The notes beneath the pieces were generated by a model. That model searched no databases, was not told where the DNA came from, and worked only from the letters and a program-made list of their open reading frames with translations. Below, in pieces: positions 1 through 64,000 of a DNA stretch of 64,000 nt. How positions within the stretch are numbered: the stretch's first letter is position 1; each line of letters opens with the position of its first letter. Where the stretch lies: assembly GCA_019634795.1 (NCBI GenBank), contig JAHCAR010000001.1, positions 124,001 to 188,000 on the forward strand, written 5' to 3'. The position numbers and the translations under genes were made by a program. The DNA is from Dokdonella sp. GTDB lineage: Bacteria > Pseudomonadota > Gammaproteobacteria > Xanthomonadales > Rhodanobacteraceae.

Positions 1-19
1 GAATACTTGATGTGTTGAG

Positions 20-165
20 TCAGGCCGGCTGCGGTCGCAATAGCCGCTGAGCCGTTCCAATGCCCTTGAGCCAGCCCTGCCCCATCGCCACGGCCTTCTC
101 GAGCAAGGCCTGGGCCGAGCCGATGGCTCGCCAGTAGTGGGTTTCGGTGCCGAGCATCTGCTGAT
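20..165 (-). pseudogene. 3' remnant of a RAYT transposase gene
   Basis: Bases 8-165 match bases 411-568, the last codons and stop of the intact transposase gene, at a constant offset of 403 with only a few substitutions. The stop codon lies at 20-22. Upstream (to the right on the plus strand) the match ends abruptly at 165 and gives way to a short repeat element, so only about the last 48 codons remain. It is a truncated copy, presumably non-functional, left by duplication or deletion next to the intact gene. Confidence 0.75.
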
Positions 166-168
166 CGA

Positions 169-272
169 GCACGATCCGGGACACCCACTATTTGACCGGG
201 AATCGCCTGATTGAGCGCGATCCGCGAGGAGCGCGATCCGGGACACCCACTAATTGACCGGGTATCACCTGA
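169..272. repeat. Two direct copies of the GATCCGGGACACCCAC element
   Basis: Two near-identical 42-bp copies lie at 169-210 and 231-272, 62 bp apart. Each begins GC(A/G)CGATCCGGGACACCCAC and continues through TTGACCGGG to CACCTGA or CGCCTGA. The same core recurs in later intergenic gaps (about 4648-4830, 5982-6065, 7390-7486, 8511-8536, 10866, 14007). They sit between the transposase remnant and the intact transposase gene. Confidence 0.7.
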
Positions 273-422
273 TCGCAATCTCTGACGGTGCAGATCGGTC
301 GAAGTTCGGACTCACTGCCGCTTCAAGAGACGTTATTCGACAATTGAATGAGCAACTTCCTGAAGCCGCCCACACTCCGTCCTCGGGGAGCCCGATTCGA
401 CCCGGATACCTGATGTGTTGAG

Positions 423-1406
423 TCAGGCCGGCTGCGGTCGCAATAGCCGCTGAGCCGTTCCAATGCCCTTGAGCCAGCCCTGCCCCATGGCCACGGCTTT
501 CTCAATCAGGGCCTGGGCGGAGCCGATCGCTCGCCAGTAGTTCGTTTCGGTGCCGAGCATCTGCTGATGCCATTGGCGCTCGCTCAGGCCGAGCTTGCGA
601 AGGACGGGCGGTTCCGTCGCCTCGATGCGACCGCGCTTGTCGGCTCGGGTGAGTCGGGCGGTCCAGTCGATCAGGTCGAGGTAGTCTTCGGTGGTGATGG
701 ATGCCAGACCGGGCGCCACGGCGGTCCTGATCGAGGCCAGCGGCTGTTGCGCGCAATCAGGATTCTCGCGAAGGGCCGCGATTCGATGATGGGCGCTGGT
801 GTGGATCGAGGACTCGAGGTTCTCGGCGACACCGGCGCGGATCGGATTCAGGTCGACATAGCTCATGCAGGTGAGTACGGCGGCATCATCGAGCAAGGCT
901 TGGCACTTGTAGCGGCCTTCCCAGAAGCGGCCGGTGCAGGCGTCTTCGCGATTGGCCCGGCGTGCGATCGGTTCGTTGAGGCTGCGCATGAACCACGCCA
1001 GGCTGCCCAGGCGTTGTCGACAGACGGCGAGACGATCGGCATTGCCCAGGAGCGTCTCTTCCTTCAGCCGGCAGCCCGCCTCATCGACTTCGCCCTCCAG
1101 CATGGCCGGGAACAGGCGAACCCACCGGCTCGCAACCTCTTCCGGGCTCCAGGCCTCCGCCGCCAGCGGATCGATCCTGAGCACGACATGCACATGGTTG
1201 CTCATTACGGCATAGGCCTGGATGCCGACGGCAAAGATTCCGGCGAGTTCGAGCAGGCGCTGCTCGACCCATTCCCGCCGATGTTCATAGGACTTTCCGT
1301 CGTACGGATCAATCCCGCACAGCCACGCCCGTCGCACGCATCGGGAGATGCAGTGGTAGAAGCCGGGCGTGTGCGGATCAACGAGGTGGCTGCGGGCAGT
1401 GGTCAT
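423..1406 (-). CDS. REP-associated tyrosine transposase (RAYT, Y1_Tnp family)
   Basis: A single-strand DNA transposase of the IS200-like HUH class, predicted to act on REP-type palindromes. The HUH metal-binding motif is visible as SNHVHVV about 65 residues in, preceded by a conserved FYHCISRCVRRAWLC block. A Tyr in SYVDLNPIRAG is the likely nucleophile. The start at 1406 (MTTARSHL) is chosen because the family begins just before the FYH block; the upstream part of the open frame is repeat DNA. Length is about 327 residues, usual for the larger RAYTs. The surroundings fit: a 3' remnant at 20-165, a tandem duplication of the 5' end at 1294-1715, and a degraded copy at 12414-12554. The assignment is firm; the DNA substrate is inferred. 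Confidence 0.85.
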   Translation of the reverse strand: MTTARSHLVDPHTPGFYHCISRCVRRAWLCGIDPYDGKSYEHRREWVEQRLLELAGIFAVGIQAYAVMSNHVHVVLRIDPLAAEAWSPEEVASRWVRLFPAMLEGEVDEAGCRLKEETLLGNADRLAVCRQRLGSLAWFMRSLNEPIARRANREDACTGRFWEGRYKCQALLDDAAVLTCMSYVDLNPIRAGVAENLESSIHTSAHHRIAALRENPDCAQQPLASIRTAVAPGLASITTEDYLDLIDWTARLTRADKRGRIEATEPPVLRKLGLSERQWHQQMLGTETNYWRAIGSAQALIEKAVAMGQGWLKGIGTAQRLLRPQPA

Positions 1407-1715
1407 GCCTACAGGTTGGCGTCGGGGCAACGCCTTGTCTGTAGGAAATCTCCTACCCGGCGTGTAGGGAATTGCCGGAATCATGGATGTCCCGTTTCTC
1501 CCTAATTTCCGTCGTACGGATCGATCCCGCACAGCCACGCCCGGCGCACGCATCGGGAGATGCAATGGTAGAAGCCGGGCGTGTGCGGATCGACGAGCTG
1601 GCTGCGCGCAGTGGTCATGCCGACAGCGTGGCGTCAGGGCAACGACTTGTCTGTAGGAAATCTCCTACCCGGCGTGTAGGGAATTGCCGGAATCATGGAT
1701 GTCCCGTTTCTCCCT
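1294..1715. repeat. 210-bp tandem duplication covering the RAYT 5' end
   Basis: Bases 1294-1503 and 1506-1715 are direct copies at a constant offset of 212, separated by two A residues, with roughly a dozen mismatches. Each copy holds the first ~110 bp of the transposase coding region, its upstream region, the palindrome GTAGGAAATCTCCTAC (1441-1456 and 1653-1668), and ends in GTCCCGTTTCTCCCT. Only the left copy is joined to the intact gene. It records an unequal-recombination or insertion event at the transposase start. Confidence 0.85.
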
Positions 1716-1842
1716 TCCGTTTCTTGCTTCTTTCCGTCCCGCTTCTTTCCCGCTTCTCCTTGGATGTCCCGCTTCTCCTCTCCGCTTCTCGTCCCGCTTC
1801 TCACCATCCCGCTTCTCACCATCCCGCTTCTCACCTCGCAGC
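1716..1842. repeat. Pyrimidine-rich repeats of CCCGCTTCTC
   Basis: The plus strand is strongly pyrimidine-biased. CCCGCTTCTC occurs at 1749, 1768, 1793, 1808 and 1823, with variants at 1738 and 1781. The last three copies form a 15-bp tandem with unit CCCGCTTCTCACCAT. No plausible gene is seen here. The tract joins the duplicated transposase end and runs to about 100 bp from the 3' end of the beta-helix gene. Confidence 0.7.
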
Positions 1843-1948
1843 TCGGGACGAGGGCCCTCCACGTGCTCTACGGCCGGCCAGCACGATTCCGGTCAACTGC
1901 ATTGTGCACCCGGACGTACAAGCCTTCGGGGCGGCACCCGAACCGTGC

Positions 1949-4405
1949 CTACCGGTCCAGGTCGAAGCCATCGGCGAACAGGACGTCACTGCTTGCATAT
2001 GCCAAACACGCACTGAATTCCGACGTGTTCCCGTTGTCGCTCGCCGTAGCGGTGATCTGGGTGTCGGGCGTGAACAGGGCGCCCTGAATCGGGGCCACGA
2101 AGTTCGCTGTGAACTGCCCGCCGAGCGGCCCGGCCTGGACGCCTGGCAAGCCCGGACCCAATTCGAGCGCTATCGCACCGACGTAAATCGCGCCTTCTCC
2201 ATGACCCGAAGGATCACAGGGCACGTTGTTGGCGAAGAATTCGAGCCGGTAAGTTCCGGCCAGGCTGCTGAGACTGCCACTGACGACGCCGCTGGTCGAA
2301 TCGCCGGATGCCAAGGCCAACACCGGGAAATTGATGCCGCGGTTCGCGAAATCGACCGGAATGAGTCCCGCATCGTTGTCGTTCGGCGTGACGCCGTCGT
2401 TGGCAAGATCGATCCCGAGGCCGGTATTCCCATAGATCCGGTTGCGACTGATCAGGTTCAGCCGGCCGTTTTCGATGACAATTCCACCCGTCGCGTTGTT
2501 GCTGATGACGTTGCCCGCGCCGACCGCGCCAAACAGGCCGACGCCGCCCATCGAATTGGCGCGCGCCCCCTGATTCAGGTAGATGCCGGCCCCGCTGTTG
2601 CCGAACACCGATGCGGACGATGCGAAGGTGAGGCCGATCCGATTTCCGTTGATCCGGTTGTCTGCGCTGAAGAGCCCGCCATTGCTCCCGACGACCTGTA
2701 TTCCACTCTGCTCGCTGCCCGCGACGACGTTGCGCTCGATCAGGGTATCGGTCCCGAACAGCAGGATTCCGATGCGGTTGCCGAGCACGACGGTGCCGTT
2801 CGGGCTGGTTCCAATGTAGTTGTTGATCACTTCGACCCCGCTGACTTGGTCAGCGATGCTGATTCCGGCGTTCAGGCCATCGGAAAACGTGTTGCGATGC
2901 GCGTTGGCCTCACCCCCGATGAGTACCGGCGCAGACACGCCGTTGCCGATGTAGACGCCATTGGCGTTTCCCTCGAGCCCGCCGCCACCAAAGCGATTGC
3001 CCTGTACGACGTGTCCTTGCCCGCCAGCGAGATAGACGCCTCCGCCGGCGAGCGTGCCCAGACCGGCGCCATGGAAATCGCCGAAGGCCAGCCCGCTCAC
3101 TTTCAGCGAGGCGTTGCTCGTGGACGGCACGTAGAGACCGCGCCCAATACTGCTGACGGAGCTGCTCTTTTGCAGCTCGATACAGATGATGCCGTCCGAG
3201 CCGATGTTGCGTGAATTCGGCATCGAGCCATTCTGCGAATAGCCGTCGAAGGTGACCGAGTCGGTGATTTCGGGTAGCGGGCTCAACAGCGAAATGCGCC
3301 GCGGACAGCTGCCGCTGATGGCGAAGCGGATCAGCTGGCGACCGGGACTGACGTTCGACGACTGAATCGCCTCGCGCAGCGAACCAGGGCCGCTGTCGAA
3401 GTTGTTGGTGACGGTGATGACGGGCGTGTCGGTGACCGCCGATTCGTAGGCTCCGCAGTCCGGCAGGCTGCCCACCACCCGCGGTCCGCCATCGAGGTCG
3501 GTCGCCGGCAGGCCGCCGGGGACGAAGGCCGTACCACTATTGATCGCCGGTGAGGTCGGCAACAATCGAAAATCACTGCCGAGCTGAGGGTTGCTCGTGG
3601 AGTTGGCACCGCTGCCGGCGAACAGGCTGCCGCCGGCGCCGTTGAAGTCGATCTGGCTCCAGAAGTTGTTGCGGGCGAGCACGAATGTCGAACTGAACAC
3701 TTCCACCCCGAGTCCGCGCAGCACATTGTTGTAGAGCTGAACGATCGCCCCCTCGCCGCCCTGGATGCCGAGCGCGGAGTTGACGATCGTGGTGTGTTGC
3801 ACTTGCGTACCGAGTTCGTCGCTGCCCAGACTGAGCGTCAACCCGGCACCGCCGACTGCGAGCACGTTTTCGACGTCGAGGTCGTGGCACTTGCTGGAAA
3901 GCAACGCGCCGCCGGTACCCGTTGGCGTCGAGGAAAAAATCATTCGATCAACGGCGAGCCGCTGGCCTTGCCGTGTGCAATTGGTCGAGAAGTCGGAAAA
4001 TTCAAGCCTCGTTTGATTGGCGAATTGCATGCCGCTGATGCGGATCGACCCGCTGCCGGTCTGGAGTCGCCAGACATCTACTAGCGGATCACCGCCGGCG
4101 CGATCGATGATGGTCGATGCAGGATTCGGCGATCGCGACGTGCAACTGGGGTTCCAGCCGCCCGTAATCTCCAGATCGCCTTGTGTGAACGCGTTGTAGG
4201 TCAGACCGTCCGGTGTCGGGTAGGTGCCCGCTCGAAGCTTGATCACGTTGTCCTGGCTGTTGAACTGGGCGAGCACGATGGCGGAAACCAGCTCGTTCGT
4301 GCTGGCAACACAGAATTCCGCGGCTCGGGCGCCGGAACCGGCAGCAAGGAGGCCCAGAACCAGTGCAAGCATCAACAGCGGAGACAGGTAGGTTTCAGTA
4401 CGCAT
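1949..4405 (-). CDS. Secreted right-handed beta-helix repeat protein
   Basis: An 818-residue exported protein. A classical signal peptide ends near residue 28 (leucine/alanine-rich core, then ARAAE). The rest is rich in short Gly/Asn/Val repeats of the parallel beta-helix type, for example GVYIGNGV, GNRFGG and VINNYIGTSPNG. Such proteins bind or process polysaccharide or act as adhesins; no catalytic site was recognised. The C terminus reads VLFADGFDLDR, an F-A-DGF motif shared with the protein at 13525 and suggestive of a family-wide C-terminal signature. The start is supported by GAGGA about 10 bases upstream. The substrate and surface location are inferred. Confidence 0.7.
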   Translation of the reverse strand: MRTETYLSPLLMLALVLGLLAAGSGARAAEFCVASTNELVSAIVLAQFNSQDNVIKLRAGTYPTPDGLTYNAFTQGDLEITGGWNPSCTSRSPNPASTIIDRAGGDPLVDVWRLQTGSGSIRISGMQFANQTRLEFSDFSTNCTRQGQRLAVDRMIFSSTPTGTGGALLSSKCHDLDVENVLAVGGAGLTLSLGSDELGTQVQHTTIVNSALGIQGGEGAIVQLYNNVLRGLGVEVFSSTFVLARNNFWSQIDFNGAGGSLFAGSGANSTSNPQLGSDFRLLPTSPAINSGTAFVPGGLPATDLDGGPRVVGSLPDCGAYESAVTDTPVITVTNNFDSGPGSLREAIQSSNVSPGRQLIRFAISGSCPRRISLLSPLPEITDSVTFDGYSQNGSMPNSRNIGSDGIICIELQKSSSVSSIGRGLYVPSTSNASLKVSGLAFGDFHGAGLGTLAGGGVYLAGGQGHVVQGNRFGGGGLEGNANGVYIGNGVSAPVLIGGEANAHRNTFSDGLNAGISIADQVSGVEVINNYIGTSPNGTVVLGNRIGILLFGTDTLIERNVVAGSEQSGIQVVGSNGGLFSADNRINGNRIGLTFASSASVFGNSGAGIYLNQGARANSMGGVGLFGAVGAGNVISNNATGGIVIENGRLNLISRNRIYGNTGLGIDLANDGVTPNDNDAGLIPVDFANRGINFPVLALASGDSTSGVVSGSLSSLAGTYRLEFFANNVPCDPSGHGEGAIYVGAIALELGPGLPGVQAGPLGGQFTANFVAPIQGALFTPDTQITATASDNGNTSEFSACLAYASSDVLFADGFDLDR

Positions 4406-4647
4406 TTCGACGGTCCTCGAGGATGGCTACCCACTCAATGCCTCGGGATGCCCAATCGCACATGCGATCCGCATCGACGATCGGTGCGACGCGCAGCGCA
4501 CGCGAATGTGTGGCGCGATCGTTGGACCGGGCGGGGGCCTGGTCGGCGTGCCCGACGCAGACGTCGGACCTGCCCAATTCAACCCGATCGCGCTGCCACC
4601 GCAACGCCCGGTACGGCCTCGGTCGCGCAGCAGGTCGTGGAGGCCAA

Positions 4648-4755
4648 ACGCGATTTGGGACACCACGCGATTTGGGACACCGGGACACCACGCGATTTGG
4701 GACACCGGGACACCACGCGATTTGGGACACCCACGCGATTTGGGACACCCACAAT
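4648..4755. repeat. Array of ACGCGATTTGGGACAC repeats
   Basis: Five copies of ACGCGATTTGGGACAC begin at 4648, 4665, 4690, 4715 and 4733. Spacing is 17, 25, 25 and 18 bases; the 25-base units contain an extra CGGGACAC. The last copy runs into ACCCACAATCTGG, linking the array to the dispersed GGGACACCCACAATTTGG element. A further partial copy, GATTTGGGACGCCCAC, is at 4811-4826. The unit is too short, and lacks unique spacers, for a CRISPR array. It lies in the 499-bp gap between the beta-helix gene and the toxin-antitoxin operon, which holds no other gene I can support. Confidence 0.75.
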
Positions 4756-4778
4756 CTGGTCGATTGCCTGCGCGGGAA

Positions 4779-4794
4779 GTAGGAAATTTCCTAC
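4779..4794. repeat. Palindrome GTAGGAAATTTCCTAC
   Basis: A perfect 16-bp palindrome. Near-identical copies (GTAGGAAATCTCCTAC) lie at 1441-1456 and 1653-1668, 35-50 bp upstream of the transposase start and in its duplicate. The association with the transposase suggests either its DNA substrate or an operator; this is inference. Confidence 0.6.
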
Positions 4795-4860
4795 GCAGAC
4801 TGTCCGGGACGATTTGGGACGCCCACTCTTCTTGCTTCCGCATACCCTTCATTGCGCTTA

Positions 4861-4878
4861 CGTACGTTTTAACGTACG
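4861..4878. promoter_or_regulatory. Inverted repeat, candidate toxin-antitoxin operator
   Basis: CGTACGTT-TT-AACGTACG forms an inverted repeat with 8-bp arms and a 2-bp centre, ending 26 bp before the antitoxin ATG. Phd/YefM antitoxins autoregulate by binding palindromes at this position, so this is the likely operator. The function is inferred from position and symmetry. Confidence 0.6.
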
Positions 4879-4904
4879 CTTACGGCTACCGAGGAAACCC
4901 CGTC

Positions 4905-5147
4905 ATGACCACTCTCTCCGCCAGCGAAGCCCGAGCCAATCTCTACCGCCTTATGGATCAGGCTGCGGAATCGCATCGCCCCATCGTCATTTCAGGCAAG
5001 CGCAGCAATGCGGTCTTGATCTCGGAAGAGGACTGGGCGGCGATCCAGGAAACCTTGTTTCTGCTTTCCGTGCCCGGCATGCGTGAATCGATCAAGAGCG
5101 GCATGACTGAGACCCCCGATTCCTGCGCCACGGAGCTTGATTGGTGA
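4905..5147 (+). CDS. Phd/YefM-family antitoxin
   Basis: An 80-residue antitoxin that should neutralise the downstream YoeB/Txe toxin and repress the operon. The N-terminal half (MTTLSASEARANLYRLMDQA, then HRPIVISGKRSNAVLISEEDW) is the typical Phd/YefM DNA-binding fold; the acidic C-terminal tail is the expected toxin-binding part. The start is set by family alignment: the longer open frame upstream runs through repeat DNA. The stop overlaps the toxin's GTG start (GTGA), so the two are translationally coupled. A palindrome lies just upstream. Confidence 0.88.
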   Translation: MTTLSASEARANLYRLMDQAAESHRPIVISGKRSNAVLISEEDWAAIQETLFLLSVPGMRESIKSGMTETPDSCATELDW

Positions 5148-5407
5148 GGTGGCGAGTCGTCTTCGCCAAGCAAGCCCAGAAAGACGCCCGCAATCTCGGT
5201 TCAGCGGGACTCAAGGAGAAGGCCCAACTGCTCCTTGAAGTACTTGCCGAGAACCCATTTCGAACGCCTCCGCCCTACGAGAAGCTGGTCGGCGACCTGA
5301 CCGGCGCCTGTTCGCGACGAATCAATATCCAGCATCGATTGGTTTACCAGGTGTTTGAAGAAGAACACACCGTCAAGGTGCTGCGGATGTGGACACAATA
5401 CGAGTAG
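5144..5407 (+). CDS. Txe/YoeB-family ribosome-dependent mRNA interferase
   Basis: An 87-residue RelE-superfamily toxin that would cleave mRNA in the ribosomal A site. The family pattern is clear: PYEKLVGDLTGACSRRINIQ followed by HRLVYQV. It contains the Glu and Arg equivalent to E46 and R65 of E. coli YoeB. The C terminus reads RMWTQYE, where YoeB has a catalytic His before the final Tyr (HY); here that position is Gln, so activity may be altered. GTG at 5144 is preferred over TTG at 5141 because it gives the usual overlap with the antitoxin stop. Confidence 0.88.
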   Translation: MRWRVVFAKQAQKDARNLGSAGLKEKAQLLLEVLAENPFRTPPPYEKLVGDLTGACSRRINIQHRLVYQVFEEEHTVKVLRMWTQYE

Positions 5408-5428
5408 TGCACCAATCTTCGATGGAGT

Positions 5429-5911
5429 TCAACCCGCTGCTTCACCGCGAATCATCGTGAGCCGAGCATCGATCACGCTGCGCGGCAAGCCGAACGCATC
5501 GGTCAGTGTTTCGAGCGCGACGCGCTCGCGGTTAAAGACGCGGCCGTCGGAGGCGACGAGGCGCAGCAGTGTGTCGTAGAGGCGGCCGATTTCGGGGCTG
5601 CCTTTGGGATGCTGGGCGAGAAAGCGCGCGACCTCGGCGGCAACATCGATCTTGCGATGCTGGCCACGCAGGAAGGCGGCCTGTGCGATGGCCTTGCCTT
5701 TGGTTGGCAATTTGAGCTCTTCAACGAGGCGGTTGGCAAACTCGGCCTCGTGGCTGGTGACAACGCCATCGGCCTTGGCGAGCCAGCCGATCAGGCCAAA
5801 CGTCACTTCGAGCGTAACGATCCGCGTCTCATCCAATGTTCCCCCCGAGAACAGCCCGCCCATCGCTGAGCGCAGGTCGCGCAGCACACCTCCGAAACCG
5901 TCGTCGCCCAT
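5429..5911 (-). CDS. TerB / DjlA N-terminal-like domain protein
   Basis: A 160-residue, probably cytosolic, mostly helical protein. The segment GLIGWLAKADGVVTSHEAEF, followed by a second ADGRVF-like helix pair (VASDGRVFNRERVALETL), matches the metal-binding TerB/tellurite-resistance fold also found at the N terminus of DjlA. No J domain follows, so it is not a DjlA co-chaperone. Start 5911 (MGDDGFGG) is chosen because GGAGAA precedes it at good spacing and the upstream extension is repeat-containing. Convergent with the toxin gene, 21 bp apart. Its role is unknown. Confidence 0.7.
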   Translation of the reverse strand: MGDDGFGGVLRDLRSAMGGLFSGGTLDETRIVTLEVTFGLIGWLAKADGVVTSHEAEFANRLVEELKLPTKGKAIAQAAFLRGQHRKIDVAAEVARFLAQHPKGSPEIGRLYDTLLRLVASDGRVFNRERVALETLTDAFGLPRSVIDARLTMIRGEAAG

Positions 5912-5981
5912 ATTCTTCTCCGAGCCCTTGCACGCCCCCATGATGCGACGAACGGCGGTGCGGCGGAAGAGGCGCAGGCGG

Positions 5982-6065
5982 GGCGATCCGGGACCGCGAT
6001 CCGGGACACCCACAATTTCGTGAAGTCCGAAGTTCTGGGAGCGGCAAATGTCGGGTGTCCCGGAC
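5982..6065. repeat. Dispersed element copies, one inverted
   Basis: GGCGATCCGGGACCGCGATCCGGGACACCCACAATTTCG spans 5982-6020, with the core CGATCCGGGAC twice. An inverted copy, GTCGGGTGTCCCGGAC, lies at 6050-6065. Together they can form an imperfect hairpin in the 236-bp gap between two minus-strand genes. Confidence 0.6.
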
Positions 6066-6147
6066 TGCTCTAGGACTGCTCGCAGCCCGGACAGGATGCA
6101 CAGCCGAATGATGACGGCCTGCTTCGAGGTGCGAACAAGGTCTTCGG

Positions 6148-7347
6148 CTAGCGCCCCAAGGGCCGCCGCCGCAGCGCATCGATCAAAGCGTTCAACGAAC
6201 CCAGACTCGCATCGTTGAAACTCTTCCATCCGTACTCTCTGTTGTACCGATTCTCCTGCAGCGCGCGCGCGACCGACTCGAACCGCGGGTCCGAGGCAAG
6301 GTGGGCGAGCGCCAGCAGGCCGAGCTGGTGGGCAATCTCTGTCGGGTCGACGCGAGCGCGCTTGAGCAAAGGCTCAGCCAACATCAGGTCGGCCAGGCCG
6401 GCAAGGCCGTTTGCAGCGTCGAGGACGTGCAAGGCAATGCCGGACATCCAATTCGCGACACCATCGGCATAGCGATCGACCTTGCCGGCGCCATCAAGGT
6501 AGCCCATGAACAGGTCGTACAAGGGTTTTGCCGGCTCCGGCCCGATCGATAGCGGGTGCAGGCTGAAATCGAAACGGCAGCCGGCCAGTTCCTGATCGCC
6601 GCGTTCGAGCCAAGCGGTGAACACCGGAGGCAGCAGCGGGGCCCACAGCCTGGCCAGTGGCGGCCAGGTGAGCCAGATCCGGGCGCGCACTACCACGTGC
6701 TCATTGGCCGGCCCGGAGTCCAGCATCAAGGTCTGCCGCACTTCGCCGTGCTGGCGGGTGATCAGATCGATGCGTTCGGTGCGGCGGTGCTCGAAGCCCC
6801 GCATTGCCAGGTTGGCCATAAGTCGTTCGACCACGCGCGAACGCACGCCCCCGACGGTAAGAGCTGGCGCGGACTCGGCCCCGGACGGGCGTGGGCGCTT
6901 GGCGAGCGCCGCTTCGCCGGCACGAATGGCCTGCATGGCGAACGCGGTCAGGCCGCGAAACGGCTGGGTGCGCCCGTCGGCGTCGATCACGACGCGGTCG
7001 GCGCGATACAGCATGGCGTTCTGCGGATCGAATACCTGCAGACCGGCGCGCAAGGCATGTTCGGCAATGATCGACAGCACGCCCGGCTCGACGAAGTGCA
7101 GCTTCACGCCGAGGTTCACGACCGGCGATTCGGGCGTGCCGAGTTCGAGCCCTTCAGGCCAGACGTTGATCTCGTCATCGCCGTCTTCGTCCTCCTCGGA
7201 TAGATCCGGAAAGCACGTCGTCACGCCGGCGATGAAAGCGTCAATCTTGGCTTTCGAGAGGGGCGGTGCATTTGCATCGACGGCAGCGATAGCCGCACCG
7301 ACAGTGCGCACCTCGGGGGCATCGAAAAGCTGCAGTACGAAGGACAT
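6148..7347 (-). CDS. Conserved-looking protein of unknown function
   Basis: A 399-residue, apparently soluble protein without signal peptide or membrane helix. The N-terminal 150 residues contain an acidic stretch (DLSEEDEDGDDE) and a segment ending in AGLQVFDPQNAMLYR. The middle is basic (VRSRVVERLMANLAMRGFEH) and the C-terminal third is helical. I do not recognise the family. Start 7347 (MSFVLQLFDAP) is preferred because the upstream extension has repeat-derived composition. It lies upstream of the TerB-like gene on the same strand, separated by a repeat-bearing gap. Confidence 0.6.
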   Translation of the reverse strand: MSFVLQLFDAPEVRTVGAAIAAVDANAPPLSKAKIDAFIAGVTTCFPDLSEEDEDGDDEINVWPEGLELGTPESPVVNLGVKLHFVEPGVLSIIAEHALRAGLQVFDPQNAMLYRADRVVIDADGRTQPFRGLTAFAMQAIRAGEAALAKRPRPSGAESAPALTVGGVRSRVVERLMANLAMRGFEHRRTERIDLITRQHGEVRQTLMLDSGPANEHVVVRARIWLTWPPLARLWAPLLPPVFTAWLERGDQELAGCRFDFSLHPLSIGPEPAKPLYDLFMGYLDGAGKVDRYADGVANWMSGIALHVLDAANGLAGLADLMLAEPLLKRARVDPTEIAHQLGLLALAHLASDPRFESVARALQENRYNREYGWKSFNDASLGSLNALIDALRRRPLGR

Positions 7348-7389
7348 CCGCGGAGTCTGCGCAAGTCGCCGGGTGGTATTCAAGGGGGA

Positions 7390-7486
7390 GCGCGATCCGG
7401 AAGACACGAAGTGGGACCACCCACAATTTGGCCTCTCACGGGCGCCGGTCCCCTACACCCACCATCCATTAGAATTGTGGGTGTCC
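7390..7486. repeat. Dispersed element copies, direct and inverted
   Basis: GCGCGATCCGGAAGACAC begins at 7390 and GTGGGACCACCCACAATTTGG at 7411; AGAATTGTGGGTGTCC at 7471-7486 is the same element inverted. The pair flanks about 40 bp in the divergent gap between 7347 (minus) and 7668 (plus), so it may form a hairpin or mark a mobile element with inverted ends. Confidence 0.6.
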
Positions 7487-7487
7487 T

Positions 7488-7556
7488 GAAACAACCTACT
7501 GAAACAACCTACTGAAACAACCTACTGAAACAACCTGAAACATCTGAAACCTCCCT
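7488..7556. repeat. 13-bp tandem repeat GAAACAACCTACT
   Basis: Units start at 7488, 7501 and 7514, with shortened units at 7527 (GAAACAACCT), 7537 (GAAACATCT) and 7546 (GAAACCTCCCT). It directly abuts the inverted dispersed element on its left. The tract lies about 110-180 bp upstream of the next gene and contains no gene. Confidence 0.75.
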
Positions 7557-7667
7557 GAAACTTCTCCGCCCTGCTGGTGTTCTGAAACGTCTCCGCCCTG
7601 TTTCGACTTACACTTCAAAAGCACCTCGAGGGTCCACCGCTTGACGCTTCTACCCATCGCCGTCGGC

Positions 7668-8507
7668 ATGAGCAAGACGCCGCGCGTATTCGTCAACCCG
7701 GCTTTGGATCGGTTCGAGCGCGTGCGCCGCTGGGCGGCCGCACTGCTGACGGTGCTGCTTCATGTGCTGTTCGCACTCTTCTTGATGGCGCCGCCTGCAC
7801 CCACCACCATGACGACGCCGCCAGGCCAGGCGGGCGATAGCTCAATGGAAGTGACGCTGATCGACGAGTCGGTCAGTCTGCCGCCGCCCGAGCCTGTACC
7901 CATGCATCGCAAGGCTGTGCGCCGCAAGAAACCGAAGACATTGCGCGCAATCGCGCCCATCCCCCCGACTCCGGTTGTCCAGTCCGCCCTCCCCATGCCT
8001 GCCCCGGTGGCGGATACTTCCGACACCTCGCCCGAACCGCCCACTACCGAGCCCGAGCCGACCGATGCGGCACGCGGGATCGAGGAGCGGCCTGTGATTC
8101 CGTTTGGCCGGCAACCGAGCGTGCGCCAGGATGACAACGCCCGCGCCAACGCGGCCTTGGCTGCCAAACTCGGCAGACACCGCGGGCGCAGCAACAATGC
8201 GGCCCCCGCCGGAACCAACATGGGTGTCGATGGCTTCCACGTTTACTACGACCTGGCCGACGAAGACCGTTTGCGTGCCTGGCGCAAGCAAGGCATGACC
8301 GAACTCTTTCTTCCGATGCCCGGCACATTGCGGCTCATGGTCTGCCCGCTGGAGGTGGCGTTGCGGCGAGGCTCCAGTGAGTGCCGCATGGTCGAGATGG
8401 ATTCACCGGAACTGAAGTTCATCGGCGACGCCCGCGAGGTCATCCATGTACAGCGGGTCTACCACCTGGGCGACGAAGTCTGGAGCGGACCGGGCGCGTA
8501 CCGCTAA
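7668..8507 (+). CDS. Membrane-anchored proline-rich protein (TonB-like architecture)
   Basis: A 279-residue protein with a short cytosolic N terminus, one membrane helix at about residues 24-44 (AALLTVLLHVLFALFLMAP), a Pro/Glu-rich periplasmic stretch to about residue 150 (PPPEPVPM, KPKTLR, PEPPTTEPEPTD) and a compact C-terminal domain with two Cys (VCPLEV and SECRM). The layout resembles TonB, but the C-terminal domain does not show the TonB signature and no ExbB/ExbD neighbours exist. I do not assign a function. ATG 7668 is preferred over the in-frame TTG at 7641 because it fits a normal N terminus before the helix. Confidence 0.65.
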   Translation: MSKTPRVFVNPALDRFERVRRWAAALLTVLLHVLFALFLMAPPAPTTMTTPPGQAGDSSMEVTLIDESVSLPPPEPVPMHRKAVRRKKPKTLRAIAPIPPTPVVQSALPMPAPVADTSDTSPEPPTTEPEPTDAARGIEERPVIPFGRQPSVRQDDNARANAALAAKLGRHRGRSNNAAPAGTNMGVDGFHVYYDLADEDRLRAWRKQGMTELFLPMPGTLRLMVCPLEVALRRGSSECRMVEMDSPELKFIGDAREVIHVQRVYHLGDEVWSGPGAYR

Positions 8508-8510
8508 GCC

Positions 8511-8536
8511 GCGAACCGGGTCACTCACAATTTTGG
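8511..8536. repeat. Dispersed element copy
   Basis: GCGAACCGGGTCACTCACAATTTTGG is a diverged copy of the dispersed element, placed three bases after the stop of the preceding gene. An inverted core (GGTGTCCCGAC) follows at about 8550-8560. Confidence 0.5.
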
Positions 8537-8573
8537 CTTCCGATGCATAGGTGTCCCGACTGATTCAATTGCC

Positions 8574-8807
8574 TCAATCGGCACGGCCATAAACTTCATT
8601 GAGCAGAGTATCCAGGGCATGGCGAAGACCCGGGCCGCTGGAGGGCTCATTTAGCAGCGCCACTAGTTGCTGCCGTGGCAGCTGGGTGCTGCACTGCGCG
8701 TGCCATTCTCCGGATCGGGCGCAACGGCTGCGTACCAGCATCAGATATTCCCCACTGCCCCCGCAGTCGGCCACTGTGTCCGGGTACTCACTCAGGACCT
8801 GATGCAC
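8574..8807 (-). CDS. Possible small hypothetical protein
   Basis: A 77-residue frame starting with GTG. It includes a protein-like block (EYLMLVRSRCARSGEWHAQC) and a helical end (GPGLRHALDTLLNEVYGRAD). There is no convincing ribosome-binding site and no recognised family. It is divergent from the peptidase gene at 8940, leaving 132 bp for promoters. It could be a real small protein or the end of a decayed gene. Apart from it, the 8508-8939 gap holds only repeat copies. Confidence 0.3.
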   Translation of the reverse strand: MHQVLSEYPDTVADCGGSGEYLMLVRSRCARSGEWHAQCSTQLPRQQLVALLNEPSSGPGLRHALDTLLNEVYGRAD

Positions 8808-8939
8808 GCCGGAAACTTTTGCCGACGCATTCCCAGATCCAGAAGGCCCCGCAGCGTCGCGAAACCCATCGCGCTGATGAGGGTGGTCGAATCAGGCCGC
8901 TACCGGTACGCTGCCTGGAAGCCCCGAGAGAGTACTTCG

Positions 8940-10853
8940 ATGACGACGCGGTTTGTTCGCTTCTTCGTGATAGTGCTGGCTCAGGTTCTTTCAAGTGGCG
9001 CGGTGGGCGCGCAGACTTCGCCAGGTCCAGTCTACGTCGAACCCCTTGTCGAGATCCCAAAGCCGATCGATCGCCCTTTCGACGGACAGATCGAGCTTCA
9101 CGTCGACGCGACGGATGTTCAGCACCGCATATTCACCATCAGTCAGCGCATCCCGGTCGACAAGGCCGGTGCGATGACCCTGCTCTATCCGCGATGGGAG
9201 CCCGCCAGCCACGGGCCGAGTCTCACCGTCACCGACCTCGCGGGTCTGGTCGTGGAGGCCGGGGGCCGCTCGATTGGATGGCGGCGCGATCGCTACGAGC
9301 CGCATGCCTTTCATCTCGAAGTGCCGGTCGGCACGCGCGCGGTCGACGTGCGTTTCCAGATGGTGGCCGGCGGTGACGCACTGACGCCTGATGTCGTGGC
9401 GGTGCCGTGGCAAAGGCTCATCCTGTACCCCGCGGGTTGGTACGCCCGCGACATCCCCGTGGTCGCCACGCTGACGCTGCCGGATGGATTGCACTCGTTC
9501 ACGTCGCTGGGGGTCGAGCGCACGGAGGGTTCGACCATTCGCTTCAAAGCGACGACGCTGGAAGCACTGCTTGACGCGCCGGTGTTGGCGGGTCGCCATG
9601 CGAAGCGGGTGCCACTGACCGCAGCCGGTCGCGGAGCGGTCTCGTTCGACCTGGTCGCGTTGCGGCCGGGGGATCTCGCCATCCCCGCGGCACGTCTCGC
9701 CGAGCTTCGGAAACTGATCGCGCAGATTCGGGCGGTCTTCGGCGCCGCGCCATTCGAACGATTCGAGATCCTGGCGCGGCTGAGCGACGAGGGCTCCGCC
9801 GGTGGCACCGAGCATCGGGCATCCAGTGAAATCGGGCTGGCATCGACGCACTTCGAGGACTGGTCCGGCCAGCTACTCTCCCGTGACCTGATCGCCCACG
9901 AGATCGTCCACGCCTGGAACGGTTTCTATCGCACGCCTGCCGATCTGTGGGCGCCGACGCCCAATGTCCCCGTCTCGGGGAGCCTGCTGTGGATGTACGA
10001 GGGGCAGACCGAATTCTGGGGGCGCGTCCTGGCAACGCGGGCTGGCCAGTTCACTGCCGAAGAGTTGCGTGACAGGCTCGCCGTCGAAGCGGCCGAAGTC
10101 GCCGCGCGGCCGGGGCGGGCCTGGCGCCCGCTCTCGGACGACATCAACTATCCCTCCTTCATGCTGCGCCAACGCGTGCCGTGGCGAGACTGGCAGCGAC
10201 GCCGCGATTACTATTCGGAAGGCGTCATGCTGTGGCTGGCCGTAGACGCAGAACTGCGCGAGCGTAGTGGCGGCCATCGCAGCATCGACGACTTCGCACG
10301 CCGTTTCTTCGGCGGTGCCTCGCCGGGCGCGGCGACCCGGACCTACACCTTCGACGACATTTGCGATGCGCTGAATGCGGTCACACCCGCCGACTGGAAA
10401 GCGTTCCTTCAAAGCTGGCTCGACGGCCACGACGAAATCGACACGACCATCGGTTTGACCCGGCATGGCTGGCGACTGATCTTCTCCGATACGCCCACGA
10501 AGGCCTTTCGCGCCAGCGAAGACGAGTCCGGGGTTACCGACCTGACCTACTCGATCGGATTGACCGCGCGCGCCGATGGAGTGGTGCGTTCCGTCGCGTG
10601 GGACGGCCCTTCCTTTCGTACCGGCATGCGCACTGGCGTGCGGATCCTGACCGTCAACGGCGGGGCTTTCAGCCAGGACGTCTTGCTGGATGCCGTACGT
10701 GATTCCGCAAACCAACCGATCATCCTGACCATCGAGCAGGATGAACACAAATCCGACGTTCGCATCGATTACGCCGGGCCACTGCGCTATCCGCGCCTCG
10801 AGCGGATTCCGGATCGCACCGATACCCTTGCGGGGTTGCTTGCCCCGCGCTGA
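8940..10853 (+). CDS. M61-family (glycyl aminopeptidase-like) peptidase with PDZ domain
   Basis: A 637-residue exported zinc peptidase. A signal peptide ends near residue 25 (SSGAVGAQT). An N-terminal beta domain covers about 30-240. The catalytic region has HEIVH at about residue 320 and a downstream LLWMYEGQTEFWG segment giving the third zinc ligand, as in M61 enzymes. A C-terminal PDZ-like part (VVRSVAWDGPSFRTGMRTG, then VRILTVNGG) spans about 545-610. ATG 8940 is chosen because it begins the signal peptide and follows GAGAG; the longer upstream frame is not protein-like. Likely periplasmic or outer-membrane-associated; substrate unknown. Confidence 0.8.
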   Translation: MTTRFVRFFVIVLAQVLSSGAVGAQTSPGPVYVEPLVEIPKPIDRPFDGQIELHVDATDVQHRIFTISQRIPVDKAGAMTLLYPRWEPASHGPSLTVTDLAGLVVEAGGRSIGWRRDRYEPHAFHLEVPVGTRAVDVRFQMVAGGDALTPDVVAVPWQRLILYPAGWYARDIPVVATLTLPDGLHSFTSLGVERTEGSTIRFKATTLEALLDAPVLAGRHAKRVPLTAAGRGAVSFDLVALRPGDLAIPAARLAELRKLIAQIRAVFGAAPFERFEILARLSDEGSAGGTEHRASSEIGLASTHFEDWSGQLLSRDLIAHEIVHAWNGFYRTPADLWAPTPNVPVSGSLLWMYEGQTEFWGRVLATRAGQFTAEELRDRLAVEAAEVAARPGRAWRPLSDDINYPSFMLRQRVPWRDWQRRRDYYSEGVMLWLAVDAELRERSGGHRSIDDFARRFFGGASPGAATRTYTFDDICDALNAVTPADWKAFLQSWLDGHDEIDTTIGLTRHGWRLIFSDTPTKAFRASEDESGVTDLTYSIGLTARADGVVRSVAWDGPSFRTGMRTGVRILTVNGGAFSQDVLLDAVRDSANQPIILTIEQDEHKSDVRIDYAGPLRYPRLERIPDRTDTLAGLLAPR

Positions 10854-11157
10854 GGCAGATTCGTGTGCGATCCGGGACACTCGCTTTCCGTCCAGCCGAA
10901 AGCGCTCACGGCAAGCGTCGCCCTTCTCCCTGGTTAGGCCTCATTTCGGCACCGAGCATCCTTGCATTTGCTCCTGCCGCACTGTCATGGCCGCGCTTGG
11001 ACGCTGACTGCCGACGAGGGTCAGATCGACAGTCCCGGATACGCGCAGGACCCGAACAAGCGTATGGCGCCCATACAGAGGCCTGCTGAAAAGGATGTCG
11101 AATACCGTCGAGGCGAACGGGGTGGGATATCGGCCTGGAATTTCGCATTGTCGAGAC
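10854..11157. other. Intergenic gap with one dispersed element
   Basis: A 304-bp gap between the M61 peptidase (plus) and a minus-strand repeat protein, so both genes end here. TGCGATCCGGGACACTCGCTTTCC at 10866 is another copy of the dispersed element. Nothing else recognisable was found; short frames here lack ribosome-binding sites and family features. Confidence 0.5.
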
Positions 11158-12006
11158 TCACTGCTCGCTTTGTTCACCGGTCTTCGACGTCGACGCATCC
11201 GCATCGGTGTCGATCTCGCCGACCTTCACGGTGCCGGTCAGGGCCTCGAATTTCGGATCGTAGGGGTTGTCGCTTTCGCGCAGCTGGCGGTAGGCGATCG
11301 ATCCGTCGACCTGCTTGCCGCCGGTTGCCTCCCAGGCATTGAATCCCAGTGTCGCCGAATCCTTGGACCCCGGGTCGGCTTTCTGAGAGGTACCGATCGA
11401 GTTGCCTGGCGCCCCCACCTTGAGGCCGCCAACGAACCCTACACGTGAACCGGTGGCGGCGAGCCTGGCGTCCTTCCAGCGCGATTTGGCAAGCTTCATC
11501 GCAGTGGCGTCGGCGTATTTCGGGCTCAGCTCGCCGAGGTGACGATCGGCCTCGTCGGCCTGTTCCGGCGTCAGCGCCGCATGTATGGCATCACGCGCAG
11601 CCGCGTATCGCTTGTCGCCGCGTTCGGCGGCCAGGGTTGCCCAGGCCAGAGCCTTCGGCAGGTCGATGGCAACGCCTTGTCCCTTTGCATAGATCACCGC
11701 GAGGTTGTACTGCGCCGGCTTGTACGCATAGGCGGCCGAGGTCTCGTACATCTCGACGGCGAAAGCGACTTGGCCCTTCTTGAATGCCTGGACGCCCTTG
11801 TTGAAGAAGTACTCGCCGGGTCGCGCGCTGCTGGCAGGACCTTTGATGCCCTGCCCCCGGGTCCCCTCATCCTGCGCCGAGTAGCTCGGTGCAGCGCGCG
11901 CAGCCGGCGCCGCGATGTCGGTGACGCCGGATTGTGCGCCGGCCGAAATCGACAGGAACGCAAGCGTGACAATTAGATAGCGGGCGTGGCGTGCGTGCAT
12001 CTGCAT
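11158..12006 (-). CDS. Exported Sel1/TPR-like repeat protein
   Basis: A 282-residue protein with a signal peptide (RYLIVTLAFLSISAGAQS) and a Sel1/TPR-like region at about residues 65-150. The best unit is AQYNLAVIYAKGQGVAIDLP followed by KALAWATLAAERGD. The C-terminal half has low complexity and ends in an acidic/Ser-rich tail. Such repeats mediate protein contacts in the periplasm. Start 12006 is supported by AGGAG seven bases upstream. No operon partner is evident; function unknown. Confidence 0.7.
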   Translation of the reverse strand: MQMHARHARYLIVTLAFLSISAGAQSGVTDIAAPAARAAPSYSAQDEGTRGQGIKGPASSARPGEYFFNKGVQAFKKGQVAFAVEMYETSAAYAYKPAQYNLAVIYAKGQGVAIDLPKALAWATLAAERGDKRYAAARDAIHAALTPEQADEADRHLGELSPKYADATAMKLAKSRWKDARLAATGSRVGFVGGLKVGAPGNSIGTSQKADPGSKDSATLGFNAWEATGGKQVDGSIAYRQLRESDNPYDPKFEALTGTVKVGEIDTDADASTSKTGEQSEQ

Positions 12007-13004
12007 TGGCGATCTCCTGGTATTTGAGAATTTTCTCTTTGCCGTATTTCCGAATCCGGCCCGAAACCGGTTTCTGCATTTCACGAACATGACATTCCGC
12101 TTCCCCCGGTTTCACGAGGCGACGGGGATTGGCCACATTGCCGGTAAGTTCCGGTTGGAAAGCTTTTCGTTTTCAGACACTTTGACTGGACGCACGAAGC
12201 ACACCGATCGTCGCACTGCGCTGCGGCGACGATCCGGGCCACTCGCAATGCACCGCCGCATGGTGGGTGGCCTTGACCTCCCTCCTGCGCAAACCTGACC
12301 GGTATTCGAAGTAGAGAGGTGTATCCAGGATTCCAACAAGATCCTGCGCTCCACTTGGCAAGCGCCCCGCCGGTAATGCGCTGTCCTTGGTTCACGCTGT
12401 TGGCACGGTGTCCGGGCGGAGCCATGTTGTCGATGCAAGCGCGAACAGCTCTTGCCGCCGTGTCTCGCGCTGCGTGCGCAGAGTCTGCTTTTTTTGGAGA
12501 ACTGATCCATACGACGGCAAGTCCCGCGAGCATCGGCGAGGGTGGCTCGAACGGGGCAATTGCCGGATGTCCCGGATCGACATTTCGCGGCCAGGCCGAT
12601 CCGACCGACGGCGAGGACTTGGCTTGCAGTCTGCGCTGGACCAATGACGGGGTCGATGGTGTCTTGCGGAATTGGGACCGAAACCGACTACGACAAGAAA
12701 ACCCGCAGCTTGGGCACATCCGCATTGCTCATCCAGGCAGCATGAAGCAAGGATGAAATCGAGCCGGATGGCGGTCGCGCTGCGGCAATCGGCCGACGGC
12801 TTCGGCCATCCAATGGCCATACTATTCCTGTCGGTCCAATGGACTGCGATCCGGCGCGACAACCGGAATGGGGGCGGTTTTCAGCCGAGCATTCCCGTCC
12901 AATTGGGGTGGCCCGCTACGTCTTCTTCCCGTGCTTGAAGCAAGCAGTCATCAGGACTATTCTCCTGCTGCGTCGGAGTAGCCTCCCGACGCGAGGAGGG
13001 CGAA
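12007..13004. other. About 1 kb without an intact gene
   Basis: The gap lies between the divergent Sel1-like gene and the secreted protein at 13005. Open frames on both strands lack ribosome-binding sites and family motifs. The only recognisable content is a degraded transposase fragment at 12414-12554. It looks like decaying mobile-element DNA plus the promoters of the flanking genes. Confidence 0.55.
12414..12554 (+). pseudogene. Relic of the RAYT transposase N terminus
   Basis: Translation gives RSHVVDASAN, then VSRCVRRVCFFWRTDPYDGK, then EHRRGWLE. It aligns without gaps to the start of the intact transposase (ARSHLVDPHTP, ISRCVRRAWLCGIDPYDGK, EHRREWVE). Similarity stops after about 47 codons; the HUH motif and the rest are missing. 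It is on the opposite strand to the intact gene, so it reflects a separate insertion that has decayed. Confidence 0.7.
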
Positions 13005-13517
13005 ATGATCAAGGTAGCGTGCGTCGTATTGATGTACGTCGTTACCACGACTCTGGCTCTTGCTGCATCGGCAGATGGCGGCAGCGGGGGCGGTTCGGGA
13101 GGCTTGCGTAGCGACGCAAGCGGAAACCTTGCCGATTCCCCGAACGCGCTGACCAGTTTCACCGTTTCCAATCCCTACTGCTACCAAGCAGACCCGCAGC
13201 TGGACCAGTGCGCCATCAACTTCCGCTTCGTTCAGGCGACTGACAATCAGTCGACCGCGCCCTTCATGACCTGGCTTGCCGTGACGATCACCGGAAAGAA
13301 GCGTCTGTCCATGACGGCGTTCTTCGAAGGCACGATCACCTATTCCTATGACATGGCACCGGCAGGCTTGAAAGTGCCTTGCGGAGCGCCCAATGCCGGC
13401 GGCGCGGGAACGCAGTACGGCAATGTCTATGGTGTGACATTGCAGCCGCTCGACAGCAGCAGGAATCCCATGTCGACCGACATCGCCAACGTCACGTGCC
13501 CTGCCTATTCACCGTAA
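13005..13517 (+). CDS. Small secreted protein, paralogue of the next gene
   Basis: A 170-residue protein with a signal peptide (ends about residue 21, TLALAASA), a Gly/Ser linker, then a domain containing SNPYCYQADPQLDQCAINFR and ending DIANVTCPAY. Paired cysteines suggest periplasmic or extracellular disulfides. The same landmarks (SNPYC, C-x-INxR, TFFE/AFFE, VANVTCP) occur in the downstream gene, so the two arose by tandem duplication. GAGGAGGG precedes the ATG closely. No family was recognised; function unknown. Confidence 0.72.
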   Translation: MIKVACVVLMYVVTTTLALAASADGGSGGGSGGLRSDASGNLADSPNALTSFTVSNPYCYQADPQLDQCAINFRFVQATDNQSTAPFMTWLAVTITGKKRLSMTAFFEGTITYSYDMAPAGLKVPCGAPNAGGAGTQYGNVYGVTLQPLDSSRNPMSTDIANVTCPAYSP

Positions 13518-13524
13518 CAACGAG

Positions 13525-13998
13525 GTGCGCGTGGCCCCGCGAACGCTGCTCATCGGACCCGTCAGCGCCGCATTGGCGCTGTTCTGCGTGACAGCGCAAT
13601 CCACGACGCTTTCGCTGAACGTGAGCAATCCCTACTGCCTCACGTCACAACCCGAGCGCAATCGATGCACGATCAACGTCCGCTCGATATCCGCTGTCGC
13701 ATCCGATTCGTCCCTCTCCCGAATCGAGGTCGCGATCGACGGAAAAGTGCGCCTGGTCGAAACCACCTTCTTCGAAAACTCGACCTATTTCAATCGCACG
13801 ATGGTACCCGATGGCCTTTCGGTCCTCTGCGGGTTCGAAGGCCAGGGGGGAGCCACCGGCTTCGGCCTGATTCACGCTGTCGGCATAAGCGCATTCGTGT
13901 CCGGCTCCTCACCGATCGTGGACGTCGCCAACGTGACCTGCCCACCGGCATCGGACCACATTTTCGGAGACGGCTTCGAGCCCGGCGGGGCCGGCTGA
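13525..13998 (+). CDS. Small secreted protein ending in a DGFE motif
   Basis: A 157-residue exported protein, paralogue of the preceding gene (SNPYCLTSQPERNRCTINVR; DVANVTCPP). It extends past the shared domain into HIFGDGFEPGGAG, an F-G-DGFE C-terminal motif like that of the beta-helix protein at 1949-4405; the upstream paralogue lacks it. The start may be GTG 13525 or, with a better-placed GAGG, GTG 13531; both give the same signal peptide. Probably co-transcribed with the upstream gene, 7 bp away. Function unknown. Confidence 0.7.
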   Translation: MRVAPRTLLIGPVSAALALFCVTAQSTTLSLNVSNPYCLTSQPERNRCTINVRSISAVASDSSLSRIEVAIDGKVRLVETTFFENSTYFNRTMVPDGLSVLCGFEGQGGATGFGLIHAVGISAFVSGSSPIVDVANVTCPPASDHIFGDGFEPGGAG

Positions 13999-14006
13999 GC
14001 CGATCG

Positions 14007-14026
14007 GCGCGATACGGGACGCTCAC
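14007..14026. repeat. Diverged dispersed element copy
   Basis: GCGCGATACGGGACGCTCAC resembles the GCGCGATCCGGGACACCCAC core, and starts nine bases after the stop of the preceding gene. It is the rightmost copy I could recognise in the window's intergenic DNA. Confidence 0.45.
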
Positions 14027-14185
14027 TTCTTCCCCGCCCACAGCCCGCTGGCCGTGCATCGTCCTGCGCATCAAGGCCACATCGTGGTTTGCACGCCTCC
14101 GGGCGGTGGGTTGATCAGGCAGGGCTGGGTTCAAGCGTCGCACTGCCCTCCCGCTCGCGCGAAGGACTTGCGCAATTGTCCTGAT

Positions 14186-14205
14186 ATACGTACATTAGTA
14201 CGTAT
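14186..14205. promoter_or_regulatory. LexA2-type operator overlapping the lexA start
   Basis: ATACGTAC-ATTA-GTACGTAT is a perfect inverted repeat with 8-bp arms and a 4-bp centre. It contains GTAC-N4-GTAC, close to the GTAC-N4-GTGC target reported for Pseudomonas LexA2 and unlike the E. coli SOS box. Its last two bases are the first two of the lexA ATG, so repressor binding would block both transcription and start-codon access. Autoregulation is inferred. Confidence 0.8.
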
Positions 14206-14815
14206 GGACGAATTCGAGCTCACCGAGAACCAACGCCGGGTGCTGGACTACATCCGCCAGCATGTGGCCGAGCGCGGCCGCGCGCCCACCCTGCGCGAGA
14301 TTGCCGATGCCCTGGGTTTTGCCCGGCACAGCTCGGCCCAGGACTACATCAAGGCGCTCGAACGCAAGGGCGCGCTGGAGCGCATCCCGCATCGCGGCCT
14401 GCGCCTGAACCATCGCTCACGGACGCCGGCGGCGATGCTGCTGCCCCTCGTCGGCCGCGTGGCCGCCGGCAGTCCGATCCTCGCCACCGAAAACATCGAA
14501 GGCGAGTTCGGCATCGACGCCAGCCTGTTCCGTCCGCGACCGGACTACTTCCTGCGCGTGGTCGGACTGAGCATGCGCGATGCCGGCATCCTCGACGGCG
14601 ACCTGGCCGCGATCCACCGCACCGATACGGCCGACGACGGTCGCATCGTGGTGGCCCGGGTCGACGATGAGGTCACCCTCAAGACCCTCGAACGCAAGCG
14701 CGGACGGATTCGCCTGCTCCCGTCCAACCCCGACTTCGCACCGATCGAAATCGATCCGGAACGCGAATCCTTCGCCATCGAAGGACTCTATGTCGGCATG
14801 ATCCGGAGAACCTGA
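14204..14815 (+). CDS. lexA: LexA2-type SOS repressor
   Basis: A 203-residue self-cleaving repressor. An N-terminal winged helix-turn-helix (residues 1-65, LTENQRRVLDYIRQHV) is followed by the S24 peptidase domain. Cleavage would fall between Ala88 and Gly89 (RVAAGSP); Ser123 (VGLSMRDAG) and Lys160 (VTLKTLER) form the catalytic dyad. All key residues are present. The gene is followed three bases later by imuA, the usual lexA2-imuA-imuB-dnaE2 order, and overlaps its own palindromic operator. RecA-stimulated cleavage on DNA damage should derepress the pair. A second, chromosomal LexA1 may exist elsewhere. Confidence 0.93.
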   Translation: MDEFELTENQRRVLDYIRQHVAERGRAPTLREIADALGFARHSSAQDYIKALERKGALERIPHRGLRLNHRSRTPAAMLLPLVGRVAAGSPILATENIEGEFGIDASLFRPRPDYFLRVVGLSMRDAGILDGDLAAIHRTDTADDGRIVVARVDDEVTLKTLERKRGRIRLLPSNPDFAPIEIDPERESFAIEGLYVGMIRRT

Positions 14816-14818
14816 TCG

Positions 14819-15487
14819 ATGTCTGCCGTGCTCGCCTCGCCTCTCGCCATTCAACCGCTGCCGCCCCGGAGCTCCGCACTCGGCGACGTGCTGCGCCACC
14901 CGGGCATCTGGCGTGGCGGTGCCGAACCGGCTTCCTCGATCCGTACCCAGGCCAGCGGCAATGCCTCCCTCGACGCCCTGTTGCCGGGCGGCGGGTGGCC
15001 GATCGGTGCGTTGACCGAAATCCTCGTCGAGAACGATGGCCTCGGTGAACTCGAGTTGGTCATGCCGGCACTCGCCGCGCTGACCCGGGCAAGCCGTCGG
15101 GTCGCGATGATCGCGCCACCTTACCTGCCCTACCCGCCTGCCCTGGCGGCGGCGGGGGTCGACCTCGCCCATCTCGTGCAGATCGATGCCGGTGTCGCCG
15201 ATTCGCACTGGAGCGCCGAGCAATGCCTGCGCGCCGGCTGCTGTGCGGCGGTCCTGCACTGGCTGCCGGATGCCGATTACCGCCAGTTGCGCCGCCTGCA
15301 ACTGGCCGCCGAGACCGGCAATGCCCTGGCCTTCCTTTTTCGCCCCCTGCGGGCCATGGCACTGACTAGCCCCGCCGCTCTGCGCCTCAAGATTAGCCAT
15401 TCTGAAACAGGCACTTGCATCGAAGTCTTGAAGTGCAAAGGCATCATGGACAAGCGCCGGGATCAGCGCATCCAGCTGCGCGCCTGA
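14819..15487 (+). CDS. imuA: ImuA, translesion-synthesis accessory protein
   Basis: A 222-residue RecA/SulA-like protein of the mutasome, which normally acts with ImuB and DnaE2 in damage-induced mutagenesis. The family block LDALLPGGGWPIGALTEIL lies at about residues 44-62 and FLFRPLRAMALTSPAALRL near residue 185. Length is normal. It is co-transcribed with lexA. The expected imuB and dnaE2 do not follow: the next gene, 63 bp on, is a convergent methyltransferase. The imuB-dnaE2 part must be elsewhere or lost. Confidence 0.85.
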   Translation: MSAVLASPLAIQPLPPRSSALGDVLRHPGIWRGGAEPASSIRTQASGNASLDALLPGGGWPIGALTEILVENDGLGELELVMPALAALTRASRRVAMIAPPYLPYPPALAAAGVDLAHLVQIDAGVADSHWSAEQCLRAGCCAAVLHWLPDADYRQLRRLQLAAETGNALAFLFRPLRAMALTSPAALRLKISHSETGTCIEVLKCKGIMDKRRDQRIQLRA

Positions 15488-15550
15488 GCAACTCCGGGGC
15501 AGCCCGCCGAACGAATGCGACGCAGGCGAAGCCGGGCCGCCCCGGTGAAC

Positions 15551-16291
15551 CTACTTGCGCAGGACCACCATGCCGCCCCGACGGTACTTGGCGAACAGCA
15601 TCAGCCAACCCATGCCGAACCAGCGCACGAGGTCCGAAAGCCAGGCCGGCAAGCGCGCCAGGGCCGGCATCTCGTACTGGATCATGGCCAGCATCTTCGG
15701 GGTCGGATAAACCCGTGCGCCACTGAAACCGGCGGCACGCGCAAGGCGCAGGATCCTGCGCGGCGGCATGTCCTGTTCGGTCACGCCGAATGAATCGACG
15801 GCGGCGCGCGAATGCTCGGCCTCGGCATGGCCGTCACCGGGCTCGATCGTGATCAGCATTCCACCGGGCTTGAGCGCGCGACACACGTTGGCCAAGGCCT
15901 CGCCCGGGTCGTCGGCATGATGAAGGGCATCGTAAAACAGCGCCGCGTCGAACTCGCCCTGGAAGCCGAGCGACTCGTAGTCGCAGACGCGAAAATCGAG
16001 GCCATCGACACCTGCCTCGCTGCGATTGGCCTCGGCCAGCGCAATCATGTCCGGAGCGATGTCCTGCCCGGTTACCCGATAGCCGCGACGGGCCAGGAAC
16101 ACGCTGGTCCAGCCGCTGCCGCAGCCCAGATCGAGCAAGCGCGCCGGGGCCGGCGGCAGGACCATGAAAACGCCGGCCATGTCGGCCAGCATGCGGCCGC
16201 AATCGGGATCCGAAAATGGCTTGCCGCGGGCATGCGCGGCACCCGTGTCGCCTATCCGGGCGAGATATTCGATTTCATCCTGCTTGGCCAC
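15551..16291 (-). CDS. Class I SAM-dependent methyltransferase
   Basis: A 246-residue cytosolic Rossmann-fold methyltransferase. Motif I is LLDLGCGSGW (about residues 52-61), with the acidic ribose-binding residue in VTGQDIAPDMI and a motif IV-like stretch AALFYDALHHADDPGEA. The substrate is unknown; the last 60 residues carry a hydrophobic segment (LPAWLSDLVRWFGMGWLMLF) that might bind lipid or membrane. It is downstream of ispG on the same strand with a 9-bp gap, so probably co-transcribed. Confidence 0.82.
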   Translation of the reverse strand: MAKQDEIEYLARIGDTGAAHARGKPFSDPDCGRMLADMAGVFMVLPPAPARLLDLGCGSGWTSVFLARRGYRVTGQDIAPDMIALAEANRSEAGVDGLDFRVCDYESLGFQGEFDAALFYDALHHADDPGEALANVCRALKPGGMLITIEPGDGHAEAEHSRAAVDSFGVTEQDMPPRRILRLARAAGFSGARVYPTPKMLAMIQYEMPALARLPAWLSDLVRWFGMGWLMLFAKYRRGGMVVLRK

Positions 16292-16300
16292 GAATGCGGA

Positions 16301-17545
16301 TCAGGCCGGGCCGCGCGAACGATAGTTGCGTGCCACGTAGTCCTCGACGATTCCGATGAAGTCGGTGGCTATGGTCTCGCCGCGCAGGGTCATCGCCTTC
16401 TTGCCGTCGATGAAGACCGGGGCTGCGGGCGATTCACCCGTGCCGGGAAGGGAAATTCCGATATCCGCGTGCTTGGATTCGCCGGGACCGTTGACGATGC
16501 AACCCATCACGGCCAGCGTCATGTTCTCGACGCCGTCGTACTTGATCCGCCACTCCGGCATCTTTTCGCGGACATGCGCCTGGACCGACTGGGCAAGCTC
16601 CTGGAACAGCGTGCTCGTGGTTCTGCCGCAGCCCGGACAGGCGGTCACCATTGGCGTGAACGCACGAAGACCCATGGTCTGCAGCAGTTCCTGGGCGACG
16701 ATGACTTCGCGCGTGCGCGATTCGCCCGGCTCGGGAGTCAGCGAAATGCGGATGGTGTCGCCGATGCCCTCCTGCAGCAGCACGCCGAGAGCCGCGGCCG
16801 AAGCGACGATGCCCTTCGAACCCATGCCGGCCTCGGTCAGGCCGAGATGCAGTGCGTAGTCGCAGCGCGCGGCGAGATCGCGATAGACGGCAATCAGCTC
16901 CTGCACGCCGGAAACCTTGCACGAAAGAATGATCTGGTCGCGCGACATGCCGAGTTCCTCGGCGCGCGCGGCCGAGTCGAGCGCGGAGCGGATCAGCGCC
17001 TCGCGCGCCACGCGCGCGGCATCCCATGGATTCTCGCGCGCGTGGTTCTCGTCCATCAGGGTCGCCACCATGTTCTGGTCGAGCGAACCCCAGTTGGCAC
17101 CGATGCGCACCGGCTTGCGGTTGCGCAGCGCCGTTTCGATGATCGACGAAAACTGCGTGTCCTTCTTGCGCCCGAAGCCGACGTTGCCGGGGTTGATCCG
17201 GTACTTGGCCAGCGCCTCGGCCGCCGCGGGTTCGTCGGCGAGCAACTGATGGCCGTTGTAGTGGAAGTCGCCGATCAGCGGCACCTGCACGCCCATCATG
17301 GCGAGGCGGTCGACGATGCGCGGCACGGCGGCGGCGGATTCGGCATTGTTGACGGTCAGGCGCACGAATTCCGAGCCGCTGCGCGCCAGTTCGGCAACCT
17401 GGCGCGCGGTGGCCACGATGTCGGCGGTGTCGGTATTGGTCATCGACTGCACGACCACCGGGGCGCCGTTGCCGACCACGGTCTGGCCGACACGAACGCC
17501 AATGCTGGCGCGACGCGGATGGGCGCTGTCAGGAGTCTTTGTCAT
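16301..17545 (-). CDS. ispG: 4-hydroxy-3-methylbut-2-en-1-yl diphosphate synthase
   Basis: IspG (GcpE) of the MEP isoprenoid pathway converts MEcPP to HMBPP using a [4Fe-4S] cluster. The N-terminal TIM-barrel signature includes [13 protein letters not shown] and [10 protein letters not shown]; cluster cysteines lie in [10 protein letters not shown] and [10 protein letters not shown]. At 414 residues it is the longer form seen in several gammaproteobacteria. ATG 17545 ([10 protein letters not shown]) is chosen over far-upstream in-frame starts that would enter the neighbouring gene. In E. coli ispG lies between rodZ and hisS; here it is about 45 kb from rodZ. Confidence 0.95.
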
Positions 17546-17603
17546 TGCGTGGGGTGCGGCGGCGATGCGCCTGGAACCATCGGGGTCAAAGTGTGCAGGA
17601 TAC

Positions 17604-19352
17604 TCAACCCGAGTGGACTGCCGCCAGCGGTGCTTCGGCCTCGCCACTGTCGAGCCCCTCATCGGGGAGGTCCAGGGGCGGCAGGGCGAAACGCAGATAG
17701 GCACCGGCCGACTCCATGATCCCGGCACCGTTCACGGTCAGGGCGCAGGCCGAGGACGGCCAGCGGTGCGGATCCACGGGCAGGGTCAACTGGATGGACG
17801 CCGGCTCGCGCTCGAACAGGCCCGGCGTCAGCAGCGAGCTGTAGATCGCCGACTCCTGCGAGCGCAGCGGCGAGAGCAGGATTCCGCGCCGGTCGTTCAT
17901 CGGGTTTCCGGCATCGTCGAGCGCGCTGACGCCGATCGCCAGCGACCGTCTTGCCAGCAGTCCGATTCCGGCATCGATGCGGCCCTCGTCGTCGATCCGC
18001 ATCCAGCGGATCACGCCGACCATCCAGTCCGGCGTCGCACTGCCGCTGTCGGCCACCGACAAGCCGACCAGTTCACCGACCTTGGCCCGCACCACTTCGC
18101 CGTGGGCGCCTTTTTCCCAGAGCACGCGGTAACCGCCGAAGCTCTGGTCGACGATGCGGACGACGAGCGGCTGGGCGCGCATCTGCTCGCTCGAGCTGAT
18201 CGCCCAGGATGCAGCCGAATCCTGTTCGGAGAGCTGGATCGAGGTACCCCTGACCCGGCGCAGGAAGCTTTCGAAATCCTCGTTGCCGGCGAGCACGAAA
18301 TGCAGGTCGTGCAGGCCGATGACGCTCTGCAGGGTGTAGCCGGCAGGCAGGCGCAGCTGGTCTCGCGCACCGTCCGAGGTCCAACTGTCGACGAGGCGCT
18401 GCACGAGGTCGATGTCGACCTGCACTGCAGGCCCCCCGCGCAGGCGGAACGTGGCCAGGCGAATTCCCGACGGCAGGCGCGAGACCTGCGATTCCATGTA
18501 TTCGAGCAGGGCCGAGAACCGGAGCGAAAGCACGCCATCGTCGGCCGATATCCGTTCCTCGGGCAGGTAGCCCGGCCCGTGATCGCGTTCGACGTCGACC
18601 GCATGTGCGGCTTCACGCGCCTCGGACGCCTTTCCGAGTTCGCAATACGGCGCCAGCGTGCTGGTCAGCGCGATCACTTCGAGCAGTTCGCGCTGGGTGT
18701 ACCGATAGGGATTGGCCAGGGCCAGCAACAAGGCATGCGCATAGGCCGTGCGCGCGCTGATCGCGGCGCCGCTGGCGACATCCTCGACCGCCTTCGCATC
18801 GAGGCCCAGCGAGGCGGCGAAACGAAATACGTCGTGCATGCCCTGCCAGGCGCCTTGCGGCGGCGTTCTATAAAGCAGATACGCCTTGTGCAGGCGCGCG
18901 CCACCATGGGTCAGCGCGCGCACGGCCGCCAGTGCCACCTGCTTGCCCCGCAGCATCGGAACGCTGCCGCTGGGTGCACAGAAATCGTAAAGCGCCGCTC
19001 GATAGCCGAGCGCCATCTCGCTCTGGAATTCCTGCGCGAGAATTCCGAGTTCGGCACGCTGCGGCGGCAAGGGGAAACTGGCCCCGATGATCTGCCGATC
19101 GACCAGGCCGGCGAGCTGGTTGACCGGGCCGCGCAGAACCTCCAGTGCCTCGAGCCGTTCGGCCGCCGCAATGCGCAGGCGGTTCATCGAGCGCAGGGCC
19201 TCCACGAGCAGACGTGCCGTGGCCGAGAAGTTCGCCAGCGGCAGGGCCGCGACCCAGGCTCGCACCGCCCGCGCTTCCGTGTTGAAGTCTCCGGCCTTGG
19301 GCGGATGCCGATCGGGCAGATTTTGCAGTAGTCGGCGATGCAGCTCGGTCAT
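17604..19352 (-). CDS. Large cytosolic protein with PilZ-like C-terminal domain
   Basis: A 582-residue protein without signal peptide. The first ~300 residues are helical and unassigned. Near residues 395-490, [17 protein letters not shown], then [20 protein letters not shown], resembles a PilZ domain, with DQSFGG fitting the D/N-x-S-x-x-G c-di-GMP-binding motif. The companion RxxxR box is not obvious. It may therefore be a c-di-GMP effector or a degenerate PilZ protein. It is upstream of ispG on the same strand, 58 bp away. Confidence 0.6.
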
Positions 19353-19470
19353 GAATCCCGTCCGGCCTGCGTCGATGACGCGGCTTGCCCTAAGTTAACA
19401 AATATCGCCGGCCCAGGTGCGCCGCGTCGCGATGCCTTCGCGATTGACCCTGGTCAGCGCCCACGCCCGA

Positions 19471-21645
<2,175 letters not shown>

Positions 21646-21759
21646 GCGTGCCTCGACGGGATTCGATGGTGCATCCTACTGCGCGGACGGGGAAATTGCG
21701 CATCGATGCCCACGATGGCATCCAGCTTGGGTATGATCGGCGTCGGGCGGAGGAACCAC

Positions 21760-24168
21760 ATGGGTGAGCGGTTCAAAATCGCGATCGTCGGATCCGGGCC
21801 GGGGGGACTGTCGGCGGCGGCACGCGCGGCTGAACGTAACGAGTCCCACGTGTTGCTCGAAGCCGAGCCGCATCTGTCGAATACCATCTATCTGTACCAG
21901 AAGGGCAAGTACGTCATGGACGAGCCCGGCATCCTGCCGTTGCGCTCTCCGATACCGTTTGCCGCGGGCCTGCGCGAAACGATTCTCGAAGGCTGGGACG
22001 AGGCAGCGGCCCGCCTCAAGATCAACGTGCGTTACCAGCATGAGGTTTCCGCGATCAAACGCCGCGATGACGGCATCTTCGACATCAAGTGCAAGAACGG
22101 AAACTCGGTAGAAGCCGAAGCCGTCGTTCTCGGCATCGGCCTGCAGGGCAACCTGCGCAAGCTCGGGGTGCCGGGCGAAGACCTGCCGTTCGTGCAATAC
22201 CAGCTCGACGATCCGGATGCCTACGAGGGCGAAACCATCGTCGTCGTCGGCGCCGGTGACGCGGCCATCGAGAACGCGGTGGCCCTGGCCAAGCAGAACA
22301 ACGTCGTCATCATCAATCGCAAGGACGAATTCGGGCGCGCCAAGAAGGGCAACGAACAGGCCATCCTGAAGGCCATCGACGACGGCCTGATCGAGTGCTA
22401 CTACAACTCGTCGCCGGAGAAGGTCGAAGCCCTCAGTGCCGGTCGCAAGCCCGGCCGCATGATCCTCAACACGGCCAATGGTCGCGCCCAGATCCTGCTC
22501 GACCGCGTCATCGCACGACTCGGCGCGACCGCGCCGCGCGGCTTCGTCGAAGCCTGCGGGGTGGTCTTCCCGAACAAGGATCCGGCCTCGGTTCCGGCCA
22601 TCAGTGCCCAGTACGAGTCCAACGTCAAGCGCCTCTACATCGTCGGCGCCCTCGGTGGCTACCCGCTGATCAAGCAGGCCATGAACCAGGGCTACGAGGT
22701 CATCGAGTACATCACCGGCAACGCGGTCGAGCCGGCCGATGCACCGCTGCTGAAGGCCAAGTTCGCCAACCTCAAGGGCATCGGCAGCGTCGACCAGGCA
22801 CTCGCCCAGATCCAGAAGAACGTGCCGGTGCTCTCCCACATCACGCCGCTGCAGATGCGTGAATTCATGCTCGATTCGGATATCCGCACGCCGGCTGCCG
22901 GCGAAGTGATCTTCACGCGCAACGACTACACGAACAGCTTCTATTCGATCGTCGAGGGCGAGGTGCGCATCGAAGTCGAAGGCAAGCCGCAGCCTGTCGT
23001 GCTGCGGCGCGGGGAGTTCTTCGGCGAGATGAGCCTGATATCCGGGCGCCGGCGCTCGGCCACCGTCACTGCGGGTCCGAACTGCATCCTCGTCGAGACG
23101 CCGCGTCGTTCGATGAATCGCCTGATCAATTCGGTCGAGGCGGTCAAGGCCGATATCGATCGCGTCTTCATCATGCGTGCGATCCAGTCGCGCTTCGCCT
23201 CCGAGGCCAGCACCGAACAGCTCGCGGAAATGGCCGCCAACGCCACGTTGCAGCGCTTCAAGGCCGGCGACTACGTATTCCAGGAGGGCGACGAGGGCGA
23301 CTGCCTGCACCTCGTGCGCATCGGCTCGCTGACCATCTCGCGCAACATCGGCGGCAAGGACATCGTCCTTACCTATGTCGCCGCCGGCAACTATGTCGGC
23401 GAGATGGCCCTGATGGGCGAATCGAAACGTTCGGCCAGCGCACGGGCGGCCATTGCGACCGAAACGATCCGGCTCGACGGCGCGGTCTTCAAGAAGCTGA
23501 TCAGCCGCATTCCCGCTCTGAGGTTGCGCCTGCAGAAGGAATTCAAGGAACGTACGGCGGCCAATCTCGCCATGCAGTCCCTGCCCGGCGGCGGCGACAT
23601 CATCTCGTTCCTGATGGCCCAGGGCGCCGGCGAAGCGACCGACATCCTGCTCATCGACGAGTCGCTCTGCGTGCGCTGCGACAACTGCGAGAAGGCCTGC
23701 GCGGAAACCCACAGCGGCACGTCGAGACTGGACCGTGAGGCCGGGCCGACCTTCGCCAATGTGCACGTGCCGACCTCGTGCCGGCACTGCGAACACCCGC
23801 ATTGCATGAAGGACTGTCCTCCCGATGCGTTGCGACGCGCCCCGAACGGCGAGGTTTTCATCGCCGACAACTGCATCGGTTGCGGAAACTGCGAGCGCAA
23901 CTGTCCGTACGGCGTGATCCACATGGCCAGCAAGCCGCCGAAAAAACCGGGGCTGCTGCAATGGTTGCTGCTCGGACGCGGGCCGGGTCCCGGCGAGGCA
24001 CCCTACGACCCCAACGCCAAGAAGGATCCGACGGCCAAGAAGGCGGTCAAGTGCGACATGTGCAAGGACCAGCCCGGTGGCGCCGCCTGCGTGCGTGCCT
24101 GTCCGACCGGCGCGGCCATCCGCATCAGTCCCGAGGAGTTCCCTGCCTATGCGCAGTCGAGACGCTGA
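21760..24168 (+). CDS. FAD/NAD(P) oxidoreductase - two cNMP-binding domains - four-cluster ferredoxin fusion
   Basis: An 802-residue three-part protein. Residues 1-345 form a two-dinucleotide-fold flavoprotein (IVGSGPGG near residue 10, VVVGAGDAAIE near 163) without a thioredoxin-reductase CxxC, so it resembles ferredoxin:NADP reductase-like enzymes. Residues ~365-480 and ~495-605 are two cyclic-nucleotide-binding folds (GEFFGEMSLISGRRRSATV; GNYVGEMALMGESKRSASA). Residues ~635-790 carry 16 cysteines in four [4Fe-4S] motifs of DmsB/NrfC type (CVRCDNCEKAC, CRHCEHPHCMKDC, CIGCGNCERNC, then CDMC and CVRAC). GGAGG precedes the ATG. It is predicted to pass electrons from NAD(P)H to the membrane cytochrome encoded next, gated by cAMP or cGMP; the gating is inference. 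Confidence 0.85.
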   Translation: MGERFKIAIVGSGPGGLSAAARAAERNESHVLLEAEPHLSNTIYLYQKGKYVMDEPGILPLRSPIPFAAGLRETILEGWDEAAARLKINVRYQHEVSAIKRRDDGIFDIKCKNGNSVEAEAVVLGIGLQGNLRKLGVPGEDLPFVQYQLDDPDAYEGETIVVVGAGDAAIENAVALAKQNNVVIINRKDEFGRAKKGNEQAILKAIDDGLIECYYNSSPEKVEALSAGRKPGRMILNTANGRAQILLDRVIARLGATAPRGFVEACGVVFPNKDPASVPAISAQYESNVKRLYIVGALGGYPLIKQAMNQGYEVIEYITGNAVEPADAPLLKAKFANLKGIGSVDQALAQIQKNVPVLSHITPLQMREFMLDSDIRTPAAGEVIFTRNDYTNSFYSIVEGEVRIEVEGKPQPVVLRRGEFFGEMSLISGRRRSATVTAGPNCILVETPRRSMNRLINSVEAVKADIDRVFIMRAIQSRFASEASTEQLAEMAANATLQRFKAGDYVFQEGDEGDCLHLVRIGSLTISRNIGGKDIVLTYVAAGNYVGEMALMGESKRSASARAAIATETIRLDGAVFKKLISRIPALRLRLQKEFKERTAANLAMQSLPGGGDIISFLMAQGAGEATDILLIDESLCVRCDNCEKACAETHSGTSRLDREAGPTFANVHVPTSCRHCEHPHCMKDCPPDALRRAPNGEVFIADNCIGCGNCERNCPYGVIHMASKPPKKPGLLQWLLLGRGPGPGEAPYDPNAKKDPTAKKAVKCDMCKDQPGGAACVRACPTGAAIRISPEEFPAYAQSRR

Positions 24169-24292
24169 GCCGCTGCCTGCGGACGCCGCGCCCGGCGCGT
24201 GCGCGAGGCACCATGACGCATCGTCGCCCGATGATCGCTGGCAGCAGCCAGTGGTCACCGGCTGCCGCGAAAAGCAGGTCTAGGAGCGCCGC

Positions 24293-25198
24293 GTGCACGA
24301 CTCCATCCTGACCCACGCCAAGTCTCGCTATCTCTGGATTTCGATCGGCCTGAGCGTGGTATCCATTGCCCTGTACCTCTGGCACGATCCGGGGGTCGCA
24401 CCAAATGGCGGCACCTGGCTCGGCTATACGCTCGGCACCATCGCCGCCCTGATCATCGTCCTGCTGCTGCTGTTCGGCATCCGCAAGCGCAGCTACTCGA
24501 CCACGCTCGGCAGCACCCGTGGCTGGCTGTCCGCGCACATTTACCTCGGCACGACGCTGATCCTGCTGGTTCTTTTGCATTGCGGGTTCCAGTTCGGCTG
24601 GAACCTGCACACCTTTGCCCTGGTCCTCATGCTGATCGTCATCTTCAGCGGCTTCTTCGGCGTTTACGCCTACCTGCGCTACCCGACCCTGATGACCCGC
24701 AACCGGGAAAGCGCGACCCGCGACGCGATGCTCGAGGAAATCCAGGAGATCGACCAGAACGCGCTGGCCCTGGCCGACGGCATCGCTCCGGAAATCCATG
24801 CGGTGGTCCTGCGCTCGATCGAAAACACCAAGCTGGGCGGTGGCGTCTGGACACAGTTGCGCGCCCGCGACGGCTCCGACATTGCGATTGCGCGCATCCG
24901 TGCCGCGATCGAAAAGCGCGAAACCCAGCTCGGCGCGGCGCCGGCACCGATGCAGGCCGGGCAAACCATCATCGCGATGGTCGACTTCCTCGCCGGCCGC
25001 GCCGACGACAAGCAATCCGAAGCGCTGCGCAAGCTCATCGACATCCTCTCGCGCAAGCGCAGCCTGGCGACCCGCGTGGCGCGCGACATCCAGTACCAGG
25101 CGATCATGGAGATCTGGCTCTACTTCCATGTGCCGCTGTCGATTGCGCTGTTGGCCGCGCTGATCGGCCACATCATTTCCGTATTCTTCTACTGGTAG
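24293..25198 (+). CDS. Predicted diheme cytochrome b-type membrane protein
   Basis: A 301-residue protein with about five membrane helices (roughly 15-30, 45-63, 82-100, 106-127, 275-300) and a ~140-residue cytosolic helical loop before the last helix. His82/His96 in one helix (AHIYLGTTLILLVLLH) and His279/His293 in the last (HVPLSIALLAALIGH) are both spaced by 14, the pattern of bis-His heme b in ferric-reductase and NarI-like proteins. It would bridge the cytosolic flavo-FeS protein and the periplasmic hemes of the next gene. GTG start with TAGGAG upstream. No family is assigned with certainty. Confidence 0.72.
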   Translation: MHDSILTHAKSRYLWISIGLSVVSIALYLWHDPGVAPNGGTWLGYTLGTIAALIIVLLLLFGIRKRSYSTTLGSTRGWLSAHIYLGTTLILLVLLHCGFQFGWNLHTFALVLMLIVIFSGFFGVYAYLRYPTLMTRNRESATRDAMLEEIQEIDQNALALADGIAPEIHAVVLRSIENTKLGGGVWTQLRARDGSDIAIARIRAAIEKRETQLGAAPAPMQAGQTIIAMVDFLAGRADDKQSEALRKLIDILSRKRSLATRVARDIQYQAIMEIWLYFHVPLSIALLAALIGHIISVFFYW

Positions 25199-25256
25199 GT
25201 AACGGCTCGACCATGCCCTCTTCTGCACCTGACATGAGACCCGGGAGGCCGATCCG

Positions 25257-26936
25257 ATGCGTTGGCTGATCCGCCGTGTCCTGAAGAAGGGCAAGTCCTC
25301 GATCTCCTACGAGGACGATACCCACTACGGCGAGATCCTGACCATCGGGCGCGCCTCCGACCAGGCGATCTTCCTGCCCGACCTGCGCGCCGCGCTCAAC
25401 CATGCCAGCGTTACCGCGATCGGCAATGGCAAATATCGCGTCGAATCGCTGATCATCGCCGGTATTCGCGTCAACGGCGAAATCACCTACTCGATTACCG
25501 TCGGTGCCGGTGCCGTCATCGAACTCGGCTCGACCCGCCTGACTCTGCTCGACGCCCGCGGCGACTACGACGCCGCGGTCGAGGTGTCCTCGATCGACAA
25601 GAGCGAGCAGGCGGCGATGCTCTCGAAGCGCAAGAAGCCGACCAGCCTCTCGGAGACCTGGATCAGCAAGCGCTGGCCGTCCTGGCTCGGCTTCATCGTG
25701 GTCCTCACGCTCGGCCTGCTGCTGCCGGCAGCGACCCACGTGGTGCCGGGCCTGAATACGGTGCTGCGCTATTCGCCATTGCCGAGCACGGCATTCTGGA
25801 ATCCCGGTGAAATCGATGCCGCACACCAGTTCTTCGCGACCGATTGCACGCGTTGCCACCAGCACGCATTCCTGATGGTCCGCGATACCGCCTGCACCTC
25901 GTGCCACGTCAAGACCAAGGCCCATGCCGATCCGGCCAAGTTCAACATCCCGGCCCTGGGCGACGCCCGCTGCGGGACCTGCCATCAGGACCACAACGGC
26001 CAGCGCGGCATGATCAGCAAGGACCAGCGCCTGTGTGCGGACTGCCATGCCGACCTCAAGGATCGCACCAAGGGTGCGAGCCAGATTGCCGACATCGCCG
26101 ATTTCGGCGACGCGCATCCGCAGTTCCACGTCAACCTGCCGGGCTGGACTGCGGCCGGCGAATTCATGCCCAAGTCGATGCCCTGGGCGAGCGGGCTCAA
26201 GGAAAATTCCGGGCTCAAGTTCAACCATGAGAAGCACCTCAAGACCGATGGCCTGAACACGCCGAACGGACGCAAGGTGCTGACCTGCGAAAACTGCCAC
26301 CAGACCGACGCCGCCGGGGCCGCGATGAAGCCCATCGCCTTCGAAACGATGTGCCACGAATGCCACCAGCTCGGATTCGACACCCTGGCGCCGGATCGCG
26401 AAGTGCCGCATGCGAATGTCGAGGCGGTTACCTATACCCTCGACGAGTTCTACGCCCGGCGCGGCCTCGAAGGCGGCTATGCCGATGCGCGCGCGCCGAC
26501 CATCGTCCAGGAACGCCGCCGCCCCGGATCGCCGCCGCTGTCCCGGCAGGAACAGGTCGAGGCGCTGGCCTGGGCGCGCGATCGTGCCCGCGAGGCGGCG
26601 CGCACGCTGTTTACCGGCAAGGCCTGCGTCACCTGTCACTCGATCAGTCCGCCGGCGGCCGGCGAGAGCACCTGGCGGGTCGCGCCGGTGCGCGTTTCGG
26701 GAATCTGGTACGTCGATGCCAACTTCGTGCACGCCAAGCACGCAACCAAGGCTTGCGTGGATTGCCACGAAGGTGCGTTGACCTCGCAGGCATCCAACGA
26801 CCTGCTCATACCGGGCATCGACAATTGTCGCGAGTGCCACGGCGGTGCCCACGCGAGCGGAAAGGTCGCCAGCACCTGCATCGCATGCCATGCCTATCAC
26901 CGGTCGCCCCTGCTCACGCTGGACAAGCAGCAATAG
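25257..26936 (+). CDS. FHA-like domain - membrane helix - decaheme c-type cytochrome fusion
   Basis: A 559-residue protein. Residues ~22-100 resemble an FHA phosphothreonine-binding domain (EILTIGRASDQAIFLPDLRA, then NHASV). One helix at about 142-162 (WLGFIVVLTLGLLLPAATHV) anchors it with the N terminus in the cytoplasm. Residues 197-545 hold ten CxxCH motifs: CTRCH, CTSCH, CGTCH, CADCH, CENCH, CHECH, CVTCH, CVDCH, CRECH, CIACH. It should carry electrons across the periplasm while the FHA part listens to a cytoplasmic phosphoprotein. There is no cleavable signal; the helix serves as anchor. GGGAGG precedes the ATG. Confidence 0.82.
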   Translation: MRWLIRRVLKKGKSSISYEDDTHYGEILTIGRASDQAIFLPDLRAALNHASVTAIGNGKYRVESLIIAGIRVNGEITYSITVGAGAVIELGSTRLTLLDARGDYDAAVEVSSIDKSEQAAMLSKRKKPTSLSETWISKRWPSWLGFIVVLTLGLLLPAATHVVPGLNTVLRYSPLPSTAFWNPGEIDAAHQFFATDCTRCHQHAFLMVRDTACTSCHVKTKAHADPAKFNIPALGDARCGTCHQDHNGQRGMISKDQRLCADCHADLKDRTKGASQIADIADFGDAHPQFHVNLPGWTAAGEFMPKSMPWASGLKENSGLKFNHEKHLKTDGLNTPNGRKVLTCENCHQTDAAGAAMKPIAFETMCHECHQLGFDTLAPDREVPHANVEAVTYTLDEFYARRGLEGGYADARAPTIVQERRRPGSPPLSRQEQVEALAWARDRAREAARTLFTGKACVTCHSISPPAAGESTWRVAPVRVSGIWYVDANFVHAKHATKACVDCHEGALTSQASNDLLIPGIDNCRECHGGAHASGKVASTCIACHAYHRSPLLTLDKQQ

Positions 26937-27011
26937 GCGCAAATCGCTCGTCTGAGCTATGATCGGCTCAGGGTTCCGCATGCAGGCTCGCAGCAGGCAA
27001 CGGGAGGAGGG

Positions 27012-29039
27012 ATGGGGATCATCAGATTCAGCACGCTGCTCATCGGCGTATCGATGCTGTTCGCCTGTGGCGGGGGCAGCAATACCGGCAGCGACCTGGG
27101 CTCGAATCCGGGTACGCCAGCCGGCAACGGGGATTCCGGCTGCGCCGGCTCCTGCGCAAACGCGAGTTCGTTCCTCACCGTCGAGGACATCCAGAAGATC
27201 ATCGCCCAGGCCGTTAACGAGGCCCAGGCCCAGGGCATGCCGGCGACGATCACGGTCATCGACCGAGTAGGCAACGTGCTGGCCGCCTATCGCATGACCG
27301 GCGCGCCGCGCACGCAGCGTGTCGACTCCGGACGCGGTGTCGTCGGCGGCCTCGAGGGACTCTCGATTCCGAGCGAACTGACCGCGATCGCCAAGGCCAT
27401 CACCTCGGTCTATTTCTCCTCGGAAGGCAATGCCTTTGCGTCACGCACGGCCGGCCAGCTGGCCCAGGAGCATTTTGCGCCGGGCGACATCACGGCTCCC
27501 TCCGGCCCTCTGTTTGGCGTGCAGTTCTCGCAGCTGCCCTGCTCCGACATCAGCCGACGCTTCAACGGAGTCGGACCGGACGCCGGACCGCATCGCTCAC
27601 CGATCGGAATCGCCGCCGATCCCGGTGGCCTGCCCCTGTACAAGGCCGGGGTGCCGGTCGGCGCGATCGGCGTCTCGGCGGATGACACCTATGGCGTCGA
27701 TACCAATTCCGGCGATATCGACCGCAATTTCGATGAAATCATCGCGGTCGCCGGCACCTTCGGATTTGCTGCGCCGCAAGATCGCCGCGCCGATCGCATT
27801 TCGGCCGGCGGCCTGACCTTGCGTTACGCCGACATCGACTTCAACGGGCTGGCCAGCGATCCGGCGGGCGCACCGGCGTTCAGTACGCTGGGTGCGAGTT
27901 CGGGCGAAGTGTTCGAGATACCGGGATTCTTCAGCGGCACGATCGCGCGCGGACTCGCCTTCGGCCAGGTCGAATCGGGCATTCGGCCGGATCCGGTCAA
28001 TTTCCCGGGTCTCGATGCGTTCGTCGTCGACGACGGCACCGGTACCAACCGTTTCCCACCGATCGACGGAACCGATGGCCCGAATGCGCTGACTTCCAAC
28101 GAGGTGCTGACCCTGTTGCAGGAGGGTCTCAAGGTCGCCAACCGGACCCGCGCCCAGGTACGTCGCCCATTCGGCTCGCCAGCCGGCGAGACGGTCGTGG
28201 TGGTCGACACCAATGGCGTCGTCCTCGGCATCGTGCGCTCGCGCGACGCTCTGCTCGATGCGGTCGACGTGACCACGCAGAAGGCGCGCACAGCTGCATT
28301 CTTCTCCGGCGCCTATGCCGCCGCCGATATCGCCTCGGTCGCGCAGCAGCCGCTCGGCTTTCTCTCGAACACGGTCGATCTGGCCAATGGCCGCGTCGCC
28401 TTCACGACGACCGGCGCGATCGACCCGACCAGCTATGTCCCGGCCCTTCAGGCTTTCCTGCCCCAGCCCGGCGCGCTGACCGACGGTTCGATCGCGTTCT
28501 CGAATCGCGCCATCGCCAATCTTTCCCGGCCCTACTATCCGGATGGCGTCCCCGGTCGCCCACCCGGCCCGCTGAGCCTGCCGATCAGCAACTGGAGCGT
28601 CTTCAACACCGGACTCGAACTCGACCTCGACTATTCGCAGACGGCCTTGTTCGTGGCCTCCTACCTGCAAGCCATCGGCCTCACGGTCAGCCTCGACGGC
28701 ACCGACCTGCCGCCGATCGGCGAGGCGCCGACCAATTGCACGGGCATCTCGCGCATTCCGAACGGCATCACCCTGTTCGGCGGCAGTGTGCCGATCTACC
28801 GCGGCTCGACCCTGGTCGGCGCGATCGGTTCCTCCGGTGACGGCACCGACCAGAGTGACCTGGTCGCGTTTCTCGGCTTGCACAATGCCGGCGTCGTTCT
28901 GAACGGAGCGATCGGCAATGCGCCACCATCGATGCGGGCCGACAATTTCGTTCCGCAAGGCGCACGCTTGCTGTACGTGCAATGCCCGCAGGCGCCATTC
29001 CTGAATTCCACCGAACAGTACGTATGCGAGGGCAAGTGA
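27012..29039 (+). CDS. Lipoprotein with two GlcG/HbpS-like domains
   Basis: A 675-residue lipoprotein: lipobox MLFAC puts the lipidated Cys at residue 19, followed by a Gly/Ser linker. A first GlcG/HbpS-type domain begins LTVEDIQKIIAQAVNEAQAQ, then TITVIDRVGNVLAAYRM. A second begins LTSNEVLTLLQEGLKVANRT, then ETVVVVDTNGVVLGIVR, with a long insertion. Each copy has a PLY/PIY...VGAIG segment near its end. HbpS relatives bind heme and sense redox stress; a role in handling heme or docking the cytochromes is plausible but unproven. It is one base upstream of the barrel gene, clearly an operon. Confidence 0.75.
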   Translation: MGIIRFSTLLIGVSMLFACGGGSNTGSDLGSNPGTPAGNGDSGCAGSCANASSFLTVEDIQKIIAQAVNEAQAQGMPATITVIDRVGNVLAAYRMTGAPRTQRVDSGRGVVGGLEGLSIPSELTAIAKAITSVYFSSEGNAFASRTAGQLAQEHFAPGDITAPSGPLFGVQFSQLPCSDISRRFNGVGPDAGPHRSPIGIAADPGGLPLYKAGVPVGAIGVSADDTYGVDTNSGDIDRNFDEIIAVAGTFGFAAPQDRRADRISAGGLTLRYADIDFNGLASDPAGAPAFSTLGASSGEVFEIPGFFSGTIARGLAFGQVESGIRPDPVNFPGLDAFVVDDGTGTNRFPPIDGTDGPNALTSNEVLTLLQEGLKVANRTRAQVRRPFGSPAGETVVVVDTNGVVLGIVRSRDALLDAVDVTTQKARTAAFFSGAYAAADIASVAQQPLGFLSNTVDLANGRVAFTTTGAIDPTSYVPALQAFLPQPGALTDGSIAFSNRAIANLSRPYYPDGVPGRPPGPLSLPISNWSVFNTGLELDLDYSQTALFVASYLQAIGLTVSLDGTDLPPIGEAPTNCTGISRIPNGITLFGGSVPIYRGSTLVGAIGSSGDGTDQSDLVAFLGLHNAGVVLNGAIGNAPPSMRADNFVPQGARLLYVQCPQAPFLNSTEQYVCEGK

Positions 29040-29040
29040 C

Positions 29041-30864
29041 ATGCGTATCGGAAATCTCCGCCGCACTGTCCTGACTGTCGCCCTGACTGCGGCGTCGACC
29101 ATGGGCACAACGGCCGCGCAGGCCCAGGGCAGCACCCTGCCGACCAGTTGGCTGCAATTGATCGGTCTGCTGCCGGCACCGACCTATGATCCCTATGCAT
29201 CGCAGATTCCGCGCCGCCGCCCCGGCCATCCGCCGGAACCGCTGCCGATGTTCGTCGAACAGAATCCCGATGCGCTGAATCCCGCGCCGGTCGACCAGGT
29301 TGGCAGCTTCGTGCCGGTGCCGGACCGTTGGCGCATCATGGAATCGCTGGGTCTGAACACGCCCTGGTACGACCCGTACAACCAGAACGTGCTCAAGGGC
29401 GACAAGCCGATCATCGGCGAGGACTGGTTCTTCTCCTTCACCGGCATTTCCGACACCCTGCTCGAACCGCGCGGCATCCCGACCCCGGTCGGTCCGCAGT
29501 CCGGCCCCGAGCCCGGTTCCAACGACGTGCTCGGCGATACCGACCAGATCATCCTCGCCCAGACCGCGATCACGAGCTTCCTGCTGTACAAGGGCGATAC
29601 CGCTTTCAAGCCACCCGATTACGAATTCCGCGCGACCCTGGCCTTCAACTACAACCGCGTGCGCACGCAGGAAGTGCGCGCCCTGAACGTCGATCCGACC
29701 TTCGGCAAGTCGCGCGACGACGGCTTCATCGGCGTGCAGGAACTGTTCGTCACTAAGGACTACCGGACCGCGTCGGCACGCTATGACGTCGATGAGGTAC
29801 GCATCGGCATCCAGCCGTTCTCGTCGGACTTTCGCGGCTTCCTGTTCCAGGACAACCAGCCCGGCATCCGCTTCTTCGGCAATCGCGACAACAACCGCTG
29901 GCAATACAACATCGCCTGGTTCCGGCGCCTCGAGAAGGATCTCAACTCGGGCCTCAACGACGTCACCAAGGGGCCGCGCAAGGACGACATCTTCCTCTTC
30001 AATCTGTACCGGCAGGATTTCCCGGTGGTCGGTTTCGTCTCGCAGGCGATCTTCGCCTACAACCGCAACCGCGAGGATTCGAGCTTCTACGATTCGAACG
30101 GCTTCATCCAGCGCCCGGCCGCGATCGGTCGCGAGTTCCCGCGCACCTACGACGTCGGCTATTTCGGCTATAACGGCGATGGCCACTTCGGTCGGCTCAA
30201 CCTCACTGTGGCCGCCTATGCCGCGGTCGGCAAGCAGAAGCCCGGCGTGTTCGTCGCCGAGGATACCGACATCCGTGCCGGCTTCCTCGCCGCCGAAGCC
30301 TCGATGGATTTCGACTGGATTCGCGTGCGCGGTTCGCTGGCCTATGCCAGCGGCGACAAGGATCCGTACGACGACCGTTCGACCGGCTACGATGCGATTT
30401 TCGAGAACCCGATCTTCGCCGGTGCCGACACCAGCTACTGGATTCGCCAGAACCTGCCGCTGATCGGTGGCGGTGGCGTCGCCCTGGCCGGGCGCAATGG
30501 CCTGCTCGCCAACCTGCAGTCGTCCAAGGAACAGGGCCAGTCCAACTTCGACAATCCCGGAATCCAGTTGATTGGCGTCGGTGCCGACTTCGACCTGACC
30601 CCACAATCGCGGGTCTCGGCCAATATCAACCATCTCTGGTTCTCCGAGACCGAGGTGCTCAAGGTCGCGCGCGCCACGGCCGACGTCGGCCGCAACATCG
30701 GCACCGACCTTTCGGTGTCGTGGATCTGGCGTCCCTACTTCACGCAGAACGTCATCCTGCGCCTGTCCGCGGCCACGCTGCTGCCGGGCCAGGGCCTGAA
30801 AGACCTTTACGGCGAAGATACCAAGTACTACTCGGTACTTGGCAATTTTGTTCTCACATTCTGA
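29041..30864 (+). CDS. Outer-membrane beta-barrel protein (putative porin of a porin-cytochrome complex)
   Basis: A 607-residue protein with a signal peptide (ends near AAQAQG, residue 29), no CxxCH, alternating amphipathic strands with many aromatic residues, and a C-terminal YYSVLGNFVLTF whose terminal Phe is the BAM insertion signal. Segments such as YEFRATLAFNYNRVRTQEVR and IQLIGVGADFDLTPQSRV are strand-like. Sitting between two decaheme genes, it is the likely sheath that lets a multiheme cytochrome cross the outer membrane. Alternatively it is a general porin. The next gene starts 17 bp downstream. Confidence 0.75.
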   Translation: MRIGNLRRTVLTVALTAASTMGTTAAQAQGSTLPTSWLQLIGLLPAPTYDPYASQIPRRRPGHPPEPLPMFVEQNPDALNPAPVDQVGSFVPVPDRWRIMESLGLNTPWYDPYNQNVLKGDKPIIGEDWFFSFTGISDTLLEPRGIPTPVGPQSGPEPGSNDVLGDTDQIILAQTAITSFLLYKGDTAFKPPDYEFRATLAFNYNRVRTQEVRALNVDPTFGKSRDDGFIGVQELFVTKDYRTASARYDVDEVRIGIQPFSSDFRGFLFQDNQPGIRFFGNRDNNRWQYNIAWFRRLEKDLNSGLNDVTKGPRKDDIFLFNLYRQDFPVVGFVSQAIFAYNRNREDSSFYDSNGFIQRPAAIGREFPRTYDVGYFGYNGDGHFGRLNLTVAAYAAVGKQKPGVFVAEDTDIRAGFLAAEASMDFDWIRVRGSLAYASGDKDPYDDRSTGYDAIFENPIFAGADTSYWIRQNLPLIGGGGVALAGRNGLLANLQSSKEQGQSNFDNPGIQLIGVGADFDLTPQSRVSANINHLWFSETEVLKVARATADVGRNIGTDLSVSWIWRPYFTQNVILRLSAATLLPGQGLKDLYGEDTKYYSVLGNFVLTF

Positions 30865-30880
30865 GGGGGCGCGCAGGACA

Positions 30881-33800
30881 ATGAAGCGATCCATCGCTGC
30901 CATCTGTATTGCCATCGTCCTGCCGTTCGCAGGATCCGTGCTGGCTTCCGGCGGAGGCGCCGAACGCGTCGAGCGCGAATACGTCACCGCGCCGAACGCC
31001 CCGGCCTTCCAGACCTGGGAGCAGGCCGATGAAAAATCGCGCGGCTGCATCAGCTGCCACACCGCCAGCGATCGCAAGACCATGCACGCCAGCCCGGCCG
31101 TCGTTCTCGGCTGTACCGATTGCCATGGAGGTGATGCCAGCGTCAGCGTGGCGTCCGACCAGCATGAAGGCGTCGAATACCATGATGCCGCCGAGAGGGC
31201 GCACGTCCTGCCGCGCTACCCTTCGCGCTGGGAGCACAGTGCCAATCCCGAACGCAGCTATACCTGGCTGCTGCAGGAATCGCCTGAGTTCGTGCGCTTC
31301 ATCAATCCGGGTGACCTGCGTGTAGCCCGCGAGGCCTGCGGCGCCTGCCACCTGCCGCTGATCCAGGCCAATGAAAAGAGCCTGATGGCCAATGCCGCGA
31401 TGTTCTGGGGCGCGGCCGCGTACAACAATGGCATCCTGCCGTTCAAGCATTCGATCCTCGGCGAGGCCTATGGTCGCGATGGCGAAGCCATCACGATGGA
31501 CAACGGCATCCCGAACGACGAGACCATGGACCGCCACGGGGTGTTGCCGAAGATCAGCCCGATGCCGGCCTGGGAGACGGTGCCGCCCGGCGACGTGTTC
31601 CGCATCTTCGAACGCGGTGGACGCAACATCAACAACATCTTCGCCGAGCTCGGCCTGCCGAACGAGTTCGGCCAGATCCAGCGCCTCGAGGAACCCGGTC
31701 GGCCCGACATCCGGCAGTCCTTCCGCGGTCCCGGCACTGCGCTTCGCGTGTCGATCCCGGTCCTGAACATCCACAAGACCCGACTCAACGACCCGTTCAT
31801 CTGGATGCTCGGCACCAATGACAACCCGGGCGACTTCCGCTCCTCCGGCTGCAGCGCCTGCCATGTGATCTACGCGAATGATCGCGACCCACGCCATTCG
31901 GCGATCTACGCAAAATTCGGCAACATGGGCATGAGCCAGCAGGCCGATCCGACCATCCCGAAGGACGAGCCGGGGCATCCGCTCAAGCACGAATTCACGC
32001 GTCAGATTCCGACCAGCCAATGCATGATCTGCCACATGCATCAGCCGAACATGTTCATCAACACGATGCTCGGCTACACGATGTGGGACTACGAGTCGGA
32101 TGCGCCGTTCATGTGGCCGGAAAAGCAGCAATATCCCGACGCGGAGAAGATGCGCAAGATCCTCGACCGCAATCCCGAGGAAGCGTCGATTCGCGGCAAA
32201 TGGGGCGACCTCGACTTCCTCAAGGACGTTTCCCTGCTCAATCCGCAGCTCAAGGACACCCAGTTCGCCGACTACCACGGCCATGGCTGGAACTTCCGCG
32301 CGATCTACAAGCGCGACCGCAAGGGCAACCTGCTCGACAAGGTCGGCACGAAGATTGCCGACGACGATCCCGACAAGTGGAAGAAGGGCGTTCACCTGTC
32401 CTCGATCCATGTCGATGTCGGCATGCAGTGCGTCGATTGCCACTTCGCCCAGGACGCCCACGGCAATGGCTACCTGAAGGCCGAGGTGATGGGCGCGGTC
32501 GAGATCCAGTGCCAGGACTGCCATGGCACGGCCGACGCCCTGCCGACCCTGAAGACTTCGGGCCCGGCCGCCTCCAAGTTCGGCAAGGACCTGCTGCTGA
32601 TCCGCAATCCCGACGGCAAGAAGCGCTTCGAGTGGGTCGGCGACGAGCTGATCCAGCGCTCCGCCGTGACCCCGGATCTCGAATGGAAGATGACCCTGGT
32701 CAAGAACACCGCGGATCCGCTCTCGGGCGCTTACAACCCCAAGGCGACGCGCGCGCACACCATGGCCATGGGCACCGACGAGCTCAAGTGGGGCACCGAC
32801 GTTCCGGCCGACCAGCGCGCCCATGGCGAAGACAAGATGCTCTGCTATGCCTGCCACACCTCGTGGACGACGAGCTGCGGCGGCTGCCACCTGCCGATCC
32901 AGGCCAACTGGAAGACCGAGCGTCACAAGTACGAGGGCGGCTTCACGCGCAACTTCGCGACCTACAACCCCCAGGTCGCGCGCGACCAGATGTTCTTCCT
33001 CGGCAAGCACGGCAGCATCAAGGGCGGCAAGATCGCGCCGGTGCGCTCGTCCTCGGCCCTGGTCCTTTCTTCGACCAACATCAACCGCGAAAAGATCTAC
33101 GTCCAGCAACCTCCCGTTTCGGCCTCGGGTTACAGCTCGCAGGCATTCGCTCCGCACTACCCGCACACCGAGCGCAAGACCGAAACCAAGGATTGCGAGG
33201 ACTGCCATCTGTCGAGCAAGAACGACAACAACGCGATCATGGCCCAGCTCCTGCTGCTCGGCACCAAGTTCGTCGATTTCATCGGCTATCACGCCTGGGT
33301 CGGTGGCGATGGCGAGGTCGCCGCGGTCCGGGTCACCGAGTGGGACGAGCCGCAAGCCGTGATCGGTAGCTACCTGCATCGCTACGCCTATCCGGACTGG
33401 TACGCCGATCACCAGAAGAACAAGCAGGAATTGCAGAAGGCCTTCGAACATTCCGCCGGTGTTGCCAATTGCCTGCAGTTGCGCGGCGAGTACCTGTACG
33501 TGGCCGAAGGCAGCAAGGGCACCCAGGTCTATGACGTCGCCAGCATCGGCAACAAGGGCTTCTCGCAGAAGTTCGTGACCGCTCCGGCCTCGCCGCTCGG
33601 CCAGGACACTGCGATCAAGTCAAAGGACGCGACCTGCATTGCCCTCGCCACGACCCAGCCGGTCGCACCCGAACGCAACACCGGCGACCTGATGCGCAAG
33701 GACAACCAGGAACAGCCGATGCATCCGGTCTACAAGTACGCATTCATCACGGATGCGCAGGAAGGCCTGATCGCGACCGACATCGAAACCCTGGCCGACC

Positions 33801-34672
33801 GCGAGCCGCGCAACAATTTCCTGACCCGGGCGATGACCTGGAACGAGAATGGCGTGCTCAACGGGGCGCATCACCTGTATATCGCAGGCACCACGTTCTA
33901 CGTCGCCACCGATGCCGGCATCGTCGTCCTCGACATGGACGATCCATTGCAGCCGCGCTACCTGACCACGGTGCCGATCGCCGGAGCGCGCGCCAGCCAG
34001 GTGCAGTTCCGCTACCTGTTCGTCACCGCGCCGGACGGCCTGCACGTGGTCGACGTGACCCTGCCCGAGAAGGCGCACGAAGTTGCAGGCGCGATGCTGC
34101 CGCTGAGCGACGCGCACAAGCTGCACATCGCGCGCACCTTTGCCTACATCGCCAATGGTGCGGAAGGCCTGGCCATCGTCGACGTGACCAATCCCGAGCA
34201 TCCGAGCCTCTACCGCATGTTCAATGCCGATGGCGCAATCAATGATGCACGCGATGTCGTCGTCGCCACGACCAATGCGTCCCTGTTCGCCTACATCGCG
34301 GATGGAAAGAACGGACTCAAGGTGGTGCAGCTGACTTCGCCCGAGCTTCAACCGAAGTTCTACGGATTCGCGCCTGACCCGAATCCGCAGCTGATCTCCT
34401 GGTATCCGACGAAGAAGCCTGCGCTCTCGCTGTCGCGCGGCCTCGAGCGCGACCGAGCCGTCGACGAAACCGGGCATCAGATTGCGGTGTTCGGTCGAAT
34501 CGGCTCGCGGCCATTCAACCTCGAGGAGATGCGTCGCCTGTTCCTGCGTGCCGACGGCACGCCGTGGTACGTCAGCAACGATCCGGACGACCACAGTACC
34601 CAGGCCGCCGATGCGAAGGACGCGACTCGTGCCGGTTCAGGCGCGACGTCGTCGCCGGCCTCGATGCACTGA
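30881..34672 (+). CDS. Secreted decaheme cytochrome c with LVIVD-type C-terminal repeats
   Basis: A 1,263-residue protein with a Sec signal peptide (IAIVLPFAGSVLASG) and ten CxxCH motifs in the first ~800 residues: CISCH, CTDCH, CGACH, CSACH, CMICH, CVDCH, CQDCH, CYACH, CGGCH, CEDCH. The rest (~855-1180) has repeats such as GIVVLDMDDPLQPRYLTTV, LHVVDVTLPE, GLAIVDVTNPEHPSLYRMF and GLKVVQLTSPELQP, typical of LVIVD beta-propeller-like surface proteins. It may be the outer electron donor or acceptor, with the propeller binding a surface partner or mineral. AGGA supports ATG 30881. No lipobox is seen, so it may be held by the barrel protein. Confidence 0.85.
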   Translation: MKRSIAAICIAIVLPFAGSVLASGGGAERVEREYVTAPNAPAFQTWEQADEKSRGCISCHTASDRKTMHASPAVVLGCTDCHGGDASVSVASDQHEGVEYHDAAERAHVLPRYPSRWEHSANPERSYTWLLQESPEFVRFINPGDLRVAREACGACHLPLIQANEKSLMANAAMFWGAAAYNNGILPFKHSILGEAYGRDGEAITMDNGIPNDETMDRHGVLPKISPMPAWETVPPGDVFRIFERGGRNINNIFAELGLPNEFGQIQRLEEPGRPDIRQSFRGPGTALRVSIPVLNIHKTRLNDPFIWMLGTNDNPGDFRSSGCSACHVIYANDRDPRHSAIYAKFGNMGMSQQADPTIPKDEPGHPLKHEFTRQIPTSQCMICHMHQPNMFINTMLGYTMWDYESDAPFMWPEKQQYPDAEKMRKILDRNPEEASIRGKWGDLDFLKDVSLLNPQLKDTQFADYHGHGWNFRAIYKRDRKGNLLDKVGTKIADDDPDKWKKGVHLSSIHVDVGMQCVDCHFAQDAHGNGYLKAEVMGAVEIQCQDCHGTADALPTLKTSGPAASKFGKDLLLIRNPDGKKRFEWVGDELIQRSAVTPDLEWKMTLVKNTADPLSGAYNPKATRAHTMAMGTDELKWGTDVPADQRAHGEDKMLCYACHTSWTTSCGGCHLPIQANWKTERHKYEGGFTRNFATYNPQVARDQMFFLGKHGSIKGGKIAPVRSSSALVLSSTNINREKIYVQQPPVSASGYSSQAFAPHYPHTERKTETKDCEDCHLSSKNDNNAIMAQLLLLGTKFVDFIGYHAWVGGDGEVAAVRVTEWDEPQAVIGSYLHRYAYPDWYADHQKNKQELQKAFEHSAGVANCLQLRGEYLYVAEGSKGTQVYDVASIGNKGFSQKFVTAPASPLGQDTAIKSKDATCIALATTQPVAPERNTGDLMRKDNQEQPMHPVYKYAFITDAQEGLIATDIETLADREPRNNFLTRAMTWNENGVLNGAHHLYIAGTTFYVATDAGIVVLDMDDPLQPRYLTTVPIAGARASQVQFRYLFVTAPDGLHVVDVTLPEKAHEVAGAMLPLSDAHKLHIARTFAYIANGAEGLAIVDVTNPEHPSLYRMFNADGAINDARDVVVATTNASLFAYIADGKNGLKVVQLTSPELQPKFYGFAPDPNPQLISWYPTKKPALSLSRGLERDRAVDETGHQIAVFGRIGSRPFNLEEMRRLFLRADGTPWYVSNDPDDHSTQAADAKDATRAGSGATSSPASMH

Positions 34673-34714
34673 TCAATGCGCGGCGCCGTCGGGCGACGGT
34701 CGCCGCGCAATTTC

Positions 34715-35197
34715 ATGGACGCAAACGCAAACCAGACCCTGCTCGACCGTTACTTCGCGGCTTTCGCTGCCCGCGATGGCGCGACAATGGGTAGCTGCTA
34801 TGCCGCTGACGCGACATTTCGCGATCCGGTCTTCGAACTCGAAGGCTCCGACATCGGCGCCATGTGGCGCATGCTCTGTGCGCGCGGCAGCGATCTGCGA
34901 ATCGCCTCTTCCAATCGGGTCGCCGATGCCGAGAGCGGAAGTGCCGACTGGGAAGCCTGGTATGCCTTTTCGGCAACCGGCCGCTCGGTCCACAACCTCG
35001 TGCACTCGCGATTCCGCTTTCGCGAAGGACGGATAGTCGAGCAAGTCGACCGGTTCGATTTCTGGCGCTGGTCGCGCCAGGCCCTCGGCATGCCGGGACT
35101 TCTGCTCGGCTGGACGCCCTTGTTGCGGAACAAGGTTCGCGCCAATGCCGGCAAGGCACTGCGCCACTTCATCGAGGCGGAAAACCGGCGCAGTTGA
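34715..35197 (+). CDS. NTF2/SnoaL-like domain protein
   Basis: A 160-residue cytosolic alpha+beta cone protein: LLDRYFAAFAARDGATMGSC, then YAADATFRDPVFEL and FRFREGRIVEQVDRFDFWRW are the hallmarks of the SnoaL/NTF2-like superfamily. These proteins are isomerases, hydrolases or small-molecule binders; no catalytic set could be named. ATG 34715 is preferred to the upstream in-frame start because the family begins there. It follows the decaheme gene by 42 bp on the same strand, so it may be the last gene of the electron-transfer operon. Confidence 0.72.
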   Translation: MDANANQTLLDRYFAAFAARDGATMGSCYAADATFRDPVFELEGSDIGAMWRMLCARGSDLRIASSNRVADAESGSADWEAWYAFSATGRSVHNLVHSRFRFREGRIVEQVDRFDFWRWSRQALGMPGLLLGWTPLLRNKVRANAGKALRHFIEAENRRS

Positions 35198-35367
35198 GAC
35201 GAACCGCCAGCGCTGCACCCGAAACGACCGAAGCACCCTGCCCCGTCCTCGAAAGCCGGGTCCGCGAGCCGGTGCAGATCCAGCTGCGGCGATCCATGCC
35301 TGCTCGACTCGCAGGCACGCAGCAGATGCATCGCCCCGTTCACGTTGCACGAACTAGAATTGCGGCC

Positions 35368-36858
35368 ATGTCCGCCATTCCCCACGCCCAATCCAACCAA
35401 GCCAGCATGGCACCGATGCGCTTCCTGGCGGCGCAGGCGCTCAGCCGGACGGCGGGAGCACCCCTGATAGGCGGCAACAGCGTCGAGATCCTGATCGATG
35501 CCGAGAAGAACTTTGCCGAATGGCTGGACGCGATCCGCGGGGCGACATCGAGCATCCTGTTCGAGAACTACATTTTCCGCGACGACACGGTCGCGCGCGG
35601 ATTGCGCGACGCCCTTGTCGAAAGGGCTGCGCATGGCGTGCGCGTGCATGTCGTGCGCGACTGGATGGGTTGCCTTGGCCAGTCATCACAGGCGTTCTGG
35701 AAGCCCCTGCTCGATGCCGGCGGCGAGGTCCGGACCTACAACGCTCCGCGCTTCGGTAGTCCCCTGGGCTGGCTTTCCCGCGACCACCGCAAGCTGCTCG
35801 TCGTCGATGCACGGGTCGCCTTCCTTGGCGGCATCTGCGTCAGCGCCAAGTGGCTGGGCGACCCGCAGCGCAACATTCCACCCTGGCGTGATACCGGGGT
35901 CGCCGTGCGCGGCCCGGCCGTGCGCGACCTCGCCGCTGCATTTGCGGCAACCTGGTCCGCTCTCGGTCCGGCCCTGCCGGAATCGCTCCTGGCCGGGATG
36001 GAAGGCATCGAGCCCGCCGGAAACGTCGATCTTCGCGTCGTCGCCACCGTGCCGAACGCCGCCGGGCTGTATCGGCTCGACCAGATGATCGCCGCGATGG
36101 CGGAGTGCCGCCTGTGGCTGACGGATGCCTATTTTGTCGGCGTGACGACCTACCTGCAGGCCCTCTCCTCGGCCGCGCGCGATGGCGTCGATGTGCGCCT
36201 GCTGGTGCCGGGGACCAGCGACATCCCCGCGATCGGAGGCCTCTCGCGTGCCGGCTACCGGCCGCTTCTGGAGGCCGGCGTCCGGGTCTTCGAATGGAAC
36301 GGATCGATGCTGCATGCGAAGACTGCCGTCGCCGATGGCCGCTGGGCCAGGGTCGGATCGAGCAACCTCAACCTGGCCAGCTGGATAGGCAATTGCGAGC
36401 TCGATATCGCGGTCGAGAACGAGGAATTCGCGGGCAAACTGGAGCGCCAGTACGAGCTCGATCTCGAGAATGCCACCGAGATCGTACTCGCCGAGCGAGC
36501 GCGGGTACGCCGCGAGAAGCCGCCTTCGGACGGCCGTCGACGCCACAATGGAGGCAGTACCGGTCGCGCCGCCGCCGGAGCGCTGCGCTTCGCCAACACG
36601 GTCGGCGCGGCGATCACCAATCGGCGCACGCTCGGCCCGGCCGAAACGGCCACGCTCGGTACCGGCGCCCTCGCCCTCGCAGCCGGCGGCCTGCTGGTCC
36701 TGATATGGCCTCGACTGATTGCGTGGCCGCTTGGCATCCTTGCCATCTGGTTCGCCATCGTGATGTTCCGACGCTACTGGACGGCCCGAAACAGGGACGC
36801 GGCAGCCACTCCCGAGGACGCGAATGCTCAGGACGGCACGAGCGGGGACCGGCACTAG
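35368..36858 (+). CDS. Phospholipase D-family / cardiolipin synthase-like protein
   Basis: A 496-residue enzyme with two HKD half-sites: [17 protein letters not shown] (about residue 145) and [20 protein letters not shown] (about residue 315). Both HxKxxxxD motifs are intact, so transphosphatidylation or hydrolysis is expected, most likely cardiolipin synthesis (ClsB/C-like). A C-terminal pair of hydrophobic segments ([19 protein letters not shown], then [13 protein letters not shown]) would anchor it in the inner membrane. The start may be 35368 or 35407. Its stop overlaps the end of the convergent response-regulator gene. Confidence 0.85.
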
Positions 36859-37310
36859 TCCTTTGGCGGCAGGATGACGATGGTCAGCCAGAAGCTCTCG
36901 ATGCTGCGAACCACGTCCATGAAGTCCTCGAATCCCACCGGCTTGGTGATGAAGCAGTTCGCGTGCTGGTCGTAGGCGCTGAGCAGGTCCTTCTCGGCCC
37001 GCGAACTGGTCAATACCACCACCGGGATCTGCTTCAGCAGCGGGTCGTTCTTGATCTCGGCAAGTACCTCGCGCCCGTCGAGACGTGGCAGATTGAGATC
37101 GAGCAAGATCAGGTCGGGACGAGGAGCCTCGGCATACTCGACCTCCCTGCGCAGGAAACGCAATGCATTCTCACCGTCGTTGACGACGTGCAGGCGGTTC
37201 CTGATCCGGCCCTCCTTGAGCGCTTCGCGGGTCAGGCGCACGTCGCCTGCATTGTCCTCGACCAGCAGAATTTCGACGAGTTGGCCACTCTGTCCCATCG
37301 TTACGCTCAT
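36855..37310 (-). CDS. Single-domain response regulator (Rcp1-like)
   Basis: A 151-residue receiver domain without output: acidic pocket in [11 protein letters not shown], phospho-acceptor Asp in [10 protein letters not shown], conserved Thr/Ser in [11 protein letters not shown] and Lys in CFITKPVGF. The long insert with an Arg-rich stretch before the Asp strand is typical of Rcp1/CheY-like regulators paired with phytochrome-type kinases. Its ATG overlaps the histidine-kinase stop by four bases, so the kinase is the evident partner. Confidence 0.9.
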
Positions 37311-40036
37311 GCCTTGCTCCGGGATTTTGGAAGAACGAAATGGAAGGTGCTGCCTTTGCCGGGGACCGACTCCACCCAGATGCGGCCGCCAAAGCTGTCG
37401 ATGATCCGGCGACAGATCGCCAGACCGATTCCGGTACCCGAGTATTCGCTGCGTGTATGCAGGCGCTGGAAGATCGCGAACACGCGTTCGCAGTGCCTGG
37501 CTTCGATCCCGATGCCGTTGTCGGCGACGCGGACATGCCAGTTGGCGCCTTCGCGTCTCGCGTCGATGACCACTTCCGGAACGCCGGGGCCACGGAACTT
37601 CAGTGCATTTGCGATCAGGTTCTGGAAAACCTGGGTCAATTGTCCCGGGACCGCCAGCACGCAGCCATCGACATCGATCCGGATCACGGCTCCGGTTTCC
37701 GAAATCGATTCCTGCAGCTGCGCCACGGCTGTTTCCACGCTTGCCCTGAGCGGGGTCGCCACCGGCTTCATGCCCGAGCGACCGACCCGGGCATAGGCAA
37801 GCAGGTCCTCGATCAGGTTCTGCATGCGCGTGGCGCCGTCAACGGCAAAGCCGATGAACTCGTCGGCGTCTGCATCGAGCTGACCGCGGTAGCGCCTGGC
37901 CAGCAACTGGACGTAGCTGGCGACCATCCGCAACGGCTCCTGCAGGTCATGCGAGGCCACGTAGGCGAATTGTTCGAGGTCGGCGTTGGAGCGCTCCAAT
38001 TCCTGAGCGCGCCGGGTCAGCTCCAGTTTCGCGGCGAGCCGGTCGGTGATGTCGGTCACGAACGCGGTGAAATAGGTCTGGTCCTCGCTGCTCCAGGCAG
38101 ACAGTACGACCTCGATCGGAAATTCGCTGCCATCGGCGCGCAGGCCGGCCATTTCCAAGGAATTGCCAAGGGCCCGCCCCTCCCCGCCCGCGGCAACGCG
38201 CGTGATGCCGGCGCGGTGTGACTCGCGGAAGCGCTCGGGCATCAGCACTTCCAGCGACCTGCCCGTCATGGATTGCGCGTCCACACCAAACTGACTGGCC
38301 GCCGACGGATTCATGTAGAGAATGTTTCCGGCCATGTCCGCGGTGATGATGCCGGCCCTGGCCGTATCGGTGACCGCTTGCTGCGCCCGCTGCGCGCGTG
38401 CCAGTTCCCGGTTGCTGCGTCGGGCGAGATGCAGGGCGCGGGCGCGGTGCCCGGTCAGCACCCAGGTCACGGCAAACAGAACGAGGGCGGCAAACAGGCC
38501 ACCGATCAGGACGACGGAAGGATTCCTCGAGCCGACCATAATGCGCCGGTCGGGCATCAATTGGGCTGATAGCGTCCAGTTTCGCCCACCCAGGGTCCGA
38601 ACCATGGAGGAGAACGGCTTGTCGGCATCGAACCCCGACGATTGGAACAGGGGTATTCCGCTCGAAGTCTGCGCGTCGTCGACGATGCGCAAGGCAAGGC
38701 CATCGGCCGACTCGCGCTCCAGCTCGGCCACCATCTGGCGGATATCGAGCGCACTGTAGGCAAATCCGCTGACTCCGATTCGATCGGCGGCCGCGCCAGC
38801 GGGCAACGGGACCGGGTTCTCGAGGGCGAGTGCGACGACGAAGCCGGTGCGCGACTGCGGATCTCGGTACTGCGCGAATTCGACCCGTCCCGAGAGAACC
38901 GGACCCACAGAGTCCGCGGCCTGGGAAATCGCTTCGGCGAAGACCGGGACCGCCAGCAGGTTCAGGCCGAGTGCCCATCGACCGGCCTCGCCATTGGGCA
39001 CCACATAGACGGTCGGCAGCATCTGCCCGCTGGCCTCGACTGGCCAGGGCTCGATCGACGCACCAGACAGCCGTGCCCGATCCTGTCCAGCGCCGGCCGC
39101 GCCGAGCTTGTCGACCGGGGCCGCATAGCCGACCAGGAAGATGCTCTGGTCGGCGCTGAACAGCGAGAGCTGCCTGAAATAGTGCGACCATTCTTCGGGA
39201 TCGACCTGTTGCGAAGCGGCAAACAGTCCACGAACCCCTTCGAGCAAAGTGGCCGCATTCGAGACTTCGACCGATAACGCACTGTCCACGCGCTGCAGGG
39301 AATCCCTCAGCGCCGTCTCGAGTTGCTTTGTGTTCTGCGCCTGAACCTGGCGCCAGACCAGCAGGGTCGCACCCAGCGTGACCAGAAGCACGGCCAGCGC
39401 AGCCGCGAGACCGGAGCGATCGCGCAGTTCCTCACTGGCGAAGGAAGTCTCGTAGGCATCGACGAAGGGGTCACTGCGCAATCGTGCCCCGATCAACAAT
39501 CCAAGACCGGCGACCAGCAGGATCGTTGATCCCGGCAGGCGCATGCCCCCGAGCAGGGATTCGTCGAGATCGAGTGACAATCCTCCGACCATCGCAAAAA
39601 TCCCGGCCGCACCGATCATTGCAGCCACCGAGCCGAGCAATCCGAACAGCAGATGGCGGCCCCACTGCGCCGGAAACAATGCGTCCAGGACCAGCGCGCC
39701 GCCAATACAGAACATGCCCGAGGCGAAGCTCTGGGTGACGGCGAATGACAATTGACTCTGCGCCGATTCAGGACCGCGCGCGATGGTCCAGGCCAGTTGC
39801 AGTCCGCAAGCAGCGGCAATCGCCATGCCGCATACCATCGAGATCCAGCGCCCTTCCGGCCGGCTGCGCATGAACAGACCGAGGGCTGCGACCAGGGACA
39901 ACACCAGCGCGCCGCGCCGATAGTCGAGCCACTCAACGTCGACGAACCAGCCCAGGGCGAAGGCGCCGAGGGAAACGGCCGTCAGCAGGCCGACCATGGC
40001 CAGATACAGCGGGTCGGCGCTGCGGGCCACCGCCAC
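37307..40036 (-). CDS. Membrane histidine kinase with CHASE and PAS domains
   Basis: A 909-residue sensor kinase. Several N-terminal helices (residues 1-230), a periplasmic CHASE-like domain (about 265-480, including [10 protein letters not shown]), one more helix ([20 protein letters not shown]), a PAS domain (~545-665, [20 protein letters not shown]), a HisKA box with [16 protein letters not shown] (His near 695) and an ATPase with DNGIGIE and SGTGIGLAI. The GTG start abuts the stop of the upstream gene. It should phosphorylate the response regulator encoded next. The ligand is unknown. Confidence 0.88.
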
Positions 40037-42202
40037 TCAGGGACTCCCGATGTTTTCTGGGACTGCGGGTACGAGGCAGAAGCTGGTCGCGAACTCCCCG
40101 GCCTCAACCGGCCGTGCCAGCAGGTAGCCCTGCGCCTCGTCGCAACCCAGTTCGCGCAGGAAATCGAGCTGGGCCATGGTCTCGACACCTTCGGCGACCA
40201 CGGTCAATCCAAGATTGCGTGCCATCGCGATGATCGTGCGCACGATCGCGCCGTCGCGTTCGTCCAATGGAACGCCCGACAGAAAGCTGCGATCGATCTT
40301 GAGGATATCGACGGGAAATCTGCGCAGGTAGGCGAGCGAGGAGAAGCCGGTGCCGAAGTCGTCGATGGCGATCTTGATGCCTCGCGAGCGCAGGGCAATG
40401 AGGTTGTCCCTGGCTTGCGAACTTTGCATCATGCTTTCGGTCATCTCGATGACCAGTTCATCTGGATCGATGCCACTGGCGGCGATGGCCCTGTCGACGA
40501 CTTCGACGATGCCGTCGCCGGCGAGCTGTTGCGCCGACACGTTGACCGCGATCTGCAGCGAGCGCCCGCTTTCCCGCGTCCAGAGACGGGCCATCTGGCA
40601 GGCTTCATGGATGGCCCAGGCACCGATCGCCGGCATCAGTCCGCGCTGTTCGGCGACTTCGAGGAACTGGTCGGGCATGAGCAAGCCCCGGCTCGGGTGC
40701 TGCCAGCGCAACAGCGCTTCGCTGCCACGTAGCGCATGGCTGGCGACATCGAATATCGGCTGGTACTGGAGCCTGAACTCGCCGTTGTCCAGCGCGGTGC
40801 GCAGGTCGTGCTCGATGGCCAGCCGCTCCATGGCGGTCGCGTTGAGCTGGGCGGAATAGAAGCGGAACGTGTTCGATCCCGCCGCCTTGGACTGGTACAG
40901 CGCTGTCTCTGCGCACTTGAGCAGGGCCGAGGCGTCTTCGGAGTCGATCGAGAACAGACTCATGCCGACGTTGGCTCCGAGATAATAGGTCTGTTCGCCG
41001 ATTCTTCCCGGCAGACTGGCCGTGGCAATGATCTGCTCGGCCAGTTGTGGCGTGTCCATGATCGACTGCGTGTCGGTCAGAAGAATCGACAGCTCGGCGC
41101 TTCCGGTACATGCGAGCTTGGCGTCGGCGGGCAGGACCTGCCTGAGACGCGTGACCATTGCATCGATCGCCAGATCGCCGAAATCATGTCCATGCAGGTG
41201 GTTGACCTGGCTCAGGCCGTTGATCGAGACCATCATCAATGCCGCATCGCTGGCCCGCCGGTGGCACTGCTCGATGGCGGCGACGAGTTCCTCGAAGAAG
41301 ACCTGCCGGTTCGGCAAGCCGGTCACTCCGTCATGGGTGGCCAGGTAGTCGAGCCGCTCCTGCACGAGCTTGCGCTCGACCGCATAGCGCAGGCTGCGCG
41401 CCAGCGAATCGGCGTTGAGGCTGCCCTTGATCACGTAATCCTGCGCGCCGAGCTTGATCGCGCTGAGGGCCAGGGACTGGTCATCGCGACCGCTGAAGAC
41501 GATCAGCGGCATCAGCGGGGCGGCACGCAGGATCGCACTGACCGTGTCGATCCCCTGTGAATCGGGCAAGCCGGGGTCGACCAGGGCGATGGTGAAGGCT
41601 TGCCGGGCAATTTCTGTGAGGGCCTCGTCGAGCCGGGAGACGCTGACGATTTCGGTCTCGAAATCCGCGAGCATTTCCTCGACCAGGCGCGCATCGCCGG
41701 GATTGTCCTCGACCAGCAGCAGGCGCCATGCATCGCTCTTGCCGGCTTCAGCGTGCTCGGGCAGGCTGACGACGGACAACCAGAAATGGCCGATTCCGTT
41801 GACGATCGCCAGCAGGCGGTCGATGTCCACCGGCTTGCGCACGTAGCAGTTGGCATGCGCGGCATAGGCTCGCGCCACGTCTTCCTGGGCATCCGAGCCG
41901 GTCATGATGACCACCGGAATTCGCGACAGCCGCGGATCCGACTTCAGGACCGCAAGCAGCTCCTGCCCGGAAAGCCCGGGAAGATTGAGGTCGAGCAGAA
42001 TCAGGTCGGGAGTGCCGCGATGTGCGTGGGTGCCCTCGCGGCGCAACATGGCCAAGGCCTTGGCCCCGTTGTCCGCGACACTCAGGCGATGCAGCAGTTT
42101 TCCTTGGCGCAAGGCCTCGACGACAAGCCGCACGTCGCCCGGGTTGTCCTCGACCAGGAGGATCTCCAGGGGCCTGGCACTGGCGCCTGCGCCCAGCTTC
42201 AA
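40037..42202 (-). CDS. REC-REC-GGDEF-EAL cyclic-di-GMP signalling protein
   Basis: A 721-residue cytosolic protein with two receiver domains (about 11-135, Asp in [10 protein letters not shown]; about 158-275, Asp in ALVDPGLPD), a GGDEF-type domain (290-450) and an EAL domain (460-705). The GGDEF active loop reads GSAEL, so cyclase activity is unlikely. The EAL domain keeps SEALLRWQ, NVSAQQL, DDFGTGFSSL, KIDRSF and VAEGVET, so phosphodiesterase activity is likely. It is first in an operon with the kinase and response regulator, implying phosphorylation-controlled c-di-GMP breakdown. Confidence 0.9.
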   Translation of the reverse strand: MKLGAGASARPLEILLVEDNPGDVRLVVEALRQGKLLHRLSVADNGAKALAMLRREGTHAHRGTPDLILLDLNLPGLSGQELLAVLKSDPRLSRIPVVIMTGSDAQEDVARAYAAHANCYVRKPVDIDRLLAIVNGIGHFWLSVVSLPEHAEAGKSDAWRLLLVEDNPGDARLVEEMLADFETEIVSVSRLDEALTEIARQAFTIALVDPGLPDSQGIDTVSAILRAAPLMPLIVFSGRDDQSLALSAIKLGAQDYVIKGSLNADSLARSLRYAVERKLVQERLDYLATHDGVTGLPNRQVFFEELVAAIEQCHRRASDAALMMVSINGLSQVNHLHGHDFGDLAIDAMVTRLRQVLPADAKLACTGSAELSILLTDTQSIMDTPQLAEQIIATASLPGRIGEQTYYLGANVGMSLFSIDSEDASALLKCAETALYQSKAAGSNTFRFYSAQLNATAMERLAIEHDLRTALDNGEFRLQYQPIFDVASHALRGSEALLRWQHPSRGLLMPDQFLEVAEQRGLMPAIGAWAIHEACQMARLWTRESGRSLQIAVNVSAQQLAGDGIVEVVDRAIAASGIDPDELVIEMTESMMQSSQARDNLIALRSRGIKIAIDDFGTGFSSLAYLRRFPVDILKIDRSFLSGVPLDERDGAIVRTIIAMARNLGLTVVAEGVETMAQLDFLRELGCDEAQGYLLARPVEAGEFATSFCLVPAVPENIGSP

Positions 42203-42438
42203 ACGGGGACCTCGATCAACATAAGCGCTCCGGACGATCGCGTCGATGGTTTGTCACTTGATGCAAGGTACACGATGCTACCAATGTTCTGTCACCCACG
42301 GCAGCGGATTCGGCTGCATGCAGGCACAACCGACGCGGAAATTTACAGTTGCGCGGTCCGCGGGCTGGCGCAGGACACCGGTTGGAGGCAAACTCGCGGT
42401 TTGGATACGGTCGCGGGATCCAACCCTGGCGGACCGCA

Positions 42439-43800
42439 ATGGGCAAACCCGTGACTGCAGAAGCCGCACCGGACCGGACGATCCTGACGCCTTCGTCGCT
42501 GAACCGCCTGGTTCGCGATCTGCTCGAGGACGCTTTGCCGTCGATCTGGATAGAAGGCGAGCTCTCGAATGTCTCGCGGCCGGCATCCGGGCACCTGTAT
42601 TTCACCCTGAAGGACGACAAGGCCCAGGTTCGTTGCGCCATGTTCAAGCCGCGCAGTGGCTGGCTGCCCTTCAAGCCCACCGACGGCCTGCAGGTGCTGG
42701 CGCGGGCGCGTGTCGGCCTGTACGAGGCGCGCGGTGAGTTCCAGCTCGTCGTCGAGCACCTCGAGGTCGCTGGCGAGGGCGCCTTGCGCCGGCAATTCGA
42801 GCAGCTCAAGACGATGCTCGCGGCGGAGGGCCTGTTCGATAGTGCGCGCAAGCGACCCCTGCCGGCCCTGCCGCGGCGAATAGGTATCCTGACTTCGCCG
42901 ACGGGTGCCGCGGTGCGCGACGTGCTCAACGTGCTCGGGCGCCGGTTTCCGCTCGTCGATGTCGAGATACTGCCGGTCCCGGTGCAAGGCAAGGAAGCGC
43001 CGGCGGCCATCGTCGCGATGCTCGATGCGGCCTCGCGTGCGCGTCGCCACGATGTATTACTGCTGACCCGCGGCGGCGGTTCGCTCGAGGATCTCTGGGC
43101 CTTCAACGACGAGTCGCTGGCCCGGGCGATCGCGCGCTGCTCGATTCCGCTGGTCTCGGCGGTCGGGCACGAAATCGACTTTTCGATTTCCGACTTCGTC
43201 GCCGATCTGCGCGCACCGACCCCCTCCGCTGCCGCGGAATTGCTGGTGCCGGATATCGGCGAGCTTGACCGCGAACTCCGGCAGAAACACGAACGCCTGC
43301 GCCTGAGGATGCTCAGGCGCATCGAGAACGCGAGCCAGCGCAGCGATCATCTGCTGGCACGACTCAACCTGCAGCGCCCTGCTGCGCGCCTGCTGCGCGG
43401 TCGCGAACGCCTGCAACAGCTCTCGGCCCGCCTGGGCCGGATTGCGGAACGAACACTCGAGCGGCGCCGGTCGCGACTCGCACATGCCCGAACCGGGCTG
43501 AGCATTCACGACCCGGGCCGGCGGCTGCAGGCCGCTGGTGAGCGCGCATCGGCATTCCAGGCGCGTCTGCTGGGCGAGACCCGACACCTGCTCGAACGGC
43601 GCCGGTCGCATGTCGAGGAGTTGGCGCGCGCGCTGCACGCGTTCAGTCCGCTGGCTACGCTGGCCAGAGGCTACGCTGTCCTGGTCGAATCGCGATCCGG
43701 GCAAGTCGTGCGCAGAACCGGCCAGGTCGCACCAGGGGACCGCCTGCGCGCGATTCTTGCGGACGGCGAGTTGCCTTTGCGCGTCGACACCGAAGATTGA
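42439..43800 (+). CDS. xseA: Exodeoxyribonuclease VII large subunit
   Basis: XseA, the catalytic large subunit of exonuclease VII, degrades single-stranded DNA with XseB. An N-terminal OB-fold (IWIEGELSNVSRPASGHLYF) is followed by the catalytic core (IGILTSPTGAAVRDVLNVLG; LLTRGGGSLEDLWAFNDESL; VSAVGHEIDFSISDFVADLR) and a long Arg-rich coiled coil. 453 residues is normal. The start at 42439 matches the family; the upstream in-frame region is not conserved-looking. XseB is not in the window. Confidence 0.95.
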   Translation: MGKPVTAEAAPDRTILTPSSLNRLVRDLLEDALPSIWIEGELSNVSRPASGHLYFTLKDDKAQVRCAMFKPRSGWLPFKPTDGLQVLARARVGLYEARGEFQLVVEHLEVAGEGALRRQFEQLKTMLAAEGLFDSARKRPLPALPRRIGILTSPTGAAVRDVLNVLGRRFPLVDVEILPVPVQGKEAPAAIVAMLDAASRARRHDVLLLTRGGGSLEDLWAFNDESLARAIARCSIPLVSAVGHEIDFSISDFVADLRAPTPSAAAELLVPDIGELDRELRQKHERLRLRMLRRIENASQRSDHLLARLNLQRPAARLLRGRERLQQLSARLGRIAERTLERRRSRLAHARTGLSIHDPGRRLQAAGERASAFQARLLGETRHLLERRRSHVEELARALHAFSPLATLARGYAVLVESRSGQVVRRTGQVAPGDRLRAILADGELPLRVDTED

Positions 43801-43990
43801 CCCACGGCGACAGCGGCGCCCACAATCAGGGCGTTGCCAGGCAATATCAGGGAGCGCTCCCTGCCCGGCCGGGCAGGCGTCTCGCAGCGCAAGCTGCCGG
43901 CGCGAGTGGAATTCTTGCCCGGCATCACGTCGCGATCGACGCAAACGGGGATCGCTATCCAGACCCAATCCACAGAATGGAGTGCTGCGC

Positions 43991-45631
<1,641 letters not shown>

Positions 45632-45696
45632 AAGCCGGCTTGCGCCCGCACCGAATCCGCCGATTCCGGCTGCATCCCGCAACAAGGAGTGAAGCC

Positions 45697-47133
<1,437 letters not shown>

Positions 47134-47181
47134 GCCGGCGCCGGAAGCCGCGGACCGGCGGCGGGGTCTTCGGCCGTCCGT

Positions 47182-48435
47182 TCAGAGGAATCGACGGACG
47201 CTGAACGGGGTCGTATCGATCGAGGTCTCGCGCTTGCCGAGCAGTTCGCTGACCAGCACCCCGGTCAGGGCCGACATGGTGACCCCGAGCATGCCATGGC
47301 CGGTGGCGAGACAGAGGTTGTCGATGCCCGGTACGGATCCGATGATCGGCAGGTCGTCCGGGGTCATCGGCCGCCAGCCATACCACTCCTCCCTGACCTC
47401 CGGGCCCTCGGGATTATGCAGGTAGGCCGCGGCGGCACGCCGCAAGGCATCGAGGCGCTTGCGATTGAGGCTGCTGTCGTAGCCGGCGAACTCCATCGTG
47501 CTGCCGAGTCGATAGCCGGAATTCCAGGCTGTCACGCAAACACTGGCTTCCTTGAGCACCAACGGCACCCGGGGGCAGTTCCGCGGCCGCGAATAGGTGA
47601 TCGAATAGCCCTTGCCGGGCTGAATCGGCAGACGCAGGCCCAGTTGCCGTCCGACCATGGGCGACCAGGCACCGAGCGCGCAGACGACATCCCGCGCCGA
47701 ATAGTCGCCATGGGTCGTGCGAATACGCGCAATGCGGTTGCCCTGGCGCTCGATCGATTCGATTCGGGTCTGCTCCTGCAGCTCGCCACCGCGCCCCCGC
47801 ACCGCGCGCGCAAGCTCCGCGACATAGCGATCGGGACGCAACTGCGCGTCACCAGGATTGAAGTAGCCGCCGGCGACGCCTGGTTTCAGGGCTGGTTCGC
47901 GCGCCTCGACCTCGGCACTGTCGAGGGCTTCGATGTCGATACCGACCTCGGCCAACGCTCGAGGCAGCCAAACCGAAGACGCGAATGCTGCGGCATCGCG
48001 ATACGCATAGAGCGTGCCGCGTCGTTCGAACTCGCAATCCATGCTTTCACGCTCGACGAGTTCGGCGATCAGCTCGCAGGAGCGGACCAGGAACGGCGCC
48101 TTGATTGCGCTGGTCGAGGAGAAATCCGACCAGTTGCAGCGGCGGGCGAAGGCCACCAGCCAGCGCAAGAGGCCAGGATCGAGGCTCGGCCTGATGCGCA
48201 ATGGCGCATCGGCACGGAAGAGCCACTTCAGGGCGGTACCGATGACGCCCGGCATCGCCAGAGGCATGGCGTGGCTCGGGGTCAGGGTTCCGCAATTGCC
48301 ATGCGAGCTGCCGCTTCCGACCGCCCCCTGGTCGATCACGGTGACCTTGCGACCGGATCCGAGCAGATAGTAGGCACAGGCCAGGCCGATCACCCCGCCG
48401 CCAAGCACCAGAACATCCGTATCACGTGAATTCAT
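47182..48435 (-). CDS. FAD-dependent D-amino acid dehydrogenase-like oxidoreductase
   Basis: A 417-residue DadA/DAO-family flavoprotein. The ADP-binding loop is LVLGGGVIGLACAYYLLGSG at the N terminus, and the C-terminal FAD/substrate signature is YGWRPMTPDDLPIIGSVPG followed by LATGHGMLGVTMS. ATG 48435 (MNSRDTDVL) is chosen because it immediately precedes the dinucleotide-binding strand. It would oxidise a D- or secondary amino acid and pass electrons to the quinone pool; the substrate is uncertain. Convergent with the aldehyde dehydrogenase. Confidence 0.88.
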   Translation of the reverse strand: MNSRDTDVLVLGGGVIGLACAYYLLGSGRKVTVIDQGAVGSGSSHGNCGTLTPSHAMPLAMPGVIGTALKWLFRADAPLRIRPSLDPGLLRWLVAFARRCNWSDFSSTSAIKAPFLVRSCELIAELVERESMDCEFERRGTLYAYRDAAAFASSVWLPRALAEVGIDIEALDSAEVEAREPALKPGVAGGYFNPGDAQLRPDRYVAELARAVRGRGGELQEQTRIESIERQGNRIARIRTTHGDYSARDVVCALGAWSPMVGRQLGLRLPIQPGKGYSITYSRPRNCPRVPLVLKEASVCVTAWNSGYRLGSTMEFAGYDSSLNRKRLDALRRAAAAYLHNPEGPEVREEWYGWRPMTPDDLPIIGSVPGIDNLCLATGHGMLGVTMSALTGVLVSELLGKRETSIDTTPFSVRRFL

Positions 48436-48772
48436 GGGCCGGATTCTACGGGAGTCCGCGCCAACTGCCGCCGCCCCGGATTTGCCCGACCGGGCGGTCC
48501 GCCCGCGCCGCGGAGTGGAATTTTTCCGAGGGCAGACTGCAGCGCGGATTGTCAGCAAGTGACGAAACCTGAACGGAGCGTTCCCGCCTCGCCGCCCGCC
48601 GCCGTCCCGACGTGATCGGAAGCGACCTCGTGCAAGTGGCCAAGGAACAAGCCTCACCGGCTCCGGCCGGCCAGCCGGTCCGCAGGCTGGAGGCCGCCCG
48701 CAGACCCGACAGCCGCTTTTGGCACACTCCATGCATCCAATTCATCGAGATCCAATCATGCTGGGGAATCTG

Positions 48773-49084
48773 ATGAACGTATCGACCAACGAACTGCTGC
48801 TGGCCCTGCGGGCTCCGACTTCGGGTTGGCTGGCTGCCGTCATCTGCGCGCTCGATGAAGCATTGCTCGATCCCGATTTCAGTGCCCAGCACCGCGAGAT
48901 GCTGCGCAGTCTGCTCGACGCCGGACAGGTTCCGGGCAACGTCGCCAGCGCCGCACAGGAGCGCCTCGTGCGCTTCGAGGAAGCCGTGCAGACTCTGCAT
49001 GAAGCGCTGGTCGGCGACGACGAAGCCCCGGCCGAAGTTGCCGTAGCGCGCCCACGCCTGAGCCTTTGCGCCTCCGCCGCCTGA
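48773..49084 (+). CDS. Small hypothetical protein
   Basis: A 103-residue, helical, acidic protein without signal peptide (NELLLALRAPTSGWLAAVIC, then PDFSAQHREMLRSLLDAG). No family recognised. ATG 48773 has GGGGA upstream at good spacing; in-frame ATGs at 48731 and 48758 are alternatives. A terminator-like hairpin follows. It is divergent from the amino-acid dehydrogenase gene across a ~340-bp GC-rich gap in which I see no other gene. Confidence 0.6.
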   Translation: MNVSTNELLLALRAPTSGWLAAVICALDEALLDPDFSAQHREMLRSLLDAGQVPGNVASAAQERLVRFEEAVQTLHEALVGDDEAPAEVAVARPRLSLCASAA

Positions 49085-49096
49085 TTTTCCAGAGGC

Positions 49097-49140
49097 GCCG
49101 GCCGTTTCCGAATCCACGGTCGGCCCTCCTTTTCTTTTCG
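49097..49140 (+). terminator. Candidate rho-independent terminator
   Basis: A GGCCG/CGGCC stem within a GC-rich hairpin (49097-49125) is followed by the T-rich run CCTTTTCTTTT. It lies 12 bp after the stop of the small hypothetical gene and before the NlpC/P60 gene. Confidence 0.5.
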
Positions 49141-49176
49141 ATTGACACATCGCCCGGCCTGTCACAAGGTCGGGCG

Positions 49177-49674
49177 ATGTGCTTTGCGCGTTTCGCCATC
49201 CTGCTGAGCTTGCTGCTGTGCGCCTGCGGCAGGAACGAAGTGCGGGAATCCGAACCGTTCCCGAGGGCCACTCCGGATCAGTCGGCGGATGCTACGGAGG
49301 TCGCCAACGCGGTGCTGTTCCGCGCCCTCGCCCTGGTCGGCACCCGCTATCGCTACGGCGGCAATACACCCGAATCGGGATTCGATTGCAGCGGCCTGGT
49401 CGGCTACGTGTTCCGCGATGCCGCCGGCATCGGATTGCCGCGGACCTCGGCCGAACTGGGCAAGCTCGAGCGACCGGAAATACCGAGGGCCAGGTTGCGT
49501 GGAGGGGATCTGGTCCTGTTCGCTTCGGGTCGGCGGGTCAGCCATGTCGGCATCTATGTCGGCAACGGGCGCTTCGTCCACGCGCCGAACAGCGGCGGCA
49601 CGGTCAGGCTGGACAGCCTCGATGCGCCGGGTTGGCGCGAATTGTTCCGTTCGGGCAAGCGCATCATCCGCTGA
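49177..49674 (+). CDS. NlpC/P60-family cell-wall hydrolase lipoprotein
   Basis: A 165-residue lipoprotein: short signal with lipobox LLCAC (lipidated Cys17), then an NlpC/P60 cysteine peptidase domain. The catalytic Cys71 lies in GFDCSGLVGYVF, the His in VSHVGIYVGNG, and a third polar His in VHAPNSGG. It should cleave peptide stems of peptidoglycan from the outer-membrane inner face (Spr/MepS-like). A CACATCGCCCG/CGGGCGATGTG inverted repeat (49146-49156 and 49171-49181) covers the start codon and may hinder translation. Confidence 0.88.
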   Translation: MCFARFAILLSLLLCACGRNEVRESEPFPRATPDQSADATEVANAVLFRALALVGTRYRYGGNTPESGFDCSGLVGYVFRDAAGIGLPRTSAELGKLERPEIPRARLRGGDLVLFASGRRVSHVGIYVGNGRFVHAPNSGGTVRLDSLDAPGWRELFRSGKRIIR

Positions 49675-49717
49675 GCGGCAGTTTCGGTGAATCCGGAGCC
49701 TTCGAGCCGGTGAAGAA

Positions 49718-50206
49718 TCAGTGCTCGATGCCCTCCGGCCCGTGCACGTGGCCATGGGCGATTTCATCCTTGCTGGCCTCGCGAACCGCAACGATCTCGA
49801 TATCGAAATGCAGATGCTTGCCCGCCAGTGGATGGTTGAGGTCGACATCGATGACGCTCGAGCCCACCTTGCCGACGGTCACCATGCGCTGGCCACCTTC
49901 CTTCAGCGCAAGCATCGTGGTCATGCCCGGTCGCAGGCGCGCCGCGTCGCGAAAGTACTTTTTCGGCACGCGCTGGATATTGCCTTCCACGCGCGGCCCA
50001 TAGGCATCGGCCGGTTCGACATCGACTTCGAGCCTGTCACCGACGGAATGGCCGAGCAGCGCCTTTTCCAGCCCCGGGATGATGCCGCCATGGCCGACCA
50101 GGGCCACCACCGGCTGACCGGATCCGCGCGAACTCTCGATTTCGCCCCCGTCCTCGCCACGCAGGGTGTAGTGGATCGATACGACGGCGTTGTTGGTTAC
50201 CTGCAT
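49718..50206 (-). CDS. slyD: FKBP-type peptidyl-prolyl isomerase SlyD
   Basis: A 162-residue cytosolic chaperone/prolyl isomerase. The FKBP half-sites (VVSIHYTLRGEDGGEIESSR; LVGHGGIIPGLEKALLGHSVGD) flank an insert-in-flap domain (YGPRVEGNIQRVPKKYF), followed by the closing strand VDLNHPLAGKHLHFDIEIV. The short His-rich tail (HGHVHGPEGIEH) can bind nickel, though it is shorter than E. coli's. Located 94 bp downstream of the DUF1232 gene on the same strand. Confidence 0.93.
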   Translation of the reverse strand: MQVTNNAVVSIHYTLRGEDGGEIESSRGSGQPVVALVGHGGIIPGLEKALLGHSVGDRLEVDVEPADAYGPRVEGNIQRVPKKYFRDAARLRPGMTTMLALKEGGQRMVTVGKVGSSVIDVDLNHPLAGKHLHFDIEIVAVREASKDEIAHGHVHGPEGIEH

Positions 50207-50300
50207 GCCTGGCTCCGGTGCGGTTGCGTGCTGACTGGAAAGCTGGCCAGTTTAACCCCGATCGCGCGGGATTCGGGCGATCGATGCCGCCATGGCCCTG

Positions 50301-50837
50301 CTACGAATCGACGTGGGCGTCGATGCGATCGCGTCTCGACGAGAGCTCCTCCATCAGGCTCGCGCGATGCCCGGCGAGCAATCTGGCCCGGGCCGTGCGG
50401 GAGGCCACGTCATCGGCGGGCGGCTTCATGGCGTTGCGGAGCGCGCAGAACTTTCGGTAGGCATGCAGGACATGGCGCATGCGGCGAGCCAGCAGTTCGA
50501 GCATGATGGCGTCGTCGATCAGGCCGATGACTTCGATGTGGTCGGGGATCAGGTCGTCAGGGTCGCCGAAATAGGCGAGCGCGGCGAGCGCATCGATGCG
50601 CTCGGGTCCGCCGAGGTTCCAGTCCTCGTCCTCGAGCATGAGGATCAGTCGCTGCACGTGGACGAGGCGCTTGCGCACGTAGCCGGGAATGGTCGCGATG
50701 CAGAGGCTGTCGAGGGCCTGCTTGGCCGCATCCACGATATCGACTTCGTCGGCGTCGCAGGCTAGGCGGCGGGCGCGGTCGAAGGCACCCTGGAAGTGTT
50801 CGATGTCGGCCGATTCGAGTTCGAAAGTGATACGCAT
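50301..50837 (-). CDS. YkvA/DUF1232-domain protein
   Basis: A 178-residue protein with a central DUF1232 segment, [20 protein letters not shown] followed by [11 protein letters not shown] (residues ~88-118). This is the family hallmark (fold-back helix with D-L-I-P-D). Here it is less hydrophobic than membrane YkvA proteins. The N-terminal part is helical and soluble-looking. Function unknown; sometimes linked to membrane stress. Start at 50837 is a clear ATG. Confidence 0.78.
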
Positions 50838-51146
50838 GGGGATGCAATGGTACCGTTCAGGTGGTCCGCATCCAAAAACAGGCCATCGACCGCCTGTTCC
50901 CGCATCAATTTTAGCTGGCTGCCGATCCCCGCTTGCTGTAAGCTTCGCGGGTTTAGTCGCGTTGACCCCCGATTTCCCTTCCGGTCATTCGTGTGCATTC
51001 CCGTCCATCGGCATGCATCGAACCTCACCGCTCGCGGTCCCGACGCCCAGAACCGGAATGCCCGCCACGTTGGCCGGCGTCCGCAAAATCAAGACCTGCA
51101 GCGCGGTTCATCAGGGACGCTCCGGGTTATCTATCAGGAGTTTTCC
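50838..51146 (+). other. Long leader upstream of the RhlE-type helicase gene
   Basis: A 309-bp gap between the divergent DUF1232 gene and the DEAD-box helicase. No gene was recognised. Genes for cold-inducible DEAD-box helicases often have long 5' untranslated leaders, so part of this may be transcribed. AGGAG at 51136-51140 is the helicase ribosome-binding site. Confidence 0.4.
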
Positions 51147-52457
<1,311 letters not shown>

Positions 52458-52924
52458 GGGTCGGGAACCTGCAGCCGCCAGACGGCCGAACGTTTGCAGG
52501 TGCCCCGCGCCGCCTCGACGGCGAGAACGCTCACTGACCCGCGATCAGACCGACTCCCTGGCCCAGAATCCGGGTTCCTGTTGAACTCCGCGGCAGCGAC
52601 ATTGCCGGCCGCGATGTTGGCCTCGGGCGAAGGCCCGAGCACCAAAGGCTGCGGAAATCTGAAGCGGCGGAATCACAGGCGCCTGCCGCGGAGTCACCCC
52701 TGCATGGCCCTTTCCTGGTGGCCACCCTGCCCTCGCGGGTCTGCGACCGCGGCTGTGCTGAGCATCGGCTGCAGGTACTCCAGACCGGGCCGATATCGGC
52801 CTGGGGCCGGGGCATTTCCCGCGCCACGTCCATCTACCCGCCAACAACGCCTCCCGGCTGCGCCAAGACGGGCCGGTTGCGCTGAGGCGCCGCAAACGGC
52901 CGGGAAATTCGCACCAGGAAACGA
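52458..52924. other. Intergenic gap without recognisable gene
   Basis: About 470 bp of GC-rich DNA between the convergent helicase and M4-protease genes. Frames are short and lack ribosome-binding sites or family motifs. Nothing else was recognised apart from the protease terminator at its right edge. Confidence 0.45.
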
Positions 52925-52962
52925 CAAAAGGAGCGGCGGCCGGGGTTTCCGGCCGCCGCTCC
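52925..52962 (-). terminator. Rho-independent terminator of the M4 protease gene
   Basis: Bases 52930-52943 and 52949-52962 form a perfect 14-bp GC stem (GGAGCGGCGGCCGG) with a 5-base loop. On the minus strand it is followed by TTTTGTCG. It lies 32 bp after the protease stop codon. Confidence 0.85.
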
Positions 52963-52993
52963 AGTGCCACTCACTGGCGCAGTCGGTTGCCGA

Positions 52994-56308
<3,315 letters not shown>

Positions 56309-57463
56309 TCAACTGGCGCAGACACGCGCAATTTCCTGGTATCCCGAAAATGACGCCGATGAAGAACAGCCGGGACAGGCCGGGTCACGCGGCAGCGCAA
56401 GTTCCTGGAACCGGGCTGCCAAGGCGTCGAAACACAGCAGGCGACCGACCAGTGGCCGACCCACCTGGAGGATCAGCTTGATGACTTCGCTGGCCTGCAA
56501 CAAGCCGATGATGCCGGGGAGCACGCCGAGGACGCCCGCCTCGCTGCAATTCGGCGCTTCGGCTGCCGACGGAGGCTCCGCGAACAGGCAGCGATAGCAG
56601 GGCGAATCATCACGGCGCGGATCGAAAACGCTGACCTGGCCGCTGAATCGATGCACGGCACCGTAGACCATTGGGATACGCAAGCGTCGGCAGGCCGCAT
56701 CGAGCAGGTATCGGGTCGGAAAATTGTCGGCGCCATCGACGACGATGTCATGCCCGGAAAGCAGGGCCTCGACGTTGCCGGCGACGATGCGCTGCTCGCG
56801 GGTTTCGACCCGGATCGCGGGATTCAGTGCGCACAGCGCGATTCGCGCGGATTCGGTCTTTGCCATGCCGACACGCGCGTCGACATGCAGGATCTGGCGT
56901 TGCAGATTGGAACGTTCGACTCGATCGTCATCGATCAGGGTCAGCGATCCGACGCCCGCGGCGGCGAGATAGAGAGACGCGGGAGAACCGAGACCTCCGG
57001 CGCCTACCAGGGCCACGCGCGCCGCTGCCAGTCGAGCCTGGCCCGCAATCCCGACTTCGGGCAGCACCAGGTGCCGGGCGTAACGCTCCGCCGAGTCGGC
57101 GTCGAGCGCGTCGTACTCGACCGGAAGTCCCTCGCTACGCCAGCGCTGGAATCCCCCGCGAATCGACGCGACGTTGTGGTAGCCGAGGTCGCGCAGCGCA
57201 TCGAGGGCTTGCAGGGATCGCCGGCCGCTGGCGCAGATCGTGATGAGTGCCCGGGCCGGCGTCGCGCCGATTGCAGCCAGTTCCTCGGCAAAGCGCTCGG
57301 GTGGAATGCCGATCGATGAACGCGCGGTTCCCGCGGCGCGCTCATCCGCCTCGCGAACATCGAGCAGCAGCGCGCCCGTTTCGATGAACTCGAGCGCCCG
57401 TGCAGGATCGATCTCGTCATCGGCGGGCAGCGGACGGTGTGGATGGCTGGCTTGCATCGGCAC
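56309..57463 (-). CDS. moeB: Molybdopterin-synthase adenylyltransferase with N-terminal rhodanese domain
   Basis: A 384-residue protein. Residues ~15-115 are a rhodanese domain (ALLLDVREADERAAGTARSS; active loop CASGRR). Residues ~125-375 are a ThiF/MoeB adenylyltransferase: VALVGAGGLGSPASLYLAAA, DDDRVERSNLQRQ, and zinc cysteines in CYRCLF and CPGC. It should adenylate, and possibly sulfurate, MoaD or a ThiS-like carrier. The domain order is the reverse of human MOCS3. GTG 57463 abuts the moeA stop; ATG 57457 is an alternative. Last gene of mobA-moeA-moeB. Confidence 0.88.
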   Translation of the reverse strand: MPMQASHPHRPLPADDEIDPARALEFIETGALLLDVREADERAAGTARSSIGIPPERFAEELAAIGATPARALITICASGRRSLQALDALRDLGYHNVASIRGGFQRWRSEGLPVEYDALDADSAERYARHLVLPEVGIAGQARLAAARVALVGAGGLGSPASLYLAAAGVGSLTLIDDDRVERSNLQRQILHVDARVGMAKTESARIALCALNPAIRVETREQRIVAGNVEALLSGHDIVVDGADNFPTRYLLDAACRRLRIPMVYGAVHRFSGQVSVFDPRRDDSPCYRCLFAEPPSAAEAPNCSEAGVLGVLPGIIGLLQASEVIKLILQVGRPLVGRLLCFDALAARFQELALPRDPACPGCSSSASFSGYQEIARVCAS

Positions 57464-58729
57464 TCAGGGGCAATCCGGCAGCGGCATGACCGTGACCATT
57501 TCACCGGAATCGAGCTCGCGTGTCGATTCCGGGACGACGACAAGGCCATTCGCCTCGACCACGCCGCGCAACATGGCTGAACCCTGACCTGCCAGCGGCC
57601 ATGCCCGGCAAATGCCCTCGTCGTCCACTTCGACGCGCGCGCGCAGAAACTCGGTCCGATCGTGCGACTTGCGGATCGCCGATGCGAGCTTCGCCGAATG
57701 CATGCGTGGCAGCGGGTTGCGGCTTCCCTGCATCGCCGCCAGCCCTGGACCGACCAGGGCGAGAAAGGTCGCCATGGTCGAAACCGGATTGCCCGGCAGG
57801 CAGAAAACCAGGGCCTTGCCGATCTCGCCGAACAGGAATGGCATGCCGGGGCGCATGCGCACCTTCCAGAAGTGCATGCGCCCGAGCTCTCCGACCAGAC
57901 GTGGAAGGTAGTCGGCTTCGCCAACCGAGACGCCGCCCGATGTGATGATGGCATCGCCCTGCTCGGCAGCGGCGGACAAGGCATCGCGTATGCGTCCGAC
58001 ATCGTCGCCCAGGTGGCCGAAGCCTGCCCCGGTGTCGGTGGCACCCGCGGCAATCTGCCGGACTCCCGACATGGCGAGCATGGCCGAAAGGCTGTAGCCG
58101 TTGCTGTTGTAGATCTGGGCCAGCGAGCAGGTGTGGCCCGGCATCACGAGTTCGTCGCCGGTGGTCAGCAGGGTTACCCGCGGACGGCACGAGACCTCGA
58201 CCGTTGCCAATCCGACCGAAGCGATCGCTGCCATGCGCGCGAAGGTGATGCGCTCACCGGCCTGGACCACCGTCTCACCGGCGCGAAAGTCTTCAGCGGC
58301 CGGACGCACATGCGCGCCCACGGTCTCACCGACCTGGACGATCGCGGTTTCGCCTTCGACCCGAACGCGCTCCTTGATCACGACGGTGTCGGCGCCGGCA
58401 GGCAGCAGCGCACCGGTGGTGATACGCGCGCATTCGCCGGGCCCTATCGACAGCTCGTGGGCGCTACCGGCGAGGCGGGTGCCAGCAATGCGCAGTCGTC
58501 GCGTTCCATCGCTCGGCAGGTCCGCGCCGCGCAGCGCAAATCCGTCCATCGCGGAATTCGCAAAGGGAGGAAGGTCGCGCGGCGCCACGATGTCCTTGCC
58601 GGCGACGCGAAGACGGGCCTCCTCGAGGGCCACCTGCTCGATCGGCATGCGCCGATCGAGACAGGTCTCGAGGATGCGTCGACGCGCCTCGTCGACCGAT
58701 AGCGCCGTGGCCGCCTGCTTCATGCTCAT
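57464..58729 (-). CDS. moeA: Molybdopterin molybdenumtransferase
   Basis: MoeA inserts molybdate into adenylated molybdopterin. 421 residues with PPFANSAMDGFALRGADLPS near the N terminus, ITTGALLPAGADTVV, LLTTGDELV, ITSGGVSVGEADYL and LPGNPVSTMATF, all family hallmarks including the molybdate/MPT-binding loops. The ATG overlaps the mobA stop (ATGA), showing translational coupling; longer frames upstream lie inside mobA and are rejected. Confidence 0.94.
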   Translation of the reverse strand: MSMKQAATALSVDEARRRILETCLDRRMPIEQVALEEARLRVAGKDIVAPRDLPPFANSAMDGFALRGADLPSDGTRRLRIAGTRLAGSAHELSIGPGECARITTGALLPAGADTVVIKERVRVEGETAIVQVGETVGAHVRPAAEDFRAGETVVQAGERITFARMAAIASVGLATVEVSCRPRVTLLTTGDELVMPGHTCSLAQIYNSNGYSLSAMLAMSGVRQIAAGATDTGAGFGHLGDDVGRIRDALSAAAEQGDAIITSGGVSVGEADYLPRLVGELGRMHFWKVRMRPGMPFLFGEIGKALVFCLPGNPVSTMATFLALVGPGLAAMQGSRNPLPRMHSAKLASAIRKSHDRTEFLRARVEVDDEGICRAWPLAGQGSAMLRGVVEANGLVVVPESTRELDSGEMVTVMPLPDCP

Positions 58730-59331
58730 GCCCGTTTGTCCGCAAATGCCTCGAAGTCCAAGGCCGTGTTGAGATTGGCCCAGTGCTCCGGGTCTGAGGG
58801 GAAGAGAATTTCGCGAGTCCCGATGGCATCCTGCCATGCACTTGCGCCGAGACCCGATCGTAGCGCCTGCGCGGCGGCCCCGGACAGTGAACTGCGATAG
58901 AGGGCAAACAGCGGCTGCCGGCGAACCCCGTCGTGCGCGACCAGCGAATCGCACTCGTGCAGGCAGGCCTGACGCCCGAGGCAATCGAGCAGTCCTGGCG
59001 GCGGCATCGGACAATCGACCGGCACCGTGAACAGCCAGGGCGAGCGGGTCGCCGCGAGGGCTGCGGCAATCCCGGCGAGCGGGCCAGGATAGTCCGGCTC
59101 CTGGTCGGCAATGACCCTGCCGTATCGCGAATAGATTGGGGCATTGCGGTTGGCCACGATCAGGCGTTCCGCTCCCTCTGACCGGGCAAGGCTGTCGACG
59201 ACCCATTCGATCAGCGGCCGACCGAGCAACGTCTGTAGCCCCTTGTCGACGCCGCCGAGCCGCCGCGAGGCTCCACCTGCAAGAATGGCCGTTGCGATCT
59301 CTTGCCTGGCCAGCCCGCTACTGTTCATCAT
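58726..59331 (-). CDS. mobA: Molybdenum cofactor guanylyltransferase
   Basis: A 201-residue nucleotidyltransferase that joins GMP to Mo-molybdopterin, giving the MGD cofactor of DMSO-reductase-family enzymes. The signature AILAGGASRRLGGVDKGLQT opens the protein; PLAGIAAAL and FTVPVDCPMPPP carry the metal-binding Asp region. Length is normal. It leads the operon mobA-moeA-moeB and lies 27 bp after der. MGD production implies the cell has molybdoenzymes, none of which is in this window. Confidence 0.92.
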   Translation of the reverse strand: MMNSSGLARQEIATAILAGGASRRLGGVDKGLQTLLGRPLIEWVVDSLARSEGAERLIVANRNAPIYSRYGRVIADQEPDYPGPLAGIAAALAATRSPWLFTVPVDCPMPPPGLLDCLGRQACLHECDSLVAHDGVRRQPLFALYRSSLSGAAAQALRSGLGASAWQDAIGTREILFPSDPEHWANLNTALDFEAFADKRA

Positions 59332-59358
59332 CCCGATCGTTTGTCGCTCGTCGTGCGC

Positions 59359-60759
59359 CTAGGGCTTGCCGCGCCTGGCAGCGCCCTGTGTGCGCTGGCG
59401 ACGCTTCTGCTGGCCATCGGCCGGCACGTTCTTCTTTGCCGCATACGGATTCTCGCCCTCGCGGAAATCGATGCGGATCGGCGTGCCCTCGAGCTTGTAG
59501 CGCTTGCGGAAAAAGTTTTCGAGATAGCGACGATACGATTCGGCGAGGTGCTTGGTCCGCGAGCCGTGTATGACGATGGTCGGCGGATTGGTCCCACCAG
59601 GGTGCGCGTAGCGCAGCTTCGGCGCATGTCCACGCACCAGCGGTGGCTGGAAGGCCGCATAGGCGACTTCAAGTGCGCGGGTCAGGTCGGACGCGGTCAA
59701 TTTCGCGTTCGCCGCAGCATGTACGCGGTTGACGCGCTTCATCAGCTCGCCGATTCCGGTGCCGTGCAGGGCCGAAATCGTCAATCGGGGGGCCCACTCG
59801 ACGAAGGTCAGCTTGCGCTCGAGCGAGCGCTTGCACTGCTCGCGGTCGTAGGGCTTGAGACCGTCCCACTTGTTGATCGCGATGACCAGGGCGCGTCCGG
59901 CCTCGAGGGCATGCCCGATCAGTCCGGCATCCTGGTCGGTGACCCCTTCGTTGGCATCGAGCAGCATGACCACCACGTTGGCAGCGTCGATCGACTGCAG
60001 GGTCTTGATCACACTGAACTTCTCGACGGCATCCTCGATGCGGGCGCGGCGCCGCACACCGGCCGTGTCGATCAGCGTGTATTTTCTGCCGTCGCGTTCG
60101 AGCGGAATCCGGATCGAATCGCGGGTCGTGCCGGCGACATTGGAAACGATGACGCGGTCCTCGCCGAGCAGGCGGTTGACCAGGGTCGACTTGCCGACAT
60201 TGGGACGGCCGACGATGGCCACGCGAACGCCGCCTTCGTCCTCTCCGGACAGCGCTTCGGGCTCGCCGGCAGGCAACAGGGTCTCGATCGCCTTGACCAG
60301 CTGCAGGGTACCGTGACCGTGCGAGGCCGCCAGCGGCAATGGCCTGGCCACGCCGAGGCGGGCGAAATCGGCCAGGGCTACCGATTCGTCGAGGCCGTCG
60401 AGCTTGTTGACGGCGAGCAGCATTGGTTTGGAGGTCCGCCGCAGGCGTTCGAGGATGGCCTGGTCGGTCGGCAGCAAGCCGTCCCGCGCATCGACGACGA
60501 AGACGACGACATCGGCCTCTGCGATCGCCAGTTCGACCTGGCGTGCCGTCAGTCCGGCCAGACCTTCGTCGCTGTCAGCCAGCCCGCCGGTGTCGACGAG
60601 CACGAAATGGCGCTCGCCGAGCCGGCAGAAACCGTAGTGGCGATCACGGGTCACACCCGGCATGTCCGCGACGAGCGCATCCCGCGTGCGGGTCAGGACG
60701 TTGAAAAGGGTCGACTTGCCGACGTTCGGGCGTCCGACCAGGGCGACGACGGGTAGCAT
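59359..60759 (-). CDS. der: Ribosome-assembly GTPase Der (EngA)
   Basis: A 466-residue tandem GTPase for 50S subunit maturation. Domain 1: VALVGRPNVGKSTLFN, DTGGL, NKLD. Domain 2: VAIVGRPNVGKSTLVNRLLG, DTAGVRRRARIEDAVEKFS, NKWD. A KH-like domain precedes a basic tail (KRRQRTQGAARRGK). The ATG at 60759 fits the family. Downstream of bamB by 120 bp on the same strand, the conserved gammaproteobacterial order. Confidence 0.96.
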   Translation of the reverse strand: MLPVVALVGRPNVGKSTLFNVLTRTRDALVADMPGVTRDRHYGFCRLGERHFVLVDTGGLADSDEGLAGLTARQVELAIAEADVVVFVVDARDGLLPTDQAILERLRRTSKPMLLAVNKLDGLDESVALADFARLGVARPLPLAASHGHGTLQLVKAIETLLPAGEPEALSGEDEGGVRVAIVGRPNVGKSTLVNRLLGEDRVIVSNVAGTTRDSIRIPLERDGRKYTLIDTAGVRRRARIEDAVEKFSVIKTLQSIDAANVVVMLLDANEGVTDQDAGLIGHALEAGRALVIAINKWDGLKPYDREQCKRSLERKLTFVEWAPRLTISALHGTGIGELMKRVNRVHAAANAKLTASDLTRALEVAYAAFQPPLVRGHAPKLRYAHPGGTNPPTIVIHGSRTKHLAESYRRYLENFFRKRYKLEGTPIRIDFREGENPYAAKKNVPADGQQKRRQRTQGAARRGKP

Positions 60760-60879
60760 CGCGGGCGCTCCGTTGATGTGGCATCGAACGCATCGTCGAG
60801 TCGATGCCGATCCGATGAATCCATCCGGCGGTGGCGCCTGGATCCCGGCGACCGGGACAGGCGGCACCGCTCGAATCAG

Positions 60880-62037
60880 TTATTGGGTGCGAAACGCGGC
60901 GATCCGGCCGCTGGCATCTTCGACATACACGGTATCGCCGCTGACCACCGGAGCGCTCTCAATCGGCTTCTTGCCGACTCGCTCACGGGCGGAGAATGAG
61001 CCATCCGCGAGGCTGAGCCAGTGCACATAGCCCTCGAGATCGCCGACCACGGCGTAGTTGCCGACGATCGCGGGCGGACTGAGCCAGCGATGCAGGAGGC
61101 CTTCCTGCTTCCACAGGTTGGCCCCGCTCTGGCGATCGAACGCCCAGACATTGCCGTCGGCATCGCTGACGACCACGGCTGTCGCGCCAACCGCCAGACC
61201 GGCGAAGCTCGACAGTTCACGGGCCCAGGCCGGACGACCGCTGTCGGCATAGAACGCGGCGATCTGGCCATGGTAGCTGGTGGCGAATATCTGATCGTTG
61301 TCGAGCACGAGCCTGCCATCGGAGTCGGCGAGGCGCTCGACTTCGGTGCGCCCCTCTCCGGCGGACAGGACCTGACTCCAGGCCGGCGCGCCGTCGGTCT
61401 GGCGAACCGCAACGATGCGCCCGCTGTCGTAACCGTCGAAGACGAAGCCATTGCCGATCAGCGGCGAAGCATTGCCGCGCAGGCTGAGGACCGGAACCGT
61501 CTGTTCGTAAACCCAGCGCTGGGTGCCGTCAGCCGGATCCAGCCCGAACAGGCGACCGTCCTGGGACCGCACGGCGACCACGCCATCGGCAATCGCCGGC
61601 GCGCAGATGACCTCGGAACTCAATTGGGTATGCCAGCGCTCGCTGCCGTCCACGGCCGAGAATCCACGCACCTGGCCATTCAGGGAACCGACCACGACGA
61701 GGTCGTCGCTGGCCGCGGGGCCACCGGACCAGCGCAGTTTCTTGTCGCGGACCGACCAGAGCGTGCGCCCGTTCGACGCGTCGAGAGCCTGCACTGCTCC
61801 ATCGACACTGGCGACGTAGAGGCGATCGCCGGCCAGCGCGGGGTGCATGCGTGCGCCGGACTTGCCCGCGCCCTTGCCGATCGAGGCCGTCCAGACAGTC
61901 TCGACACTGACGCTGGGCGCGAATTCCGTCAGCGCAGTGGGAGGTTCGACGTTGTCTTTCTTGCCGAGTCCCTTGATCCAGTTGCAGCCACCCAGGGCTA
62001 CCGAAACGATGACTACCGCCAGCAGCGCTCGCTTCAT
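60880..62037 (-). CDS. bamB: Outer-membrane assembly lipoprotein BamB
   Basis: BamB, the beta-propeller lipoprotein of the BAM complex that inserts outer-membrane proteins. Lipobox VALGGC gives lipidated Cys18. PQQ-like propeller blades recur, for example DRLYVASVDGAVQALDASNG, GLDPADGTQRW, YADSGRPAWAREL and WAFDRQSGANLW. 385 residues, usual length. Its ATG overlaps the yfgM stop by three bases, so the two are coupled. Confidence 0.94.
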   Translation of the reverse strand: MKRALLAVVIVSVALGGCNWIKGLGKKDNVEPPTALTEFAPSVSVETVWTASIGKGAGKSGARMHPALAGDRLYVASVDGAVQALDASNGRTLWSVRDKKLRWSGGPAASDDLVVVGSLNGQVRGFSAVDGSERWHTQLSSEVICAPAIADGVVAVRSQDGRLFGLDPADGTQRWVYEQTVPVLSLRGNASPLIGNGFVFDGYDSGRIVAVRQTDGAPAWSQVLSAGEGRTEVERLADSDGRLVLDNDQIFATSYHGQIAAFYADSGRPAWARELSSFAGLAVGATAVVVSDADGNVWAFDRQSGANLWKQEGLLHRWLSPPAIVGNYAVVGDLEGYVHWLSLADGSFSARERVGKKPIESAPVVSGDTVYVEDASGRIAAFRTQ

Positions 62038-62693
62038 GATTTCTGCTTCTCCGGCGCCACCGTGGTCTTCAGGTCACCCAGTTTCATCTCGACGAAACTC
62101 CGGCTGGGGGACTGCAGATCAATATGGGTGAGGGCCTCCGTATACGCGGCCCGCGCATCATCGGCACGCCCCAGCTTGGCCAGGACATCGCCGCGCAGTT
62201 CACCAGCCAGATCCGGAAAATCGGTCTTGGCCACGCGATCAAGCTGCCCGAGCGCGGCTTCTGCATCTCCGAGGGCAAGGCTGACACGGGCCTGGCGCAA
62301 GGCGATCAGCGACTTCATCGAGGGGTCGCTGGCCAGCTCGCCGGCGCTCGCAAGGCTCGCTGCCGCGGCCTTGAGGTCACCCTTTCCTGCCTCGGTCTCG
62401 GCCTGGCTCAGGGTGGCAAATACGGCGTACGGGCTGTTCGGGTAGTCCTTGCGCAAGGCTTCAGCGATGCGCGTGGCATCTTCACTGCGCTTGGCGTCGA
62501 GCGCATCGGTAAACGCCGCATACTGGGTGGCCGCTTCGGCGCGCGTCTGCGCAACCCGGGCCTTCCATTGCTGGTATCCAAAAATGAGCAACAAGCCGAT
62601 AACGATGCCAATGACGATGGACATCGCATTGGCGCGCAACCACTTGCGCACCAGTTCACCTTGTTCATGCTCGTCGAGAACTTCAAAAGCCAT
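62034..62693 (-). CDS. yfgM: YfgM, tetratricopeptide SecYEG-ancillary protein
   Basis: A 219-residue inner-membrane protein: short cytosolic N terminus (MAFEVLDEHEQGELVRKWLR), one helix (SIVIGIVIGLLLIFGYQQW) and periplasmic TPR-like helices (ALDAKRSEDATRIAEALRKD; SLALGDAEAALGQLDRVAK). In E. coli YfgM works with PpiD at the Sec translocon. ATG 62693 or the in-frame ATG 62699 are both possible; longer upstream frames are not family-like. Coupled to bamB; a 127-bp gap separates it from rodZ. Confidence 0.9.
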   Translation of the reverse strand: MAFEVLDEHEQGELVRKWLRANAMSIVIGIVIGLLLIFGYQQWKARVAQTRAEAATQYAAFTDALDAKRSEDATRIAEALRKDYPNSPYAVFATLSQAETEAGKGDLKAAAASLASAGELASDPSMKSLIALRQARVSLALGDAEAALGQLDRVAKTDFPDLAGELRGDVLAKLGRADDARAAYTEALTHIDLQSPSRSFVEMKLGDLKTTVAPEKQKS

Positions 62694-62820
62694 ACGCATC
62701 ACCGAGTGGGGCGCCGCAAATCGGGAATTGCCGTGAACCGGCTGGGGCGGCGCGGGGGGCGCTAGGGTAACAGGATTTCGCGGCACACCTGTAAAAAAGG
62801 CGTGGCCTAAGCGGCCCGAT

Positions 62821-63903
62821 TCAGGAGTCGATCCTGCTGGCCAGCTTGCCTTCGGCAAAGACCCGCAGGTTGGCCACATTCGCGCGCTGGAAAGGGGCGA
62901 GGTCGACGGTTTGCCCATCGGCCACGATTTCGGCGCCCCGGGCATTGCCGATGCGCACCGAAATCGGCTTTTCGCTGGTGTAGGTCCTTTCCACACCCGC
63001 CTGCAGCAGACCGTATTCGAGCTTCTCGCCATCCGCCGAGGTAATCTCGATCCAGCTGGGCTCGGCAAGCTTCAAGGTCAGTGAATGCCCGCTCGCAGGA
63101 ACGGCCTTGTCGACCCCAGCGGGATTCTCCACTGCGGGAACCGCCGAGGCGGCGAATGGCGCCATCGAGGCCACGATCGGAGATGCCTCCTCTTCGGCGG
63201 AGGACGCAGGCAGGTTCGCCTCGGGTCGGCGGGAGGCGGGAGCTTCGGTGACATCGTTACCGGAGGCCGCCGGCGGGGCGCCGGTCGCTCCGGGTGTCGC
63301 CACATCGATGGTGGCTACAGGGCCATCCAGCATGACCGTTCGCGCCAGGTTCTGCTCGAGACCGCCGTGAGTGGCCAGCCATACCGCAGGGCCGATGACG
63401 AGTCCGGTCAGGATCAGATAGGTGGCGCTCACCGAGTATCGATCGAGCAGGTAGCGGGAACGAGAAACCTTGCCGGTCGAAACGAGCGGCGCCGGCTGCT
63501 GGCTGAGTTCGGCGACGGCCCGCTCTGCGATCACGACCGGCAGACCTAGCAGACGCGCATAACTGCTCAGGTATCCACGCAAGTACACGGCATGGGAAAT
63601 ATCCGAATAGTCATCCTGCTCGATGAGGCGGATAAGGCGCGCCTGCAGCTTGAGTCTCGAGCCGACTTCCTCGCAAGTCCAACCACGCTTTTCACGTTCG
63701 GCACGCAGGCGCGAACCGATGCTCGGCTCGGGGCTGTCGACGGCATCCAGCGCAGGCAATCTGATATCGGTCGACGCGGACGCCTCGATGCGCTGCTCCG
63801 CGGATCCGTCCTGCGATTCCTGCTGTTCGACGCCTTCAGTGCTCACTGGTTGGTTCTCCGCGATTGCCAGTAGTTCCAGTTGACGGTGACTGTGCGGTGT
63901 CAT
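62821..63903 (-). CDS. rodZ: Cell-shape protein RodZ
   Basis: A 360-residue bitopic protein linking MreB to the elongasome. A cytosolic Cro/CI-type helix-turn-helix lies at ~60-130 (IGSRLRAEREKRGWTCEEVG; YLRGYLSSYARLLGLP), followed by a basic juxtamembrane stretch (SRSRYLLDRYS), one helix (YLILTGLVIGPAVWLA), a Pro/Ala/Glu-rich linker and a C-terminal DUF4115-type beta domain (PSWIEITSADGEKLEYGLLQ). ATG 63903 (MTPHSHRQ) is the preferred start. In E. coli ispG and hisS follow; here yfgM does. The last ~97 bases of the window upstream of it show no gene. Confidence 0.9.
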   Translation of the reverse strand: MTPHSHRQLELLAIAENQPVSTEGVEQQESQDGSAEQRIEASASTDIRLPALDAVDSPEPSIGSRLRAEREKRGWTCEEVGSRLKLQARLIRLIEQDDYSDISHAVYLRGYLSSYARLLGLPVVIAERAVAELSQQPAPLVSTGKVSRSRYLLDRYSVSATYLILTGLVIGPAVWLATHGGLEQNLARTVMLDGPVATIDVATPGATGAPPAASGNDVTEAPASRRPEANLPASSAEEEASPIVASMAPFAASAVPAVENPAGVDKAVPASGHSLTLKLAEPSWIEITSADGEKLEYGLLQAGVERTYTSEKPISVRIGNARGAEIVADGQTVDLAPFQRANVANLRVFAEGKLASRIDS

Positions 63904-64000
63904 GACACCGCACCTGCATTCGAGGCACGTATCCTGCTTTTCGGCGGGGGACACATCCGGCGCATCAAGGCGAACTCGGCGTGTCGAGAGAACGCGACTG

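Follow-up and report, generated by a model that had tools for sequence, protein, structure and literature searches.

Seven genes on one strand of a Dokdonella sp. contig raise the question of whether they encode a chain that carries electrons out of the cytoplasm and across the envelope and, if so, where the electrons enter, where they end up and whether their flow is controlled. In the window, i.e., the whole stretch of 64,000 nucleotides (64 kb) that was analysed, ORF calls place seven co-directional genes, here called A to G, where the original prediction had put them:

A, 21760..24168, + strand: FNR/YpdA-like flavoprotein (residues 1-300) with tandem cNMP domains (~350-590) and a region for four [4Fe-4S] clusters (630-790); putative electron entry
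B, 24293..25198, + strand: integral membrane protein with GTG start, predicted b-type cytochrome with the His pairs H82/H96 and H279/H293
C, 25257..26936, + strand: FHA-like domain, one membrane helix (145-163) and a decaheme part
D, 27012..29039, + strand: lipoprotein (LFAC|GGGSN) with three HbpS-like stretches
E, 29041..30864, + strand: outer-membrane barrel with 18 long strands modelled, AlgE/Occ-like fold
F, 30881..34672, + strand: large decaheme cytochrome with a signal peptide and a C-terminal beta-propeller (LVIVD); presumed terminal reductase
G, 34676..35197, + strand: SnoaL-like protein (SnoaL_2, 1.7e-16, Pfam), the lineage-specific tail of the row, of doubtful role

The six-gene set A-F spans positions 21760-34672. 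CxxCH motifs number ten in C, ten in F and zero in the other five proteins; with the coordinates and the Pfam matches, these counts agree with the chain of genes and the heme motifs as first described. A-F may constitute a trans-envelope reductase that is fed by NAD(P)H, controlled by cyclic nucleotides and ends in F, a reading to which we give roughly an even chance.

The motifs on which this reading is built are not due to chance, since the CxxCH motifs of C and F, the Fe-S cysteines of A and the histidines of B are conserved. Conservation was assessed in 45, 84, 84, 74, 62 and 58 sequences for A to F, respectively, the window included; homologues whose match began beyond the first 12% of the query or stopped short of 85% were treated as truncated and omitted. 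Gene order is kept as well: leaving aside contig-edge cases (14, 0, 6, 4 and 6 for AB, BC, CD, DE and EF) and six overlapping or near-duplicate stretches (L019 and L165-L169), the pairs were adjacent versus not adjacent in 52/4 (AB), 86/2 (BC), 58/26 (CD), 72/3 (DE) and 65/4 (EF) cases. Thus, D does not directly follow C in 26 of the 84 evaluable cases. Scans of the window yielded 0 sigma-70-like promoter sites, with 2.6 expected, and terminators at chance level (10 vs. 8.9 expected), and a viral contig scan gave no match.

The set is found across Gamma-, Beta- and Alphaproteobacteria. A relative of C is encoded in 144 places, the best 80 of which were taken and represent 79 distinct loci; among these, G is present at 11 of 79 loci and at none (0/11) with a betaproteobacterial title. 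Thirteen plasmid records of Sphingobium or Sphingopyxis carry the set, with F annotated as a hypothetical protein in 12 and as a multiheme c-type cytochrome in one. Whether the genes co-occur across genomes was a test set beforehand, and they do. C was found in all 11 genomes with F (the own genome and ten others), sometimes far apart, and F in 14 of the 15 genomes with C; in the remaining one (G022), the contig ends just after E. Two genomes of the same genus that lack C have only short, weak matches to F, and G033, which is outside the 15 genomes counted, has only a distant C and no F. In one of the 11 genomes with F (G411), a TAA codon lies within the F match. Thus, A, B and C co-occur with F genome-wide, even when they are unlinked.

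Electrons would enter the chain at A. The proposed NAD(P)H flavoprotein with four [4Fe-4S] clusters is supported by Pfam matches to Pyr_redox and Fer4 and by the presence of all 16 Fe-S cysteines in 45/45 sequences, while a search of PDB sequences matched A to ferredoxin-NADP reductases in its flavin part, to the regulatory tandem domains of PKA/PKG and to HycB-type ferredoxins. Between the two redox modules, the cNMP_binding model (PF00027) matches two stretches with 124.7 bits. A Glu and an Arg of the phosphate-binding cassette are the hallmark of a cNMP-binding domain, and both are kept in both copies: Glu423 in 45/45, Arg432 in 45/45, Glu548 in 44/45 and Arg557 in 45/45 sequences. The PKA/PKG matches also cover both domains. 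Hence, A apparently contains two intact sensors for a ligand such as cAMP, and the predicted joining of electron entry to cNMP-binding domains finds support in these residues. The likeness to PKA/PKG and CRP lies in this retention of Glu and Arg; whereas the domains serve a kinase or a DNA-binding domain in those proteins, they link two redox modules in A. As A carries two apparent sensors, the cell may switch electron flow with a messenger molecule.

Diheme cytochromes b have two His pairs ~14 residues apart on two membrane helices. B shows this arrangement in H82/H96 and H279/H293, which, together with H106, are invariant in 84/84 sequences, and sequence analysis gave hydrophobic segments at 79-101 and 280-298 and a charge pattern. 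B is therefore a predicted diheme cytochrome b, as proposed earlier. Its best Pfam match, cytochrome b561 (PF01292), scored 21.3 bits, below the cut-off of 30.1 for membership of that family, and its profile found no relative among PDB sequences, apart from one chance row at E 0.5.

C has ten CxxCH motifs in 83/84 sequences and nine in the other one, and matches c7/c3 cytochromes in Pfam. Its single hydrophobic segment (145-163) is preceded by six and followed by one Lys/Arg, so that the FHA-like domain is probably cytoplasmic and the decaheme part periplasmic. In PDB sequences, its profile found only short heme-motif and FHA pieces. The FHA domain had been proposed as a second input. A domain match stands, marginally (PF00498, 21.0 bits with a cut-off of 20.7, E 4.7e-4), but its function does not follow. 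Phosphothreonine binding by FHA domains depends on Gly-Arg, Ser-x-x-His and Asn-Gly. In C, the Gly (84/84), the Arg (83/84), the His (74/84) and the Gly of Asn-Gly (71/84) are largely kept, whereas the Asn is present in 44/84 and the phosphate-binding Ser in only 4/84 sequences (Ala in 62). With a score barely over the cut-off and the Ser missing in 80/84 sequences, an FHA input into the chain is unproven and weak.

F, the presumed end of the chain, has 1263 residues, a signal peptide and no lipobox. Its ten heme motifs, all ordinary CxxCH, are present in 58/58 sequences, and Pfam detects LVIVD (51.9 bits) and Cytochrome_C7 (32.6 bits, cut-off 24.8). Of the "secreted decaheme cytochrome" predicted originally, the heme motifs and the signal peptide were found, and export beyond the outer membrane is hypothetical. 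The model for ExtM (NF040943) matches F in 39/39 sequences. Against it stand the score of F of the window, 79.2 bits in three partial stretches, a tenth of the equivalog cut-off of 800, and the fact that the model gave no match in any of 14 control genomes either. Thus, F distantly resembles ExtM in sequence. In the predicted structure, the propeller is confident and the heme region is not (pLDDT 56); therefore, a fold search is informative on the propeller only, and no catalytic heme was identified. The profile of F found no relative among PDB sequences. At 38 of 48 loci, F shows the highest conservation among B-F, which is no proof of an enzyme, as A is equally conserved (mean identity 0.74 vs. 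0.71 for F at the 31 loci with both) and the loci are interrelated. We infer that F acts as an enzyme on a specific acceptor and is not the end of a general wire.

The barrel encoded in the set, also anticipated, appears in the structure model of E, which has no Pfam match, as an outer-membrane barrel of 18 long strands with the AlgE-type fold; the best structural matches among those listed are AlgE and Occ channels. The Alginate_exp model (PF13372) gave no match to E of the window at E 0.1 and matched 6 of 42 homologues, with a best E of 0.0011. MtrB is absent among the listed matches of the fold search, which by itself says nothing. Like MtrCAB/Pcc systems, the set encodes a barrel and decaheme proteins together, in a row that would cross the envelope; with the lipoprotein and the co-occurrence of the parts, this could indicate a general porin-cytochrome conduit in which F, inserted through E or resting on it, extends to the cell surface and passes electrons to minerals or electrodes. 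Two-partner-secretion genes that adjoin the set in Sphingobium also hint at work at the surface. However, MtrB has 26 strands, MtrCAB/Pcc systems take electrons from quinol rather than NAD(P)H, and F is a large protein without lipobox that is the best conserved of B-F, whereas surface cytochromes of conduits tend to vary. Neither an MtrB nor an MtrA family model was matched above its cut-off: E matched no NCBIfam model at E 0.01, the MtrB/PioB-type model TIGR03509 included, F scored 15.6 bits with the DmsE/MtrA-family model (cut-off 192.2), and C matched only a 41-position paired-CxxCH domain (17 bits vs. 25.2). A search of the own genome with TIGR03509 gave no match, but it gave none in the control genomes either. 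The likeness to MtrCAB drawn originally is not upheld as stated, and we consider such a general conduit unlikely. Membership of the MtrCAB family was rejected on the MtrB and MtrA sequence models and the 18-strand model of E.

Two other known systems share features with the set. The Ext cluster of Geobacter (extHIJKLMNOPQS), involved in selenite/tellurite reduction, contains the ExtM to which F is matched, but it has a Rieske/cytochrome b pair for entry where the set has the flavo-Fe-S protein with cNMP domains, and a rhodanese where the set has the HbpS-like D. The Uet complex of Tenderiales is likewise a multiheme conduit with a barrel; passages describing it list an undecaheme, tri- and tetrahemes, a peptidylprolyl isomerase and NHL repeats (PMC10734462). 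By these passages its parts differ from A-F, in which Pfam matched neither an isomerase nor NHL repeats, and identity with Uet was rejected.

D, in which Pfam finds three HbpS-like stretches (PF03928, 6.4e-23) and 70 of 74 homologues of which show a lipobox pattern, might suggest that the set serves iron or heme acquisition, with NADPH as the source of electrons for reducing heme or ferric chelates at the outer membrane, and D handling heme. A neighbour gene in Sphingobium TomMM15 is annotated as a heme:hemopexin-binding protein, and an apparent TonB-dependent receptor was seen by eye a few kb upstream in locus L061. Yet HbpS-like domains bind other ligands too, the listed matches of E are 18-stranded channels rather than TonB-dependent transporters, and inspection by eye of the neighbour clusters recurring in at least five loci revealed no iron/heme uptake gene. 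This role appears improbable.

If A-F is an NAD(P)H-fed reductase, NAD(P)H would reduce the flavin of cytosolic A, from which electrons would pass to the four [4Fe-4S] clusters. The tandem cNMP domains lie between these modules, and the ligand could alter how they meet, thereby gating the transfer. From the clusters, electrons would move to the heme of B on the cytoplasmic side (H82/H279), and from its second heme (H96/H293) to the periplasmic decaheme part of C, whose cytoplasmic FHA-like domain may dock the complex. C could then reduce F directly or via a small intermediate, e.g., tetraheme protein X, which accompanies the set in other lineages. X was found at 29 of 91 loci by clustering and, using a query from Sphingobium, in 38 of 99 stretches; it was weighed as a possible absent member of the set, but the window has no counterpart of it. 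F, with its ten heme motifs and propeller, would act as a specialised decaheme reductase, having E as its outer-membrane channel and D as its lipoprotein partner. The reverse is conceivable, i.e., that electrons flow inward from an outside donor, oxidised by F, to A, which would form NAD(P)H, as direction cannot be read from sequence and FNR-like proteins can work either way; one betaproteobacterial record among the loci is an isolate labelled FeB_7, which says little. But with most outside donors, NAD(P)H formation demands energy, and no proton-pumping family was matched by Pfam among A-F, which makes an inward chain very improbable.

The outward chain, from NAD(P)H to the outer-membrane region, agrees with the parts, motifs and co-occurrence. 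It is supported by the cofactor residues, which never vary in A, B and F and hardly do in C, by the co-occurrence of A, B and C with F, also where they are unlinked, by the resemblance of the flavin part of A to ferredoxin-NADP reductases, by the presence of CcmH, for heme attachment, in the own genome, and by an F that is the most conserved of B-F and ExtM-like beside an E resembling 18-stranded channels. It is weakened by the low, partial ExtM match and the heme region of F, by the loci where D does not follow C, by the Pfam score of B and its lack of a PDB relative, by the stop codon in G411 and by the small share of loci with the neighbours described next.

Besides the retained cNMP sites, genes for messenger turnover support control by cyclic nucleotides. 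Of the 99 stretches searched, 7 encode a CpdA-like phosphodiesterase, and these belong to Sphingobium or to two families. In six, the gene immediately follows C in the same orientation; in the seventh, it lies beside a CHASE2 cyclase. A CHASE2 cyclase lies within ~10 kb of six sets, a count from an uneven search, since extra flanks were covered for four genomes and one plasmid only; in locus L154, it is co-directional with X-D-E-F. The 64-kb window contains neither gene, and elsewhere they neighbour the set at a minority of loci; the own genome contains matches to class III cyclases (best 6.9e-18). It is possible, though we hold it only tentatively, that a second messenger directly switches trans-envelope electron flow through the cNMP tandem, with a new ExtM-like propeller protein as terminal reductase and a cyclase or phosphodiesterase alongside in some lineages.

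The literature searched, which excluded most subscription journals, yielded no description of the A-F set, in line with its original designation as undescribed. Known envelope-crossing cytochrome chains of this kind draw on the quinone pool and are controlled via gene expression, and we know of no precedent for a ligand-gated electron conduit. A-F, in contrast, appears to draw on NAD(P)H and to carry a messenger sensor in its electron entry protein. The set is widespread in Proteobacteria, points to an unassigned reductase in Dokdonella immobilis, Tahibacter soli and Sphingobium herbicidovorans, all cultured species, and allows a direct test of second-messenger gating of outward electron flow.

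Seven co-directional genes occupy positions 21760-35197 of the window, as originally observed, and are separated from A to G by gaps of 124, 58, 75, 1, 16, and 3 bases, as calculated from the coordinates. They encode a flavoprotein with cNMP-binding domains (A), a predicted diheme cytochrome b (B), a decaheme membrane protein with an FHA-like domain (C), a lipoprotein (D), an outer-membrane barrel (E), a decaheme cytochrome with an LVIVD propeller (F), and a SnoaL-like protein (G). Of the predicted chain of six or seven genes, A-F form one set of six, whereas G is a lineage-specific neighbor, present in 11 of the 79 loci with C that a scan of named genomes yielded (distinct loci among the best 80 of 144 C matches). 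Across the gene-row region, a promoter scan found no sigma-70-like promoter, and terminators were found at chance level only. Upstream, a 582-residue protein (17604-19352) without a Pfam match at 1e-5 adjoins an apparent ispG gene and has relatives in 30 of 91 loci. Downstream, on the opposite strand (36855-42202), genes for an apparent response regulator, a CHASE-PAS histidine kinase, and a GGDEF-EAL protein read as a further second-messenger system close to the set.

Of 40 relatives, 17 carry C (G033 only as a distant fragment), as do 8 of 10 genomes within the genus; the same-genus genomes G001 and G006 have neither C nor F beyond short weak matches. In a phylum sample of 398 genomes, full-length F was present in 11; in some of these the match falls into two or three pieces of a single frame, and in G411 it contains a TAA. 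A further 11 genomes gave partial matches only. The genes co-occur: C is present in the window's own genome and in all ten other F genomes, and of the 15 genomes whose C is a true one, 14 carry F, the exception (G022) having a contig edge after E. In two genomes, both are present though unlinked (G026, 1.2 Mb, one contig; G034, different contigs). The titles of the 79 C loci name Dokdonella, Tahibacter, Rudaea, other Lysobacterales, Betaproteobacteria, and a few Alphaproteobacteria. Four loci (L088, L096, L110, L111) carry unlikely organism titles, e.g., Mycobacteriaceae, Bordetella parapertussis, and Chitinophaga pinensis; these metagenome labels are probably wrong, since the genes match betaproteobacterial ones.

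The expected synteny was borne out in blocks, within which gene order is kept (adjacent vs. not: BC 86/2, DE 72/3, EF 65/4, AB 52/4), CD being looser (58/26). Many betaproteobacterial loci have the order B-C-D-E-F-X-A, where X, a tetraheme c554-like protein, occurs in 29 of 91 loci. About a dozen loci adjoin apparent cytochrome c maturation genes, named by eye. In Sphingobium herbicidovorans (L164/L170; NZ_CP020539.1, about 786004-802399), the set lies on a plasmid typed as conjugative and adjoins genes for a ShlB-type secretion protein, a CHASE2 cyclase, a Crp/Fnr regulator, and a 2092-residue protein without a Pfam match.

In A (802 residues), a ferredoxin-NADP-reductase/YpdA-like flavoprotein part comes first, then a pair of cNMP-binding domains, and last a ferredoxin region with four clusters. 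None of the 16 Fe-S cysteines varies across 45 sequences. In both cNMP domains the cassette Glu and Arg are kept too (45/45, 45/45, 44/45, and 45/45), which strengthens the proposed cyclic-nucleotide input. B (301 residues) has five histidines invariant in 84/84 sequences; H82/H96 and H279/H293 are each spaced by 14, and by the positive-charge pattern the two members of a pair lie at opposite faces of the membrane, H82/H279 and H96/H293 being the presumed heme ligands. C has a single hydrophobic segment, preceded by six Lys/Arg and followed by one, and therefore its FHA-like domain is probably cytoplasmic and its decaheme part periplasmic. The proposed FHA input lost ground, since the Pfam match is marginal and the phosphate-binding Ser is retained in only 4 of 84 sequences. 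In G031, where C is without the FHA Arg, a gene downstream of the set (L033:56-1108) encodes a protein that matches FHA strongly in two stretches (E 2.9e-41). A distant A-B-C-like trio (L034:9030-13353) encodes an A-like protein that combines Fe-S clusters with two cNMP stretches yet gives no flavin match; its C-like protein lacks an FHA match, which suggests that the joining of cNMP to Fe-S domains predates the FHA domain.

Among loci that are not independent counts, several being related and their flanks unevenly fetched, 7 of the 99 searched stretches encode a calcineurin-like phosphodiesterase (annotated as CpdA in one record), and six sets (L076, L151, L154, L166, L167, L170) have, within about 10 kb, a protein that combines a CHASE2 with a class III cyclase domain. 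In six of the seven, the phosphodiesterase gene follows that of C in the same orientation; in the seventh (L151) it adjoins a CHASE2 cyclase. Two of the seven are on Sphingobium plasmids and the rest in families f54 and f55, presumably Alphaproteobacteria also. Two of the cyclase sets, L076 and L167, are gammaproteobacterial, the latter coming from the same class as the window. A single direction is shared in L154 by the cyclase, a small protein, X, D, E, and F. Two further loci, L095 and L153, have cyclases of other types. No such phosphodiesterase or CHASE2 cyclase neighbor was found within the 64-kb window; class III cyclase matches lie elsewhere in its genome. In two genomes with C elsewhere, a separate small cNMP-domain protein adjoins the X-D-E-F block (L155:16178-16897; L157:16500-17174).

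The lipobox pattern of D recurs in 70 of 74 sequences, and D also has three HbpS-like stretches; the last residue of E is Tyr or Phe in 62/62. F starts with a signal-peptide-like segment and has, besides the propeller, ten CxxCH motifs in 58/58 sequences. Among B-F it ranks as best conserved in 38 of 48 loci, as would suit a dedicated enzyme, yet A is about equally conserved (mean identity 0.74 vs. 0.71 for F; 31 loci). The ExtM model matched F in 39/39 sequences, the window's F scoring 79 bits over three stretches against a cut-off of 800. Conversion of selenite and tellurite to the elements was impaired in a Geobacter extI mutant (PMC5877670). Given this phenotype and the likeness to ExtM, an oxyanion or other specific acceptor appears as plausible as a mineral. 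Uet (PMC10734462; an earlier Tenderia paper is PMC5371394) differs from the A-F set in its component parts. No paper that appeared to describe the set was found in the literature searched, which lacks most subscription journals. Overall, of the MtrCAB-like cytoplasm-to-surface conduit originally predicted, the gene row holds and the cyclic-nucleotide input is strengthened, whereas the MtrCAB analogy, like the FHA input, is weakened.

The order of the cofactors suggests that NAD(P)H would feed the chain and that electrons would move along it across the envelope to F. The cNMP domains, lying between the flavin and the clusters of A, suggest that a cyclic nucleotide may gate this flow. The favored reading, given an even chance, is that the set is an NAD(P)H-fed, cyclic-nucleotide-controlled trans-envelope reductase, in which F would be the terminal enzyme and E and D its outer-membrane partners.
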